Source: Hydractinia symbiolongicarpus (Eukaryota; Cnidaria; Hydrozoa; Anthoathecata; Hydractiniidae). Taken from it: DNA of 64,000 nucleotides. Of the stretch, positions 1 through 64,000 are shown piece after piece. Where the stretch lies: positions 25,135,851 to 25,199,850 of the forward strand of contig NC_079877.1 in the NCBI RefSeq assembly GCF_029227915.1, in the 5' to 3' direction. How positions within the stretch are numbered: the stretch's first letter is position 1; every line of letters begins with the position of its first letter. The notes below the pieces were generated by a model. That model had not been told where the DNA came from. It saw nothing but the letters and a program-made list of their open reading frames with translations, and ran no database searches. A program made the position numbers and the translations under genes.

Positions 1-1305
1 ATTTTGAGAATGAAAAGAGTTTTTTCAAAAACCTTGCTGAGCAAAAGAATTTCAAAAGGCTTGCTAAGTAAATTTTTAAGCTCTGATACCCTTCTATAAA
101 TTTTATGCTTTTCTCAGATTTGTAAATTATGCATGATGAAATATAAGTGTAACAAAATCTTTTACCTTTATAAAAATTTTTGTTTCCATGCTTGCCGGTC
201 ATGACACGTCGAGTGGCACCAAATAAAATTTTACTTAATTGCATTGTGAACTTGACTAATTACAAAACAACAAACACATTATATATGTATCTATACTATT
301 TAATACAAAGCTAAGGTCAGCATGCTAAAAAACAACTCTATAGTACTGACCTAAATGAGTTCAATTTACTGGATGATTACAAAGCCTTTGTGTTTGACAC
401 AATCATGGAGACATTTTTTCTTTGAAAGTCGTTTTAATCCATTTTTTTCAAGCATGTTTAATTCATTGAAATGACATAGCCTTAGTGATAGAACAGAAAG
501 ACAGGAATCTTTTCTCAGTATTATTGCAGAGTGTTTGAATCTAAATTTCTTTTGTAATTGTTTAGAAAAACTTCAAAACAATGTAACATAATCATCTCTA
601 TTAAATATATTATTATATTTTCCTTTTAAATTCTCCTGTTAACAATAAAGTAGAAACAAAATAATACAAGTACATGTAACATATCCTCTCCATTGCTGCA
701 ATTCACTTTAAAATACACCCTTTACATATAAGATAATGAAAGTTTTAATACAGTAATTTAAAAGAGAAACTTTTTAGCATTGTTGTTGATACAAAAGTTT
801 TTGTTTGTTATTAAATTAAATCACACAACAAGCAAAGTATTTTATTATTTAAAATTTTTTAAAATTAGTTTTTTTGTCAAATGTGTCAATAAACAGCTCT
901 ATGCCCCAAAAAATATTCCAAATTATCTAGTAGGCAGTACTAATTAAAAATTCTTTTTTTTGTCTATATGCATCTTTTTAAAATAAAATGAATAAAACAA
1001 TCTTGGGCTGGCGTGATGGCAGAAAAATGTTAGTTTATATCGGTCATTTAAAAAAAGTTGTAACCAGAGTTCTTCAATGAAATGGAAGGTCAAATGAATT
1101 TTAGGTTTTAATTGAATTTTGTATTCTCTAAAAATCCATTTTTTTACAAAAATGTTTAAAAATTTACATATTTCAATTTTTTTAAACCTGTGATAATGTA
1201 ACTTGCAAGTCCCTTAAAACACACAATCATGTAGCCCATAGTTAACTAAGCTTTCTTCAAGGATATCATATTCAGTTTCTCGCAAACGAAAGCTTGGACG
1301 CAAAC
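1..1305. other. Gene-free AT-rich stretch
   Basis: No convincing exon, RNA gene or bounded repeat is visible. The stretch is AT-rich with homopolymer runs and many stops in all frames. It may be intergenic, or the intron or flank of a gene lying off the left edge. Confidence 0.5.
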
Positions 1306-1461
1306 ATGTCAGAGCAAATCCCAAAAATTCAAATTCGTCTCATAGCAAACCCTGAATTACAATCAATCAATGAGTACAAAGTTGTTGTTGACCCAGCCAA
1401 CTTTTACTCGTTTCCTCATCTTGCTCTTTTAAATAATACAAGAATAATTATATTTGTATGG
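1306..1461 (+). CDS. Candidate first coding exon of an unidentified protein
   Basis: An ATG in a good context (AAACATGTC) opens 52 codons that end exactly at a strong splice donor (TGG|GTGAGT) in phase 0. The peptide starts MSEQIPKIQIRLIANP and ends with alternating hydrophobic residues (TRIIIFVW), which suggests beta strands. I do not recognise the family. No partner exon is certain. A short piece after 2449 (acceptor TTTCAG, then about 18 codons and a stop) is in phase but unconvincing. The chromodomain exon at 13416 has the wrong phase. It could be a real gene start, an orphan exon or a chance ORF. Confidence 0.3.
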
Positions 1462-2870
1462 GTGAGTGAGACCATTTGCACTCAAAACAAAGAATTTTCT
1501 GATATTGACCATGTGAACAAAGAACAATAGAATTAACCAATAAGAAATGTGGCCAGTATTCTGACCACAAAAAAATTATTTGAGACCCAGTGTTATTTTG
1601 CCACCTCAACTAATCCAATTTCCTGGTGGTAAGAACAATTATGCTGGATCCCCATGTGAAACTGAAGTATACCGTATAAGCTCAGTGCTAACTTTTTAAA
1701 AGTAGGCCTAAAAATCACAGAACTTCTTTGTGAAACTGTTCTAACCTGGCTGCGCCAAGCCTTATAAAATCATTTGAAAACTGTCAAAACAGGTGTTAGC
1801 TAAGTTTAAACATCACATGATTTCTTTTGAAAACTATTAAACCTGGCTGTGATAAGTCTTATATTACTGTATTTCATTTAAAAACTGTCAAAACAGAGTT
1901 TTCCTGAACTTAAGAAATCATAGTGCTTTTTTAAAAAATAAAACAAGGAGATTGTGTAAAACCCAACAATGTCCTAATTCAATCAAAAAGAAATTAAAAA
2001 AAAAGAATAGCGTAAATTATACTGTTTGCTTTTCGTGCACCCTAGTGAGTTCTGCATAAGTACAATATTAAAAATGTGCAAGTATTTTTGGCATCCTCGT
2101 ATGTGCAGTATACTTGTAACATACTCGCAGAAGTTACTCATACCAGTAGTTTAATACTGGTGCATAGTTACTTGTGATCGGTAGTGTATGTTAAAAAGAA
2201 ATGACTTGCAATCTGTTAATTCAAACCACTGTGCTAAGTTAATCATATTGTACAAAGATGGTTAGTGCATTTCCTAATTGCTTTATGCATGTGGCAACCA
2301 TCCTATATAGGATGGTCCATACATCCATCTTCAATAAAAAACAGTGTTTGGATAGGCAAGGCAAATTCTCGTTAGTAGATACTTCTTATCTTTTCCATGA
2401 CCAGTGATTCCTCAAATTCTATTTGCTATGCAACGGTGGTACAATTGCGCCAGGCCTCATTTCAGCAGATCCGATTTAGCAAACCAAAATTTTTACCCAT
2501 GACTTGTCACAAAGAAACTTGAAAATTGATATTAAGGTAACTTACATTGATACTCTGTAATATCTTTTATTCATTTTTGCACTTTAAAAATTGGCATAAT
2601 AAAACTGTTTTTTGACCTTGTTTTTAGGTATTGGAAAATCTGATTTTTGCAGTTAATTGATTGATTGATTCATACCAACTAATGAAGATAAATCACTATT
2701 ACAGTATCCATGACATTAAGCATAAGGTCGATCCATGTCCATCGACAATGAGAACACGTTTTCCCAAATGCTTTGTCTTTGAAACAAAAAGCATTTAGAA
2801 CCAAGCGATAAATAATTCGCCTTTTCTGCATAAATGACACTGGGGTAAGATTTTTCAAAAATAATCATGA
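1462..2870. other. Gene-free stretch with a perfect 20-bp palindrome
   Basis: I see no supported gene here. A perfect 20-bp palindrome, ACCATCCTATATAGGATGGT, sits at 2297-2316. The rest is unremarkable AT-rich sequence. Confidence 0.5.
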
Positions 2871-2871
2871 C

Positions 2872-3362
2872 TTAACCACTAGCTGACACACACCATTGAA
2901 CAGTGACATGGTCACAACTTCCTTTTGCTTGTGAGAATGCATGCTTAGACTCCTTTCGAATAACAACTTTGCCTTTTCTAAGCTCCATGTTCAGGACGGA
3001 CTTATCCACATTAAAAATGTTAGCAGGTCTGTTAATTAGGTTGGTGGTTTCAAGGAAGGATTTTATTTTTGCTAAATATTCTGGCTTGCCATTCCAGCAC
3101 ACCCCCGATCCAACTTATCTGGCTTCCCCACAGTTAAATCTTTCACATGCCTCTTTTTAAATTTATTCCACCAAGTACCACCGGGACCGTTTTCCAGTTT
3201 GAATGTCTTGTCCTTTCCGGATCTTTTTGTTATGACCAAAGGAAAAGATTTAATTAGCGCAAAGGAAACACCCTCTCCGCCATGAACCTTATGTATTTGA
3301 TCAGGGCCGCTTCTACATTTAGATGGACCGACTTGCTGGATGTCTCCCACTAATTTTACCAT
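2872..3362 (-). pseudogene. Pogo/Tigger-type DDE transposase remnant (frameshifted)
   Basis: Two overlapping minus-strand reading frames together resemble the middle of a pogo/Tigger-superfamily transposase. The upstream frame (3362 to about 3072) reads GPGGTWWNKFKKRH and then KLDRGCAGMA. This matches the CENP-B-like HTH stretch (GPGGxWWxxFxKRH...LxRxRAxxM) of that family. The downstream frame (3102 to 2872) has NLINRPANIFNVDKS, aligning with the first catalytic block NRPxxIFNVDESG. The frames differ, so at least one frameshift has broken the gene. The residue after the first catalytic Asp is Lys instead of Glu/Ser. No terminal inverted repeats were found. This is a dead transposon fragment. 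Confidence 0.6.
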
Positions 3363-3939
3363 TAGGGTTTTTCGCGGTATCCCTGTTTCATATTTAAAAT
3401 ATCGAATGTTTATCTTTTGAACTTATATTAACAAAATTATTCTGCTTATATTGCTTTAAAAAAAATCAATGATTGACAAGATATGGATGGATATATGTGT
3501 TTCATATCTAATATACCTGAGTGTCCCTTAGATAACCTTGTGGAAAAGAAAAACTACAAATCCCAGCATGCTTTTAGAGCGGAGAAGCCTTTACACTGCA
3601 CTTACTCGGCATATACATACAGAACAAATGTAAAACAATTTCACCATCTACCAGAAATTATTCTAAAGCATAAAAATTGCTTGAATTAATTGTGTTTAGG
3701 CTAATTACAATATTTAAAGACCTGGAATGGCCGTTTAAAACGATCAAATAGCTTACAATTAAATAAAACCATCTGGCGAAATTGTACCTTGGATGGCGAA
3801 ATTGTATCACTCCAGGTCTCATGCGGGCAGTTAGAATTTAACTTTATTCCTAATTTTCGGTCAACAGAAGTATTTGATCTTTAAAAAAGCCATAACAGGG
3901 TGGCGTATTGACAAGGGCAAGGTAAATACTAATGTTTTT

Positions 3940-4302
3940 CATAAATGTGTAAAGCCAGTATGAGAGACAGAAAGAGTTCAGATGAGCTAAGAAGCAGGCT
4001 AAGTATCCGTAGAATTAAAGATGTTATCCAGATAAGAAGATTGAATTGGCTGGGGCACTTGGAAAGAATGGAGGGGAATAATTGGGTATAAAAGTGTAGA
4101 GACTTGATAGTTCCTGGGGCAAAGCCCAGAGGCAGACCAAGAAATACTTGGCAGAAGGTTATAAAAACAGACTTGATACAGAGCAATTGAGTTTAGATCT
4201 AACACAGGCTAGATCAGATTGGAAGAGGGACATTAATATACCCTGTCCAACCCATGCTAGCATGGAAAATGGACGTTAAGCCGAGAATGATGATGATGAT
4301 AA
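3940..4302 (+). mobile_element. 3' end of a non-LTR retrotransposon (LINE), decayed
   Basis: Translation of the plus strand from about 3968 gives the C-terminal region found after the reverse transcriptase in LINE elements: RRLNWLGHLERME, followed by a stop, then GAKPRGRPRNTWQKV. The signature W-x-GH-x-x-R-M ... G-R-R/K-x-x-GRP-x-x-TW is typical of Jockey/RTE-like ORF2 tails. It then runs into a conserved 3' tail at 4247-4302 (CCAACCCATGCTAGCATGG ... GACGTTAAGCCGAGAATGATG) ending in (GAT)n. In-frame stops show it is inactive. The same tail recurs at about 10857-10922. Confidence 0.7.
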
Positions 4303-4547
4303 AAACTGCCAATAAGCTGCATACGCCACAAAAAGTGTGGGTGTTCTCGGGTGATTTTAGCATTTTTAAAAAAATTCAAGCATTAGCCCGAAAAATTCTG
4401 CATAGACCCAAACAATGCCCGGAAAAAACTCAAAGATTCACCACAAATGATTCAAAAACTATAAATAACAAAATAAATCTACTATGTGGTAGCAAAACCC
4501 TTTAACTGTTTTTGATGGTTTTTGATAAGATTTACTTGATAAATAAA

Positions 4548-4766
4548 TTAATAAACTTTATTAACTCCTTTCTCTTCAAGCGCGTTCTTCCAACTGTCGT
4601 CCGCATGGCACAGTACTGGAAAAAGGTGGTTTAACATCGCGCTTCTCGTATCGGGATGGTATTCTCGACCCGCGATAGACGTTTTTTTACTTTCAAATTG
4701 TATCGAGAGAGCTTCGCGATGCATCCACCTCGATGTCATTCTCGAAGCTATCGAGGCCATTAACAC
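4548..4766 (-). pseudogene. Minus-strand ORF related to the neighbouring repeat, possible BEN-like C-terminal fragment
   Basis: An open minus-strand frame contains NHLFPVLCHADDSWKNAL. The DNA for its centre (CCTTTTTCCAGTACT) is shared with the plus-strand 1.07-kb duplicated unit at about 5703 and 6773, so these are related fragments in opposite orientation. A hydrophobic Phe-Pro followed by a Trp some residues later is reminiscent of the C-terminal half of BEN domains, and a BEN-like ORF lies at 8.3 kb. The assignment is weak. It may be a fragment of the mobile element that built this region. Confidence 0.25.
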
Positions 4767-4904
4767 TTTTTCATAACAGAACTATATATTTTAAAAATAA
4801 GAGTGTATTGGACAATGATCGCGGATGTTTACTTCATTTGTGTTATATTTTTTTAACTTATGCATAACAATCTAGGGTATACAGCTAGCGTTAATCTTTC
4901 TTTT

Positions 4905-5332
4905 TTAGATCACATTTTAAAAATTTAAGAACTAAGAACGGCGATAGAAAAGCTTTGTTAGATCGCATTTTAAAAATTTACGAACAAAGAACAGCGATAG
5001 AAAAGTTTTTTTAGATCGCATTTTAAAAGTTTAAGAACAAAATGCGGTGATAGAAATGCTTTTTTAGATCGAAGTTAAAAAGTTTATAAAAGAAATCCAG
5101 CGATAGAAATGTTTTTTAAGATCGCATTTTAAAAGCTTAAGAACGAAATGTGGCGATAGAAATGTTTTTTTAGATCGAATTTTAAAAGTTTTTATAAAGG
5201 AAAAGCGATAATAGAAATGCTTTTTTAGATCAAATTTTAAAAGTTTAAGAACAAAAAGCATAGAAATGCTGTTTTAGATCGCGTTTTAAAAGTTCAAGAA
5301 CGAAAAGCGGCGACATAAAAAGCTTCGTTAGA
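4905..5332. repeat. ~53-bp minisatellite, block 1
   Basis: About eight diverged units. Each contains TTAGATCGCATTTTAAAAG, then TTAAGAACGAAAAGCGG and GATAGAAATG. Units differ by substitutions and small indels. The same unit recurs at 7463-7690, on the other side of the 1.07-kb tandem duplication. Confidence 0.8.
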
Positions 5333-7462
5333 GACCACATTTTCAAAGTTTAAGGATGAAAGTAGCGTTAGAAAAAAAACATTGAAAAAGTAATGCGCTA
5401 GAATTACTTTAATAAATACGAAAGTTTAAAATTTTCTTATAATATACACCTATTTAAATAAAAAAAAAGATAAAGCAGAGATGTGTTTGAAATAAAAAAA
5501 ACTTTCTCTCTATTCTCATTAAAAAAGCTTTCTCTTTATTCTCATTATCACCACCATCGCGACACATCGAGACGGATTTTGTAACAATACTAGATTCTCG
5601 ATAGATAGCGACAATTTATTTTAACTGTTTCTTATTATTATAAACACGGTACATCGCGTATCGAGGGAGTCCACGCATGTTGCGCGCTCGATATAGCAAA
5701 CAACCTTTTTCCAGTACTATATGTTACGAGGAATTGCATTTCGGGAATGCTCTGGGTGAGTTTGGGAAAGTGGAGGCGGTTTCGGAGGACATTCGCCAAT
5801 TAATTCTACATGCGGGCTTTTGCGGCTTATCGGCACCCTCTTTGTGGTGTGATGTACATTTACAGTAAAACTCTTATAAAATCATTTCAGTGAAATTTGA
5901 CATTAGAACCTTTCTGGGGGAACCCTCTTTGTCACAAGTTATTTTATATTTAAAAGTAATATCTAACCTCGATTTTATGTTACAGTACAGTCCAGATGTA
6001 AGCGTACGCGTACGCTCAAGTTTCACACCTTTTTCTCGGAGGCGGTAGTTGTTTGTCTTTTGTTCTTATTAATTATCTTGCGAGTCTTGTAAGTCATTAA
6101 CTTGCGCGTAATAAACAAAAGATTATCGAAGAAAAAATAGCTTATTATAACTGCGCGTGACTATTGTTAAATAGTGTTAACATAACTATTCCCAATAGCA
6201 TAATTGCAAATGTTATCAACTATATCAATGTGACATGAAGAGTCATTGTTTAATATTTTTTTTAAACAAAAGTTTTGTGTGGTAACTAAATAAACTAGCG
6301 AGAAGGCATTGTTGGTTGCGCAGGTTAAATAAAGCTTAAGCGATAGAAATTATTATATTTTAAGAAAGATTGAAATTTTAATTTTGATAGAAAAGCTTTT
6401 TTAGACCACATTTTCAAAGTTTAAGAATGAAAGTAGCGTTAGAAAAAAAACATTGAAAAAGTAATGCGCTAGAATTACTTTAATAAATACGAAAGTTTAA
6501 AATTTTCTTATAATATACACCTATTTAAATAAAAAAAAGATAAAGCAGAGATGTGTTTGAAATAAAAAAAACTTTCTCTCTATTCTCATTAAAAAAGCTT
6601 TCTCTTTATTCTTATTATCACCACCATCGCGACACATCGGGACGGATTTTGTAACAATACTAGATTCTCGATAGATAGCGACAATTTATTTTAACTGTTT
6701 CTTATTATTATAAACACGGTACATCGCGTATCGAGGGAGTCCACGCATGTTGCGCGCTCGATATAGCAAACAACCTTTTTCCAGTACTATATGTTACGAG
6801 GAATTGCATTTCGGGAATGCTCTGGGTGAGTTTGGGAAAGTGGAGGCGGTTTCGGAGGACATTCGCCAATTAATTCTACATGCGGGCTTTTGCGGCTTAT
6901 CGGCACCCTCTTTGTGGTGTGATGTACATTTACAGTAAAACTCTTATAAAATCATTCCAGTGAAATTTGACATTAGAACCTTTCTGGGGGAACCCTCTTT
7001 GTCACAAGTTATTTTATATTTAAAAGTAATATCTAACCTCGATTTTATGTTACAGTACAGTCCAGATGTAAGCGTACGCGTACGCTCAAGTTTCACACCT
7101 TTTTCTCGGAGGCGGTAGTTGTTTGTCTTTTGTTCTTATTAATTATTTTGCGAGTCTTTAAGTCATTAACTTGCGCGTAATAAACAAAAGATTATTGAAG
7201 AAAAAATAGCTTATTATAACTGCCTATTGTTAAATAGTGTTAACATAACTATTCCCAATAGCATAATTGCAAATGTTATCAACTATATCAATGTGACATG
7301 AAGAGTCATTGTTTAATATTTTTTTTAAACAAAAGTTTTGTGTGGTAACTAAATAAACTAGCGAGAAGGCATTGTTGGTTGCGCGGGTTAAATAAAGCTT
7401 TTAAGCGATAGAAATTATTATATTTTAAGAAAGATTGAAATTTTAATTTTGATAGAAAAGCT
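5333..7462. repeat. ~1.07-kb tandem direct duplication (two near-identical copies)
   Basis: Copy 1 (about 5333-6403) and copy 2 (about 6404-7462) are head-to-tail and differ by only a few substitutions and short indels. Each carries a 63-codon open frame (5677-5868 and 6747-6938) with identical translation; these begin at TTG and I do not regard them as genes. Each also carries the perfect palindrome AGCGTACGCGTACGCT (5999-6014 and 7070-7085). Near identity indicates a recent duplication or assembly-level tandem copy. The unit is bracketed by the ~53-bp minisatellite. Confidence 0.85.
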
Positions 7463-7690
7463 TTTTTAGATCGCATTTTAAAAGTTTAAAAACGAAAAGC
7501 GGTGATAGAAATGTTTTTTAGATCGCATTTTAGAAGTTTAAAAACGAAAAACGGCAATAGAAATGTTTTTTTAGATTGCATTTTAAAAGTTTAAAAACGA
7601 ATAGCGGCGATAGAAATGTTTTTTAGATCGCATTTTAAAAGATTTAAAACGAAGAGCGGTGATAGAAATGTTTTTTTAGATCGCTTTTTA
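7463..7690. repeat. ~53-bp minisatellite, block 2
   Basis: Four to five further units of the minisatellite seen at 4905-5332 (AGATCGCATTTTAAAAGTTT ... GATAGAAATG). The last unit runs directly into the Gln/Thr-rich open frame at 7690-7850. Confidence 0.8.
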
Positions 7691-8051
7691 AAAGAAACAA
7701 GAACACAGAAACAAGAAAAACAACATGGCGCAACAACAACAACAATAATACAAAATCAACAGAAACAGCAACAAACACAACAAGAAGGCAACATTAAAAA
7801 AACGAAAGTATCTGTCCAAAAAGAAGCAGTGCGTATATTAAATAATAACTTTTTAAATTAACTAAAAGATTTAGAGAAAAATCTTGCATCTTGCAACATC
7901 TAATATTATTCTTTCAGGCTGCTGTCATAAATTTTGCCGCTGGTTCCGGAGAAGTCCTCAGACTTCGCGAACAAATTTTAAACGAAACACCGGAAAATAA
8001 TTCGTGTCCATCATGTAAGATTCGTCACCTAAACCAGTTTCGCCACTAATT

Positions 8052-8495
8052 TTGCCACCTGCAACAACACCTAGACAGCAAATTGCACCAACCTTTTCAA
8101 TTCATCAACCACCACCTCCGTTTATCTCAAACCATCATTTGAATATGCCGCCATACATTTCACCTTATCCACAGCATGGACTGTTTTCTCCGCCACACCA
8201 ACCATTTTCTCCACTGCACCAGCCATTTTCTCCACCACACCAGCCATTTTCTATTCCTCCACAGCACAGTTTCAATCACATTCCTTCCAACTCATATTTG
8301 ACCGACGACGTCATCTTGTATGCGCGCAATCAATGTGGTGACAAAATAGGAAATTTTGCGACAAGACTAATGAAAAAGATTTTCACCGTAGAGGAGAGAA
8401 AGGGAAAAAACGTTTTTGGTATGAACAAAATGGGGAACGGTAAACAAGTTCAAAAAGAACCTTTAGACAGGGAAAAAGTTGAGTATATTAAGTAG
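8052..8495 (+). CDS. BEN-domain-like protein, Pro/His-rich N-terminus, partial
   Basis: A 147-codon open frame ends at TAG. The first ~75 residues are low-complexity Pro/Gln/His with repeats of FSPPHQP. Residues ~80-147 (start SNSYLTDDVILYARNQ, then FATRLMKKIFTVEE, NVFG, LDREKVEYI) match the pattern of a BEN domain: an amphipathic helix, a Leu/Phe-Thr-x-Glu-Glu turn, N-V-x-G, and L-D-x-x-K-x-x-x-I near the end. BEN domains bind DNA or chromatin and occur in both host factors and transposons. An upstream acceptor at 7917 opens a different frame (AAVINFAAGSGEVLRL ... CPSC), so exons do not join cleanly. The flanking minisatellite and palindromes suggest this belongs to a mobile element. The true start and intactness are unknown. 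Confidence 0.4.
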   Translation: MPPATTPRQQIAPTFSIHQPPPPFISNHHLNMPPYISPYPQHGLFSPPHQPFSPLHQPFSPPHQPFSIPPQHSFNHIPSNSYLTDDVILYARNQCGDKIGNFATRLMKKIFTVEERKGKNVFGMNKMGNGKQVQKEPLDREKVEYIK

Positions 8496-9319
8496 ATTGT
8501 TTTTCGGTATTTTGATGTTTCAAAAACGAACCAAAATCGACTTGGGCAGGCGCAGTTAATGCTATGAATGAGTATTTGCGACGACCGAAACTAAATAACA
8601 GTGACTTCATGTAATTTTATAGCTCTTTTTTTATTAATATTTTTTAAGTTTGTACTAACTCTTTTTTCAAGATTTATTTTTTAGAAAAAACACATATTTT
8701 ATCCTTTTATTCTTACCAGAACAAAATGTTCCCACAACGAGCGTTTTCTCCTTTTATGTGCGTTGAAAGTTATATTTTTAGACTATTTCTTCGGTATTAA
8801 AATTTAAAACAAAATGTTCACACAATGAGTGTTTTGATCTTTCCTGAACGTCAAAAGTTATATTTTTAGATTTTTCTTTCTTCGGTATTAAAATTTAATT
8901 TGTTTTCGAAAAGTCCCGAACTTAGGGTTTTTCAGTTTGCGTTACTAAAAGTTGCTTTTTATAAAACCAACTTTTAAAACTTTCGCATGTTAAAAAATAT
9001 GTTTCGGCGATAAAGAAATATTACTAAAAGTTTTAAAGTAGCATTTTTTTTTTAAATATTTAGATCATTGGATTTGTTGTTTTTTAAAAGAGCTTGTGTT
9101 TTTTAAATATATCGAGATTAAAATCGCGTTACTATAATTAGTTTCGTTGTTAAAAAAAATAAAAATTCAATGGCCTTCGCGTTTAATTTTTTCTCGCGCA
9201 GAGTATTGTTTATAAACAATGTTTCTTGCTATGCTTTTGTTTTTAACACGAAGCAATTATTTTCGTGCACTTTGAAAGGAACTCGCTATCCTATTGTTTT
9301 TTTTAATGAAAGCAATTAT

Positions 9320-9490
9320 TTTTGCAAGTTGAGCGTACGCGTACGCTTACATCTGGACTGTACTGCATTTGGTTGTTGACCAAGAAAGCATAATCATAAA
9401 AAGATTTGACACAAGAACCTTGAAGGGGAAAGCCTTCTTTTTGAGGTTATTTATAATTGAAAATTATTATTAACAGAAACAATCCAGACC
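9320..9490. repeat. Inverted copy of the palindrome-bearing block seen at 6.0 and 7.1 kb
   Basis: The sequence TTGAGCGTACGCGTACGCTT plus ACATCTGGACTGT is the reverse complement of the block at about 5987-6019 and 7058-7090. The following ~80 bases (TTTGACACAAGAACCTTGAA ...) instead resemble, in direct orientation, the sequence at 5886-5950. The mixed orientation fits element termini bounding the BEN-like ORF. Confidence 0.6.
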
Positions 9491-9619
9491 AAATCTAATA
9501 GGATGTTTTAAACTTGCAAAATTGTAAGTCAGCAGCAAAGGAGGGCATAAAATATCTGTTATGTAAAAAAAAACCACACTATCCCCCAATTGGGGTAGCC
9601 CATGTTTTCATTTAACCCC

Positions 9620-9800
9620 CTCACTATATCGGACCAATAGTTCAGTTGACAGAACAATGGTGGCAAAGATCGCTGGTTAGATTCATGCTCATTTCAGTCC
9701 AAGTTCTTTATCACCAGACAAGAATCCACTTAGGCGGACGTCACAATTATTTGGTGTTAGAGTCACCCGATAATTTTTGATCGAAATTTTTGATATACTG
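9620..9800 (+). mobile_element. Possible tRNA-derived SINE head
   Basis: TAGTTCAGTTGACAG (about 9647) looks like a Pol III A box. GCTGGTTAGATTCATGC, about 30 bases further on, is a degenerate B box (consensus GGTTCGANTCC). Spacing is tRNA-like. No clear 3' tail or target duplication was seen. Confidence 0.3.
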
Positions 9801-10847
9801 AGTCTAAAAAACTAAAACGACAAAAATATTATATGCTTGTTGTCTCCCCACAGTCATTACCCACCATTATTGTTGTGCTTAGCTTTAAAATGCGAAAAGG
9901 GTTCTGAGAACTAGTTAAAAATGGCACACAGAAACACTATTTAAGCGAGGTGCCAAAGTTATCATTAAATATTGGCGGTTTAAAAGCACGCGTTAATGGC
10001 TGGATGGTTGGATACAATTTTTCGAATTTTTAATTTATCTTTTGTCGACCGACTGGTGCTCAAATATGACTCTCCAGATATTTGTGACGTCCGCCTTACC
10101 AAATTGCTATAAAATATACATTTTTATCTTGGCAATCACAGGGGAGCATGCAATGTGGATAGCTAGTGGTTTGCATATTTTGATTAGTTACCATAGCTAC
10201 CTAAGCTATGGCTTGAAAATAGCAAAAAAGCAAAAATGGTAGCTAGCTACACCAACATTTTATAGCTAGCTATAGCTAGCTTTCTTAAAACATTTTTACT
10301 AGCAAATAATTAAAGCCATGTGAATTCTACTAAAACTGGTTTAAAATGAATGCTGTTAAAAAATTTGGGTGAGACTAAAATATGAGACTAAAAAGTCTAT
10401 TGGTCATTTTCTGTGCTACTTTAAATATGGACGACGTGATTCCAGCAACAAAAAGCTCCACCAGGCAGACAGGCAGAAAGAAGGCGTACTTTAGGGCTAT
10501 GATATCAAGAAAAGTAAAGAAAAGTAGAGCAAAGTGGACCATAGTGGATTATCGCGAGTCCCTCTGCCGTCGAGGCTATATACGGATTATGTCTGTCTCC
10601 TCAACTTGAAATGGTGGAGCGCAAAGTTTATTTGTTTCGTTTTCGGGTTATTTCCATGAATTTTGTTCTTCCCTATTCCCCAAGCCTCTTGAGGAATTTC
10701 CCTCTTCTTCGCAACGATTGTACACGTTTTGGGCTGTGGAAGTTTATAGTAAAGCAAGATACGGGTCGACGAAACACCGAAAAAAGTAAGAAAATTATTT
10801 TATTCTCACTAATATTTATCTAAAACTTATCTATTTATATTAAGGTA

Positions 10848-10925
10848 CAAAATTGTCCAACCCATGTTAGCATGGAAAACGGACGTTAAGCCGAGAATGA
10901 TGATGATAATGATGATGATGATGCG
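10848..10925 (+). mobile_element. LINE 3' tail, second copy
   Basis: The block TCCAACCCATGTTAGCATGG ... ACGGACGTTAAGCCGAGAATG followed by (GAT)n is the same 3' tail as at 4247-4302. It has no recognisable reverse-transcriptase sequence upstream, as expected of a 5'-truncated insertion. Confidence 0.65.
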
Positions 10926-11216
10926 GTCCAGCATCTCCTCCTGAGATAATGTCAGTTATTTCCACCTGTTTCAGAACTATTTAACCTTGAAGTTATAAGT
11001 GTGGTGTAATAGATGGATTCCAGTGTTTATTTGTTTATTTTTCAGCAGTAAGCTCTTTGACTCTGGCATTTAAGTGGCAGGAACAAATAACAGAATTTAT
11101 CTATGGTTTTACTAACTTCCCATCTAATTCATCAATTAACAATTAAAATTTTTCCTCCAAATTCTTTCCTGGGAGGGAAGCGCAAATTCTTGGCACGTTC
11201 TTTAATTAAATAAGTA

Positions 11217-11634
11217 TATACCGTAATGATCCGAAAAAACGGCTTGGGCTCCTATTAAATTTTTGAATTTTTTACATGGGAGCTTAATCGAGGGAGGGGG
11301 GCGCTTAAAAAATGCTGGGCGCTTATAAATTTTTCCTAATCTTGTATATACAAATTAAAGACAACGGTAATGTTCAATTCTGAAAAATAAAATGGAACAA
11401 AATATGTAACAAAAAAATTAGTCCTTTGTAAGGTTCTCAATATAAGAAAGTAAAAATTTTCAAATAAGTGCCCAGTTTCTCAAGGTAGTTTTCGATTATT
11501 CGAGGGAGCGCTTAATAAATGCTGGGTGCTTATTGAACTTTGAGGAAATTACCTGGGCACTTATTGAAGGGAGACGCTTAAAAAATGCTGGGCGCTTAAA
11601 AAATGCTGGACGCTTAATTGAATCATTACAGTAT
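11217..11634. mobile_element. MITE with internal GCGCTTAA repeats
   Basis: The left end TATA-CCGTAATGATCC and right end GAATCATTACAG-TATA are inverted repeats flanked on both sides by TATA, consistent with a TA-type target duplication. The interior repeats AAAAATGCTGGGCGCTTA and GAGGGAG blocks several times. No ORF is present. It is probably a non-autonomous DNA transposon of Tc1/mariner-like insertion preference. Confidence 0.5.
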
Positions 11635-13415
11635 ACAGTGTTAAAGTTTTATTCAGGTTGTTATGGATAAATAAATGCATACATTTAAGAAAAGAAGCAT
11701 TTTTTGTGAGAAACATCTTCCTAAAAAAACATTTTGTGGTAATTTAACTTATTTTCTGCAAAATGTTATTTCACAAAACATGTTGTTCAACCACGAAAGT
11801 TTAAATTTTATTCCTGCAAAATTTTAAAAATTAAGATAAGAAAGCGAAGACTTACACAATTTACAGTCTGGTTAATGAGATTTAAATATACTAGCCGGTA
11901 ACCTGTAGAAAAATCCACAGGTTTGTTCGTCCTTTTTGTACCATATTATTGTGTGCGTCTCGCTACTTGCAGTACCATTTTGTGTGACAGATGTATACAG
12001 GTATTATAATATTGATATATTTTATTTTGTTTTCTTTAGTTTAAACTGTTTTATGGCACAAAATTTTAATTTTTTGATTTGTTTTGAGCGCGGGTAAACC
12101 TACCAGTTACAGTTGTTCATATTTAAGTTTTTGAGGGAAAAAAGCAAAGTTCAAAGCAAAGACATTAAGAAGTTTGGCATAAAATTGCGGAGTTCGTTCA
12201 AGATAGAGTCAGTATAGAGGATAATAATTTGACTAATATAATTTTTTGTTTTTGAAATAAAAATTTATAACATAACACGATTATATTTCATGTCAAAAAA
12301 TCATTTTGTTGTGCATTTTAAATTTATAAAGTTATACTATGTGCTGTCAAATAGAATTTCTAAGAAAGATAATATAATATAAATAATAATAATCTTTTTG
12401 TATTATTACACATGTACAAAGTATTTTAAGCAAAAATATATATTATGCATTCCTATTTTAAAATATAGCTTTTGTACAAATGAACATAAATAGCATATAC
12501 AAAAGAAAGGAGAATTTGAACATTGATAAGATTTGTTATTCTGGGAATTTTCAGGGAGGGTTTATATTAAATTTATTTTTAGAGAAAATTCTAGAAAAGA
12601 TCAGGGAATTTTTTGGTATTTAGGGAAATTCCTAACTTTGTTGACACAGTACTTTTTTGTAAAAATGTAAATTTTATATACTTTCGGGAAATTTAATTTT
12701 AATGTTCTAATGTCCTTTACACTGTAAAATTTTCAAACTATGCTCAAGAACAAATGCTGAAACATTTATGACAATATTTTATAAATTGACTGTACAGACA
12801 CAGTCCTATTTAAAAAAAATCTTAAAGAATAAAATAATTAATAAAAGTAAAGAAATTACAGGATAAATAAAAACTGGAAACAAACAAATGATTTTATAGG
12901 GGTACAGCCATTTTGAAATCACAATTTAAATTTTTTTTTTTTTTTGATTAGGGTGAGATCTGATATGCAATTTTATCATATTATTAGCGCTTATTGTGAG
13001 AAACACTCAGAAAATGTTAGAAAAGTGTGTTTTTGGCAATTACGTAGCACTTGAAGCCCATGAAAAGAAATGTATCATGTTTCACAACATTGTAATAAAC
13101 TCAAGATGCAGTAACGATAAATTTATGTTCTACATAAACATTATGTAATCGTACCATAAGTTGCCTGACAAAAATTATTATTTACAACGTAAGAAATAGT
13201 GGGGGAAATCCTTTCTTGTGACATTTATTAATGTTTAACCCTTTTCAAAATTTCTAGACATTTCGTAATACTTTGGGTCACCTTAATTATTATGACCATG
13301 TTATGCGTGTATGATCTTGAAAAATTAGTTAAATTAAAGTCATAATGTAAAATTTTTTACTATGAGTTTGTAATATTGTTCAAATTTTTGAAAATATGTA
13401 GATCTATGTATTTAG
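11635..13415. other. Gene-free stretch upstream of the chromodomain-cGLR gene
   Basis: Very AT-rich. A hairpin motif AACCTGTAGAAAAATCCACAGG at about 11899 resembles one at 33661 (AACCCGTGGAAAAACCCACG), so both may be copies of one repeat family. No exon could be supported. Promoter and 5' UTR of the next gene may lie here but cannot be placed. Confidence 0.4.
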
Positions 13416-16400
13416 CTTATTGGATGAGATGACTGATGGTGCAGAGGTCACTATGGTTGAAGCAGATGCAATTGAGAGAATTGTGGACCAAAAGAAATTT
13501 GTAACTATTTTATTTAATTTATTATGTTTATTATTTTTTTTTGTTTTTTTTAAGGAATAAAAATAAACTACAATGTGATGTTATGAGACAAGAAAACAAA
13601 ATGAAAGTAAAGCCATGGAAGGAGGAAATCCTAATTGAACCAACATTTTGAACACTGAATCTTTGTAAAATCAGCATAATTCCTACATGATTTTATTTTT
13701 GAATAAATAAGATCTCTGTCATATTTTTTCAGCTATTTCGCTACCTGTCCACAGCAAATTGCTAGAACACCCAGTTGTTTTTTGCTTATTTTTTATCTCT
13801 TTTTTTTCATGCAGTTGTTAACTTCAATTATATTTTATTTTGTGTGTGTAACCAATAAGCCTTTTTGTATACAATATCTGGAATGTGCTGCAGGTGTTTC
13901 CTTTCTTTTTTACGCAAAAAGAATAACAATAACAGGAATAACAATCATTGTACAAATTCCGAGAAAATTAACAATTAGACAGCAAATATAACACCTGCTG
14001 CATTATTGCCTGTAACTGAATCACCTTTTAAAAATAACAAGGCCTGGAATGACAAAACATTTTTTCATACCACTAAAGAATTTCTTTTGTAGTATGGAAC
14101 AGAGAAATATAATACGGTGAACTAGAACAATAGTAGTTTTCATAAATCTTCTTGCATAGGGTGAAGAAGTGCATTATAAAATCAGATGGAAAGAAAGCTG
14201 GGTTCCACGCACAAAACTAACCCACTGTTTTAAACATATCGAAGAATATTTCCTTGAGGTTTGTTAACTTTTAATATTCTGTCAACAGAACTGAAATAAA
14301 GTAGGCAACAGTTTTTGAGATTTCTGATATGTTTCGCAGTTTAACTTAAAGATTAGTATATAAAGCACACATTGCATGTCCATTTGTTGAATAACAAGAT
14401 TCAACTGCTTGCCGTAAGGTCTTACAAACAGTGGATAAATCTGATATTTTAATAAAAATGAGCATGTAATTTTAGTCTTAAGATAATGAAAATGGGAAAT
14501 AAATAAAATGGAGAACTGACGTCATCTGCGTGTGTAATCAATTTTTTACAGCTGAGTTAACCTCTATTAGAATCAAGAACTTTTACATTTAAAAAGTTCC
14601 TTGAGTGTTTGTTAAACTATTTGTTAAAACAACAAAGAGCATGTAGAGCCTGAAACACTGATTAAAATGATGTATAGGGTACACATTACTTTGACCAGTA
14701 TTTCAAGCACTACTAAAGAAATTTTTGTATTTGCGTTGCTGATTTCATCAAAATTCCCTCTTTATATTTTCTGAGGTAATCTTTCCACGGCATTAACAAA
14801 TATGTACATATTTGACCAAAATGTTTAGTGAATAATATTTTATATTACACATGCACAGCACACACAAGTTTTCTCATGAAACCGTAGCAATAGGCAGCCT
14901 TGCCTACAGGTAAATATATAAAAATACATTTTTTCAGACCTAAAATTAAAATAGTAGAAAATATCAGCATTTTGTAAATGACATCGAAATTATTAATGAT
15001 AAATAAATCTGAGAATTTTTGCAATTAATTAAATAAATAAACTTTATCAAAAAACTGAAAGACTCGTTAATTGTAACTTTATATTACATATATAAATAAG
15101 ACTTCTTTTTTAAGTTCCAGTTTTTGAAGTTGGAAAATAAAAGAAGCCGAACACAAAGACCTCTGTTCTAATTGAATTGTGCTACACTCTTGCAACAAAA
15201 CAAAAACTGAATTTAATTGTCATTTTAGAAAGCTAAAGATGTCGAACCAAAACCTCAAACAAATCCTTTAAATGTTCAAGAAGAAGAAGAACAACAAGAA
15301 AAAGATCTTGTTGTTCCAAATGAAGCAGAACTCAGAACGAACTTGGATGATGTGGAGGTGGCTAAAGTTATTTCAGATGTTGAAGCATTAAATCTAGATA
15401 CTCAAGAAAAGGAGGAATCAGTTGATTGTAAACCTGGTAGGATTTGAAATTTGTTCAATATTTTTATTTAATATTTTTATTTTATATGTAATAACCACTA
15501 CTAGCAAGCATTTTAGAGGGAAAACTTGAACTTGAAAAAAACACTTTTGATGATCATAATTATTTATTTTGCAAAAATTAAGCCTGATGCAATTAAAGAA
15601 CAGTGACGTATACTACCAATTGGAAAGCTTAATCTTGGCTAGTATTAAGCAACTCATAGTTTTCCTTCCAAACCCTCTCTTCTAGTTTCCAATCTGTGTT
15701 GCAAGAAAAGAACAATGCTGATTATGAGTATTTTTTCATTTTTTAGGTTCTAATATATTTCTCACACCAAGGCTTCTTAAAATACGTTAACAAGAATATA
15801 AGAAAATATAAAATGCATTCAAGAGTTTTTTTCCTTTGCGCTGTAAAAATACTTCTTAGATTTTACATAGCTTATTTGAACACCTGTTTATTTTATTTTC
15901 TGTTTCTATTTTACTAGACAATAAGGTTGAGGCTAAAGTTGAAGAAAACCCTGCAATCGTGAGTGCATCCAAAGTGGATGCACTAATTAAAAAGCCTGGT
16001 AAAGCATTGATTTATTTGTTATTGTCTGTATAACATCAAAATTATTTATTATTTAAATCTACTGTAAACGAAATGTATTTAAAAAACAAAACAAAAAATT
16101 TTTTCTGAATTTTGTCAAAGAAATGCCAATTTCTTTGAAGGGAAAACTATTTTTTCATTTTGTCAGCTTCAAATGTGATTTTTTAAGGATAATGATCATA
16201 CATTTAAATAATTTCGATTTTTGTCCACTGATCTTTCACTTTCTGAAATGTTAGTTATTTACAAAAAAATTTGTTTAGTGGCTAGTTGAATTATGCTCCC
16301 AATATTACATCATGAAGTCAAAGTTTGAAGTAAAGAAACACCCTTTGTAAAAAAAGTAACATAACATAAACAAAAAAACCTTGTTACACCCATGTATCAT

Positions 16401-17992
16401 GATTCTAAATGATATGAGATTAGAACTGGGTACAAAGTAGTTTTGTAAATAATGTTGTTTTGGTGAAGCATGTATGTGTTTTTCTAACTCTTTTTAATCT
16501 TTTTTAATAAAAAAAAACAAAATAATTTTTATATCTTTGAAAAGGTTATTTAATACATTTTGAATGATTTAAGAATGATAAAATGTAAAATGACCTGTTT
16601 TTTTTTGTTTTTTTAAAAAGCGAATTATAAGAATTATGCTCTTTTTCTTTACAGTAGCCTTAAGAGGTTAAGAAAAATTTTTAAGTAGAACTAAATTCAG
16701 CTCTTTTTTAAAAATGGATTGAAATTAATCACTTGCATATCTTCTGACCACATTTACATGTTAAGCTTTCATTTAAGATATACAAATTCCTGAAAGTCAA
16801 TCTTGGTATGCAAATGAGAATGTGAGAAAGCAACTACTTAAGTTTTATGACAAGTTTGCTAAAACACCAACAAAAGAAATTAACAAGGCAAAGGTGAAAC
16901 ACGAGATTTACATGAAGATGCTTGAAGTTGAATTGAAAGAAGAAGGATGGTGCAAAAAGCTAGAATACACTGGTTCATCATACGAAGGTCTTAAGATTAC
17001 TGAAGATGGGCTTGAATTTGATGTGATGTTTGTTATTGATGGTAAAGGCTTGGAAACCTCACCAATTCCTAATAGGGAAGGTTACTGTAACCTCCACATG
17101 CAAGAGGGTGTGGTTTCAAAACTTTTTGCATCGTTTGGCAATCAGGAGGGAATGTTGATGCCAAAGAAAATGATCTCTGAGTTCTTTAGTGTTTTACAAC
17201 GAACAATAAACAAACTGAAATATGAAAAGTTGTTCAAGTTGAGAATTCATGGCCCTGCTGTTCAAATGGATGTAAACGACGACAAGGGAAATTTTTGGTA
17301 CAGTGTAGATTTAGTCCCATCTGTTGAGGTTAAAGTTGATGCATCAGGTTTGTTGACATTTCAAAGTAGTTTTCTATTACAAGCATAGAAAAAGTATTTT
17401 CAATGTTTGATTTTAAGTCTACGTGTTCGAGTCATTGACTTGAAAGATCAAAAGTTGTTGTAAGTTTATGATAATATGACAAATGTAAAACAGCAAACTA
17501 ATGTGAGACATTCCGATTTTCCTTTGATCTTTAGGTAAAGTTGATCGTTTCGTCCCGAAACCCATTAATGAGCCTGAGATTGGAAATTTGTTGGAAAATT
17601 CTTGGCGATGTTCGTTTTCTAAGAAAGAGAAAGATTTACTTAAAGGTTTGGATACAGATAACGGATGTCGACGACAAGTTGTGCGGATAATGAAAACTCT
17701 TTGTAAAAGAGAGTCCACTTTGAAGGCACTGACGTCATATCATCTGAAAACTGTTTTATTTCATATGCTACCTGTTGAGCTTTCTTGGAAAAGTATTGAT
17801 CTTACAGAAAGGCTTTTTGATATGCTAGGAGCCCTGGAGTTCTATTTATCAAATCGAAATTTACCACAGTATTTCATTCCTTCCATGAATTTGATTGCAA
17901 CAATGAAGCCGACACAGTTAGCAAATATCATTGATCGCATAAAAACTCTTCGTACAAGTGAGAATAAGTTTATCAAGGCAATTAACTTTTAA
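13416..17992 (+). CDS. Chromodomain-cGAS-like receptor (cGLR1), Mab-21 nucleotidyltransferase
   Basis: Six exons: 13416(ATG 13429)-13500, 14160-14258, 15229-15436, 15918-15998, 16778-17347, 17535-17992. Phases agree throughout and from the ATG they give 495 aa. Residues ~14-57 form a chromodomain-like fold (AIERIVDQKKFGEEVHYKIR, then WKESWVPRTKL and a C-terminal helix). Residues ~58-153 are an acidic linker. Residues ~158-495 are the Mab-21/cGAS-like enzyme: G219-S220, then E233-F-D235 and D331 in SVDLVP align with human cGAS GS, E225, D227 and D319. The C-terminal half has the Mab-21 pattern (SWRCSFSKKEK, SYHLKTVLF, YFIPSMNL). Family members synthesise cyclic or linear oligonucleotide second messengers after nucleic-acid sensing, usually feeding STING. 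No zinc-ribbon insert is seen. Only one of three chromodomain cage aromatics (the Trp) is visible, so methyl-lysine binding is doubtful. The start could lie further upstream. Confidence 0.72.
16778..17992 (+). CDS. Catalytic core exons of cGLR1 (NTase lobe plus Mab-21 C-lobe)
   Basis: This two-exon block has the same architecture as those at 21712-23300 and 26282-28091. The first exon begins in phase 1 just before a conserved Trp (SQSWY here, AEEWH in gene 2, TQPWY in gene 3). It carries the whole nucleotidyltransferase lobe including HGPAVQMDV. The intron after DASG (phase 1) is at the equivalent position in all three genes, showing descent by duplication. The stop is followed by a poly(A)-signal-like AATAAA at 18134-18139. 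This part is certain even if the upstream chromodomain exons were wrong. Confidence 0.9.
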
Positions 17993-18133
17993 TTTACTAA
18001 TATTACTTTAGAAGTAGATATTGAATATTTAAATTTTTCTAAACCATTTTCACTTCAAATTCTACATACAATCTTCATTCCACTATTGTGCGAGAGTATA
18101 TGTGTGGCGTAACTTGATTGTATGAAAAGTTAA

Positions 18134-18139
18134 AATAAA
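18134..18139 (+). terminator. Poly(A) signal candidate for cGLR1
   Basis: AATAAA lies about 140 bases after the cGLR1 stop codon, in otherwise unremarkable 3' sequence. Position and sequence fit a polyadenylation signal; no transcript evidence is available. Confidence 0.45.
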
Positions 18140-21100
18140 CAATATTTTAAGCAATCAACATTAAAAATTAGTCTTGTTTGTCATATTTAATTTCTTGTTT
18201 TAAATAATTAAACCTCCATTTTTTAGGTCATTGTGTGAAATGATATTTCATCTTGAAAAGTAACCATTTACAATCCCACTTGGTTATTATAAACCTGTAA
18301 GGTTTAAAGCACGTTCTGGTAACTAAACAATTTGATCCTTCCTTTTTTTCCTTTCTTTTCTTTTCTTTCAATTTTTTTTTTCTTTAAATTTTTTTATTTT
18401 CTTTAAATTAAGCTTTTTTGAGTTCTCTCTATTCTTGGATATGGAAAGGTTCATGAATATCAGACCATATTTTGATGATTTCTGGACATTGGTATCAGTT
18501 GTTTTAAAATTATCAGAAAATGTTTATGAAAAATAAGTTTTAGACGTAGCGTTATAGTCAGAAGTTCCCAACTATGAAATCTCTGTTTCATAACAGCAAA
18601 TATTGACAAGTTATTATCATTTGTTTCAGGAACAATAAATTGATAAACAAGCGCAGAATTTTGAAATTGATAAAAAATGCTCTAAACTCCTTCTTTTTAA
18701 GAGTTATGTATTTTGCTTTGAATATGATGTCTTTAGGAACTTTCCTAACAAATTGGCATATTTTTTTATTTCCAGGATACAAAACTAAAGGTACTTTGTA
18801 GTTACAAAATTGTTACGTTATGTCAGTTTGTGATCCCAAAACAAAAAGAGACAAATAACTATTTTTTTAGAATTATTTTATATGAAAATACAGGTAATTG
18901 GAGCAGTACTGTATATCCTATGTAGAGCGAAAATGTGATAATTTCATAATAAAATTGAGATATTTTTCTTTGTAAATCTTCACTTCTAGTTTTTTTATTA
19001 TCAAATCTTGTCCAAAAGCATTTTAACACTTGCCTATGTTAAAAACAAATTATAAACTCAATACTTAATATGGGTCTAACAATTACATTTTTTTGAAAAA
19101 AGGCAGCAATAAGGTGCAGAATTTGGTTATGTAAATTTTTACGATTTTATCATTTTATTACCCCTAAAATTGTTTTTAGGCATTATTAAATAAGTCTTGA
19201 TATGCTTTTTATGCTCTTTACACAAAACAGGACATTTATGTAATTGAAAAATGAGTATCTGTATATGACATTCTAATAATTTTCGTTTGTTAAAAGTTTA
19301 TCAGTTTATTGTTCAAATACTCTACCACAACGGTTTTTTTTGGTATTTTGTCCAACTCAGCTTTTGAGAAACAAGCATACGCATCATCCCTAAAAATTTT
19401 TGCAAACAACTGGATTTAAAAAAAAAATTATGAGCAAACTTTGCTTTATTGTTGTTTGATATGTAAGAAGCTGTCCATATAACGTTAGAGTTACTTGTAC
19501 AATAAAAGATTTTCAATGGTACATTTTTTACAGTTCAAACTTGATTGATTAAGGTAAGATTTTCTCCTCTTTTCAAACTCCAGTGCTTTTATTTGATATA
19601 TAATGTAAACTCTAGATTACAAATACAATGAAGTTATTGTGTAAATGTACCTTCTATAGATAACAATATTTTTAAAAATTATTAATTTTGTTATTCCAGA
19701 GAGATAATGATTTTGCCACTTAAATCTATAATTCATTGTAATGTGTGTTTTTAATTTTCATAGTTTTTGTTGGATTTATGTTTTTAATTTATTAGCAATT
19801 TAAGAAAACGATTTTTGAATTTCCTGTAAAAAAATTATCCTGCTTTTTGTAGATAATAGTAAATTCTAAATACAAATGTTCCTATTCAAATTGTAACAAT
19901 CTTCAATAGAATATTTTCTTGACCATGCTAGTGACTTCTAAATTATTCTTGCTTCACAGGAAGAAAAGTGGGGGTTTCCTTGAGGAAAGAGCCCTTGGAA
20001 AACACTATATATAAATGGTCCAGTCTTTTGAAACAACAAAATAATTGTGTGAATCATAGCTGATAGTCTTTGATTAAATAAATGGGTAATTATGACTACA
20101 AGATTCCACTCTTTTTTTATAAGTTGTCCAATGCAGCAATTTTTATATATATATATATATATATATTTTTAGTACAACTAAAATAGTACAACTGAAATTT
20201 GGCATCCTATAAAAAAATACTATACCATTGACAGGTACGTATATACCATATTTATATCAAACTTTCTCTGTTTATTCTTTGGCATTCTATAAATCTAAAA
20301 ATGTTTCTTATTTATAGTCCAAATCATTTAGTTCGAACGTTTTTTCTTTACTTTCTCAAAATTTCTTCTAAAAAAGATGATTTTGTGTATCTAATTAGAG
20401 GTATCTTAAAAATACACAAATAAATAGGTCCCGACAGTTAATCTTTATTACCATGTTTAGCATTCATTGTAATTTGAAACGAGAAGAAAGTAACTGACTT
20501 TATTCTGTTTTTTACATCATACAAATGATTGTCAAGGGCTTTAAATTGATTGTTTGATAGTTAAGTTTCATCTTTCCAAAAAATGATTTTATTGTTTGAC
20601 TGTATTTTTTATAAAAAAAATTCTTATTTTCAAAATAGTCCTAACAATATAGTGGTAAAGGTTTCCTAATTTGTTAAGATTTTGCATGTAGTTTCTTTAT
20701 AAAATAATGTAAATCCCTGTTGCGCTTTTACTCTGGATGTTTTGCGAAATAACTAACTACAGCATTGCTTCTGAAAGCCGGTTGAGTACTTATGTTGTTA
20801 GAATCTTTTTGTCAAATAACCTCAAAATATTACCAATGTTTAGTATTCATGAAATTCCTCAGTTGATAAAAAGCATGAAAACCTAATAAATTGATTGCAC
20901 AGTGTATTCTTTAAAAAAAATTTTAATGGTTTTGATTTACAATGTTAGTAATTTGCTATGTTATGCAAAATTTTTTACGTACTATAACTAATATGTGTAT
21001 GATGTTTTGCCTCAAGGAAACCTGTGTAAATTATCCTGTCATTGTGCAATTGAGAAAAAGCAAAGCCTGTTTCTTTGTTGAGCTATTTAAAGAGTTTACC

Positions 21101-21200
21101 TAGAGGGTTGTGTAAGCACATTTTTACTTTTAAATTTTTTGTGTTTTTGTAGAATAGTGCTAATGCTGCAATAATGTTGTTGTTATGATAAATATTTCCA
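18140..21200. other. Intergenic stretch between cGLR1 and cGLR2
   Basis: AT-rich with T-rich runs (about 18330-18420) and a (TA)n microsatellite (about 20144-20166). I found no exon with good splice sites and coding character, so no additional N-terminal module for cGLR2 is supported before 21209. Confidence 0.5.
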
Positions 21201-21208
21201 GCAAGTAA

Positions 21209-23300
21209 ATGATGGCTTCCTCCTTTTGTAAGTCAAATATTTATGTAGGAAAAATCTCTTTTCTGAAAAATAATTTAATTCTTTGAGCGAAATGCCATGT
21301 TTAACCAAGTTGCTTTAGAAAGCATAAAAATACCTCTATGTATAGTTTAAGACTACCTTAAAAAAATGTTCAGGTTTTTAATTTCGCAAATCCTTTCACT
21401 TCGAACAAAAAGGAAAAACATAATACAATAAATATCCCCTTTGAATATATACCTCTTTATAAAATCAAGTTAATATGATAAAAAAAGTTATCTTTCAGAA
21501 ACTTGTGATATTTTCTTTTCTTTAATTTTAAGATTTATAAGAGAGAAATTTTGAAATTTGTGAAATTCGGGACGGTTAAGGTATAAAGGATTATGTGTTG
21601 CATTAGATAAAAATATGTCAACATTTCTTTTGTTTATAATGTTAAACATTGTTCATGCTTCTCCTTAATTTTGTTTTTTATGATTATTTATTACTTTTAT
21701 TTTCTCTGTAGCTCCATTGATATTCCCAGCAGAAGAATGGCATTCTAAAGAGACTGTGATCAATCAACTAATCCACTTCCATAAGAAGCTTGCAAAAACA
21801 CCTAATCTAGAGGAAGCAAAAAAACAGAATAATGCACATATCGACGATTTGAAGTCGTTTCTCAAAAAAGAAGGTTTGTGCAAGTACGTTGATTATACCG
21901 GCTCTGCATACGAGGGAGTGAAAACAACTGAGGGGGAGTTGGAGTTTGACATAATGTTTGTAGCCGATGGAAACGATTTAGAATTTACACCACTGCCAAC
22001 TGAAGATGGCTATGTCTACATTCACAATAAAACCGGACTGAGTAGTTTGAGCAAATTTGCAGACAAGAATAACAATCAACTTTTGCCAAAACGTTTCTTA
22101 GAAAAGTTCTACAGTGTTGTTGATAAGTTTATAGACAAGCATAAATACCGGGGGATCATGAAGTTAAGGAATCATGGCCCTGCTGTGCAAATGGATGTGA
22201 TGCACAAAGATGGAAGATTATGGTACAGTGTGGATATGGTGCCTGCTGTTGAAACTCGCTGTAGTAAGTACCTGCTTGATTTACAACCAGAAGCACTTGA
22301 CACATAGATTTCTTTTTCTTCTTTTAAAAAAACCTTACTATAAACTACACTGGTCTGATGACCCTTAGAAAATTACACTGACAGTGAGCAAAACCATAAG
22401 ATCGATTTTAACAAGTGGTGTTACGTAAAATTTAATATTTTGACAGTGGTTTTTAGGATTGAAGTATATATAATATATTGTCAAAGAGTTAGGTTATAAT
22501 CAGGAAGTTCTGAAATGTCTTTGTATGTAAAGAAAATGTCGATCATGTTTGAATTTGTAATTATATTTCATTTTTAAGCAAAAATTGATTTCTTACAAAA
22601 GTGTTACAAAATGACAGAAAATAAAAATTAGATTTAGATTTTCAAAAAAAGCCAGTGCTTGCAAAGAACTGCGTTATGTTTGTGCTGGCTGCTGATTCTT
22701 ACGATAATATTAAAGAATAAAAAAGCTACTAAAACTCTCCAATAAAATCTGTCTGCCTGTCTGCTTGCCACTTGTCTATCCGTCCAACCGTTCGTCTGTT
22801 TTTTCTCTTTGTCTGTTAATCAAAATTTTTGTTTTACAGGTCATGATGTTCTAAGATATGTTGCCAAGCCCTTGGATGATGATGAAGCCACTTGGAGACA
22901 GTCGTTTTCCAAAGAGGAAAAAAAATTTCTGCAAAACCTAGACAAAAACAACAGCTGCCATCGGCAGGTTTTACGCATTTTAAAAACTCTATGTAAACGT
23001 GATTCGACATTAATGACGTTGAACTCATATCTTTTAAAAACTGTTTTATTCCATTCTGTTCAACATTTGGAGTTATCTTGGAGAAGCAGTGATGTGGAGA
23101 AGAGAGTTTTTTCAATGCTTGGTATTATTGAAAATTATATTACGAAAAAGCGTTTACCCCATTTTTATCTACCAACAGTGAATCTTATACACGATTTTGA
23201 GCCTCAGCAAGTTAGATGTATTTGTAACAGACTAAAAAACCTTCGAACGAAAGAAAAGAAGTTTATGAAAGCTTTTGAAGTAGACAAAGAGAAAACTTGA
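21209..23300 (+). CDS. cGAS-like receptor (cGLR2), minimal Mab-21 nucleotidyltransferase
   Basis: Three exons: 21209-21227, 21712-22263 and 22840-23300, giving 343 aa. The tiny first exon encodes MMASSF and ends in a consensus GTAAGT donor. It is the only candidate found that fits the phase-1 acceptor of the core, and TAA sits directly upstream in frame. The protein is therefore almost only the enzyme core. Catalytic residues are conserved: G70-S71, then E84-F-D86 and D181 in YSVDMVPAVE, equivalent to E225/D227/D319 of human cGAS. The C-lobe shows TWRQSFSKEEK, SYLLKTVLFH and LPHFYLPTVNL. Length and layout fit a compact invertebrate cGLR with no extra domain, probably cytosolic. The activating ligand and product cannot be read from sequence. 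Confidence 0.82.
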
Positions 23301-23474
23301 GGGAAAGATGTTTTTGTATGAATTAATTCGTAAAAAATTCGTACCTTGAGATGTTGACTAAATTAAAATCCTAAATATAACCAAATCCATGCAAAATTTT
23401 ACCCGAATTTTATGGTGAAAGGAGGAGTGAATTATTTGTCATAATTAAGATAAGGTTTTGTTGTTGTTTTTGCA

Positions 23475-23740
23475 GACCCACTGATGGCTTTGTAGTAGAG
23501 TGTTTGCATCACTGCCAAAGGTCTTGGGTTCAAACCCTGGTTGAGTTATGCCAGAGGCTTTCAAAGTGTGAACCTATCCTTTCTGCTTAGTACAGGAATA
23601 AGATTAATATCTTAGTGTTTTTCTAGCTGAGCAGCTGCTGTGCTATCAGCTAATGCACTGGGGCCCCCTTTGCAGGACCTTCATTGATAACAGTACTATT
23701 AGAAATTAAAGAGGCTATCGGGGGTAAATAATAAAAATGG
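23475..23740 (+). mobile_element. tRNA-derived SINE
   Basis: The head has a Pol III A box (TGTAGTAGAGTGT, about 23491) and a near-perfect B box (GGTTCAAACCC, 23527-23537) at tRNA-like spacing. It is followed by a body with AATGCACTGGGGCCCCC and a weak A-rich end. It lies 170 bases past the cGLR2 stop on the same strand and could contribute to its 3' UTR. Confidence 0.55.
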
Positions 23741-24791
23741 AACTTGCAAAAGAAATTTCCCCAAAAAAATTATTTATACTAAATAGCCCACTATTTGACT
23801 AGATGTGACTCAGAAATACACCTAAATATTTAAAGTTTTATTGGTCACCAGATCTATACATCTTTGCCCCAAACCGCAATTCAATGTACGCATTTCATGA
23901 GCCACACCTTATAAAATTTTATTTATATTTTTACATCAATTTTTTAAACAAGTTAATATTATAAATATATAATAAAGTATAAATTTTTATGTAATCTTAT
24001 TTGGAGAATTTTATTTGATTTCTAACTTATTTAGAATTGTAATTTTACCCATGTAAGTTTTGGGTCTCTACACAGATAAGGCTAGTTTTACACTGACTAA
24101 ATAATCTTTTAGTTACAAAGTAGCAGTGTGGTTTGGTTTTGGTTGTTCCAGGCTTTAGCTGTTATTATTTAGTTGAAAGTTCTAAACATTTCAGTTTAAA
24201 GAAGCCTGATGAACTTATTTATTTGTCTGGGTTTTTTTATTTCATGTGTTTTTTACATGAGAAAGCGTATCTTGCCAAATCTGTGCTCTTTTTTTTGTTA
24301 TTTTTTTTAAAAACTTTGTCAATCAGCAAGTGAAAATAGTTTCAAATTTTAAGTTAATTGTTAGTTCATGCATTTTGTTTGTTTTTTAAAAAATACCAGA
24401 TTGTGTTGTTATCAACTCAAAGTTACCCTTTCTAGAAGAAAAATGGTAAATACTTGCTGATACTTTCTCAGTTTTTCGGTTAGTGTGTGTGAGAATATTT
24501 CAATGAAGAAATATCAATTGCTTTCTGAAGTCTTTAAACAATTTTTTTCAAAGGTTTAAAATTGCCAGGAAAAAGCAACTTCTCAGAACATATGGAGTAC
24601 ACAATAAAAACAATCTCCCACTACCATAAAACATCAGATCAAAATTATAAACAAGGATCACTGAACTGGGTTCGATTTATTTAATTGTTTGTTTGTTGTT
24701 CTTATTGTTGTTGTTATTGTTTTTGTTGTTTTTTAAATGTAAGTTTTTAAGTAAATGTTGTATCCTGTGTTTTTAGGTCTGTATAAGAAAA

Positions 24792-27700
24792 ATGAGGGCT
24801 TTTTTAAATTGCATTTTTTTACTGTTGTGTTTCATTGCAATCACCAGTGATATTGGAACAGCTGCAGCCAAGAAAAGTCTAACAAATGTGAGTTGTTTAT
24901 TTGATTTGTTTGTTTGTTTGTTTTGTTTGTTTGTTTGTTTGTTTGTTTGTTTGTTTGTTTGTTTGTTTGTTTGTTTTGTATTAAATATAGTAGCTATTTC
25001 TATATGAATAGTTTTTATTTTCTCTGGTTCCTTCATGTTACTGGAGAATTCCATGAACTGAAGCGTTGAAAATAAATTACTATGACTTTTTCAATAATGA
25101 TACTGGAACAATCGTCATAGTTGTTTTGTCTTTCATTTGATCAATGCTGTCGTTTGGTTGCTCATATTTTTACTGTTTTCTATTTATTTGACATTTAAAA
25201 TGATATTTTAAAAAAAATATCTAGCCTTTTTAAAACCAATCTGTCGCACTGATTTTATTGAGCTTCAAATCATCTTCCAGCGTTTGCCCTTCGTGCTAAT
25301 TGGCAGAGACACTAACACTTAACCACCCCTTCTCCTTAAAACAAAAGCTTTTTAGGGTACTGTTTATAGCTTTCCATTTTTTCTTAGCGTGTTGATAAGA
25401 AGGGCCGAAGCGAGAAGTGTAAGTGTGGTTGTTTGACCTTTTATACTGTCTATACAATATCTGTGTCTGAGAGAGGGGTTTATTTAAAATACATCAATAA
25501 ACTTAGCAATATGGGAAATTTGGACGTTCATTTTTGTAAAAAAAATTTTTGAATTACAAGTGAACTTTCAAATACACTTTCAGTGATAGATTTTTTCACA
25601 AATAGTCTTGGACAGATTTTTTTTTTATCATTTTTCAACAAAACCAATTCTGTTTTAGTTCTTTTTAACTCTTTTTCCCATTTTTGATAAAAAATTTTCC
25701 ATCCCTAACCTTTTAAAAAAAATTGTCCCAAATGACATTACTTTTCTCCTCTGTTTAAACACTGTTCACACTCTATAAACATCTCTGTGCAAGAAGTATA
25801 AGTCGTTTCCATTTATATTTACTTTGCTTTTTAAGGTACTTTAAAGCATCCACTGGAAGGAGAAAAGAAAAATAAGCCTCCAAAACAAAGTAGGTATCCT
25901 GTTGAATTTAATTTTTTGTTCACTCTGTATTTTTCTCTTCATCCGGTAATTATCCTGTACAAAACAGATTAAAATTATTTTCCTTATCCTCCCCCAAATT
26001 TTTTTTCTCCTTATAAATTTTGAGTCCCCTTAGAATTTGCCTGAAAGGAGAGGTCACAAAGGAGAGACTCGAATCGAGAGACTGGTAATTTTGTAAATAT
26101 ACTGCTTTTTCGCGCCCCTAAGTTTCGTTGCCCCTATGTTTGGTGCCCCTTGTGTTCCAGAATCTGTTCGCCGTTATCGACTGCTGCCGATTTCGTGTTT
26201 CGTGAAGCGCGGAATTCTTGCTGATCTTCTCAAAATTTAGAAGCGAATAAAAAATATGATTTCTCCAATGTTTCTTTTTAGTTTGTCTTCCTGAATTACC
26301 ATCGACTCAACCATGGTATAATAAATCTACCTTGGATTCCATCCTTATTTATTATTATAACGCAAATGCGAAAAACCCCTACGAAGAAATGAAGAAAGCC
26401 AAACCAGAGTTTATCAAAGACATAAAACTTCTTGAAACGCGTTTGCGAAATTTGGATTGGTGCAAGAAAGTAGAATATACGGGCTCGTCATATGAGGGGC
26501 TGAAGATAAGCGAAGATGGTCTGGAGTTTGATGTTATGTTTGTGATAGACGGAACAGGTTTGGAATTAGTATCCATTAAAGGGCAGGAAGGTTACACGAA
26601 TTTTAAGGCGAGCACGAAGGCCTTGCGTATGTTGCAGGAATCTGCAGGTTCTACAGGCTTCTTGTCACCGAAGCTAGTCAACTCAAAGTTTTTTGGGGCT
26701 GTGAAAAAATGGCAAAATAAAGTTGATCCAACTGGGCAACGCATGAAGTTACGCAACCATGGTCCTGCCACCCAGATGGATGTGTTTAATGGTACAAAAA
26801 AGGTTTGGTACAGTGTAGATCTGGTGCCAGCTGTCGAAATAAAAGATAATGGTTAGTTACGTTCGCAAATTTCGTTTTAAAATGATTTGCTAGAATGTGG
26901 CCATTGTGTGGATCTTTAGCACAGAGTCACTATTTCGTGAACTTTTAGCACAGAGTCACTGTTTCGCGAATCCTTAGCACAGAGTCACTTATTCGTGAAT
27001 CCTTAACATAGAGTTGATTTGTGGCCGTTTTTTTTAAACAATGCGGGTATAAATAAAAGGCGAATAGAATACAGGTATAAAAATTAAAGACATTGATTTG
27101 ATATTTAAAATACTTTTTGTTAATCGAGTTAATAAAATATGCCATGAAACTTTTTTTTAAGTCGTGCAAACTTTTTTTAAGCTGTACAAACTTTTTTTAA
27201 GCCGTACAGTACAAACTTTGGTTTTTTGTTTACGTTTAGCACTCGTAATATGCCATGTTACGCTATTAACTGCCAATATTCTGCAATGTTGAGGTACTTC
27301 TTAGTGTCAAGGGGTGGTTATGATTTTCGCTTCATTATCAAGAGGTCTAGTTTAATTCACAGTGCGGTAATATGTTTGACAAGTGCCATAACCACAGCAA
27401 CAGACTAACCCATGGCATGTGAGTTTAATTGGGTAGGCAGTCACTATGTATATCTAAACATTCAAAACTAAGGACCCACAATAATAACAGTGTTTCAAAG
27501 TTTTAAATAAATAAATAAATAACTTATTTACTAGGTGAAGTGAAACTATACATACCAAAGCCTTTAAAAAATGATAACACAACATGGCGTCGCTCTTTCT
27601 CGAGAGAAGAAAAAAGTATTCTAAAGACCTTGGACAAAGGAAACGGTTGTAGACGGAAAGTGGCCCGTGTAATTAAAGCCATGTTTAAAGGTGAACCTAC

Positions 27701-28091
27701 ACTACGCCCTTTCACATCTTACTACATAAAAACCACACTTCTCCTGACAATACAATCATTCCCAGATATGAGCTGGAAAACAAGTGATGTGACCGAGCGA
27801 GTCTTGGATGTTTTAGGGGCAATCGAGTTTTACCTGAAACAAAGATATCTTCCACATTATTTCATCCCATCCATAAACCTGCTCGTAGATATGAAGGAAC
27901 ACGTGAAGTTAAACATGTTGAAACGAGTCAGATCGTTACGACGTTACGAGGACAAGTTCGTGAAAGCCATCGACTTGCGCTACAAACTTCGCGGCGAAAC
28001 AAGTGGTGATAAAATGGAAAACGGGATGCATGTAATGTTTGCTATTATTATTTTTTTGAAACCGATTTTGAGCATTTTTTTTAACTTTTAA
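24792..28091 (+). CDS. cGAS-like receptor (cGLR3) with N-terminal signal sequence
   Basis: Five exons: 24792-24887, 25388-25418, 25836-25889, 26282-26851 and 27535-28091, in phase, giving 435 aa. Exon 1 encodes MRAFLNCIFLLLCFIAIT followed by SDIGTAAA-KK, a textbook signal peptide (short basic start, ~14 hydrophobic residues, small residues before the likely cut). Exons 2-3 are a basic linker. The core keeps G128-S129, E142-F-D144 and D240 (YSVDLVPAVE), so catalysis looks possible. The C-lobe shows TWRRSFSREEK, SYYIKTTLL and LPHYFIPSINL. The last ~20 residues (FAIIIFLKPILSIFF) are hydrophobic and could be a tail segment. Secretory or ER targeting is odd for a cGLR but known in the Mab-21 superfamily (ITPRIP-type proteins). 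The 31- and 54-nt exons are the least certain part. An acceptor at 24776 suggests a 5' UTR exon upstream. Confidence 0.72.
24899..24979. repeat. (GTTT)n microsatellite
   Basis: About 20 tandem TTTG units, immediately after the splice donor of the cGLR3 signal-peptide exon. Confidence 0.95.
26912..27015. repeat. Short tandem repeat, ~28-bp unit
   Basis: Three to four units of TTAGCACAGAGTCAC followed by TATTCGTGAA, in the intron between the two core exons of cGLR3. A T-rich repeat (AAACTTTTTTTAAG, three units, about 27147-27205) follows. Confidence 0.7.
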
Positions 28092-28099
28092 GATAAAAT

Positions 28100-29900
28100 T
28101 TGCTATTTTTATGTTTGGTATACTTTAGGCTTTAGAAATAGTATTGACGTAAATGCAACATATATAGCATATAACGTATGCACTTTTAGATTTATTTTGA
28201 TTTTATTTTACATGCACTTGCAGTTTTAAAGTGAGAAAACAACGACTTGAAGAAACTACGACGAAACAATACGACAAAATAACGCCGAAAAAAACCCGAC
28301 AAGATAACGCCGAAAACACCGAAAAACAACGACAATATAGCGACAATATGGCGAAACAAAGTGGTATAAGTCGAATTTTTACGTGCGCATGTCACTTTAC
28401 TGATTGGTTATTCAATATCAAAGTTTGAAAAATAGAGGATCACAAAAAGGGATAAATAATTAAAATAACTTTTATTTCTATCGGAAATATAAAAATTCGC
28501 CTAAATCACCTAGTTATCTGTTATAATGACGACTTTTAGTTAGTTTAGGAATTTGTGCGGAAATTAACGTGTGCATATTCATACTCTATTTCCTTGGATG
28601 GAAATAAATTCGCGCTAAATTGCGCCTTAAGTCCGCTACGCGAAAATACTTGTTTCCATTTGCATGTATTTTCTGTTTTGGAGCAAAAAGCTCGTGAGTT
28701 TTAATTGTTAGCGCATGCGCATTTGGAAATTTTTTAAAGTGCGCATGCGCTAACAAACAAAATTTCGTGGAAACGAGCCTTTAAAATGTTGTATGTTGTT
28801 TTTTATGTGTAAAATATTTTAAGAATGATTGTAGAAATATTTTTATGTAAATTCATATATTATATAGCTTATTTAGTTTTTATTTTTAATGATAGGAAAC
28901 AATGATGGGAAGAAACCAAAAAAAAAGCTGTTTTTTCTTAACTGTTTTTACCTCGAATTAAAGTACGTAAAACAGTAAAAATTATGATTTCTATGTTTTG
29001 AATGATGTTTTTACCACTATAGTTTCTCTTCAAAGTAATTTTATTTCGTTATCATGCATGAGGCTAGCTTTACTCTCGTTGAATCAAAATTTATTTGCGG
29101 AAGGAACATAAATAACCAATCTAATTGCATTGTTTGGGGTAAACTTAGGGGGTGCAGAGTAAAAAATTTAGTCATTTTCCCCAATTGATTTTGCATTTTT
29201 CAAAATTATCTGTAAATTATTTGTCTATTATATAGTAATAACTCAAATTTTTCAAAGCTATTTTCAATTTATTTATACAATATGGCAAACATACCTGGAA
29301 TGACGTGTGTCCAAATAAACTTGATTACCATTAATTAGATAAGTTTACCTTTATGATGTCATACTTCTTGTCACGTGACTTTAGTTATTTTATTTTATCC
29401 TGCAATTTTTATCTTTTTTGTTTTAGGAAATAGAAAGCAAACATGAGAAAAGTGATCTTTGAGGAAGACTTTTGATGCTATCTGTGAAACGTCAAACTTG
29501 TGAGATGTGAGTACGCTTTTGTTATCAGGAAACAAATGTCATTGTTGAGTTTGAGGAGCGTTAGAACGGTAAATTAAAACGAGAGAAGTCTGCGAGGGGC
29601 CGAGAAGTTATTATGTTCATTTAATGTCATTTAATTTATTATTTCTAAATTTCTCTGCTATGAAAATATCCATGGAGAGTTACTCCAGAGCACTGAAAGT
29701 ATTTATATAATAAATGTCACCGCGCAGTACATCATTAATGTTTTCATTCTAGGAGAGAGTAGTGCGGAGGGGACGATTATTCTAAAGTCGGAATCACCTA
29801 AATTGAGATTCACGAGTGTTTGAACTGAACGCCGGTTTCAGAAATTTTTTCTTGGAAAAAAGTTTGATTTACTATTCTCGGTAGATCTAGCCTTTCTTTT
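28100..29900. other. Intergenic stretch with a GTTAGCGCATGCGC hairpin
   Basis: There is no supported coding exon. A 17-bp perfect inverted repeat, TTGTTAGCGCATGCGCA at 28705-28721 and its complement at 28740-28756, encloses an 18-base loop. The same arm sequence occurs at 58911-58952. The interval 29420-29927 may include the 5' UTR of the next small gene, since its ATG directly follows a strong acceptor. Confidence 0.5.
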
Positions 29901-29927
29901 TGCAAGTTATTCTCGATTTTTTTTCAG

Positions 29928-30155
29928 ATGGGATTTTTTGCGAGTTATTCTCGATTAACCAAACGTCAAAAAGTGATGATCGGTGCGACAGGGGTTGTGG
30001 TCAGTTTCATTGGTCCATATATGACATTAATGTTTACTGACGTGTTTGAAAGAGAGGCTGAGCGAGAAAGAATTCGAAATGAAAATGTACGAAAAATGAA
30101 AATAGAAAGAATGGAGAAATTGCAAAATCTTCGTGAAAAAAAGTTGTTACCGTAA
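29928..30155 (+). CDS. Small single-pass membrane protein, 75 aa, unidentified
   Basis: A 75-codon ORF opens right after a very strong acceptor tract (TTTTTTTTCAG|ATG), so the start is probably on a second exon behind a 5' UTR intron. A short basic N-terminus (SRLTKRQK) is followed by one hydrophobic segment at residues ~16-37 (VMIGATGVVVSFIGPYM ...). After that comes a highly charged helix rich in Arg/Glu/Lys up to the stop. This layout resembles small inner-mitochondrial or ER membrane proteins such as the PET117 or PIGBOS1 type, but I do not recognise the family and sequence identity to those is not evident. Conservation across species would decide whether it is real. Confidence 0.5.
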   Translation: MGFFASYSRLTKRQKVMIGATGVVVSFIGPYMTLMFTDVFEREAERERIRNENVRKMKIERMEKLQNLREKKLLP

Positions 30156-30540
30156 CAGTTGTAACATTCTATCTGAAGCTGTGTATTCTTCATGGACCAA
30201 AATATATTTTTTCAGTAAACGTGATTTTACCGTTCCAGTTTAAGTTCTCATTTCATCTTTAAACTGTATTGCCCCGTCTAAAATTCTATAGCATGCTATG
30301 GTTTGTTTAAATTTAGTCGGTAAAAAATATCAATGCGATGTTGTCCCAAATTCTTTCCCTCAAACTAATTGTGTACTGATATATCGTTTCAATTTATTGC
30401 AAAGAAAAGTAAATTGAACACTTTGCTTGTTCAAATTACCTAGAAACTACTAACAAGAAAGTTTAGAAGCTTTAACAGTCTTACTATTTCTAACACAACC
30501 ACCACACTAGTCAAATTAAGTTAAGGCGTGGAAAGCCAAA

Positions 30541-30990
30541 TAATGAAATATTCCCTAGTGAACATTTAACTTTAGTCTGCTGTTTTCGAAGCAAGAAATA
30601 TTCCCTAGTGAACATTTAACTTTAGTCTGCTGTTTTCGAAGCAAGAAATATTCCCTAGTGAACATTTAACTTTAGTCTGCTGTTTTCGAAGCAAGAAATA
30701 TTCCCTAGTGAACATTTAACTTTAGTCTGCTGTTTTCGAAGCAAGAAATATTCCCTAGTGAACATTTAACTTTAGTCTGCTGTTTTCGAAGCAAGAAATA
30801 TTCCCTAGTGAACATTTAACTTTAGTCTGCTGTTTTCGAAGCAAGAAATATTCCCTAGTGAACATTTAACTTTAGTCTGCTGTTTTCGAAGCAAGAAATA
30901 TTCCCTAGTGAACATTTAACTTTAGTCTGCTGTTTTCGAAGCAAGAAATATTCCCTAGTGAACATTTAACTTTAGTCTGCTGTTTTCGAA
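30541..30990. repeat. 50-bp minisatellite, nine units
   Basis: Nine head-to-tail 50-bp units (GCAAGAAATATTCCCTAGTG followed by AACATTTAACTTTAGTCTGC and TGTTTTCGAA). Units 2-9 are identical base for base. The first differs at its first few bases, and a truncated tenth starts at 30991. Confidence 0.98.
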
Positions 30991-30994
30991 GCAT

Positions 30995-33150
30995 GTCAAT
31001 GAGAACCTTTTGCAAAAAGAAAAAGACGAACAAAATTTGGTAGACACGAATCAATAAGTATTAGAGATTTACCAAAAACTCTGTCTGAACTAATTACAAG
31101 CTTAACTTGCTGAAAAACTTTCTGCATACTCATAAAATAAACCTAGGAGGATAAACATCAAAACTGGCTACCTTTTTTCTTTCTGCAACGAAACTACAAA
31201 TAAATTTTATAACCGAAGCTAAATATTTGCCATATATTTGCGTCATTTTCTGCGTTGTTTTTGATAAATATGTTTTGTTTATCACCATATTTAATATTTG
31301 TGCCTTGCTTTTCTACCTTTTCGTGGTCGCATGTGCTGAATTAAAACACTACCTTACACTTTACTTCTATTATTGTGCGTTCAGCCATTCAGTAAGGAAA
31401 AAACGGGAAGGCAAATATTAATTCTTTGCAAAAGAATTTGTCTTTCATAGAGGCAGAATTAGTAGAGGTAGAAATAGAAATCTATTTCTACCTCCATGAT
31501 TTAATTTATTGAAATTATTTCTGACTGACGACAAATACAAAACAAAGAAAATACAAAAGTCGTATCTTCAATATAAATAAACTGAATTTACATCTTTTAA
31601 TACATCTTAAAGTTGCTAAATTACAAGCTTCCTATCGATTGTCAGGTCCCACGACTTCATTAACTGGGGCTATAGTTCGGGAAATATAGGGAAACTGCTA
31701 CCCGTGTTTTCGAGATAACTGAAATTAAAAATAACAAAAAAATTTAGCACCTTATATTTTTGCAAACGTCATGATTTCGCGAGGACTCATTTTAGCGGAT
31801 AAATACCACGTGGATTAAATTTTGCGAAATTTTATGTATAGTAGTACGATCTAGTCAAAACGAGAAATCGCGAAGGTCGCGAAAATTACCTTGAGAAGAA
31901 ATAATCTAATATATAGCAATTTCTTTTCTTGATTTCGAGGTTCATCAAGTTTTAAGTGATGGTTTTAAATATCTTTTATAAATAATTTATAAGGCGGTAC
32001 ATCAAAGAAAATAAACTCAGAAAAGGTGTGAAATGAAACGAAGATTGTATTACGGCAGATTAATTAACGGACCGATATTTCGAGTTATAAGAGCTCTGTG
32101 AACTGATGAGTTAAGTGAAATTAAAGTCTCGAAAAACGCCTTGAAGGTGCAGGTGTTCCGGCTAGTCAAACAAAAATCTAAACCCAGTCCAAGCAAAGGT
32201 TTTATCGCACAAAATAATTTCACTAACAATATGGAAAAAATAAATATATACAAAAATAAAATAAAAAAATAAACTTATATAAATTGTTTCTGATATAGAA
32301 AATAGAAATTGAGAATTTGAAAAATATCTAATATACGTCGACAGTGTAAACGAAGCTAAATTTTTCTATATTTAACTACCGCTAGACAAAGGACGATACA
32401 CGATACAAGCGAAGTACCTTATCTGGAAAAAAAACCGGTATTTTAACGTTAGTCGGAAAATTTTAGTCGCTACTGCATTGAATCAGCCGCTTGCCCGGCT
32501 GAAATTAAGTTTCCGGTAAAGATTACCTTCCACTCTTCTGCAGTTATTAAAATTCGTTAGTTACTGAGAAAAGGGAGGAAATTTCTAGCCAGGATAACTT
32601 TTGTTACCGACCCTTAAAATTAATCAATTTTACCAGGGTTTTTTCCAATAAGGTAATGTTTTACAAATTTAGTTTACGCGACAAAATGACATATACGCAG
32701 GTAATATTTTGGAATTGTAAAAACGTGAAAATTACACACAATCTTACGGCAACGAAAGCCACTGATAAAACAGATAAAGAAGGATACAGGTTAAACGTTT
32801 GCCTACATAAAATATCCACTTTTCCCGATGCAGCTGAAAGTTGAGAAGTGAAGAAAGGGAGGACTGTAATGTATTCTGGGATATGTTATTATGCTTTGCG
32901 AGATTGCTACGTTAATGATGCTTTGCACTAAGTTGGTATTCCATGAACACAACAAATTTCATTACTGCGGTCGTATAGCTAAATTGTCGTTATCGTCAAT
33001 TTTTGAATAACATATTGTTGCTTACATCAGCAAATTTTGTCTTCGTCACAACCAACTCAGTGAGTGGAGTGGATAGATCAGGTACGCGACTTCATCCGAA
33101 CAAATCCTAAACTCATTCTCAGCGGTGGAAACCGTTAGATATTATAACAA
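30995..33150. other. Gene-free stretch and 3' flank of the PHLDB-like gene
   Basis: No supported exon. A near-perfect palindrome, GAGGTAGAAATAGA with its complement and a 2-base centre, spans 31465-31494. The right end should contain the 3' UTR of the minus-strand gene, but no single poly(A) signal stands out among many AT-rich candidates. Confidence 0.45.
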
Positions 33151-33603
33151 CTATAGGGTCATAGCTGAAAAAACACCCTCCTTCCCAGTGCATACCACAT
33201 CGATCCAAATACTCATAGCAACAGGCGAAGAAGCGGATAACACATACGTCCTCTGCGGAGTGCGCACACAAAATGTCGTTTTAGGATTTGGACTTCTTTT
33301 AATACTCGAATCTACGTATACTTCTTGGATGGATTGGAAATATAAAATCCCTTTTGATTTCGTTTTCCTTTCGTCTTGATAATAACATAGTGCTCTTAGT
33401 TTACGGTCGAATACAAACCACCTTTTTTTCCAGGAAATTTTCAGTTTAGATTTTCCCATTTTTAAAAGGTAGCCTCGGCACGAGTATCTATTTATTTTCA
33501 CGCTTGGACAGTTTTCGACCACGTGACCTGCAGCTTGGATATTGTGAAGCAAGTTGATTTCTTCTGAGTTTCCGGACGAATGACCGGACCGAAGTGATAG
33601 GGT
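33151..33603 (-). CDS. PHLDB/LL5-type PH domain, terminal exon
   Basis: The last exon (150 codons plus TAG) contains INLLHNIQAAGHVVENCPSV, CRGYLLKMGKSK, WKKRWFVFDRKLRALCYYQD, KGILYFQSIQEVYVD, SPNPKTTFCVRT and AMSIWIDVVCTGKEG. Each block matches the PHLDB1/2 PH domain (CRGYLVKMGG, SWKKRWFVFDR, KGVIYFQAIEEVYYD, SPNPALTFCVKT, AMRIWMDVIVTGAEG). In that family the domain binds phosphoinositides, notably PIP3, and puts the protein at the basal cell cortex. The basic K/R cluster before strand beta-3 is kept. Confidence 0.93.
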   Translation of the reverse strand, partial: TLSLRSGHSSGNSEEINLLHNIQAAGHVVENCPSVKINRYSCRGYLLKMGKSKLKISWKKRWFVFDRKLRALCYYQDERKTKSKGILYFQSIQEVYVDSSIKRSPNPKTTFCVRTPQRTYVLSASSPVAMSIWIDVVCTGKEGVFSAMTL

Positions 33604-36600
33604 CTAAAAAAAATAAAAAAGCTCGTTCTGAAGCAACGTTTATTTATGATTAGTCGTCAACCCGTGGAAAAACCCACGGGGTCGCCAGTCCATTTTATAT
33701 CACATTTCGTGTTTTTGTAACAGAAAGACAAACAGGCGCACGGACAGACAGACAACGGCTATTATTAAACAGATGCTACTTATGCACGTACTCAGTATGA
33801 GACATTTATTCCCTTTCATAGGCAGATTAATTTTTATGTTTGAGTTCAACACCGCAATTTGTTTTACAGGTTTTGAACCTGTTCCGTAAAATACTCTTCA
33901 GGCTTAAATGCTAGTATATTATCACTAGTATAAAAAAGTTTAGGCTACCGAAAAAATGGTAGCCCCAAATTCCTTAAACAATTCCTAAATAAATAAATAG
34001 CACGCGGCAAAATATACAAATTGAATTTCTTCTTCCATTTTTACTTACATAGGAAGGAACTCTTCGTTTCAGCGTTCCATTGTTACCGGTACTGAGCGTG
34101 CCGTTACTTCTAGTATCGTGCGGCTTTTTCTTCTCTTCGTTTATCAAACGGTTTCGCGTTTCTTCTTCGTGTAACCTGTTCAGGAAAAAAAAATGTGATT
34201 GTAAGTTGCTCAGATTAATAACGTAATAAAAAACCGCCCAAATTACACCAGTCTTAAGAGGGCTGTAATATTTTCGTCCGATAAACCACACAAGTTCAAA
34301 AATTAAATTGCATGACAATGTTGTCAATTTTTTAAGTTGAAAAAAACATCTAGGAAAATTCAGAATGAATGGCTTTTCCAGGAGTTCGTAGAGCAGTTTT
34401 AAGTTTTAGATTTAATCCCATGAAGTATCTAATACGTCTTTCTATTGAAAAGACGTATTATGCCTTTTCGAAAACAGCAAGAAGTCAAAGTAATTTAATT
34501 TCCAGGGCGATCCACGGCAATTTAGTCCCCAAAAATTTTTTTTTAATCAGGTACAACAATGAAAGGTTAGGAAAACATGTACATTGCTTACCTTCTTTCG
34601 ATCTCCAACCTTTTCGATCTCTCCTCCGCAAAGCTTTTTTCTAACGTGGTCAAACGCTCTTTTTCTTCGTTCAACGTTTGCTCTAGTAGGTGTTCGTTGT
34701 TTTTTTCATTCTGCAACATTCGTTCTAGCTCTTCTCTTCGCTCTCTCTCCTTGTGAAGTTCAGCAAGCTCCTTCTCTCGTTGCTATAAACAAAACAAAGG
34801 AAATTCACTGCAAATGTTGCAACAATAAAAAAGTATAGGATACACAGAAAACTCACCACCAACAGAACTTTGATGAGAAAAAGTGGACGAAGAGGCATGA
34901 TGCCTGAGCAGAGAGATAATGCTGCAGATCGAAGGTATTTCAGCAAGAAACTAAGCTAGGCAATATAAATGCCTTTCTAAACATCACAAGGAGCCTCCCC
35001 ACCTGCGATTTCCATTAGAATAGTTTTATTTATTACACATTATTTTTATTTTCCTTTATTTTCTTATTATTATTACACATTTTTTCTCTCTCCTTTTTGT
35101 TTTAATAGTAAGTATAAGATAAATTATTAAGGGTTGATGAATAAATAACACGCATTAGTAGATGTTTACATGAGTTCACAACAAAACAAAATCCACATGA
35201 AGCTTGTCTTCACGTGGTATTGTTTCAATGCGTGTGAAAAGCTATAGCGGCGACAACACCAACGCAAATACAATAAGATCACATCAAAACATCATCGACA
35301 TGAAGCTTGTCTTCATGTGTTACGGTATGGTTTCAATACGTATAGAAAGCTATGGCGACATCAACATTAACGCAAAAACAATCAACGCAGAATCGAAAAA
35401 AAAAATTTTTTCCTTGAGTGGGGTGCGATTAGTTGCTGGTTAATCGAGCAAAAATTATGGTATCGTAAATACTCGATTAAGCCATCGAAAATGATGATTT
35501 TACCAGTTTTAGCATCAGTCTTCTTTTCACTTAATATCTTTGATCGTTGTGGTCTGTTGTTTTGTTTATTTTTTTAGCCTGTGCATAAGCGTGCGCAAAT
35601 CTATTGTTCTCAATATAAAATCGAAACAGTACGTCACGCTAATTTATCTATAAATAGGCACTTTTAAGGCTTCACTTAGAAATATTAACATGACAAATCA
35701 AGGGATGTTGGAGGAAGGAAGTTTAAGCAAGGAAAAAACTAGGAAAAACAAATTCATATGACATATGTTATGAAGCGATACTCACCGAATTTGAAAACAT
35801 GTATACAAAACAAGCTTTCTTCTCGCCACATTGTTCCCATTGATTAAATAAAGTTATATTTTGCAACGAATAAGGCGATCTGATTGGTTGAGAAGGCAAA
35901 GACGACGTTCCATTTTCATCCGATATCATTTTAGTTTTTTTTTCAAAGTTAACATTTACATTTTTAGGTGAAGACTTTATTTTCTTATAACTTTTTGTTT
36001 TTCTTTTTACGTTGCTATGGAAACATGAAACTGAAAAGGGTAACATGCTATTACACTAGTGATAAATTCTTTTGCACAAATTATTTCCGTGCATGAACAC
36101 GATATAATCAAGTTTAACGATCTCTTATCGGTTGATTATCGTTTAAAAAAATCAAAAGTGTAGACCTTTACGCGTAGGTAGAAAAAAAATATGCTGTATT
36201 TTTATTACGACTAATAATTTTAAAATGCCACTTATTTCCCACTATTTCTCCCAATGTTAGAAGATTTGTTTTTTATGTGTGTCCGGCATGATAACATTCG
36301 AAAATATTCCGGACTAAACATTGTCGCTTAAAATTTTCGTCACCCTTGAATAATACGTCATTTTCATCCAACAAGGTTTCTTTTTTTTTTCTAGAAATTT
36401 GTTTGTGCTTTTTCTCTAGTTAAAACTAAAACTGGAACAACTTAATATCAATCCAGATTTAAAACAAGTTATATTTATAATACAAATCCGCCATTTTATC
36501 TTCTCTTTTTCCTCTCTCTCCAAAACTGAATGAAGCGACTTGAGAAAATATTTTCTTTTCTCTACTTGAAAATTCATATATACACCTTGTGAACACTAAT

Positions 36601-39600
36601 TTCCGTGCAGTTACCCAAACCAATTTTTTATCAAAATTATTTCCCAAATATAATAAAAATTAAATAAAACTTTTGAATGAAAAAAAGAGAGAGCGATTTA
36701 ATATATTTTTGGGATATATCAATTATTTAAAAAGTAGCTAGTTCCGACATTTGGTTTTACCTTGAAACAGATATTATAAATAAAAATCGATCAATTGCGA
36801 AAGATTGCTTAAGCATTGTTGTAAATTGTTATCGTACATGTAAAATTCTGTTATTTATGATATTGTCGTCGAAAAACCGGTGATTTATGATTATACAAGA
36901 TTATATCTACTTAAAAGAAAAAAACTTTCTTTAATTCGCGATTTTGGGCCTTAATCGCGAAAGCGAAATATTTTAAAAGCGCAATAATCGAGAAAATTTA
37001 TTTCCTCAAAATACACAAAAATATTCGCGAAAGCAAATTCCCGCCAATTTTTATTTATTCTGAATTTTTTTTTCTGGGATAAAAAAAATTCCTGAAATAA
37101 CTTCCATCCTTATTGTTTAAGGTTTTGTGTAATAAATTTTATGGTAACTTTACACGCTACTTCAGGACCTCCTTCAACATATAATAATCAACACTTATGC
37201 CTATCACGAATGTTAATTCTCGCGAAAGATGATGCCAAACGCGAGAGTTTATTTCTTTAAAGTAACATAACTGTATTTATGATTGTTTTGAATCTTGCTT
37301 AAAACGCTTGATTCTTAGATATCAAAAGACAAAACTTGGGTTGATTTCCATAAGATTTTTTGCAAAACCACCTTGAGCAATTCTCTTAAACAAAAAGATT
37401 AAAATTCAGAGTTTTAGACAAGATATAAACGCAGTCTTGATTTTAGTTTTGAAGCTCCTGAAACAGCTGGAGCACATCTGCGAGCGGTACCCGATGTACA
37501 CACAACATATCCCTCACAAACACGAGTAATATTAAAACTGAGAGTTTTTGACAAATTATAAATGCGTTTCTTTATGGTGGACTTCAGAATTATCGATTGT
37601 TGTTATTATTGTTGTTGCATAAAAAACAGGGAATAGTATAGTAGCAGCTGTTAAACACCTTTCCAAAATCATTTCTGATTCTTGAAAACAAAAGAAAATT
37701 CGCGCATATACACGCTTCTTTTTTTTGATAAAACGAGTATAATCTGACCTGATGCTGGCTGTTCTTATTTGAGGCTTTTTTATTCTCTGTTTTTTTCTTA
37801 TTTTTCTTTTTAAACTTAATTTCCAAATTCAGCCATATTCTGTTCTTATTTATGGATTTTTTTTCTTTTAATATCTTCGAAATTTAGTTTTTGCTTTTGT
37901 TGCTAATGAAGCTCTAGCCATCAACCATCAAGCCAGAGAAATAAAACGACAGATTATTAGAATTTAATTTGTGGCAAAATTCAGGTTCAGGTTGTTTTTA
38001 GTTAAAAGAATAATAATTTGAGCTTAAAGCTGTTAACAAACCAAAACACAAACATTAAGTGGTATAACATAACCACTTAATGATTGTGTTTTTTGTTAGA
38101 TTACTAACCTTTAATAATTCTTCATGTCGCTTCATTTTTTCCGTTTCCTCCTGAATCTTCCTCCTCTCCTCCTCGGCTTTCATTTCCTGTTCTCGTTTAA
38201 GTTTCTCAAGCAGTTCTTTTTTCGTTTCGATCTCTTTCTCTTCTGTTTCGCGTCGCTCAACTTCGCGCTTCTTCTCCTGCCACTCAAACTCCGCTTTCTC
38301 TGCCGCCTGCTTCTTCAGCTCGCTCAAACGATGTCTTTCTTCTTCGATCTAAATAGATTTTTTTCGCGATGAAAAACAACAATTTCGCGACTTTTTTTAC
38401 AACTATACAAACACAAAGCAGATTATTAAACGGATCAAGCAGTGTTTTTGTTCTCTGCTGTCTGTGGAGAGAAAACTTTATCGCTACGCAGAGCCAGTGA
38501 TGAGAATATACGAAAGTTATGAGAAAGAGACAATAGAAACTTCAAGTGTTGTCAACCGTAATAAACATTCACTCAATAAGAACGCTCACATGTTCCCAAC
38601 ACAAAATAAACAAAAAAATAAATATACGTAAACAAAAAGGATGGAGAGCAATACTGCTCTCTTGCGTGGGGGTGCTTACCTTTTGCCGAAAGCGAATTTG
38701 ATCTAATCGCAATCCTTTGTATGGGAAAACCTCGTTTGCTCCTTCACCTCGCTCCTCACCAGTCCCCATGACCCTGTCTTGTTTATACGTCATTGTACAA
38801 GTTAGAATTTCGTATTTCTTTATTTACTTAATAACTTATAACTATTGACGTCAATCAAAAAGTACATCAACACGTGACAATACAAATAATGAAGAACTAC
38901 ACGTCTATTCTGCTTTTGACGAACACTTAAAGGGAGTTGATGCGTCTTAACCTGCCTTCATATTTATTACCAACTCTAGTTCGTACTCGCTCTGGTAACA
39001 CTTCTCACCAAGCCTAGTTCATACACGCTCTGGTATTATTTCTCATCATTCCATTTCGTGCATGCTGTAGTGTGAAGGGCGAGAATTTTCTTAAATGTTT
39101 CATCACCAACAAACCTCGCCCTCTATTGCGTAAACAAACGCCCTAGCAACAAGGTTTATATAGCCTTTAACTGGGATTAAAGCGTTTCTAAGGAAACTTA
39201 CATATATAAATAATCTTAATCCCAGATTATTCGTCGTATTAGCATTTCACAAAAGAATTCAAACTATTTTTATCTCGTTTAACTGCACACTGCATAACAT
39301 AAACACGGCACCGACAAATTCCATATATAGTAAAGAAATATCGGAGTATCTGATAAGAAGTGCATCATAAGATAAAAACTCAAAACAAAGAAGAAAGCAA
39401 ACACACGAAAAAACTCCCGATACAAGGACCACGTCAAAATTTGCACGAACTTAAAACTATAGTTCGACGTCTACAATATTGACAGTGTTTATTCCAGACC
39501 GGAAAGTGTAACACCGTAATCACAGTGGAATCACGTAATCTTACAGTGGATATTTAACTGCCGGACATTTAACAGAAAGTTAATGTGGTAAAAAAAACGC

Positions 39601-42600
39601 CTTCTTCATTACAAAAATCCTGATCAACAATTAGTCACATATATCGACCATCAATTTCAAAATAATCGCAATTTTATCTCAATTTCGCTCTCCGCCTTGT
39701 CACCATGGAGATAACTCAAGTTTTTTATTATTATTATCTTATTATTCATTCATTGGTGTTTCTTGCTCCTTTTAAAACTTCTAGCCTCGACCTCATCTTA
39801 AACAGCTATTTTCATTTTCAATGTTTTTACAAAAAAACCCGTATGAAAACCAAAAAGGCAAAAAGAAAACAAACATAATGCCTAGACCAAACAGTAAGTG
39901 TCTCTAAGTTACCCAAATACTTTGGGACATAGGGGATACTAACATGAAAAAAAGAGAAAGGAGAATAAGAATGAGATTAAAAAAAACTATAGTCACAAAC
40001 ACGAAATGGTGTTATCGAAGAAAACGGGTAAACCCCCGCATACACTACATTTCTTCTCAGTCAACAAAAAATGCTGAAATAATATAAACAAAAATACAAA
40101 TGATTTTCCTGATTAGCAAAAATCCGAATCAAGTTCCAACAACAAACAAAAATCCATCTCTGACCCATCTACAAGGAAAATTTAAACTTGAGAAAATGTC
40201 ATCAGCTGCGTATCTCTCGTCACAACGCAGCTTGCAAATAAATTCCAGCACCTAATTCTTGCCTCGATTAACACATCACGCATATTATTATAATAAAAAA
40301 GATTAGAATTTCAAATAAGTTAATTGGAAAGAATTGTGAGCCCGTATCTCTATAAATAAAAAGACCTTTTGTTTTAATTAATCATTTCAAAGAGGTGGTG
40401 ACACGGTTCAGTAAATACAAGGATTGTAAGGCATTTCCCCTGCATAGAACCTTTTTTGACATAATATGTAAACAAATAGAAGTATTTGCACCATGCGTTA
40501 ACTCAGCAACAATGCGCACGATTAACGCGCAGAAAAGGGATAGGAATGGGAATGGGAACAAAGTTCGTATAAACACGTGAAGGCGGTTAGTTTAACCCAG
40601 TGTAAACGGCCCAAAATAAATTTATCCCACAGCGCGTATACGCGACGGCCTATTAGTAACGTCATCGCGCGTCATTTAGGTAGCATCCAGGGAATTATCT
40701 ACAAACCCCTTCGTACCCAGGCCTATTACTACTGAATATATGGCCTTACCTGCTTACGTTCTTCGTCTAAAGTCAACTTCAATTTGTCGTACTCAATAGT
40801 TAACATTTTAGACGTCCTGTTGTCTTTTCTCCCCTCGTAAACGTATGTAACACTATGCAAAGAAGTTTTGTTATCCGTTGTATTTGTTTTTTTGTCCACT
40901 TCGTTTTCAGACGAACCCCGGGTGAATTTTTTCGGTATGCGAAAGGAACGGTTAATAACGGGCAGTGTTATTTTACCTCCAGACTTTGTAACGACACGTT
41001 TGCGAGCTTTTTTCAATGACTTTCTGAATCCTTTAATGCCCTTTGAAAATATAGTACCTTCATTTTCTGGTATGTCGGGTAGTTCGGTTCTTTGTGACGG
41101 ATTGGTGTACCTCCATGGCTGAACTCTACCCACAGGTCGAGATGTGCCAGATTGACTCGTAAACGAAGTTTCATTAGTGGAACCTACACTGCCGCCTGAT
41201 AACTGTCTATCAATATTTTCTTCCGCACTTGTCGGTGGAAATACATCCACTTCTGCGATGTCCTCTATGCTTCGTGTGGGAGACTGTGACGTGGAAAGAA
41301 GAGTTTCTAGCTCTCCGATCTGAGAGTCCAGTACGGCGCCAATCTTTTTAATCTTGTACGAATCTTTAGACGGAATTGCCGGTGCACTCTCCTTCGTTGA
41401 TGGTTTATGCAATGACAAAGAGTAGGTCCTAATGGAATCTTTATATCTATCTAACTGTGGTTCACTTTTATGAAATGGGAAACTTGGAAAGGAACAATCA
41501 ATAACGTCCACGTCGTCCAAGGGAAAAGGTATTTGATTGTCTAAATAGAAACTCGAACCCTTTGATACAACGCCGCTATATTTCGTTTTTTCGCGAGCTA
41601 TGAATTTATCAAAGTCCTCTTGCGATATAACGACGTTGTTCTGTTCGTCGATACGAGCATTTAAAGCATCGTGTAAATCGTAACTAGGTTCGGTAATATC
41701 ATTTAACGACATAAATGTTTTTACAATCTTCGTTTTTTCGCGATCATGATGCTGTAACGACCGTTTAGGCTTTTTCGGCTTCGACCGAACGCCGTTCGAC
41801 GAAACATCCAGAGTAGTACCATCTGATTCGGCAAGTTTCGAGTATAACTTTCCATTTTCGTACAGACTATCCGAACTTGCGGCTATTTGCGGCGAAACAA
41901 ACGTCGAAACGTCGTTAACTTCATTTAACTCAGCTTTCATCGTTTCAACATCACCTGCTGAACTTAACCTTAATCTGTTGTTTCCGTTTAGGTCTTGCTT
42001 AACCATACTTTTTACAGTGTGACTTCGCTTTGGAGTTGACTGAGCGAGGTATGTAAAACACTCGTTTGTAATTAAGTTTAATTCACTTTTAATCGTAGGT
42101 TGAACCATACAACTATTGTCTTGATTTTCAACTTCCTTTACATCAAACTGATCAGGACTCAAAATGGCGGACGATTTTACATTTGTCTTAGTATGACTGT
42201 CCAGCGAATGTACCTGTTTCTCATCAATAGGAAAAACATCATCTTCTGTGTTCATTAAATCATCCAAACTTCTTGATAATCTCTTTTCGTGGATAAAATA
42301 CACCGAGGAATCTTTTGTAGATGATTCGTCAAACGACGTTTTTCGGTTTGTTTTCGTCGTAATACGAATCGATGTACTGACCACATCACTCATGTTCAAT
42401 TGTCAATTAAACTATTTACGTAACAATAACAAGTCAATTTAAGTGTACGCCAAGTTCAACACGCATATAAAAATTCTTAATTAATTTGTTTTAGACGAGC
42501 TTTTATAATTATGCGTATAATTGCCAACACTATAAAATGGAAAAAGTTGTTGTGGCCAAAAATACATTTTGATACATATTATAACATCATTTTGGTAAAA

Positions 42601-45600
42601 ATATCGGGCGGTTTCCACATGCTATATACACGTGGCTAGATAGTTTCAAGCTTGGCAACTGAAAAGGGGTGGTTTCCACAACCTACCATACTTATTATTA
42701 TATGTTATATTACCCAACAGATCTTTCACAGCTAACCAATAGATAATATAAAATAGTGTAGACTAGCCCTTATTATTGTTTGAATAACATTGCTGAATAA
42801 CAAGAGTACAAAAAGAATAATTAAATAGTTTCAGGAAAGGTTAAATAGAAGAAAAATACCACTATGATTCAATCACAAGAAAAATATAACAATCCCTTCC
42901 TTAAATAAACAATTTTTTTCAACTCAACCTTAGCGTGACAAACTGTTTTTTCTGACTATGTAGATTTCATTAACCTCGTTTTAAAAACATCTGTTCTAAT
43001 ATTTACAAATGAGGTCAGACCAACGACCAATCAAATTCTTTAATTATTTTAACAAACATCAAAGCATGCAACAGTCTTCTTCTCACACTAAAAACACCAC
43101 TCAATTGCATCTCGTGCAAAAAAACTCTTCAACACAAACAGACTTCAGAGCACACATTTATTGATGTAAACAACGAATTCCAAGTCTTAACACTTCTCAT
43201 ACTTATCTTGCAATCATATCAACTCTATAATCCCACATCAATACACTCATTGATTAATTTCATATTGCATATGCACGCTTTTAAGCTGACCGAACAACAA
43301 AGGTTATTTATAAAAGTTAACTCTCAAAAAACACATGCTAATAAGGTATGCCCTCCCTCGACTGAAAACTCATAACAATCAACGATTTGGACAAAACAAA
43401 GATTAGACGCTTTAAAAATGGCGGATTACAGAACCAAACATGGCGGATTACAGAAACAATTTGATAGGTGATGAGAATGTAGACTGATTAAACGAGGCAA
43501 GGATTTCATTAAAAAAAGGCTTTGAATATTACTGCACAAGTCTCATATGAATTATACACGAAACGAAGTTCTTGTTACTATGGTAACAATATTAAACAAA
43601 GTGATAGAAGATGTTAACTGAAGGAAGAGTAATCCAGATAATGAAAAAAAAAACAAATTTGAAGTTTGCTGTTTCGTTGAACAAGCCTGACACTAACAAA
43701 AAGTTATATAGAGCAGCAAACCTGTTCAAAAATATGTTAGTAGGAGATATTAAGCCTGTTTACTTGTGACTTTTATGTTCACTTGTTATACGAGAGGGAT
43801 GATTGACGGGAGCTTTAATGGTTGTTATGGTATTCGTCCCCAAAATTACATATTTTTAATTGTTTAATTGATCAAGCTTCGCAATCCATAGCTCAATAAT
43901 TTACAAAATATAAACGAAACATTTAAATGTTTGCGTGAGTGAGAAAACCCTGCTTACTACAGCTGGTATAATGATTCGCAGCATTTTGCCGGAAAAAATA
44001 GTAATCTTCCTGAAAGAATGTAAAATATACGTGTCGCCCCTATGCTAGCTAGGGTCGCCGTCCACTTTCTGCGCATGCACAAGAGCTTTAGCTATGTCTG
44101 CGCATGTAAATCACCTCTGTTCAGGTAGATTAAATTCAATTTTCCTTTTCCTTATCATTTTCTGAAAACATTTTTGTATCATTCTGAATATATGCGAGGA
44201 GATACCTTCCACAAATACATCTCGCACGTCCGTCTTGCTACCTAAGAAACATGAGCAACGTCTAAACCAGACAGCTGATTTTTAGGAAGCTCTTTGACCG
44301 TTTTGCCATTCACTGCGAACTCCTTGCGGTAGAGAGATCACCATGACAACAAAACAACAACAAAACGATTCACGAAATAGGCGGCGTAACCAAAAGTAAA
44401 ATCTTTTAGTTTGTTGTGGGGTGTTGTCTCCGTTGGCTATCACGCCAAAACATTCTTCTGCTTCGAATTAAATCTTCCTGTTTTTACAAGAGGGTGGTTA
44501 CAGGTCGCGCTACCTCATCTTTATTTGCGATAATTTAATTGTTTTTGCTCGTGCTTGAATTTTTATACTTGTCTTCAAAATTGATGCATTAACACTGACA
44601 AGTCAACATAGAATTTTCAGCTTAATTCAAATAGGCGAGATTTTCAGAAAAGGCACAGCTCGTCTGTTCTACCTTGGAAGATTCTTTCCTTCTTCCTATT
44701 ATTTCCCCCAAGGTTCTACATATCCATTTTATAATTCGCACAAACGATACATGCGTGTCTAACAAGCAGAAATAAAAAAACAAAATTATTACAGAAATAA
44801 TTTTTCCATACCTGTTGCATTTTAATTTCAGTCGTGTGTTTTCTGACCAACAGATTCGGATCAAAATCTGACGTGAACATCTTGGATTGACCAACCGGCG
44901 ATGAAGGTGACGATGACTGACTCAAAGAAGAGAATTCCTCCTTCATTTTTGCAATCTCCTCTTCTTTCTCCTTTTGAAAAGTGATCCTTAGTTCTTCTTT
45001 TTCTTTTTCAAGCTTCTTCACAAAGTCTTTATATTCATCTTCAAGCTTAACCAGCTTCTCTCGCTCTTCTCGTAATTGTCGCTGCTCTTCTTCGCGTTTG
45101 ATTTGCATTTTTCTTCGCTCTTCTTCTGCTTGCTTTAACGCCAGTTCTTGCTGTTTCTTTAACTCGGACACGTATCTTTCGTTAACTTCAAATCTTTTCT
45201 TCTCATCCTCTTTCTCTTGTTCCACTTGATGTCGTATTAACTGAGTTTCATACTCGATTTGTCTTGCTGATTCAAACTGTCTTTGTTCTAACTCTTCTAG
45301 CATGAGCTGTTCAGTTTCGATATATTCAAGTTCGAGTTTTCGCTCGCGTTCGAGCTTTTCTTGTTGTGATACCATATCTTTTTGAAGCTCTTCCAACGCA
45401 CGTTTATGTTCTTCTTCGAGGTCCAACAAGCGCATTTTTTCTCGTTCAATGTTTTCGCGCTCTTTTTCTTGATCGTCTACGGCCTTTTGTAAAACGCGCA
45501 TGCGCTCGTTCTCAGCCTCTCGAAGAGCTTCTCGTTCTTTTTCAAGTTTTTGTTGTTCGGTTTCCTTCGCAGACATTAATTTTGAACGTTCAAGTTCGAT

Positions 45601-48600
45601 CAATTTAATGGCTTCAGTTTGTTGTTCATCCAGAGCTTGTAATCTATGTTTTTCTTTTTCGATCTTCATTAGCTCGACTTCTCTTTCTTTCTGCAACCTA
45701 TCAAAAAAACATTGATAATAAAAAGTGCGGTTAGTTAACTTTAAAAGTAAATCATCGCATTTTTGCTGGTTTGTTGCGGTTTTTTCCAACAGTCATCAAA
45801 TCAGCTTTTAATTTAGCCAAACAAAACATGACGTCAGCAAATCTTACAAATGAAACCGGATGTTAAGAAAGTTCCACCGTGGATTTAAACAAAACATTCC
45901 TCTGTAAGTTTCTAATAATATAATTTGCCTGCAATAAATTTTTGTTGTTGTTGCAGGTACCTACTGAGACATCACAAAGAAGGAGAATCATTTTTATTTC
46001 AAAAACTTCAGTACTAATAATGTTAACAAAAACACTACTAGGCTTCTTTCCATCGGCACCTTCTTAACAACAGCTCTCAAGGTTATCTTGGCATGCATTG
46101 GAATTATATATATATTATATTTTATAGTAGATATAAGTCTAATGCATTCTAATTATATTTTAACAGACAATAAAATTTCAAATACGCTGGCATCTTTCGT
46201 GAAAGAATCAGTATACTAATCACCGACGTCGTATGTTGATACTGGCGGCCAATAACGCTTTAACAGAAGGAAGCATTTAGCGTTTTCTTATAGTTTAACT
46301 TTAAATACCTCGATTAATACATATCATTTTAGTCTCTCCAAATTTTTTGTTCATCAATTCACCCACACAAATTAATTCTTTGTTCAATAATTTTCGATTT
46401 TTTTTTTAACTTTGATTTGATTTCTCTTTTCAACAGGGCATTTGCAGATAATAAGTAACACACCGTTAGGAAACCTCTTTACCCTTTCTTATTCGGTATA
46501 CACAACCTGCGTTCTTTTTACGTGTATGCCAACATTAGTGTATAAAATGTGAAGCAATGGGGGTACACTTCTTCCAGAGAGGAAGTGGATAGACACTTCG
46601 GAAAAGAAACCCTGTTGCATACATCTCAGTAAAAGTCTATTAAAGTGAATAAAATATTTGCACTTAGACCTTGCGATCTGGTCGGATAGATTTCTCTCAA
46701 GTTCTTTGTGTTGTTTTTCCATGTTCTCCAAATGAACTTTTTCGATCTCGAGTTCATCACGTTGTTTTTGAAACTGATCATGGTACTCCAGATCGTCAGT
46801 CAGGAGGTCGAGCTCTAGCAAAGCAAGTCGCTGTTTGTCCGATTCCAACTCCATCGCCTTCGATGTAATGTTGCGCGGGCCTCCACCGCTGTTGTTATTT
46901 AACGATTTCTCCAACGCTTCGAACTCTTGTAAATCCAATGAGGCTTGCTCTGAAAGAATTCTGTCTCGCTCACTCTTTCGTTGTTCTTCTTTTTCTTCTC
47001 TTTCTTTCCCAGCTTTAGAGGCAGCCGCCTCTATTTCTTTTTCTTTCGCTACTATTTTTTCCTTTTCGATTTGCAGTCTTTTAACCTCCTGTTTATGCAG
47101 TTTCAACTCTTCGATTTGGATTGACACGTTCCGATCGAATTGATTGGCCACGTTTTCTTGCTGTTGTTGTAAGATCTGAAGTTTCGTCTTTTCATGTTCG
47201 AGTTGATCTTTCTCGAATTCGAGTCGTTCGAGCGCTTGCATATATTGTTGCTCCATCGCTAATAAGCGTTTGTTTTCAGCACGTAAAGTCTCCTTCTCTT
47301 GCGTTTCTTTTCGCCGTTGTTCAATGGCTAGTTGAATATCTTGAAAAGAAGAAGAAGAATTTAATTTAAAAAACTAAGTCTTTAGAAGTCTTCAAAGGTA
47401 GTTTAAAGAAAACTCGGAGGCATCAGGCTTTAATAGAAACTGACACACTTCGAACTACAAACTTCGCGCTTCGCTTCCTTCACAGTTATAGGGGTCCAAT
47501 CATGACGCGTATATAAATATACACAAAACTTTAAAAATTGACCTGAAGTAAACTAATAGAAAACGTGTCGTCTTATTCACGAGAGAAAGAAAATTAAAAC
47601 CAAAAAAAGAGCATTTCTAAATTTATTTCTTAACAGATGTTACAGCGTAAAAAAACATACGTTTATCCTCTGTTCGCATGTTCTTGCAAGACTTACGATT
47701 TTATCATTAACTTAAGTGAACATAAACAAAAAGCCCACGGATTACAAAATAAAATCGATCAAAAACTCAAAGAAATTACTTAACGACCCTTAATAAGTTT
47801 ATTAAGTCGGTATCCTGTCAGCCATCAAAGCCTAATTAATTACAAGATCAACCATCATAAGAAAACAGGCTCATAGGTAAAATTTATTGATAGCAGCTAT
47901 AGCAGGCGTGTAGTTTGTAGTAAGGCGAAAACATTACAACCATGTTGAATTTAAGTCGCCAGGCAACTAATTATGCCGCCTAAAATCATAATGGCATAAC
48001 TCCTGCGAATGTTAATTTTTTTAAAAATACACTAAACTTCAAGAGTTTTTTAACTTTTGCATTTTACATCCTAAAAATGTTTCTAAAACGTTGCTGGAAT
48101 TACTCAAATAATCACACAGTTCTTTGTTCTCATTAACGTTTTTAGGTTTAAATCTAACTTTAAATTTTGTTCACTCATTCGAACTGTTGACGTATGAATA
48201 GCTCTGTTCTGATATAGTTTACTTTCAGAAACGTGTACTTGATAGACTGGTTTTTGTGGTGTTACAGTACCCCAGGATGTTTTGTATTTTACGTGTAGTT
48301 GATGATATCTGCAACTCCGGACATAATATATTGCAAAGGAGGGTCACAATTCAAAGTTCGTCCCACAAGTAATTATAAGCGATGTTGCTATATAAGATAA
48401 ATAATCTTTATTCTTGTCAACGTTTGAAAACGAATTTAAGATGTTCACAACGGATCTTAAACTGTTTATTTGATTCGATTGAAAATCTTAAACATTACTA
48501 TTTTTTTTTTCGCTCGTGTCACCACGCCGATTTTTTCGATTTTAGGAGTTCACGGGCCGTGGAGTTCCCACATCGTAGTAGAAATTTTGACTATGGCATA

Positions 48601-51600
48601 TTTAACGTGCTTTATCTGGTTTACTTATCTGTCTGCTGCAGGGTATCAGCCAGGCGATGCTTGTTAGAAAACGGTAAATAACGGTAAATGCAGTGAAAAA
48701 GGTTTACGTTTCTGATAGAATGTCACGTTTTTAGAGATTAAGATAATGTTGCATATAATATTCAGTAACATCCTGCAAAGCATTTCTTTTACAATCAATT
48801 CATCATAACTTAAAGCATACCTGGGTACACGCCGTCAGGAACTATTGAGAATCTGGCGTTACTGTACTGTTCCTTTATCATGGCTGCTTCTCGAGGATGA
48901 TTGAAACGAAAGTAGTTATTCCTTCCAAGACATATCATGCAGCCTGTATAAAAGTATATTCGAGTTAGTCGAGTTACTCCACAGTGTTATTGCATTCGGC
49001 AACAAAAGCTGATGAAATGTGTTAAAAAACAATCTAGAGGAGGTCCAATGTTAGCATATATGTTACAAATCAAAGTCCATTTTTGCGTTTTAACAAGTAA
49101 CCTTGAATTCAAAACCATTTCTTAGCAGCATTACAAATTGGTAGATGAAATACACCAAAAACGATACGAAAAAAACAAACCAATAATCACACAATACCTT
49201 GTGGTAGTCTCGTTGGTTCAGTTAGAGGGATTCCATCAATGGAAACAAGTTCATTCTTTGGATGCAAAACAACAGCATCTCCGTCATATTCCACAAGACA
49301 ATGCTCACTAGTAACAAATATACAAATACTAATCGTTAACTCGAGAAAAACTCCATAAGAATTCGCTCTAAATTCGTTAACACGCTGCTAAAATTTCTGG
49401 CTCACAGACAATTTAATTATTGTAAGGGGTCCGAAATAGGCAGCGTGCAACCATATCAAAAAAGTCTCATTTTCAGCTGTTCAAAAAACCTGATCTTTTT
49501 TATCAAGTGACGTGACTTCATTGTGAAATAATACAAAAATGTGGTATATCAAAACATACAGCAATCAAATTGTACAAAACACACATACCTAGCAATACCT
49601 TTCCCTTGTATCAACAAATCCACTTCAATTCCATCTCCACCAGCTCCGACTCTTGTAAAACCTACAGAGGAATGTGAAGAAATAATTTTATGATTATGCA
49701 TATTATTAACAGACCAGTGAGATTAAATGTTTCTAATTTAGCGTTAAGAACAATGAACATGCGCACTTATTCTTGTAGGCAAAAAATGTACACATCAGAA
49801 GTGAAATAAAAACCATTTAAAAACTAAATATTCACTCAAAGTTTTCGAATATTTGGCGAGAGATTATAGTTAAAAAAATCTGTATATTCATATTTAACTT
49901 CATATTGGCTTGTTTTTTTTACCTACTACAAGAATGTGAGCGCGCAAAAAAATTCACAACGTTCGATAAACTTTGATGAACATTGACAAGTCATCTACGC
50001 TGTAAAATGGTGAGTGCTGGCAACAATAATTTTTTCTCTTCATTGTAAGGGCTGGTCCTAATCTTTGACAAGGGCTTTAAAAGTTTCTTTCCGCAATATG
50101 TTTTATACTTCATACATTTATTTCAATCTTACCTTTATTTACAGGAATAATGCTGATACCAACACTAAGTCGTCCACCACCTAAACTCACAAAATGAGGT
50201 TCTTTTGTTTCTAGCTTCAGTCCAACGCCGCCAATATCGGAAACGTTTAAAGATTTGTCCTGAAAATTTTAAGAAAGTAACAGATTTGCGTTTATTTTAA
50301 AATGAAGGTTACAACCGCATTTATCTTGGTCAAAAAAACACACTACAGTTACACTAGTCTTGAAACATATCAAGCACAGCTTTCACTAGCCTTGAAAATA
50401 CACTGTGGAGTTACCCACTAGCCTTTGAAATTCGCAACTGCATTTTTTACTATACTTGGTAAAAATACTTTAACGATGACCGCAAGGCTTACATTGTTCT
50501 CTATTCTCAGAAAAAATTGATCCATCAAAAAATGCAGCTATATTTCACTAGGTTTGACACTACAGCTCCACTAGCCTCGAATATAACCTCATATTACACC
50601 AGCTCTAACTAAAAAGTTGCTACATTATTCACTAGCCTTGGCAAAAAACGCTTTAACAATATCAACTAGCTTGACATTATTTACTAACCTCGCAAAATAC
50701 ATCTGAGTCTTGCACTAGACTTGACAAAAAACTCAATCATACGTTAGCACTTAAAACGCTGTTGTATTATCCGTCAATTCTCAGAACATTACACGCCATG
50801 CACCATCTGTTATTTTTGACAGGGAAATTCGAACTAAAAATTTATAATAAGCTTACTTCGATCATCTGTTGTGCTTTGCTCCATTTCTCTTCCCAAATAC
50901 CAGTTAGTCTATTCATCAATTCTTGGTCGCGTTTTAGCTTACGTAGAACATCTTTCTGCTTGCCAGCGGACGGCTAAAGTAAAAAAAATCACAAGTAGAT
51001 GAAACAATAAGAAAAATTAATTAACAAACATTGAAGAAAAATGAAGGTGCATCCTATAAAACACATTCCAATAAAAAATATAAGTATGTTTAAGTATGTT
51101 TCATGCTAATATTTAAAATCTTTTGGAAAACATTTCGATAGATTACTTTCAGCAAATCGTTTTTCATTTGTTCCCATATGTATTAAGAAAGATGAATAAA
51201 TGAAAAACAATAAAATACCGCCTTACAACAACTGATGAACTAAGACTTTTTCCTTAGACTTATTCCTTTAGTATTAGCGATAATCTATGTTAAACATCTC
51301 TTTACATTAGATAAAAGTTAAAAAAATTGAAAGTCTTTATTTTGAAGGATATGAAATTCTGATATGTGCGTAAAGTTTCTTATCCTTAAAAGTATTCGTA
51401 TATTTACGTATTCAAAATGGTAGCCAGATTGCTACTTCGTGGTATGGAGGCACGAAATAGCTATGCATACGGCTGGCGAAATTCTGATGGTCGAAACATG
51501 AACGACGGTCGAACCCGTGGATATTTCCACTGGCAAATTTACCGTAAAAAGCGCACAAAAAGAAAGACGCGCTAAACTCAGGTGCGCGAAAGGGAAGACG

Positions 51601-54600
51601 CGCTAAATCTAGGTACGCGAAAAGAAAGACGCCCTAAACCTAGGTGCGCGAAAAGAAAGGTGCGCTAAACATAAGTACGCACAGAAAAAGAAAGACGCGC
51701 TAAACCTTGGCGCGCAAAAAGAAAGACGCGCTAAGCCTAGGTACGCGAAAAGAAAGGTGCGCTAAACATAAGTACGCACAGAAAAAGAAAGACGAGCGCT
51801 AAACCTAGGTGCGCGAAAAATAAATGAATTGAGGTAATAAACTTACGTTCAACAAATTACAATGATATAAAAACGGTGACATTGGCAAAATTAACTTGTG
51901 ACGCTTCAAAATCATTTTTCCAAAATAAAATCTTCCTTCTTTAATTTCTCTGCATGTTAAAATTTATTTTCTGCTTTGTTTAATTATTTCTAAAAACTTT
52001 AAATAAAAAGAAAAACCACATGTGAATGTGTGCAACGCATGCAAATAAACCGAACGCAACTTTCGACTTCTATTAATATAACAACATAACCGCAACAGTT
52101 CTCAACAATAATTAGCACTAATTAGCAAATCAGGAAGTAATGATTACAATATCGGAAGCACTGAGCTATCCTGATCAAAATAACTTAAAATCATAATAAA
52201 CCGCGAAATGATCAAAACTCAGCAAAAGTAAGACTACACGCATTAAACCATTTCACGCATAAGTATAAGAACATTGTGACATCCTTCTAACTAATATAAC
52301 GTAACACGATCTCACGTCTGAATAAATAAATAAATTAACCACACTTCTCGAGTCTAATCATCATTCTTTACTTATATCCGCCATATTGTTTACAGTGAGT
52401 TATATTTATCAAGTCTCAGCGGGAAGAGCTTAGAAGGATCAGTAACAAAATATAATTAATTAAAAACAAAAGAACGCTTATAAGTTTACTGAGTGTCAAT
52501 GCGTTATGTACATTTTAAAGAGGGTGTTGTCAATGGGTATCATGGTATAGGGTGTTGTCGAGGGGTGTCATAGTATATTCACATGTATTAGTTCTTATAA
52601 ATCTCAAAGAAATTCATAAAGAGTGGGCTTAAACAAACACAATATTTCTTTTTTTTTGGTGTGTACGTTACATGAGAACAGTTCGCACCAGATGAGATTA
52701 CAAACAGTTGTTTTGAGTAAGTGAATGATTTAAACATTTGTGTTTGTGTAGTCAAGTTCAAAAAACATAACAGTCTGAATGAAAAACATAATGTTTGTGT
52801 TATTTAGTGTGGGAACATTATGAAGTAATACAATAAAGAATAGACAAAGCCTAGGTGGTAGGCATGTAGCAAAAATAGTTTGATTAAATAATGACATACA
52901 CCAAAAATATTTTTGCCTAAAAAGTGTTACACCTTTTTTATTATCACTTGTTTTTTCTGAGTTTGAAATATGTGAATTTAGCCTCCTAAAAATCTCAAAA
53001 AAAATTCCTAGAGCTACCTCAACCACGTCGAAAACTTTGACTAAACACAGCCCCTTTTCTAAGCAAGATTTTTTTCAAACCATCACTATCTTCAAACGCC
53101 ACAGGTTTTACTTAAAATTTTACAAATCCATTATTCAAAGAAATATGAAAACCATAGTATTTAATTTCCTAACAGGAATACATAAAACTATAAAAAAATG
53201 TAAACACGAATTTCAGTGTGGAAGTAATGTTTGCAGAATATTGTCAACGAACTCATTATGACCCGGAAGAGTCAAACAATGACACACAATGCATCATACT
53301 GTCACAAAGAGTCCATGGTTTTTAATTTGACTAGCAAGAATATTGAGTTTGTTCACAGTTAGAAAAAAATGGCACCATAAGAATTAATAAAAGGACATTT
53401 AAGAAATAACAGTATTTGAGAATTATTTGTGTACTAATTATCATTTCTTTAGGGCTTTACAACCTCTTCTTGACAGGAACTCGGCAATTCGATTAATAGG
53501 ACAATGGGCTCTGTAACCCGGATTACTTTATCAAACAATGTAATACAAAAAGAAAAGTAACAGAGACATGTATAAAAAGATTATTCTACTGGCTAATCTT
53601 CTAGTAACCTGAATGATTAAAACATGGAGCAATGAAAGAAGGCATTTCCTGTGTAAATAGTTTAGAAAACACGATACACACCATAACATGTGTTTCTTAC
53701 AAATGGGGAGTCTTGGTTAATATCTGTTGCACTTTACAACGTGGAAATTACATTTTTGACCACGAGGACGTGGCATGAAGCTCTGGCAACTGAAATTATT
53801 TTAATTCTAATTTTCTATAAGACATCAATAGAGCAACATCAGTGATATTGACTAAACTTTGTATTCTGGCAATCAAACTGTTCCATAAAAGCTTTAATAA
53901 AAAAAATTAATTTTAGAGACTACTTCGTCTGGTAAACTCCCCACCCCCATGGTTTTTACTTCTCTCATATAAAAATTTACTGATTTGACAGATAACATTT
54001 AGTCCAAAATTGCAAATCAGAATCTTGTTTTAATTTTAAGTCTATGTTAAGTAGAAATTAGAAAAAAATTAAATTAAAAAATTAAACAAAAAGTCAACAA
54101 AAGCAGCTATAAACTTGTTTACTTACCGCAGTTTGAGTTTTCTTTAAGTTGTCGATTTCATCCCTTAATTCGCGAATGAGTTTAACATTCTGATCCTGAA
54201 ATCAAAAATCAAACCAAAACAGGAATATTATAAAATTCATACTAAATAATATAAAAAAGAAAGAAAATAATTTGTTTAAAACAGTAACTATCTAGTAACT
54301 AAGTAATGATCTACCTCATTTAAAATTGGTTTATTCTTTATATGGCGAGCAAGGTTACCATGTTTCAATGTGCACAAAGTATCACGCAACGACTTTTCAC
54401 ATGCAGATACACAGCAGAGCATGATGGTTTCACAGTTCCCTCCCAGTGCATCTTTCATTAACAACGTCAAGTTCTAAATTATGAAGAAATATAAAACAGA
54501 TTTTATCACAAAAAACATTAATTTCTTAGCAGTTAGGGTTAGGGTTAGGGTAAATTTTTCTCTCTCTTTTGACGGTGCATCGTACAAGATATATAAAAGG

Positions 54601-57600
54601 GTCGGTAGCATTCACAAAAAACTTTGTTGATTTTCCTTAACAAGGAAGCATGAAAATTAAAATTAGAGTTAAAAAAAAACAGGAAGTGGGCGAAACTGTA
54701 CAAGGTATTAAGTAACCACGAAGCATTACACGTTTAAAATATTTTTTCAGTTTCCTTGTAAAGATCTTGCTAAAAAAAATTTAAAAAACAAATTCAATTG
54801 GAAAATGAAAGGAAAAGTGCATGTTAGTTTTGTAGCATTCAGTCTAAATCACTATTTTGAACCAAGTCAGGTTCAACATAAACTTCAGACCTCAAAACCT
54901 CGTCTTCACAAAAATACTCCATCATTTCAAATTTAACACTACATATGCACTATAGCACTACATCAAAATTTACCCACAGACTAAAACCAAACTTGTTATC
55001 AATTTACCGACTCATCATACGGGATCCCAGACTTTCCATTTATAGATCCATAGCTACGCATAGGGTTGATTGACCCATAACTTCGCATGGGATTTATCGA
55101 ACCATAATTCTGTGCTGCTAGTGCACTGATGACCTCATTTAAAACTTCAAGTGGTCCTTGCTTTTCTTCAGATTCTAAAGAATCTTCATCGTTCAGCATT
55201 TCGTTGATACCATTCATCTAGATGTAAAAAGCAGTTACTGAAGAAACATATGCAAGGTGAAAATAAAACAAAACTAGAAATGCAATGCAAAGTTTAGGAC
55301 AATCAATACTACCTTCACTTTAAAAACACTTCCCTTAAGTAAACAAATTGGTGTAAAAACTAGAATACTGATTAAAAGTCCTATTAAAAAATTGCGCTCC
55401 TTAAATGACCACTATTCAAGAATTTCAAATTCTTTTGTGTTATTAAGAAAACAGGTAGTTGTATCAATATAGCAAGAGACAGCTGGAACCATTAAGGTAA
55501 TACTCCCCTTTAAAAAAACACATAAAAACCATTGAAGCATTTATTATACAGTTGTTTAAAAATTACAAACGTCCAATTAATAAAAGCATTTGAAAGGTTA
55601 TAGCTTACATTTCCCTTGTATCCATCGCGACTAGCAAGATCGATAATATTTACTTTGCTGATAAGCTCCATAGGGAAACCATCCTTTAATCTGGCCTAAA
55701 AACAATAGTACTAATTTTGTATTCACAAAGTAAGAAGCAGATATATCATAGACAGATATCATATTTATTGCAAAGTTTCCTTAAATTGTAATAAAAATAA
55801 TACACAAAATTGCATTTTTTAAAGAAAATATTAAATCGGGTCACAAAATAACAGTTTCACAAGGGAATTGTCCAATCAAAATTAAGCATGGTTGATAAAG
55901 TAAGATGGTACCAAATTAATCCTTTAAAAAATATATACTTCTGATTCTAAATTGAATGCTAATAATTCATTTATTACTCCCTAAATATATTTGTTGTTTT
56001 AATGTGTAAAGAGAAGGTGCTTAAAATAAGTCTCAATAATCTATGTTTGCTACCATTTAAAAATGAACTATTTAGAGAATGCTTAGAACCATAGACCAAC
56101 TACACATTTAAAGCACTTGCTTAAGATTGTTAAAGTACTGAATCACACATAAATTAAAGTCTAGATTATGACCCATTGCCTTGTCTTATTTAATGTAAAG
56201 CTGTTAACGCCCTTAGTTAACTAATGATCCATTATACATAATGGCCCAAAATATGCTTAATTCTAACTAATCGTATTCCTCTTAACATCTACAAAAAAAG
56301 TAAATTTTCAAAAAACTACTGAAAAAATAAAGGGAAAGCTGTTAGTGACATATACACCTGCTCCCCCTTTCATCCTAAGACATCTTGATTTTAGTTACCC
56401 ACCCCCTCCGTTCCCTTACGACTTCATTTATGTATGACACCTTACTACAAAGGCTTGTTGTTTATAAATATATTTGATTAACAACTTATCACAACTCACG
56501 AATATCTTACTTTATCTTAAGTTAATATGCAGAAAAAGTTTACGAAAGTGGAATAAGTACTAACAATAACATTCTTTATTTAACAATATCAAATAAAAAA
56601 TACCTGTGTGAAAATTATGTTGAATATTGAATGAGATGTTTCTTTCGATTCTGGATCAAGTGCAGCCAGGCGATTTCTAAAAGTATATCCCATTCCTTTG
56701 TTAATAAAGAAATATCCGAATATGACTATAGTAAATTCTTTAGAATTGTTTTTAACTCCCGAAACTTACAATATTATATGGGAAAAATGTGATTCAGGCA
56801 TAGTACTACCGATAAGGTTATTTCTACCTTAAACTGTTCAAACACACCAAATTCTTAGCAAATATTCTACATAATGACACAATACAAAATGTTAAGGCAT
56901 CGTACATACAAGTCGTTTTTAGAACATGTAAATACAGGTTTGTTATGTATACCTGCTCTTAAGTCCCTTGTTATATAATCCTTTTGCTTCGTCGTAATCT
57001 GTAACAATATGACGACTAAGTTTATCAACATAAGTTCCTCTTGTTGCATCCTCTTTCACTATAAAAAAATGACAATTTTAGTTATGCGAACAATAATACT
57101 TGTACTATACAAAGTACCATGTAGAAATAACACAAATTGCAGAAATGACACAAATTACAGCGATACTATGTATGATATGGCTGGTGAAGGATCTTTAATA
57201 CGGAAATTTTTACATTGTATAATTAAAAAAGATTACTTTAAAAGCACGAAGCTAAAGATTTTTAACAACCATGTATATTTAGAAAGTATTATCTCTGCAA
57301 TAATAGGCATGTTTTGCACATAACCACATTTAAATTTGTGCTAAAGTAAGCACAAAACATTTAAAGCCAAAATAGAAAATACAATATATTATTACCAATT
57401 TGCCTGCAGAGTGAGTAGTTCAATTTTGTGGATATTTTACAGGCTAGCACTTAGTTTAATTTACCAGGCTAGTGATAATTTTAATATACTTGTACCTAAT
57501 TCATTATAAACATTAGCTTAAATATTTAACAAGGAAATTTCTGAAAATAAAGTCAAAAATAAATAAATCAGGTATGCACCTTTAAGCTTTGAAACCCCTT

Positions 57601-60600
57601 CCTGTGATTTTATATTGCCACGCTTCGAAATAAGATCTGTAATCATATCACCACAAATTTCAAAAAAGCTATAAACAAAAATTTACATAATACATAGAAG
57701 TCAATTTATCAGTTACTCATTCAACAAATATTAAATTCCTAGCCTAAGATAGTTAAATAAGAAAAGGCACTGCCAAAGTATATTGCAAAGGAAAATGTTA
57801 GAGGTAAAAATAGCTTCCTTAAAAAGCGTGTGATAAAGAAGTACTAGCAATGCACCAAAACAGAACAAAAGAAAAATCATTATTAATAGCATGAATATTT
57901 ACGAAAACAACACAAAATGTGACATCTCCTTTACATAATCTTGGTTTGTTTTAGTGAAAAAGCTCATGCAATAAGTTCATAAAAAGTACTTAAAGCAATG
58001 TTCAGGGTTCTCTGTTTCTTCCACAGCCACTTTTTACAACACTTTCCATGAAATGAAATGTAAGTGGAAAAGTTTCCATGTTAACATTTAAATAGGTATT
58101 CCAAACATGATTCTAACAATCAGGATTGTTTCTTGTAACAAAATTTTAAACCCTTCTTAAGTCTCAAAAAAAAAACCATTTTCTGAGTCGTAATCTTTTG
58201 TATTTGCTAGCAAAAAAAATTAATAAAGCCAAATGTTTTTCCGAAATATACTTTCTAGTGTTGCACCATGATTATACATTTGCGCTCAAATTCACACTTA
58301 TTTGATCTGTGGGGAGCAAAATGCAATATGTAGACCATAGCAACATAGTTTTATTAATTAAAATTTTACAGCTCAAAATAGTTGATGTTAAAAAAATTGC
58401 TGAAAAGCTATAAATTCGTGCTGTTAAAAAACTGGCTAAAAGCTAATCCAATGCTAAATGATAATGGCGAAAACACTGGTTTATATAAAAATCAATAAAC
58501 ACTTGAAAAAATGTCAATGTGCATGGTTCAATTAAACAGAAAACCAAAAAAAAACCTCTTCAGAGCCGTCCCCCAAACCCCATCAATAGAATTCAGAGTT
58601 TGAGTCCAAAGACTTAAAATCTTAGATTTTTTACTTACAAAAACCATACTGTGCCTAGCATCTGGGTACATTATATTTAACACAAAATTTTATCTCAAGA
58701 TAAAACACCTAAATTAAGTTGATCTACCTGAAACTTCATTGCAAATTTTATACCATATTATTATTCTTTTTACATGAAGCAAAGTCAAAAATAGTTCATG
58801 TTTGTTTGGCTTCTTGCCTTAGCTCCCAGAACATTCTCAATGTATTTTTTCTTTTATTAATGAAATAAATGTATGTAACTTTCTTCGTGCCTCTTACCAA
58901 AACATTTTAAGTGCACATGCGCTAACAAGTTTTCTTGTTAGCGCATGTGCACGTTGACAAAATTAGAGATTTCAATTAGTGATTACGTACTCCCCAACAA
59001 TAAAAACTTGAGTTTTCTTTGCTATAGCAGAAAATACGAAATTGAGTGGGAATGAAAATGAAAAACGTTTAAATCAAACCTTAAATGGAATTTTTAAAAC
59101 TTAATTCTCTTGTCTAAGAAATAACTTTCAAATTTGATAATAAAAAGAAAAGATTATTATACCTGATTTCACATCTAAATGACGTTTCCTTATCATATTC
59201 ACCTGCCATGTGAAACAATCCTTTAAGCGTAAAGGTGATAATTCCATCCTCCTTAGCTTTGCCATACAGCATAGATGATTTGCCTGTTGCTTTTGCACCA
59301 TAAGTAAACAGAGTGGTGTTAAAGCCTGCATAGGCCTGGTCAAGAACAACATTACCAATGGAGCTGCAAACCTGAAAGTAAACTACACATTTCAACATTA
59401 TGTAACAAACCAATGCTTTACTGTTAGCGGGCAAAGCAAGGGTCGTAAGTTTAATTAGCCTAAAGCATTAAAAAAAGCAAGTCAATCAGACTTTAGAATC
59501 AGATGTTTGTGGAAACATTTTGTCTAGTCAAAAATCAACTGTGAAGGCCGTTGCTACGCTCCAACTAGTATTTCCAAAAATATTTATAAAACAAATAAAT
59601 ACACTATAAATGTTTTAGAGATAATACTAATTACATAAAAATAATTTAAAAAACAAGTCGAAATAAATGAAAAGTTAAAATCTCAAAAAATTCAAGCAAT
59701 TTGTTTAGTTGGCGTCTGGCGAATGCCGTAGGATTGGACCTACCCTTCTGCCTGGTGACTATGAGCGCGAACAAGTGGAGGACCAGTCGCCGGCTAATAA
59801 CTGCAATAGCACCCTTTTTGTGGGTCACCCCATTTTCTACGAAATATGTTGTTTCAACAATACACTACCGTAACACAACTGATTGTGAATCTTCAAAGTT
59901 TTTAATTTATATCAGAATTAAAGTCTCTCCAAATGTACAAAAATTAATATGAGAAAAATAATACTTCAACAATACTGCGTTACACTTAACATTCAAAAGT
60001 AAGAAATGGAAACGTTTTAGCATATATATCAATTTATTAACCCTATTCGGTCCGGGGGGGGGGGGGGGCGGATTCCGCCCCCCCCTGACGGTTTTTTTTT
60101 AATAACTCCTGATTGCTTTGTTATATGGCTATGATACTTACTGAGTTTTAACATTTATCTATTAGACACCTGCATGTAAATTTTTTAGGTCCCATACCTT
60201 TCAGAGGCTTTGATATTGGCCATTACTCGAAACTACCCCTAAAAATCTCTATGAAATCCTTATAATGGAGAAAATATAATAACTCCTGTTAGGATTATTC
60301 TTAGAACTTGAAACTTGCAACACACCTTTGTTTCATTAAGAAAAATCATTTTGAAAAATTTGAACACGTGACTAATCCGAATTCCCGATTTTGTCGGATT
60401 TTACCCGAAAATCGGAAAAAAACGGATTTTCGGGCAATTTTTGGCAATTTTTTATCCGATCCATGCAAGAACCGGAAGATATGTTAAATAACTTTTATTT
60501 ATCTTTCAGAAACTTCAAACAGAATGTAAAAATTCGCTCTAGAACAAAAGTAATTATATTTTAAGCAGATTGTGGCATTTTTAAAAATTTTTAAGCTTTT

Positions 60601-60903
60601 GATGACGTCACAGAAAATGTGCTGACGCAAGCAAAATTTTTTGGCGCCATTTTGTTCCTTTTATGACGTACTATAAGTGTGCCAAGTTTGATTCAATATG
60701 ATCAACCCTATGAAAAGTTATTGAGGGGGGGCGGAATCCGCCCCCCCCCCGGTCATAGTATGTTCGAAAAACCCCGGACCGAATAGGGTTAAGTATTATT
60801 GCTTGTGGTGTACCCATACCCGTAAATGTTTTTGAAGAAAATTTTTTTCAACAGACTTGACAATACTGTAAACAACGCCTGGGTTACTCTCTGCACAAGA
60901 CAT
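33151..60903 (-). CDS. Kinesin motor-like + FHA + coiled coil + PH protein (kinesin-PHLDB/LL5 fusion)
   Basis: Twenty minus-strand exons, 5' to 3' (high-low): 60903-60820, 59371-59163, 57668-57580, 57058-56953, 56676-56604, 55695-55609, 55217-55008, 54473-54315, 54195-54127, 50973-50857, 50259-50133, 49661-49589, 49307-49198, 48943-48821, 47339-46670, 45697-44812, 38348-38109, 34782-34592, 34175-34049, 33603-33151. All phases match; total ~1400 aa. Order: divergent kinesin motor (P-loop GAKATGKSS), neck, PHLDB1-type FHA, ~600 aa of Glu/Lys/Arg-rich coiled coil, basic linker, PH domain. PHLDB/LL5 proteins sit at the basal cortex through their PH domain, bind PIP3 and capture microtubule plus ends with CLASPs. 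A fused motor-like head would add direct microtubule contact (inference). Exon 1 is the weakest: it lacks a visible motor beta-1 strand. The vertebrate PHLDB1 I know has no motor. Confidence 0.75.
33655..33930. repeat. Interspersed repeat with AACCCGTGG hairpin end
   Basis: AACCCGTGGAAAAACCCACG at 33659-33680 forms a short hairpin and resembles AACCTGTAGAAAAATCCACAGG at about 11899. It lies in the intron before the PH exon. The right limit is uncertain. Confidence 0.35.
34990..35785. repeat. Intronic stretch with a ~120-bp imperfect tandem duplication
   Basis: Two copies (about 35180-35290 and 35290-35400) share ACATGAAGCTTGTCTTCA, GTTTCAATRCGTRT, GAAAGCTATRGCG and AACAYYAACGC. Each contains a near-palindrome centred on AAGCTT. 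No coding sequence is seen. Confidence 0.55.
35786..36046 (-). CDS. Possible third alternative first exon
   Basis: ATG at 36046 (in-frame TAG upstream) opens 87 codons ending TTCG|GTGAGT in phase 0, matching the acceptor phase of 34782-34592. The peptide is basic at first (SNVKRKTKSYKKIKSS) with no recognised domain. It may be chance; the donor and phase are the only support. Confidence 0.3.
36050..38108. other. Intron of the PHLDB-like gene
   Basis: AT-rich intronic sequence with no supported exon. A short tract near 36940-37020 (repeated CGCGAAAGCGAAAT-like blocks) recalls other dispersed repeats here but has no defined ends. Confidence 0.45.
38109..38348 (-). CDS. Shared coiled-coil exon (PHLDB C-terminal helix)
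   Basis: Eighty codons, phase 0 at both ends, starting IEEERHRLSELKKQAAEKAE. This matches the vertebrate PHLDB1 segment VIEEQRRRLAELKQKAA that precedes its C-terminal part. Three different upstream exons (44812, 40750 and 38680 ends) can splice to it in frame. It continues into 34782-34592. Confidence 0.85.
38680..38793 (-). CDS. Second alternative first exon (38 codons)
   Basis: ATG at 38793 opens 38 codons (MTYKQDRVMGTGEERGEG ... IRFRQK) ending at CAAAAG|GTAAGC in phase 0. An in-frame TAA lies upstream. It can join the coiled-coil exon at 38348-38109, giving an isoform of little more than the last coiled coil and the PH domain. Supported by donor strength, phase and position only. Confidence 0.45.
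38830..40740. other. Intron, possibly promoter region of the 38.8-kb first exon
   Basis: No coding exon was found. A local doublet at 38971-39050 (CTCGTTCGTACTCGCTCTGG-like, TTCTCACCA) repeats once. Promoters for the alternative first exon would lie just above 38793 but no core element is clear. Confidence 0.4.
40750..42393 (-). CDS. Alternative first exon: Ser/Thr-rich N-terminus of a shorter PHLDB-like isoform
   Basis: A single 1644-bp exon with 548 codons starts at ATG (MSDVVSTSIRI) with an in-frame TGA a few codons upstream, and ends at a strong donor (AAGCAG|GTAAGG) in phase 0. It has no acceptor that could splice it into the middle of the long transcript, so it is most simply an alternative promoter exon, or the start of a separate gene, joining to 38348-38109. 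The peptide is Ser/Thr/Asp-rich with RLSRSLDDL early on. A basic patch follows near the end (KGIKGFRKSLKKARKR), then a helix (YDKLKLTLDEERKQ) that continues smoothly into the next coiled-coil exon. The joined product, without motor and FHA, resembles LL5/PHLDB2 in layout. Confidence 0.75.
42394..44811. other. Intron and putative promoter of the 42.4-kb first exon
   Basis: No exon is supported. A short duplicated phrase ATGGCGGATTACAGAA occurs twice at 43419-43458. The interval directly above 42393 should hold the alternative promoter if that exon is a transcript start. Confidence 0.4.
44812..47339 (-). CDS. Coiled-coil exons of the fusion gene
   Basis: Two large exons (47339-46670 and 45697-44812) joined in phase encode ~519 residues of almost continuous heptad-rich helix made of Glu, Lys, Arg, Gln and Leu. 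Near the end of the first exon, LLELDLLTDDLEYHDQFQKQ resembles the conserved PHLDB segment around FEDLEFQQLE. The second exon ends with a Ser-rich break (SSLSQSSSPSSPVGQSK) and IKMQQ at a phase-0 donor. Predicted role: dimerisation and partner binding. Confidence 0.85.
45700..46665. other. Intron between coiled-coil exons
   Basis: No coding exon or defined repeat is seen beyond AT-rich sequence. Confidence 0.5.
47345..48820. other. Intron with a small plus-strand exon-like patch
   Basis: At 48545-48667 on the plus strand a pyrimidine-rich acceptor (TTTTTCGATTTTAG) precedes a 41-codon open frame. It has one hydrophobic segment (VVEILTMAYLTCFIWFTYLS) and ends in TAG. No partner exon was found. 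The rest is plain intron. Confidence 0.3.
48821..50259 (-). CDS. PHLDB1-type FHA domain exons
   Basis: Four exons (50259-50133, 49661-49589, 49307-49198, 48943-48821). The peptide contains PHFVSLGGGRLSVGI, GFTRVGAGG, IASEHCLVEYDGDAV, IDGIPLTEPTRLPQGCMICL and GRNNYFRFNHPREAA. The run SLGxGRLS, EHC, IDGxPxxxPTRLxQGCMxCLG and FRFNHPxEA is the signature of the PHLDB1 FHA domain rather than of KIF1/KIF13 FHA domains. FHA domains bind phosphothreonine peptides; the typical G-R, S-x-H and N pattern is only partly kept here, so phospho-binding is uncertain. Confidence 0.85.
50980..54120. other. Large intron between motor neck exons
   Basis: Contains a minisatellite (51545-51825, listed separately) and AT-rich sequence; no exon is supported. 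A pair of similar phrases GGGTGTTGTC near 52523 and 52550 is the only other local repeat. Confidence 0.5.
51545..51825. repeat. ~31-35-bp minisatellite (GCGCTAAACCTAGGTGCGCG)
   Basis: About eight imperfect units of GACGCGCTAAACCTAGGTGC-GCGAAAAGAAA, with a longer variant containing AAACATAAGTACGCACAGAA occurring twice in a higher-order pattern. It is GC-rich against an AT-rich intron. Confidence 0.85.
54127..59371 (-). CDS. Kinesin motor-like domain exons of the fusion gene
   Basis: Eight exons. They encode GFNTTLFTYGAKATGKSS (GxxxxGKS P-loop kept; kinesins usually have GQTGSGKT), FFEICGDMITDL and VKEDATRGTYVDKL. These are followed by DPESKETSHSIF where NxxSSRSHxxF (switch I) is expected, and by NIIDLASRDGYKGN where VDLAGSE (switch II) is expected. 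Next come EVLNEVISALAAQN, a loop with three NYGSINPMRS-like repeats, IPYDESNLTLLMKDALGG (matches VPYRDSKLTRLLKDSLGG) and HIKNKPILNEDQNVKLIREL (kinesin-3-like neck). Overall order and spacing are unmistakably kinesin. The missing Arg/Ser of switch I and the missing Gly-Ser-Glu of switch II argue against normal ATP hydrolysis. Confidence 0.85.
54533..54550. repeat. Short interstitial TTAGGG repeat
   Basis: Three tandem TTAGGG units in the intron between motor exons. This is the animal-type telomere repeat, but three units can arise by chance or by break repair. Confidence 0.7.
55700..56600. other. Intron between switch I and switch II exons
   Basis: AT-rich; no exon or bounded repeat was found. 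Confidence 0.5.
57670..59160. other. Intron with a perfect 19-bp hairpin
   Basis: Holds the hairpin at 58911-58952 (listed separately). Otherwise no exon is supported. Confidence 0.5.
58911..58952. repeat. Perfect 19-bp inverted repeat with TTTT loop
   Basis: GTGCACATGCGCTAACAAG (58911-58929), a TTTT loop and its exact complement (58934-58952). The core GTTAGCGCATG-GCAC matches the hairpin at 28705-28756, so they are likely remnants of one foldback or MITE family. Confidence 0.8.
60041..60788. mobile_element. piggyBac-type MITE, 748 bp
   Basis: The element starts CCCTATTCGGTCCGGGG and ends CCCCGGACCGAATAGGG, a perfect 17-bp terminal inverted repeat. It is flanked on both sides by TTAA (60037-60040 and 60789-60792). 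TTAA target duplications with CCC...GGG ends are diagnostic of the piggyBac superfamily. Subterminal arms form a second inverted repeat of G-runs with GGCGGATTCCGCC. There is no transposase ORF, so the copy is non-autonomous. It lies in an intron of the kinesin-PHLDB gene between the candidate first exon and the P-loop exon. Confidence 0.92.
60820..60903 (-). CDS. Candidate first coding exon of the kinesin-PHLDB gene
   Basis: ATG at 60903 opens 28 codons (MSCAESNPGVVYSIVKSVEK ...) ending ACGG|GTATGG in phase 0, which fits the phase-0 acceptor of the P-loop exon at 59371. It does not encode the usual kinesin N-terminal strand with VRVRP. So either the motor is truncated at its N-terminus, or real upstream exons were missed or lie elsewhere. 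Confidence 0.35.
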
Positions 60904-60959
60904 TTTGATAGTGTTAATACTAAATGGGGACAATATTAATGAGAGGGTAGCTACTAACT

Positions 60960-61450
60960 GTAGTATATTCTGCCCTGTTTTTGAATTTCCGCGCCCGAAG
61001 GCGTAGGAAATTCTTTAAAACCGTCGTTTTTTTTCTTTTGGAGCATTTTTGAGAAAAAAATCGACCCTGGGATTACACGTTCCTCCGCCACAGATGTAAA
61101 CTTCGCACCCAAGCTCCCCAACTACTGGGAACTCATCTAAATGATGTTTCAGGACAAAATTAGTATTTGTTTTCAACAAAATTTGGCACAGTTAACAAAA
61201 AAAGTATGCTGAACATAATGGTGACATAATAATTTTGATTTTTTGCCACCATAAATGTCATTTTAGGCCAAAATTTAACTAAAAATTAAAACTGCTTTAT
61301 TTCCGACAAAATTTGGCACAGTTAATAAAAAAAGTATGCTGAAAATGATGGTCACAACAAAATTTTGATTTTTTGTCAATTAAATGCCGTTTAAGACCAT
61401 AAACGTTTCAATCGCAAGACTTACCATGAATGTTAGGCTGTATTTTTTGT
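60960..61450. repeat. Internal ~100-bp direct repeat
   Basis: The phrase ACAAAATTTGGCACAGTTAA-YAAAAAAAGTATGCTGAA with AATTTTGATTTTTTG downstream occurs at about 61171-61250 and again at about 61307-61375. It is part of an unclassified interspersed repeat. Confidence 0.55.
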
Positions 61451-62640
61451 TAGCAATTTATTTTAAAATGTGAGTTTATTATGACACGTTTCGTTTTGTT
61501 TGCGTTTGTTGTAAGATATAATGTCACTTGTGTGCTTTATCTTCAGAGGTTCATGCACCAAACCTCCTCAAATATTTAGCACAATAACACAACGAATTAG
61601 CAGGTTTTCATCAAATATTTTGGTAGCGAGAGGAAATTCTTATAGCCCCCAGGGCTTCTTGTTTTATATTATTTTAGCAATATGTGGTATGGTATATCAT
61701 TTTATTAATAATCTTGCAGTATTACATTTTAAGCGTATTTTTACCAATGTATACAATAATCACAACGTTATAAATTGCAGAAAAAATTATATTCTGCAAA
61801 AGAGTGATATTGGACCCAATGGATGCAATTAAGACCTGACAAATGCATGTCCAATTATGCATGTGTGTACGCGTAAGTGTGAGCACACACGCTAGAAAGA
61901 CTGTATTATATAGTATTCCTAATAAGGTTCATAAAAACAAAACAAAATAAAAAAAATAAAAAAGCTGACTTCAGAATAAAAGAATATTGTCTTTATAAAA
62001 AATATTCAGGAATGTGAAGAGGGCAATCATATTTTATTTTAGAAATCTTTATTGCTACATTGTATGAAAAAGTTCTTTTTTTATCATTTATTGTAAATAT
62101 ATTCCAACAATATACCTGCCTATAAGTAAATAATGTCTGGTTTTAAACTCTCTTCCTTCCACATAGTGTTTTTACATAAATATTATTATAAAAAAGACAT
62201 TTTTTCCTAATTTTATCGTGTATGGCTATAACAGTATAGCAATTGTCTGGAAATAAGTTTTTTCCACTTTCATTTGAAGTCTGAGACTATTTTTTAATAT
62301 GTTTAACTTCCTGCCTATGGCCTGAGTCACATAACAAATAATTTGAAACATGTTACAAACTAAAATGGCTACTTAAAATACTGTAAGTTCTTTGGCTATT
62401 TTAAAATCTTAATGGTTATTGCTGATTCCTGTTTTTAATGAATTAGAAAAGTAAACGTTAAAAATCATCAGCGCAAAAATAACTTAGAAAAACATAAAAC
62501 TCAGGAAATTAAAGAACAATCCTGTTCATAACATCCTTGCTAGCTCATACAAGTTTGCAATATAGCCCTTCTAAGAGTAATTGGTAAAATTAAAAACACA
62601 ATAAACCAACAGCTTAATGTTATACAAAAATTAACAGTTA
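61450..62640. other. Gene-free stretch
   Basis: No supported exon, RNA gene or bounded element is seen. Confidence 0.45.
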
Positions 62641-62649
62641 AGTTTATTT

Positions 62650-63125
62650 ATATTGAAGAAGAACTACTTTGTTCATCACTAACATACTGCCAAGCAGTGA
62701 GCGGGATTCGATCCGCGGTCCCCAGAACTGGGAGCCGCAGACGAACCCACTACACTACGTGCGGCAATATGTTAGTGATGAACTCAGATAGTTTATCCGG
62801 ATGGTGTGTATACATACAGGTGAATATTTATCATAGCACATCTGTATTTCATTCTTAACAGAGAATGCTTCACCCCGATCAGACCTCTGATCATGACGGG
62901 TGAGTATAATGCGTGTAAGTCATATTGAAGAAGAACTACTTTGTTCATCAATAACATACTGCCAAGCAGTGAGTGGGATTCGATCCGCGGTCCCCTGAAC
63001 TGTGAGCCGCAGACAAACCCACTACACTACCTGCGGCAATATGTTAGTGATGAACTCAGATAGTTTATCTGGATGGTGTGTATACATATAGGTGAATGTT
63101 TATCATGATAAATATTCACCTAAAG
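62650..63125 (-). mobile_element. Two tandem copies of a tRNA-like repeat inside a long inverted repeat
   Basis: On the minus strand each copy has a tRNA-like body. It starts GCCGCACGTAGTGTAGTGGG (A box TAGTGTAGTGG), has an anticodon-arm-like hairpin, and contains GGATCGAATCC (B box consensus GGTTCGANTCC). The body is enclosed by perfect or near-perfect arms GTTCATCACTAACATA (62671-62686 with 62768-62783; 62943-62958 with 63040-63055, one mismatch). On the minus strand the arms extend to ~21 bp using one G-U pair. The two copies share flanking sequence (GGTGTGTATACATA). No intact tRNA is predicted, because the T and acceptor stems are imperfect. Best read as a tRNA-derived SINE or foldback element. 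Confidence 0.7.
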
Positions 63126-63288
63126 TTTATTTAATTTAGAAATTTTGTTATTCAAAATTTCTATATAATTATCTTTTATTGCTCTTTAAATACATTTTGC
63201 TTTTTTTAGTAAAAAGGTCATAAACATAATGATGATGAGAAAAAGAATAAATGTTAAGAAGTTTACTTAACAGTAATGCAGCTGTAAC

Positions 63289-63571
63289 CTGCAAAGTATC
63301 TTCCTAAACTTAATGGCTTAAATCCATCTGAAAGGAAACTTTAAAATTTGTTTCTCAGAGCATTTAAGACCAGCTGATGAACATTAATTTAGTGTTTAAT
63401 TTGATCAAATTGGTCACAAATTAGTTAATTGACTAATTGATAATTTTTTACAAAACTATTGCTTATACAATTTAAAAAAAAAAGTCAAAATTTACCAGGT
63501 AATAAAAAAAAGCCAGGGTGATCGTGTGTTTTAGCTGCTGTTGCTAGACCTTTAGATATATCCCAATCCAT
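63289..63571 (-). CDS. Two short candidate exons, unidentified protein start
   Basis: ATG at 63571 opens 25 codons (MDWDISKGLATAAKTHDHPG, then FFLLP) ending CCTG|GTAAAT (63496). A good acceptor (TTTCCTTTCAG) then opens 63327-63289, which continues in phase as DGFKPLSLGRYFA and ends GCAG|GTTACA. The next exon is not found; the remaining phase (1) does not fit the P-loop exon of the kinesin-like gene. I do not recognise the protein. It may be a separate minus-strand gene crossing the right edge or an N-terminal extension of the fusion gene. Confidence 0.35.
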
Positions 63572-63574
63572 AAC

Positions 63575-64000
63575 AGCTAGATTTTTTTCTTTTAACAGTT
63601 TCTGTTTGTTTCTGATTTTAATTGCATTTACAAATTTAAGAAGAGATCAGGGAAATTTTTTTATCTCCATACAACCTATAATAACATGGGTAGCATACAT
63701 AGTGTGTTTCAAAATATTCTGCACAACTGAAATTTTCAAACTATGTACAAACAAATTGTATATAGATAATGATTTAAAAAAACATTGCAACTTCACCTCT
63801 TTTTTTACTCCACTAGTTGGTGAATTGGTTTATTAAGGCCTCTTTTACACAGAAAAGAAATTGCAGTGGATGCTTTACCGAATTTTCAAGGTACTGTGAA
63901 TAATTTATTTTGTGAAATTCCATAGTGTTATTGTCTGAAATTTCCTGGAAAAAACAAAACTTTTTTCCACAGTTTTACAGCTAGTTTGAACATAATCTTT
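63575..64000. other. Right-edge stretch without a supported gene
   Basis: AT-rich sequence; nothing supported on either strand. It may be upstream sequence of the candidate exon at 63571. Confidence 0.4.

Follow-up and report, generated by a model that had tools for sequence, protein, structure and literature searches.

A tandem triplet of probable cGAS-like receptor genes with differing candidate 5' parts in Hydractinia symbiolongicarpus

The window analyzed here is a 64,000-nucleotide stretch of the Hydractinia symbiolongicarpus genome. Between positions 13,416 and 28,091 of its plus strand lie three tandem genes, A, B, and C, all of the Mab-21/cGAS fold, and the core of each is made up of two exons. 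In gene A, core exon 1 (16778-17347, +) encodes the nucleotidyltransferase lobe with GS and E-x-D...D, and core exon 2 (17535-17992, +) encodes the helical HhH lobe and the stop (Pfam Mab-21_C, 1e-19). The corresponding exons of gene B are 21712-22263 (+; entered in phase 1; Pfam Mab-21, 6e-13) and 22840-23300 (+; including the stop; Mab-21_C, 2e-15), and those of gene C are 26282-26851 (+; Mab-21, 4.6e-15) and 27535-28091 (+; Mab-21_C, 1.3e-17), the latter carrying a C-terminal extension as well. Both Pfam families were above the curated cut-off in all three cores. The intron 5' of the core Trp is in phase 1 (the codon is split past its first base) in every gene, as is the intron 3' of V-D-x-V-P-x-V-E, and both have GT donors and AG acceptors in A, B, and C. 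The common two-exon core and paired phase-1 introns described in the initial annotation were thus seen in all three plus-strand genes.

The recurrence of the same two phase-1 introns in all three cores points to ancient tandem duplication, with both introns present in the ancestral gene. Core identities are 49% (A-B), 49% (A-C), and 41% (B-C), with saturated synonymous differences (pS 0.78-0.84) and pN of 0.35-0.39, and the core pI ranges from 9.03 to 9.65. That the cores are pseudogenes, which the initial annotation had named as grounds for its refutation, is unlikely and was rejected, since the joined frames of the three spliced models are open, with no internal stop, and pN is lower than pS. 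A tblastn search of the window with A, the core of B, and C found only these three copies, the other matches having E values of 0.17 or worse.

The catalytic E-x-D...D, said earlier to be intact throughout, is present in all three spliced models (A, E233/D235/D331; B, E84/D86/D181; C, E128/D130/D226). In the available text of PMC9980059, animal cGLRs are defined by the motif h[QT]GS-X8-20-[DE]h[DE]h-X50-90-h[DE]h, by homology that covers the NTase core as well as the helix bundle at the C-terminus, and by predicted structural homology to a cGLR or CD-NTase. The first part of this motif reads YTGS-X12-EFDV in A and C and YTGS-X12-EFDI in B, and its h-D-h element (MDV) was found at X79-80; the residue that matches the catalytic Asp of cGAS in the alignment (SVDL/SVDM) comes at X92-93, a little beyond the published span of 50-90. 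In each of the three, the Pfam matches (Mab-21 and Mab-21_C) show homology in the NTase core and in the helix bundle alike. Structural homology to cGLR/CD-NTase was found for gene A, the one modeled, each lobe separately and from three-row alignments, with modest confidence (pLDDT 65). On their predicted sequences, A, B, and C fit the animal cGLR family.

The shared cGLR core first proposed for the three genes holds up. Among PDB sequences, the best match was the coral Sp-cGLR1 (Stylophora pistillata, PDB 8gjy), both for A and C individually and for the profile built from the three cores. Its two-lobe layout is common to A, B, and C, and in the Foldseek rows for A it shows 37% identity in the helical lobe and 21% in the nucleotidyltransferase lobe. 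Human cGAS has the GS/E-x-D...D layout and the fold in common with the three genes, whereas the cysteine-rich insert of its helical lobe is gapped in them. MID51 and MID49 are near A, B, and C in sequence and in helical-lobe fold, and the helical lobe model of gene A matched MiD51 first and cGAS next. L22 ribosomal proteins, with an E value of 0.009 in the profile search, were treated as chance.

Upstream of the gene A core, four candidate exons were delineated, and their codon-based coding scores were compared with those of 2000 control stretches. Exon 1 (13429-13500, +; 24 aa, ending in phase 0) would supply the ATG and the first part of a chromodomain-like module; 0.85% of controls scored as high, and its donor is weak (5 of 9). 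Exon 2 (14160-14258, +; 33 aa, phase 0 to 0) would complete the module; its score is weak (7.2% of controls as high), and the exon scan, which listed 14 segments, did not include it. Exon 3 (15229-15436, +; 69 codons, phase 0 to 1), an acidic linker, was matched by none of the 2000 controls and ranks second among the scan segments of 8.0-18.1 kb, where no non-core stretch shows a stronger coding signal. Exon 4 (15918-15998, +), a symmetric 1-1 linker exon of 81 nt, was matched by 1.0% of controls and is listed by the scan. Three of the four (1, 3, and 4) therefore look coding in composition.

The N-terminal 159 aa of gene A are acidic (pI 4.6; 39 D/E vs 22 K/R). Of the chromodomain and acidic linker assigned in the initial annotation, the exons and the acidity are supported; the chromodomain profile PF00385 scored 22.7 bits with A residues 1-65 and 14.6 bits with the whole of A, below the gathering threshold of 25.1, and exon 2 fares least well by composition. 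The MPP8 and CDYL2 chromodomains share a Trp with A, and the MPP8 alignment runs ungapped over the exon 1/2 junction. According to the available text of PMC3192050, the methyl-lysine cage of MPP8 is formed by Phe59, Trp80, and Tyr83. One of these three aromatics is kept in A (Trp34): Asp13 stands where MPP8 has Phe59, at a position one residue outside the printed alignment, and a six-residue deletion removes the stretch with Tyr83. It is thus unlikely that this module reads methyl-lysine by the known mechanism, and docking to a protein partner would be likelier. Because two of the three cage aromatics are missing, the earlier proposal that the product of A is sent to chromatin is doubtful. When the PDB was searched with the N-terminus, two designed TIM-barrel chains (E 3.6e-7 and 7.3e-7) ranked above MPP8; these were set aside, as they are built of repeated copies whose single stretches were insignificant. 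An APOBEC1 match to the same N-terminal stretch (18.0 bits vs a cut-off of 27) was treated as chance.

For gene B, the candidate first exon (21209-21227, +) encodes MMASSF and ends in phase 1, with TTTCCAG seen by eye 7 nt upstream. No other candidate within 18.0-21.7 kb has a full GTRAGW donor in phase 1; the acceptor of the MMASSF exon falls short of 60% pyrimidines, and this exon scores like noncoding sequence. Chance would give 0.8 such ATG-donor pairs per 3.7 kb, and two nested pairs were observed. The six-residue N-terminus described earlier therefore exists as a candidate exon that cannot be told from chance. A large N-terminal module was not detected within 18.0-21.7 kb either, where tblastn found no match to the N-terminus of A and the exon scan (segments of at least 14 codons) gave nothing above 1.7.

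The candidate exon 1 of gene C (24792-24887, +; 32 aa, phase 0 out) is signal-peptide-like, with an AG acceptor-like site 15 nt before its ATG. Of the 20 first-exon-like ORFs counted over the two strands of the window, it alone has a hydrophobic N-terminus, and beyond its hydrophobic stretch comes a small-x-small site. Simulation gave an expectation of 0.4 such exons per 64-kb strand, or 0.2 with the small-x-small site. Its coding score is at control level (80% of controls as high), and the exon scan did not list it; this is expected for a hydrophobic segment, yet it lends no support. Exon 2 (25847-25889, +; 14 aa, phase 0 to 1; 2.2% of controls as high) is a short basic linker needed as a bridge from phase 0 to phase 1. 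It rests on a choice of two acceptors, the more pyrimidine-rich of which (25836) is out of phase with exon 1, and two unrelated segments of the region (6.0 and 5.4) scored above it (4.5) in the exon scan. Of the signal peptide and basic linker reported for C, the signal-peptide-like exon draws support from a hydrophobicity rarer than chance and none from codon composition, and the linker depends on the acceptor chosen. This N-terminus might serve either as a signal that is cleaved off or as a membrane anchor that stays in place. Gene C also ends in 37 additional residues (27978-28088, +) whose last part is hydrophobic, a feature absent from the initial annotation; of 4953 overlapping reads taken outside the three genes, 0.6% have an equally hydrophobic end. 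As a candidate GPI-anchoring signal, this tail is interrupted by Lys-Pro, and inspection by eye showed no ideal omega site. The N-glycosylation sequons and Cys residues of the cores number 0 and 5 in A, 2 and 6 in B, and 3 and 2 in C.

We consider it fairly probable that the locus is a tandem array of three cGLRs, each with a different 5' part gained after duplication. The ancestral gene, already holding both phase-1 introns, would have been duplicated in tandem long ago, and each copy would then have gained its own 5' part, joined at the phase-1 boundary that all three share: a chromodomain-like and acidic N-terminus in A, almost nothing in B, and a hydrophobic signal or anchor in C. By analogy with the family, double-stranded nucleic acid would bind the basic core surface (core pI 9.0-9.7), the two-metal site would make a cyclic dinucleotide from two NTPs, and this product would be sensed by receptors of the STING type. 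The N-termini would most likely change where the shared enzyme is located, which partners it has, or how it regulates itself, with C entering or being anchored in the ER membrane. Exon shuffling with three-way targeting to chromatin, cytosol, and secretory pathway, as first suggested, is plausible and unproven. Shuffling would mean that ready-made exons were imported from other genes; the same facts would also follow if, after the tandem duplication, each copy gained a first exon independently. A stricter version with three compartment-specific cGLRs, in which A acts with chromatin or nuclear partners, B is bare and cytosolic, and C, by its signal peptide and hydrophobic C-terminal tail, is exposed on the lumenal or outer membrane face, sensing extracellular nucleic acids and making cyclic dinucleotides outside the cytosol, is improbable.

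Several other readings bear on these 5' parts. The triplet may, tentatively, be an ordinary one whose 5' ends are independent new first exons with their own promoters, possibly spliced-leader acceptors, and with little or no targeting role and no shuffling. AG acceptor-like sites, seen by eye 13, 7, and 15 nt before the ATGs of A, B, and C, the noncoding-like scores of the first exons of B and C, and N-termini without mutual tblastn similarity are consistent with this; the coding appearance of A exons 1, 3, and 4, the match of A exons 1-2 to a real domain, and the rarity of the C signal argue against it. It is unlikely that the chromodomain-like exons 1-2, perhaps with 3-4, form a separate upstream gene unjoined to core A in the mRNA. 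The link between them is based on phase and open frames; a stop two codons beyond the exon 2 donor makes a short separate protein conceivable, and another plus-strand ORF lies at 8019-8495. Yet the phases chain without a stop across all six gene A exons, exon 3 requires neighbors on either side, and the frame of the core A exon has no ATG ahead of its Trp.

For gene C, an uncleaved signal-anchor that leaves the enzyme membrane-bound and facing the cytosol rather than secreted is a serious possibility, a little short of even. MID49 and MID51 are anchored by their N-terminus, and MID51 ranks with the closest relatives in both sequence and fold. In C, a single hydrophobic segment is followed by lysines, and both the NTP substrates and STING signaling are cytosolic in known systems. 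Against an anchor stand the small-x-small site and the core counts of three sequons and two Cys vs none and five in A, a weak fit to a lumenal protein; B, however, has two and six. Lastly, it is very unlikely that A, B, and C are non-catalytic proteins of the Mab21L/MID type: the structural match lists for the gene A lobes are headed by MAB21L1 and MiD51, but E-x-D...D is retained in all three genes, MID51 lacks E-x-D at the aligned place of the printed alignment, and the best sequence match is a cGLR.

No known RNA families or tRNAs were detected in the window at default thresholds. No linked STING or other immune gene was seen by Pfam in 7 of the 16 non-core ORFs of at least 105 aa plus one shorter ORF, a search that short exons would escape. 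PH and kinesin were the only matches above the Pfam cut-off in these scanned ORFs.

The favored array of three cGLRs with different 5' parts resembles the fusions in the available text of PMC9980059, where an added module accompanies the core. The modules named there are ANK, TPR, death domain, and cGLR-cGLR, chromodomain and signal peptide not being among them, and architectures under 0.5% are pooled as "Other"; that text describes neither module for Sp-cGLR1, unlike the A and C models. It also describes the cGLRs of a single genome as mostly scattered over the tree, with insects as the stated exception, so the clustered triplet falls outside this general picture. Among the literature matches listed, no cGLR with a chromodomain or signal peptide was seen, which does not imply absence from print. 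If the predicted N-termini are real, duplicated cGLRs would diversify by site of action as well as by ligand or product, and gene C would lead one to ask whether an enzyme of the cGAS type is able to function beyond the cytosol. If they are not, the locus would still offer a clean tandem cGLR triplet for the splitting of ligands and products among paralogs.

Gene models for the three tandem cGAS-like receptor (cGLR) genes A, B, and C were built from translation of the plus strand together with splice-site inspection. The gene A model comprised six exons (495 aa; exons 1–4 at 13429-13500, 14160-14258, 15229-15436, and 15918-15998, core exons at 16778-17347 and 17535-17992, all +), the gene B model (343 aa) two core exons (21712-22263 and 22840-23300, +) plus a candidate exon for its start (21209-21227, +), and the gene C model four exons (421 aa; exons 1 and 2 at 24792-24887 and 25847-25889, core exons at 26282-26851 and 27535-28091, +). 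All three joined models were open through to the stop. Splice-site inspection confirmed that the catalytic exon is flanked by shared introns, phase 1 on both sides in 3/3 genes, as the initial annotation had claimed; most simply, these common introns are older than the duplications. Core identities were 49, 49, and 41%, and pS was saturated (0.78-0.84) while pN was not (0.35-0.39), indicating old duplications and purifying selection on the proteins. By eye, AG acceptor-like sites lay 13, 7, and 15 nt before the candidate ATGs at 13429, 21209, and 24792, the arrangement anticipated if transcripts carry a spliced leader or 5′ UTR exons that are very short.

The codon composition of upstream exons was compared with equal-length open stretches from unmasked parts of the window (n = 2000 for gene A), using a score whose training set contains the three cores themselves. 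For gene A, 0.85%, 7.2%, 0/2000, and 1.0% of controls scored as high as exons 1 to 4, respectively. In a separate exon scan (8.0-18.1 kb), exons 1, 3, and 4 ranked within the top seven segments, and exon 2 was absent among the 14 listed. Residues 1-65 scored 22.7 bits against Chromo (E 9.5e-5), below the cut-off of 25.1, and a PDB sequence search matched the N-terminus to the chromodomains of MPP8 (E 0.006) and CDYL-type proteins; two designed proteins ranked above MPP8 were taken as chance. The exon 1 donor was weak (5 of 9), but the MPP8 alignment continued from exon 1 into exon 2 with no gap, supporting this splice; a six-residue deletion relative to MPP8 lay past the junction. According to PMC3192050, the methyl-lysine cage of MPP8 is Phe59, Trp80, and Tyr83, of which gene A keeps only the Trp, as Trp34. 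The proposed chromodomain is a fair suggestion of fold, but chromatin targeting through methyl-lysine is unsupported.

Of the 20 first-exon-like ORFs (5 plus-strand, 15 minus-strand), exon 1 of gene C alone encoded a signal-like hydrophobic N-terminus, against a simulated expectation of 0.4 per 64-kb strand, or 0.2 with a small-x-small site (average of ten order-2 Markov runs). This rarity favors the signal-like exon that the initial annotation read as a signal peptide, but codon composition gave no support (80% of controls as high, which is usual for so hydrophobic a stretch), and the exon was missing from the exon-scan listing. Exon 2 is required to bridge phase and depends on the acceptor at 25847; an alternative at 25836 was richer in pyrimidines but out of phase with exon 1. 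Gene C also runs 37 residues past the shared core (27978-28091) into a hydrophobic C-terminus, a feature absent from the initial annotation; gene A has no extension and gene B a few residues. The hydrophobic run of gene C spans 17 residues with a mean Kyte-Doolittle value of 2.5, and of 4953 overlapping reads taken outside the three genes, 0.6% were as hydrophobic. Signal and tail together suggest a membrane-tethered lumenal protein, which the glycosylation sequons and Cys of the core would weakly fit (3/2 in C, 0/5 in A, 2/6 in B). However, the tail is broken by Lys-Pro and lacks a coding signal in codon composition, and Phe/Ile/Leu are readily read from AT-rich 3′ sequence.

For gene B, only one phase-1 candidate in 18.0-21.7 kb, the exon encoding MMASSF, combined an initial ATG with a GTRAG[TA] donor; it was counted twice because its inner ATG also fits. 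TTTCCAG was seen by eye 7 nt upstream, an acceptor short of the pyrimidine threshold of the scripted search. The six-residue start has a candidate exon with a full donor, but 0.8 such ATG-donor pairs are expected by chance in 3.7 kb, 48% of 200 simulated runs containing one or more, and the exon lacks a coding signal in codon composition (43% of controls as high). Because all cores are entered in phase 1, gene B may instead lack its own start and borrow the 5′ exons of another gene.

Elsewhere in the window, a 50-bp unit formed nine tandem copies with 100% matches (30545-30993), and a related tandem repeat of 52-53 bp made up two arrays, at 4900-5313 and 7450-7694. Minus-strand coding ORFs at 33151-47373, with a Pfam PH domain (33151-33603) and long coiled-coil-like ORFs (44716-47373), resemble a PHLDB/LL5-type gene; a kinesin motor fragment (Pfam 3e-10) lay at 59114-59467 (−). 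Upstream of the triplet, a proline-rich open frame (8019-8495, +) had no Pfam match at E up to 1, and its end is reminiscent of a BEN domain.

PMC9980059 already reports high cGLR numbers in cnidarians and fusions with ankyrin, TPR, and death domains, with 87% of cGLRs having no added domain. Because it places the cGLRs of one genome mostly at disparate tree positions, with insects the stated exception, the clustered triplet falls outside that general picture. Among the papers listed from the searchable literature, no chromodomain-like or signal-bearing cGLR was seen. By analogy with the family, nucleic acid bound on a basic surface would switch on the two-metal site, which would then make a cyclic dinucleotide for STING-type receptors, and the different N-termini of the three proteins probably alter partner, location, or autoinhibition.
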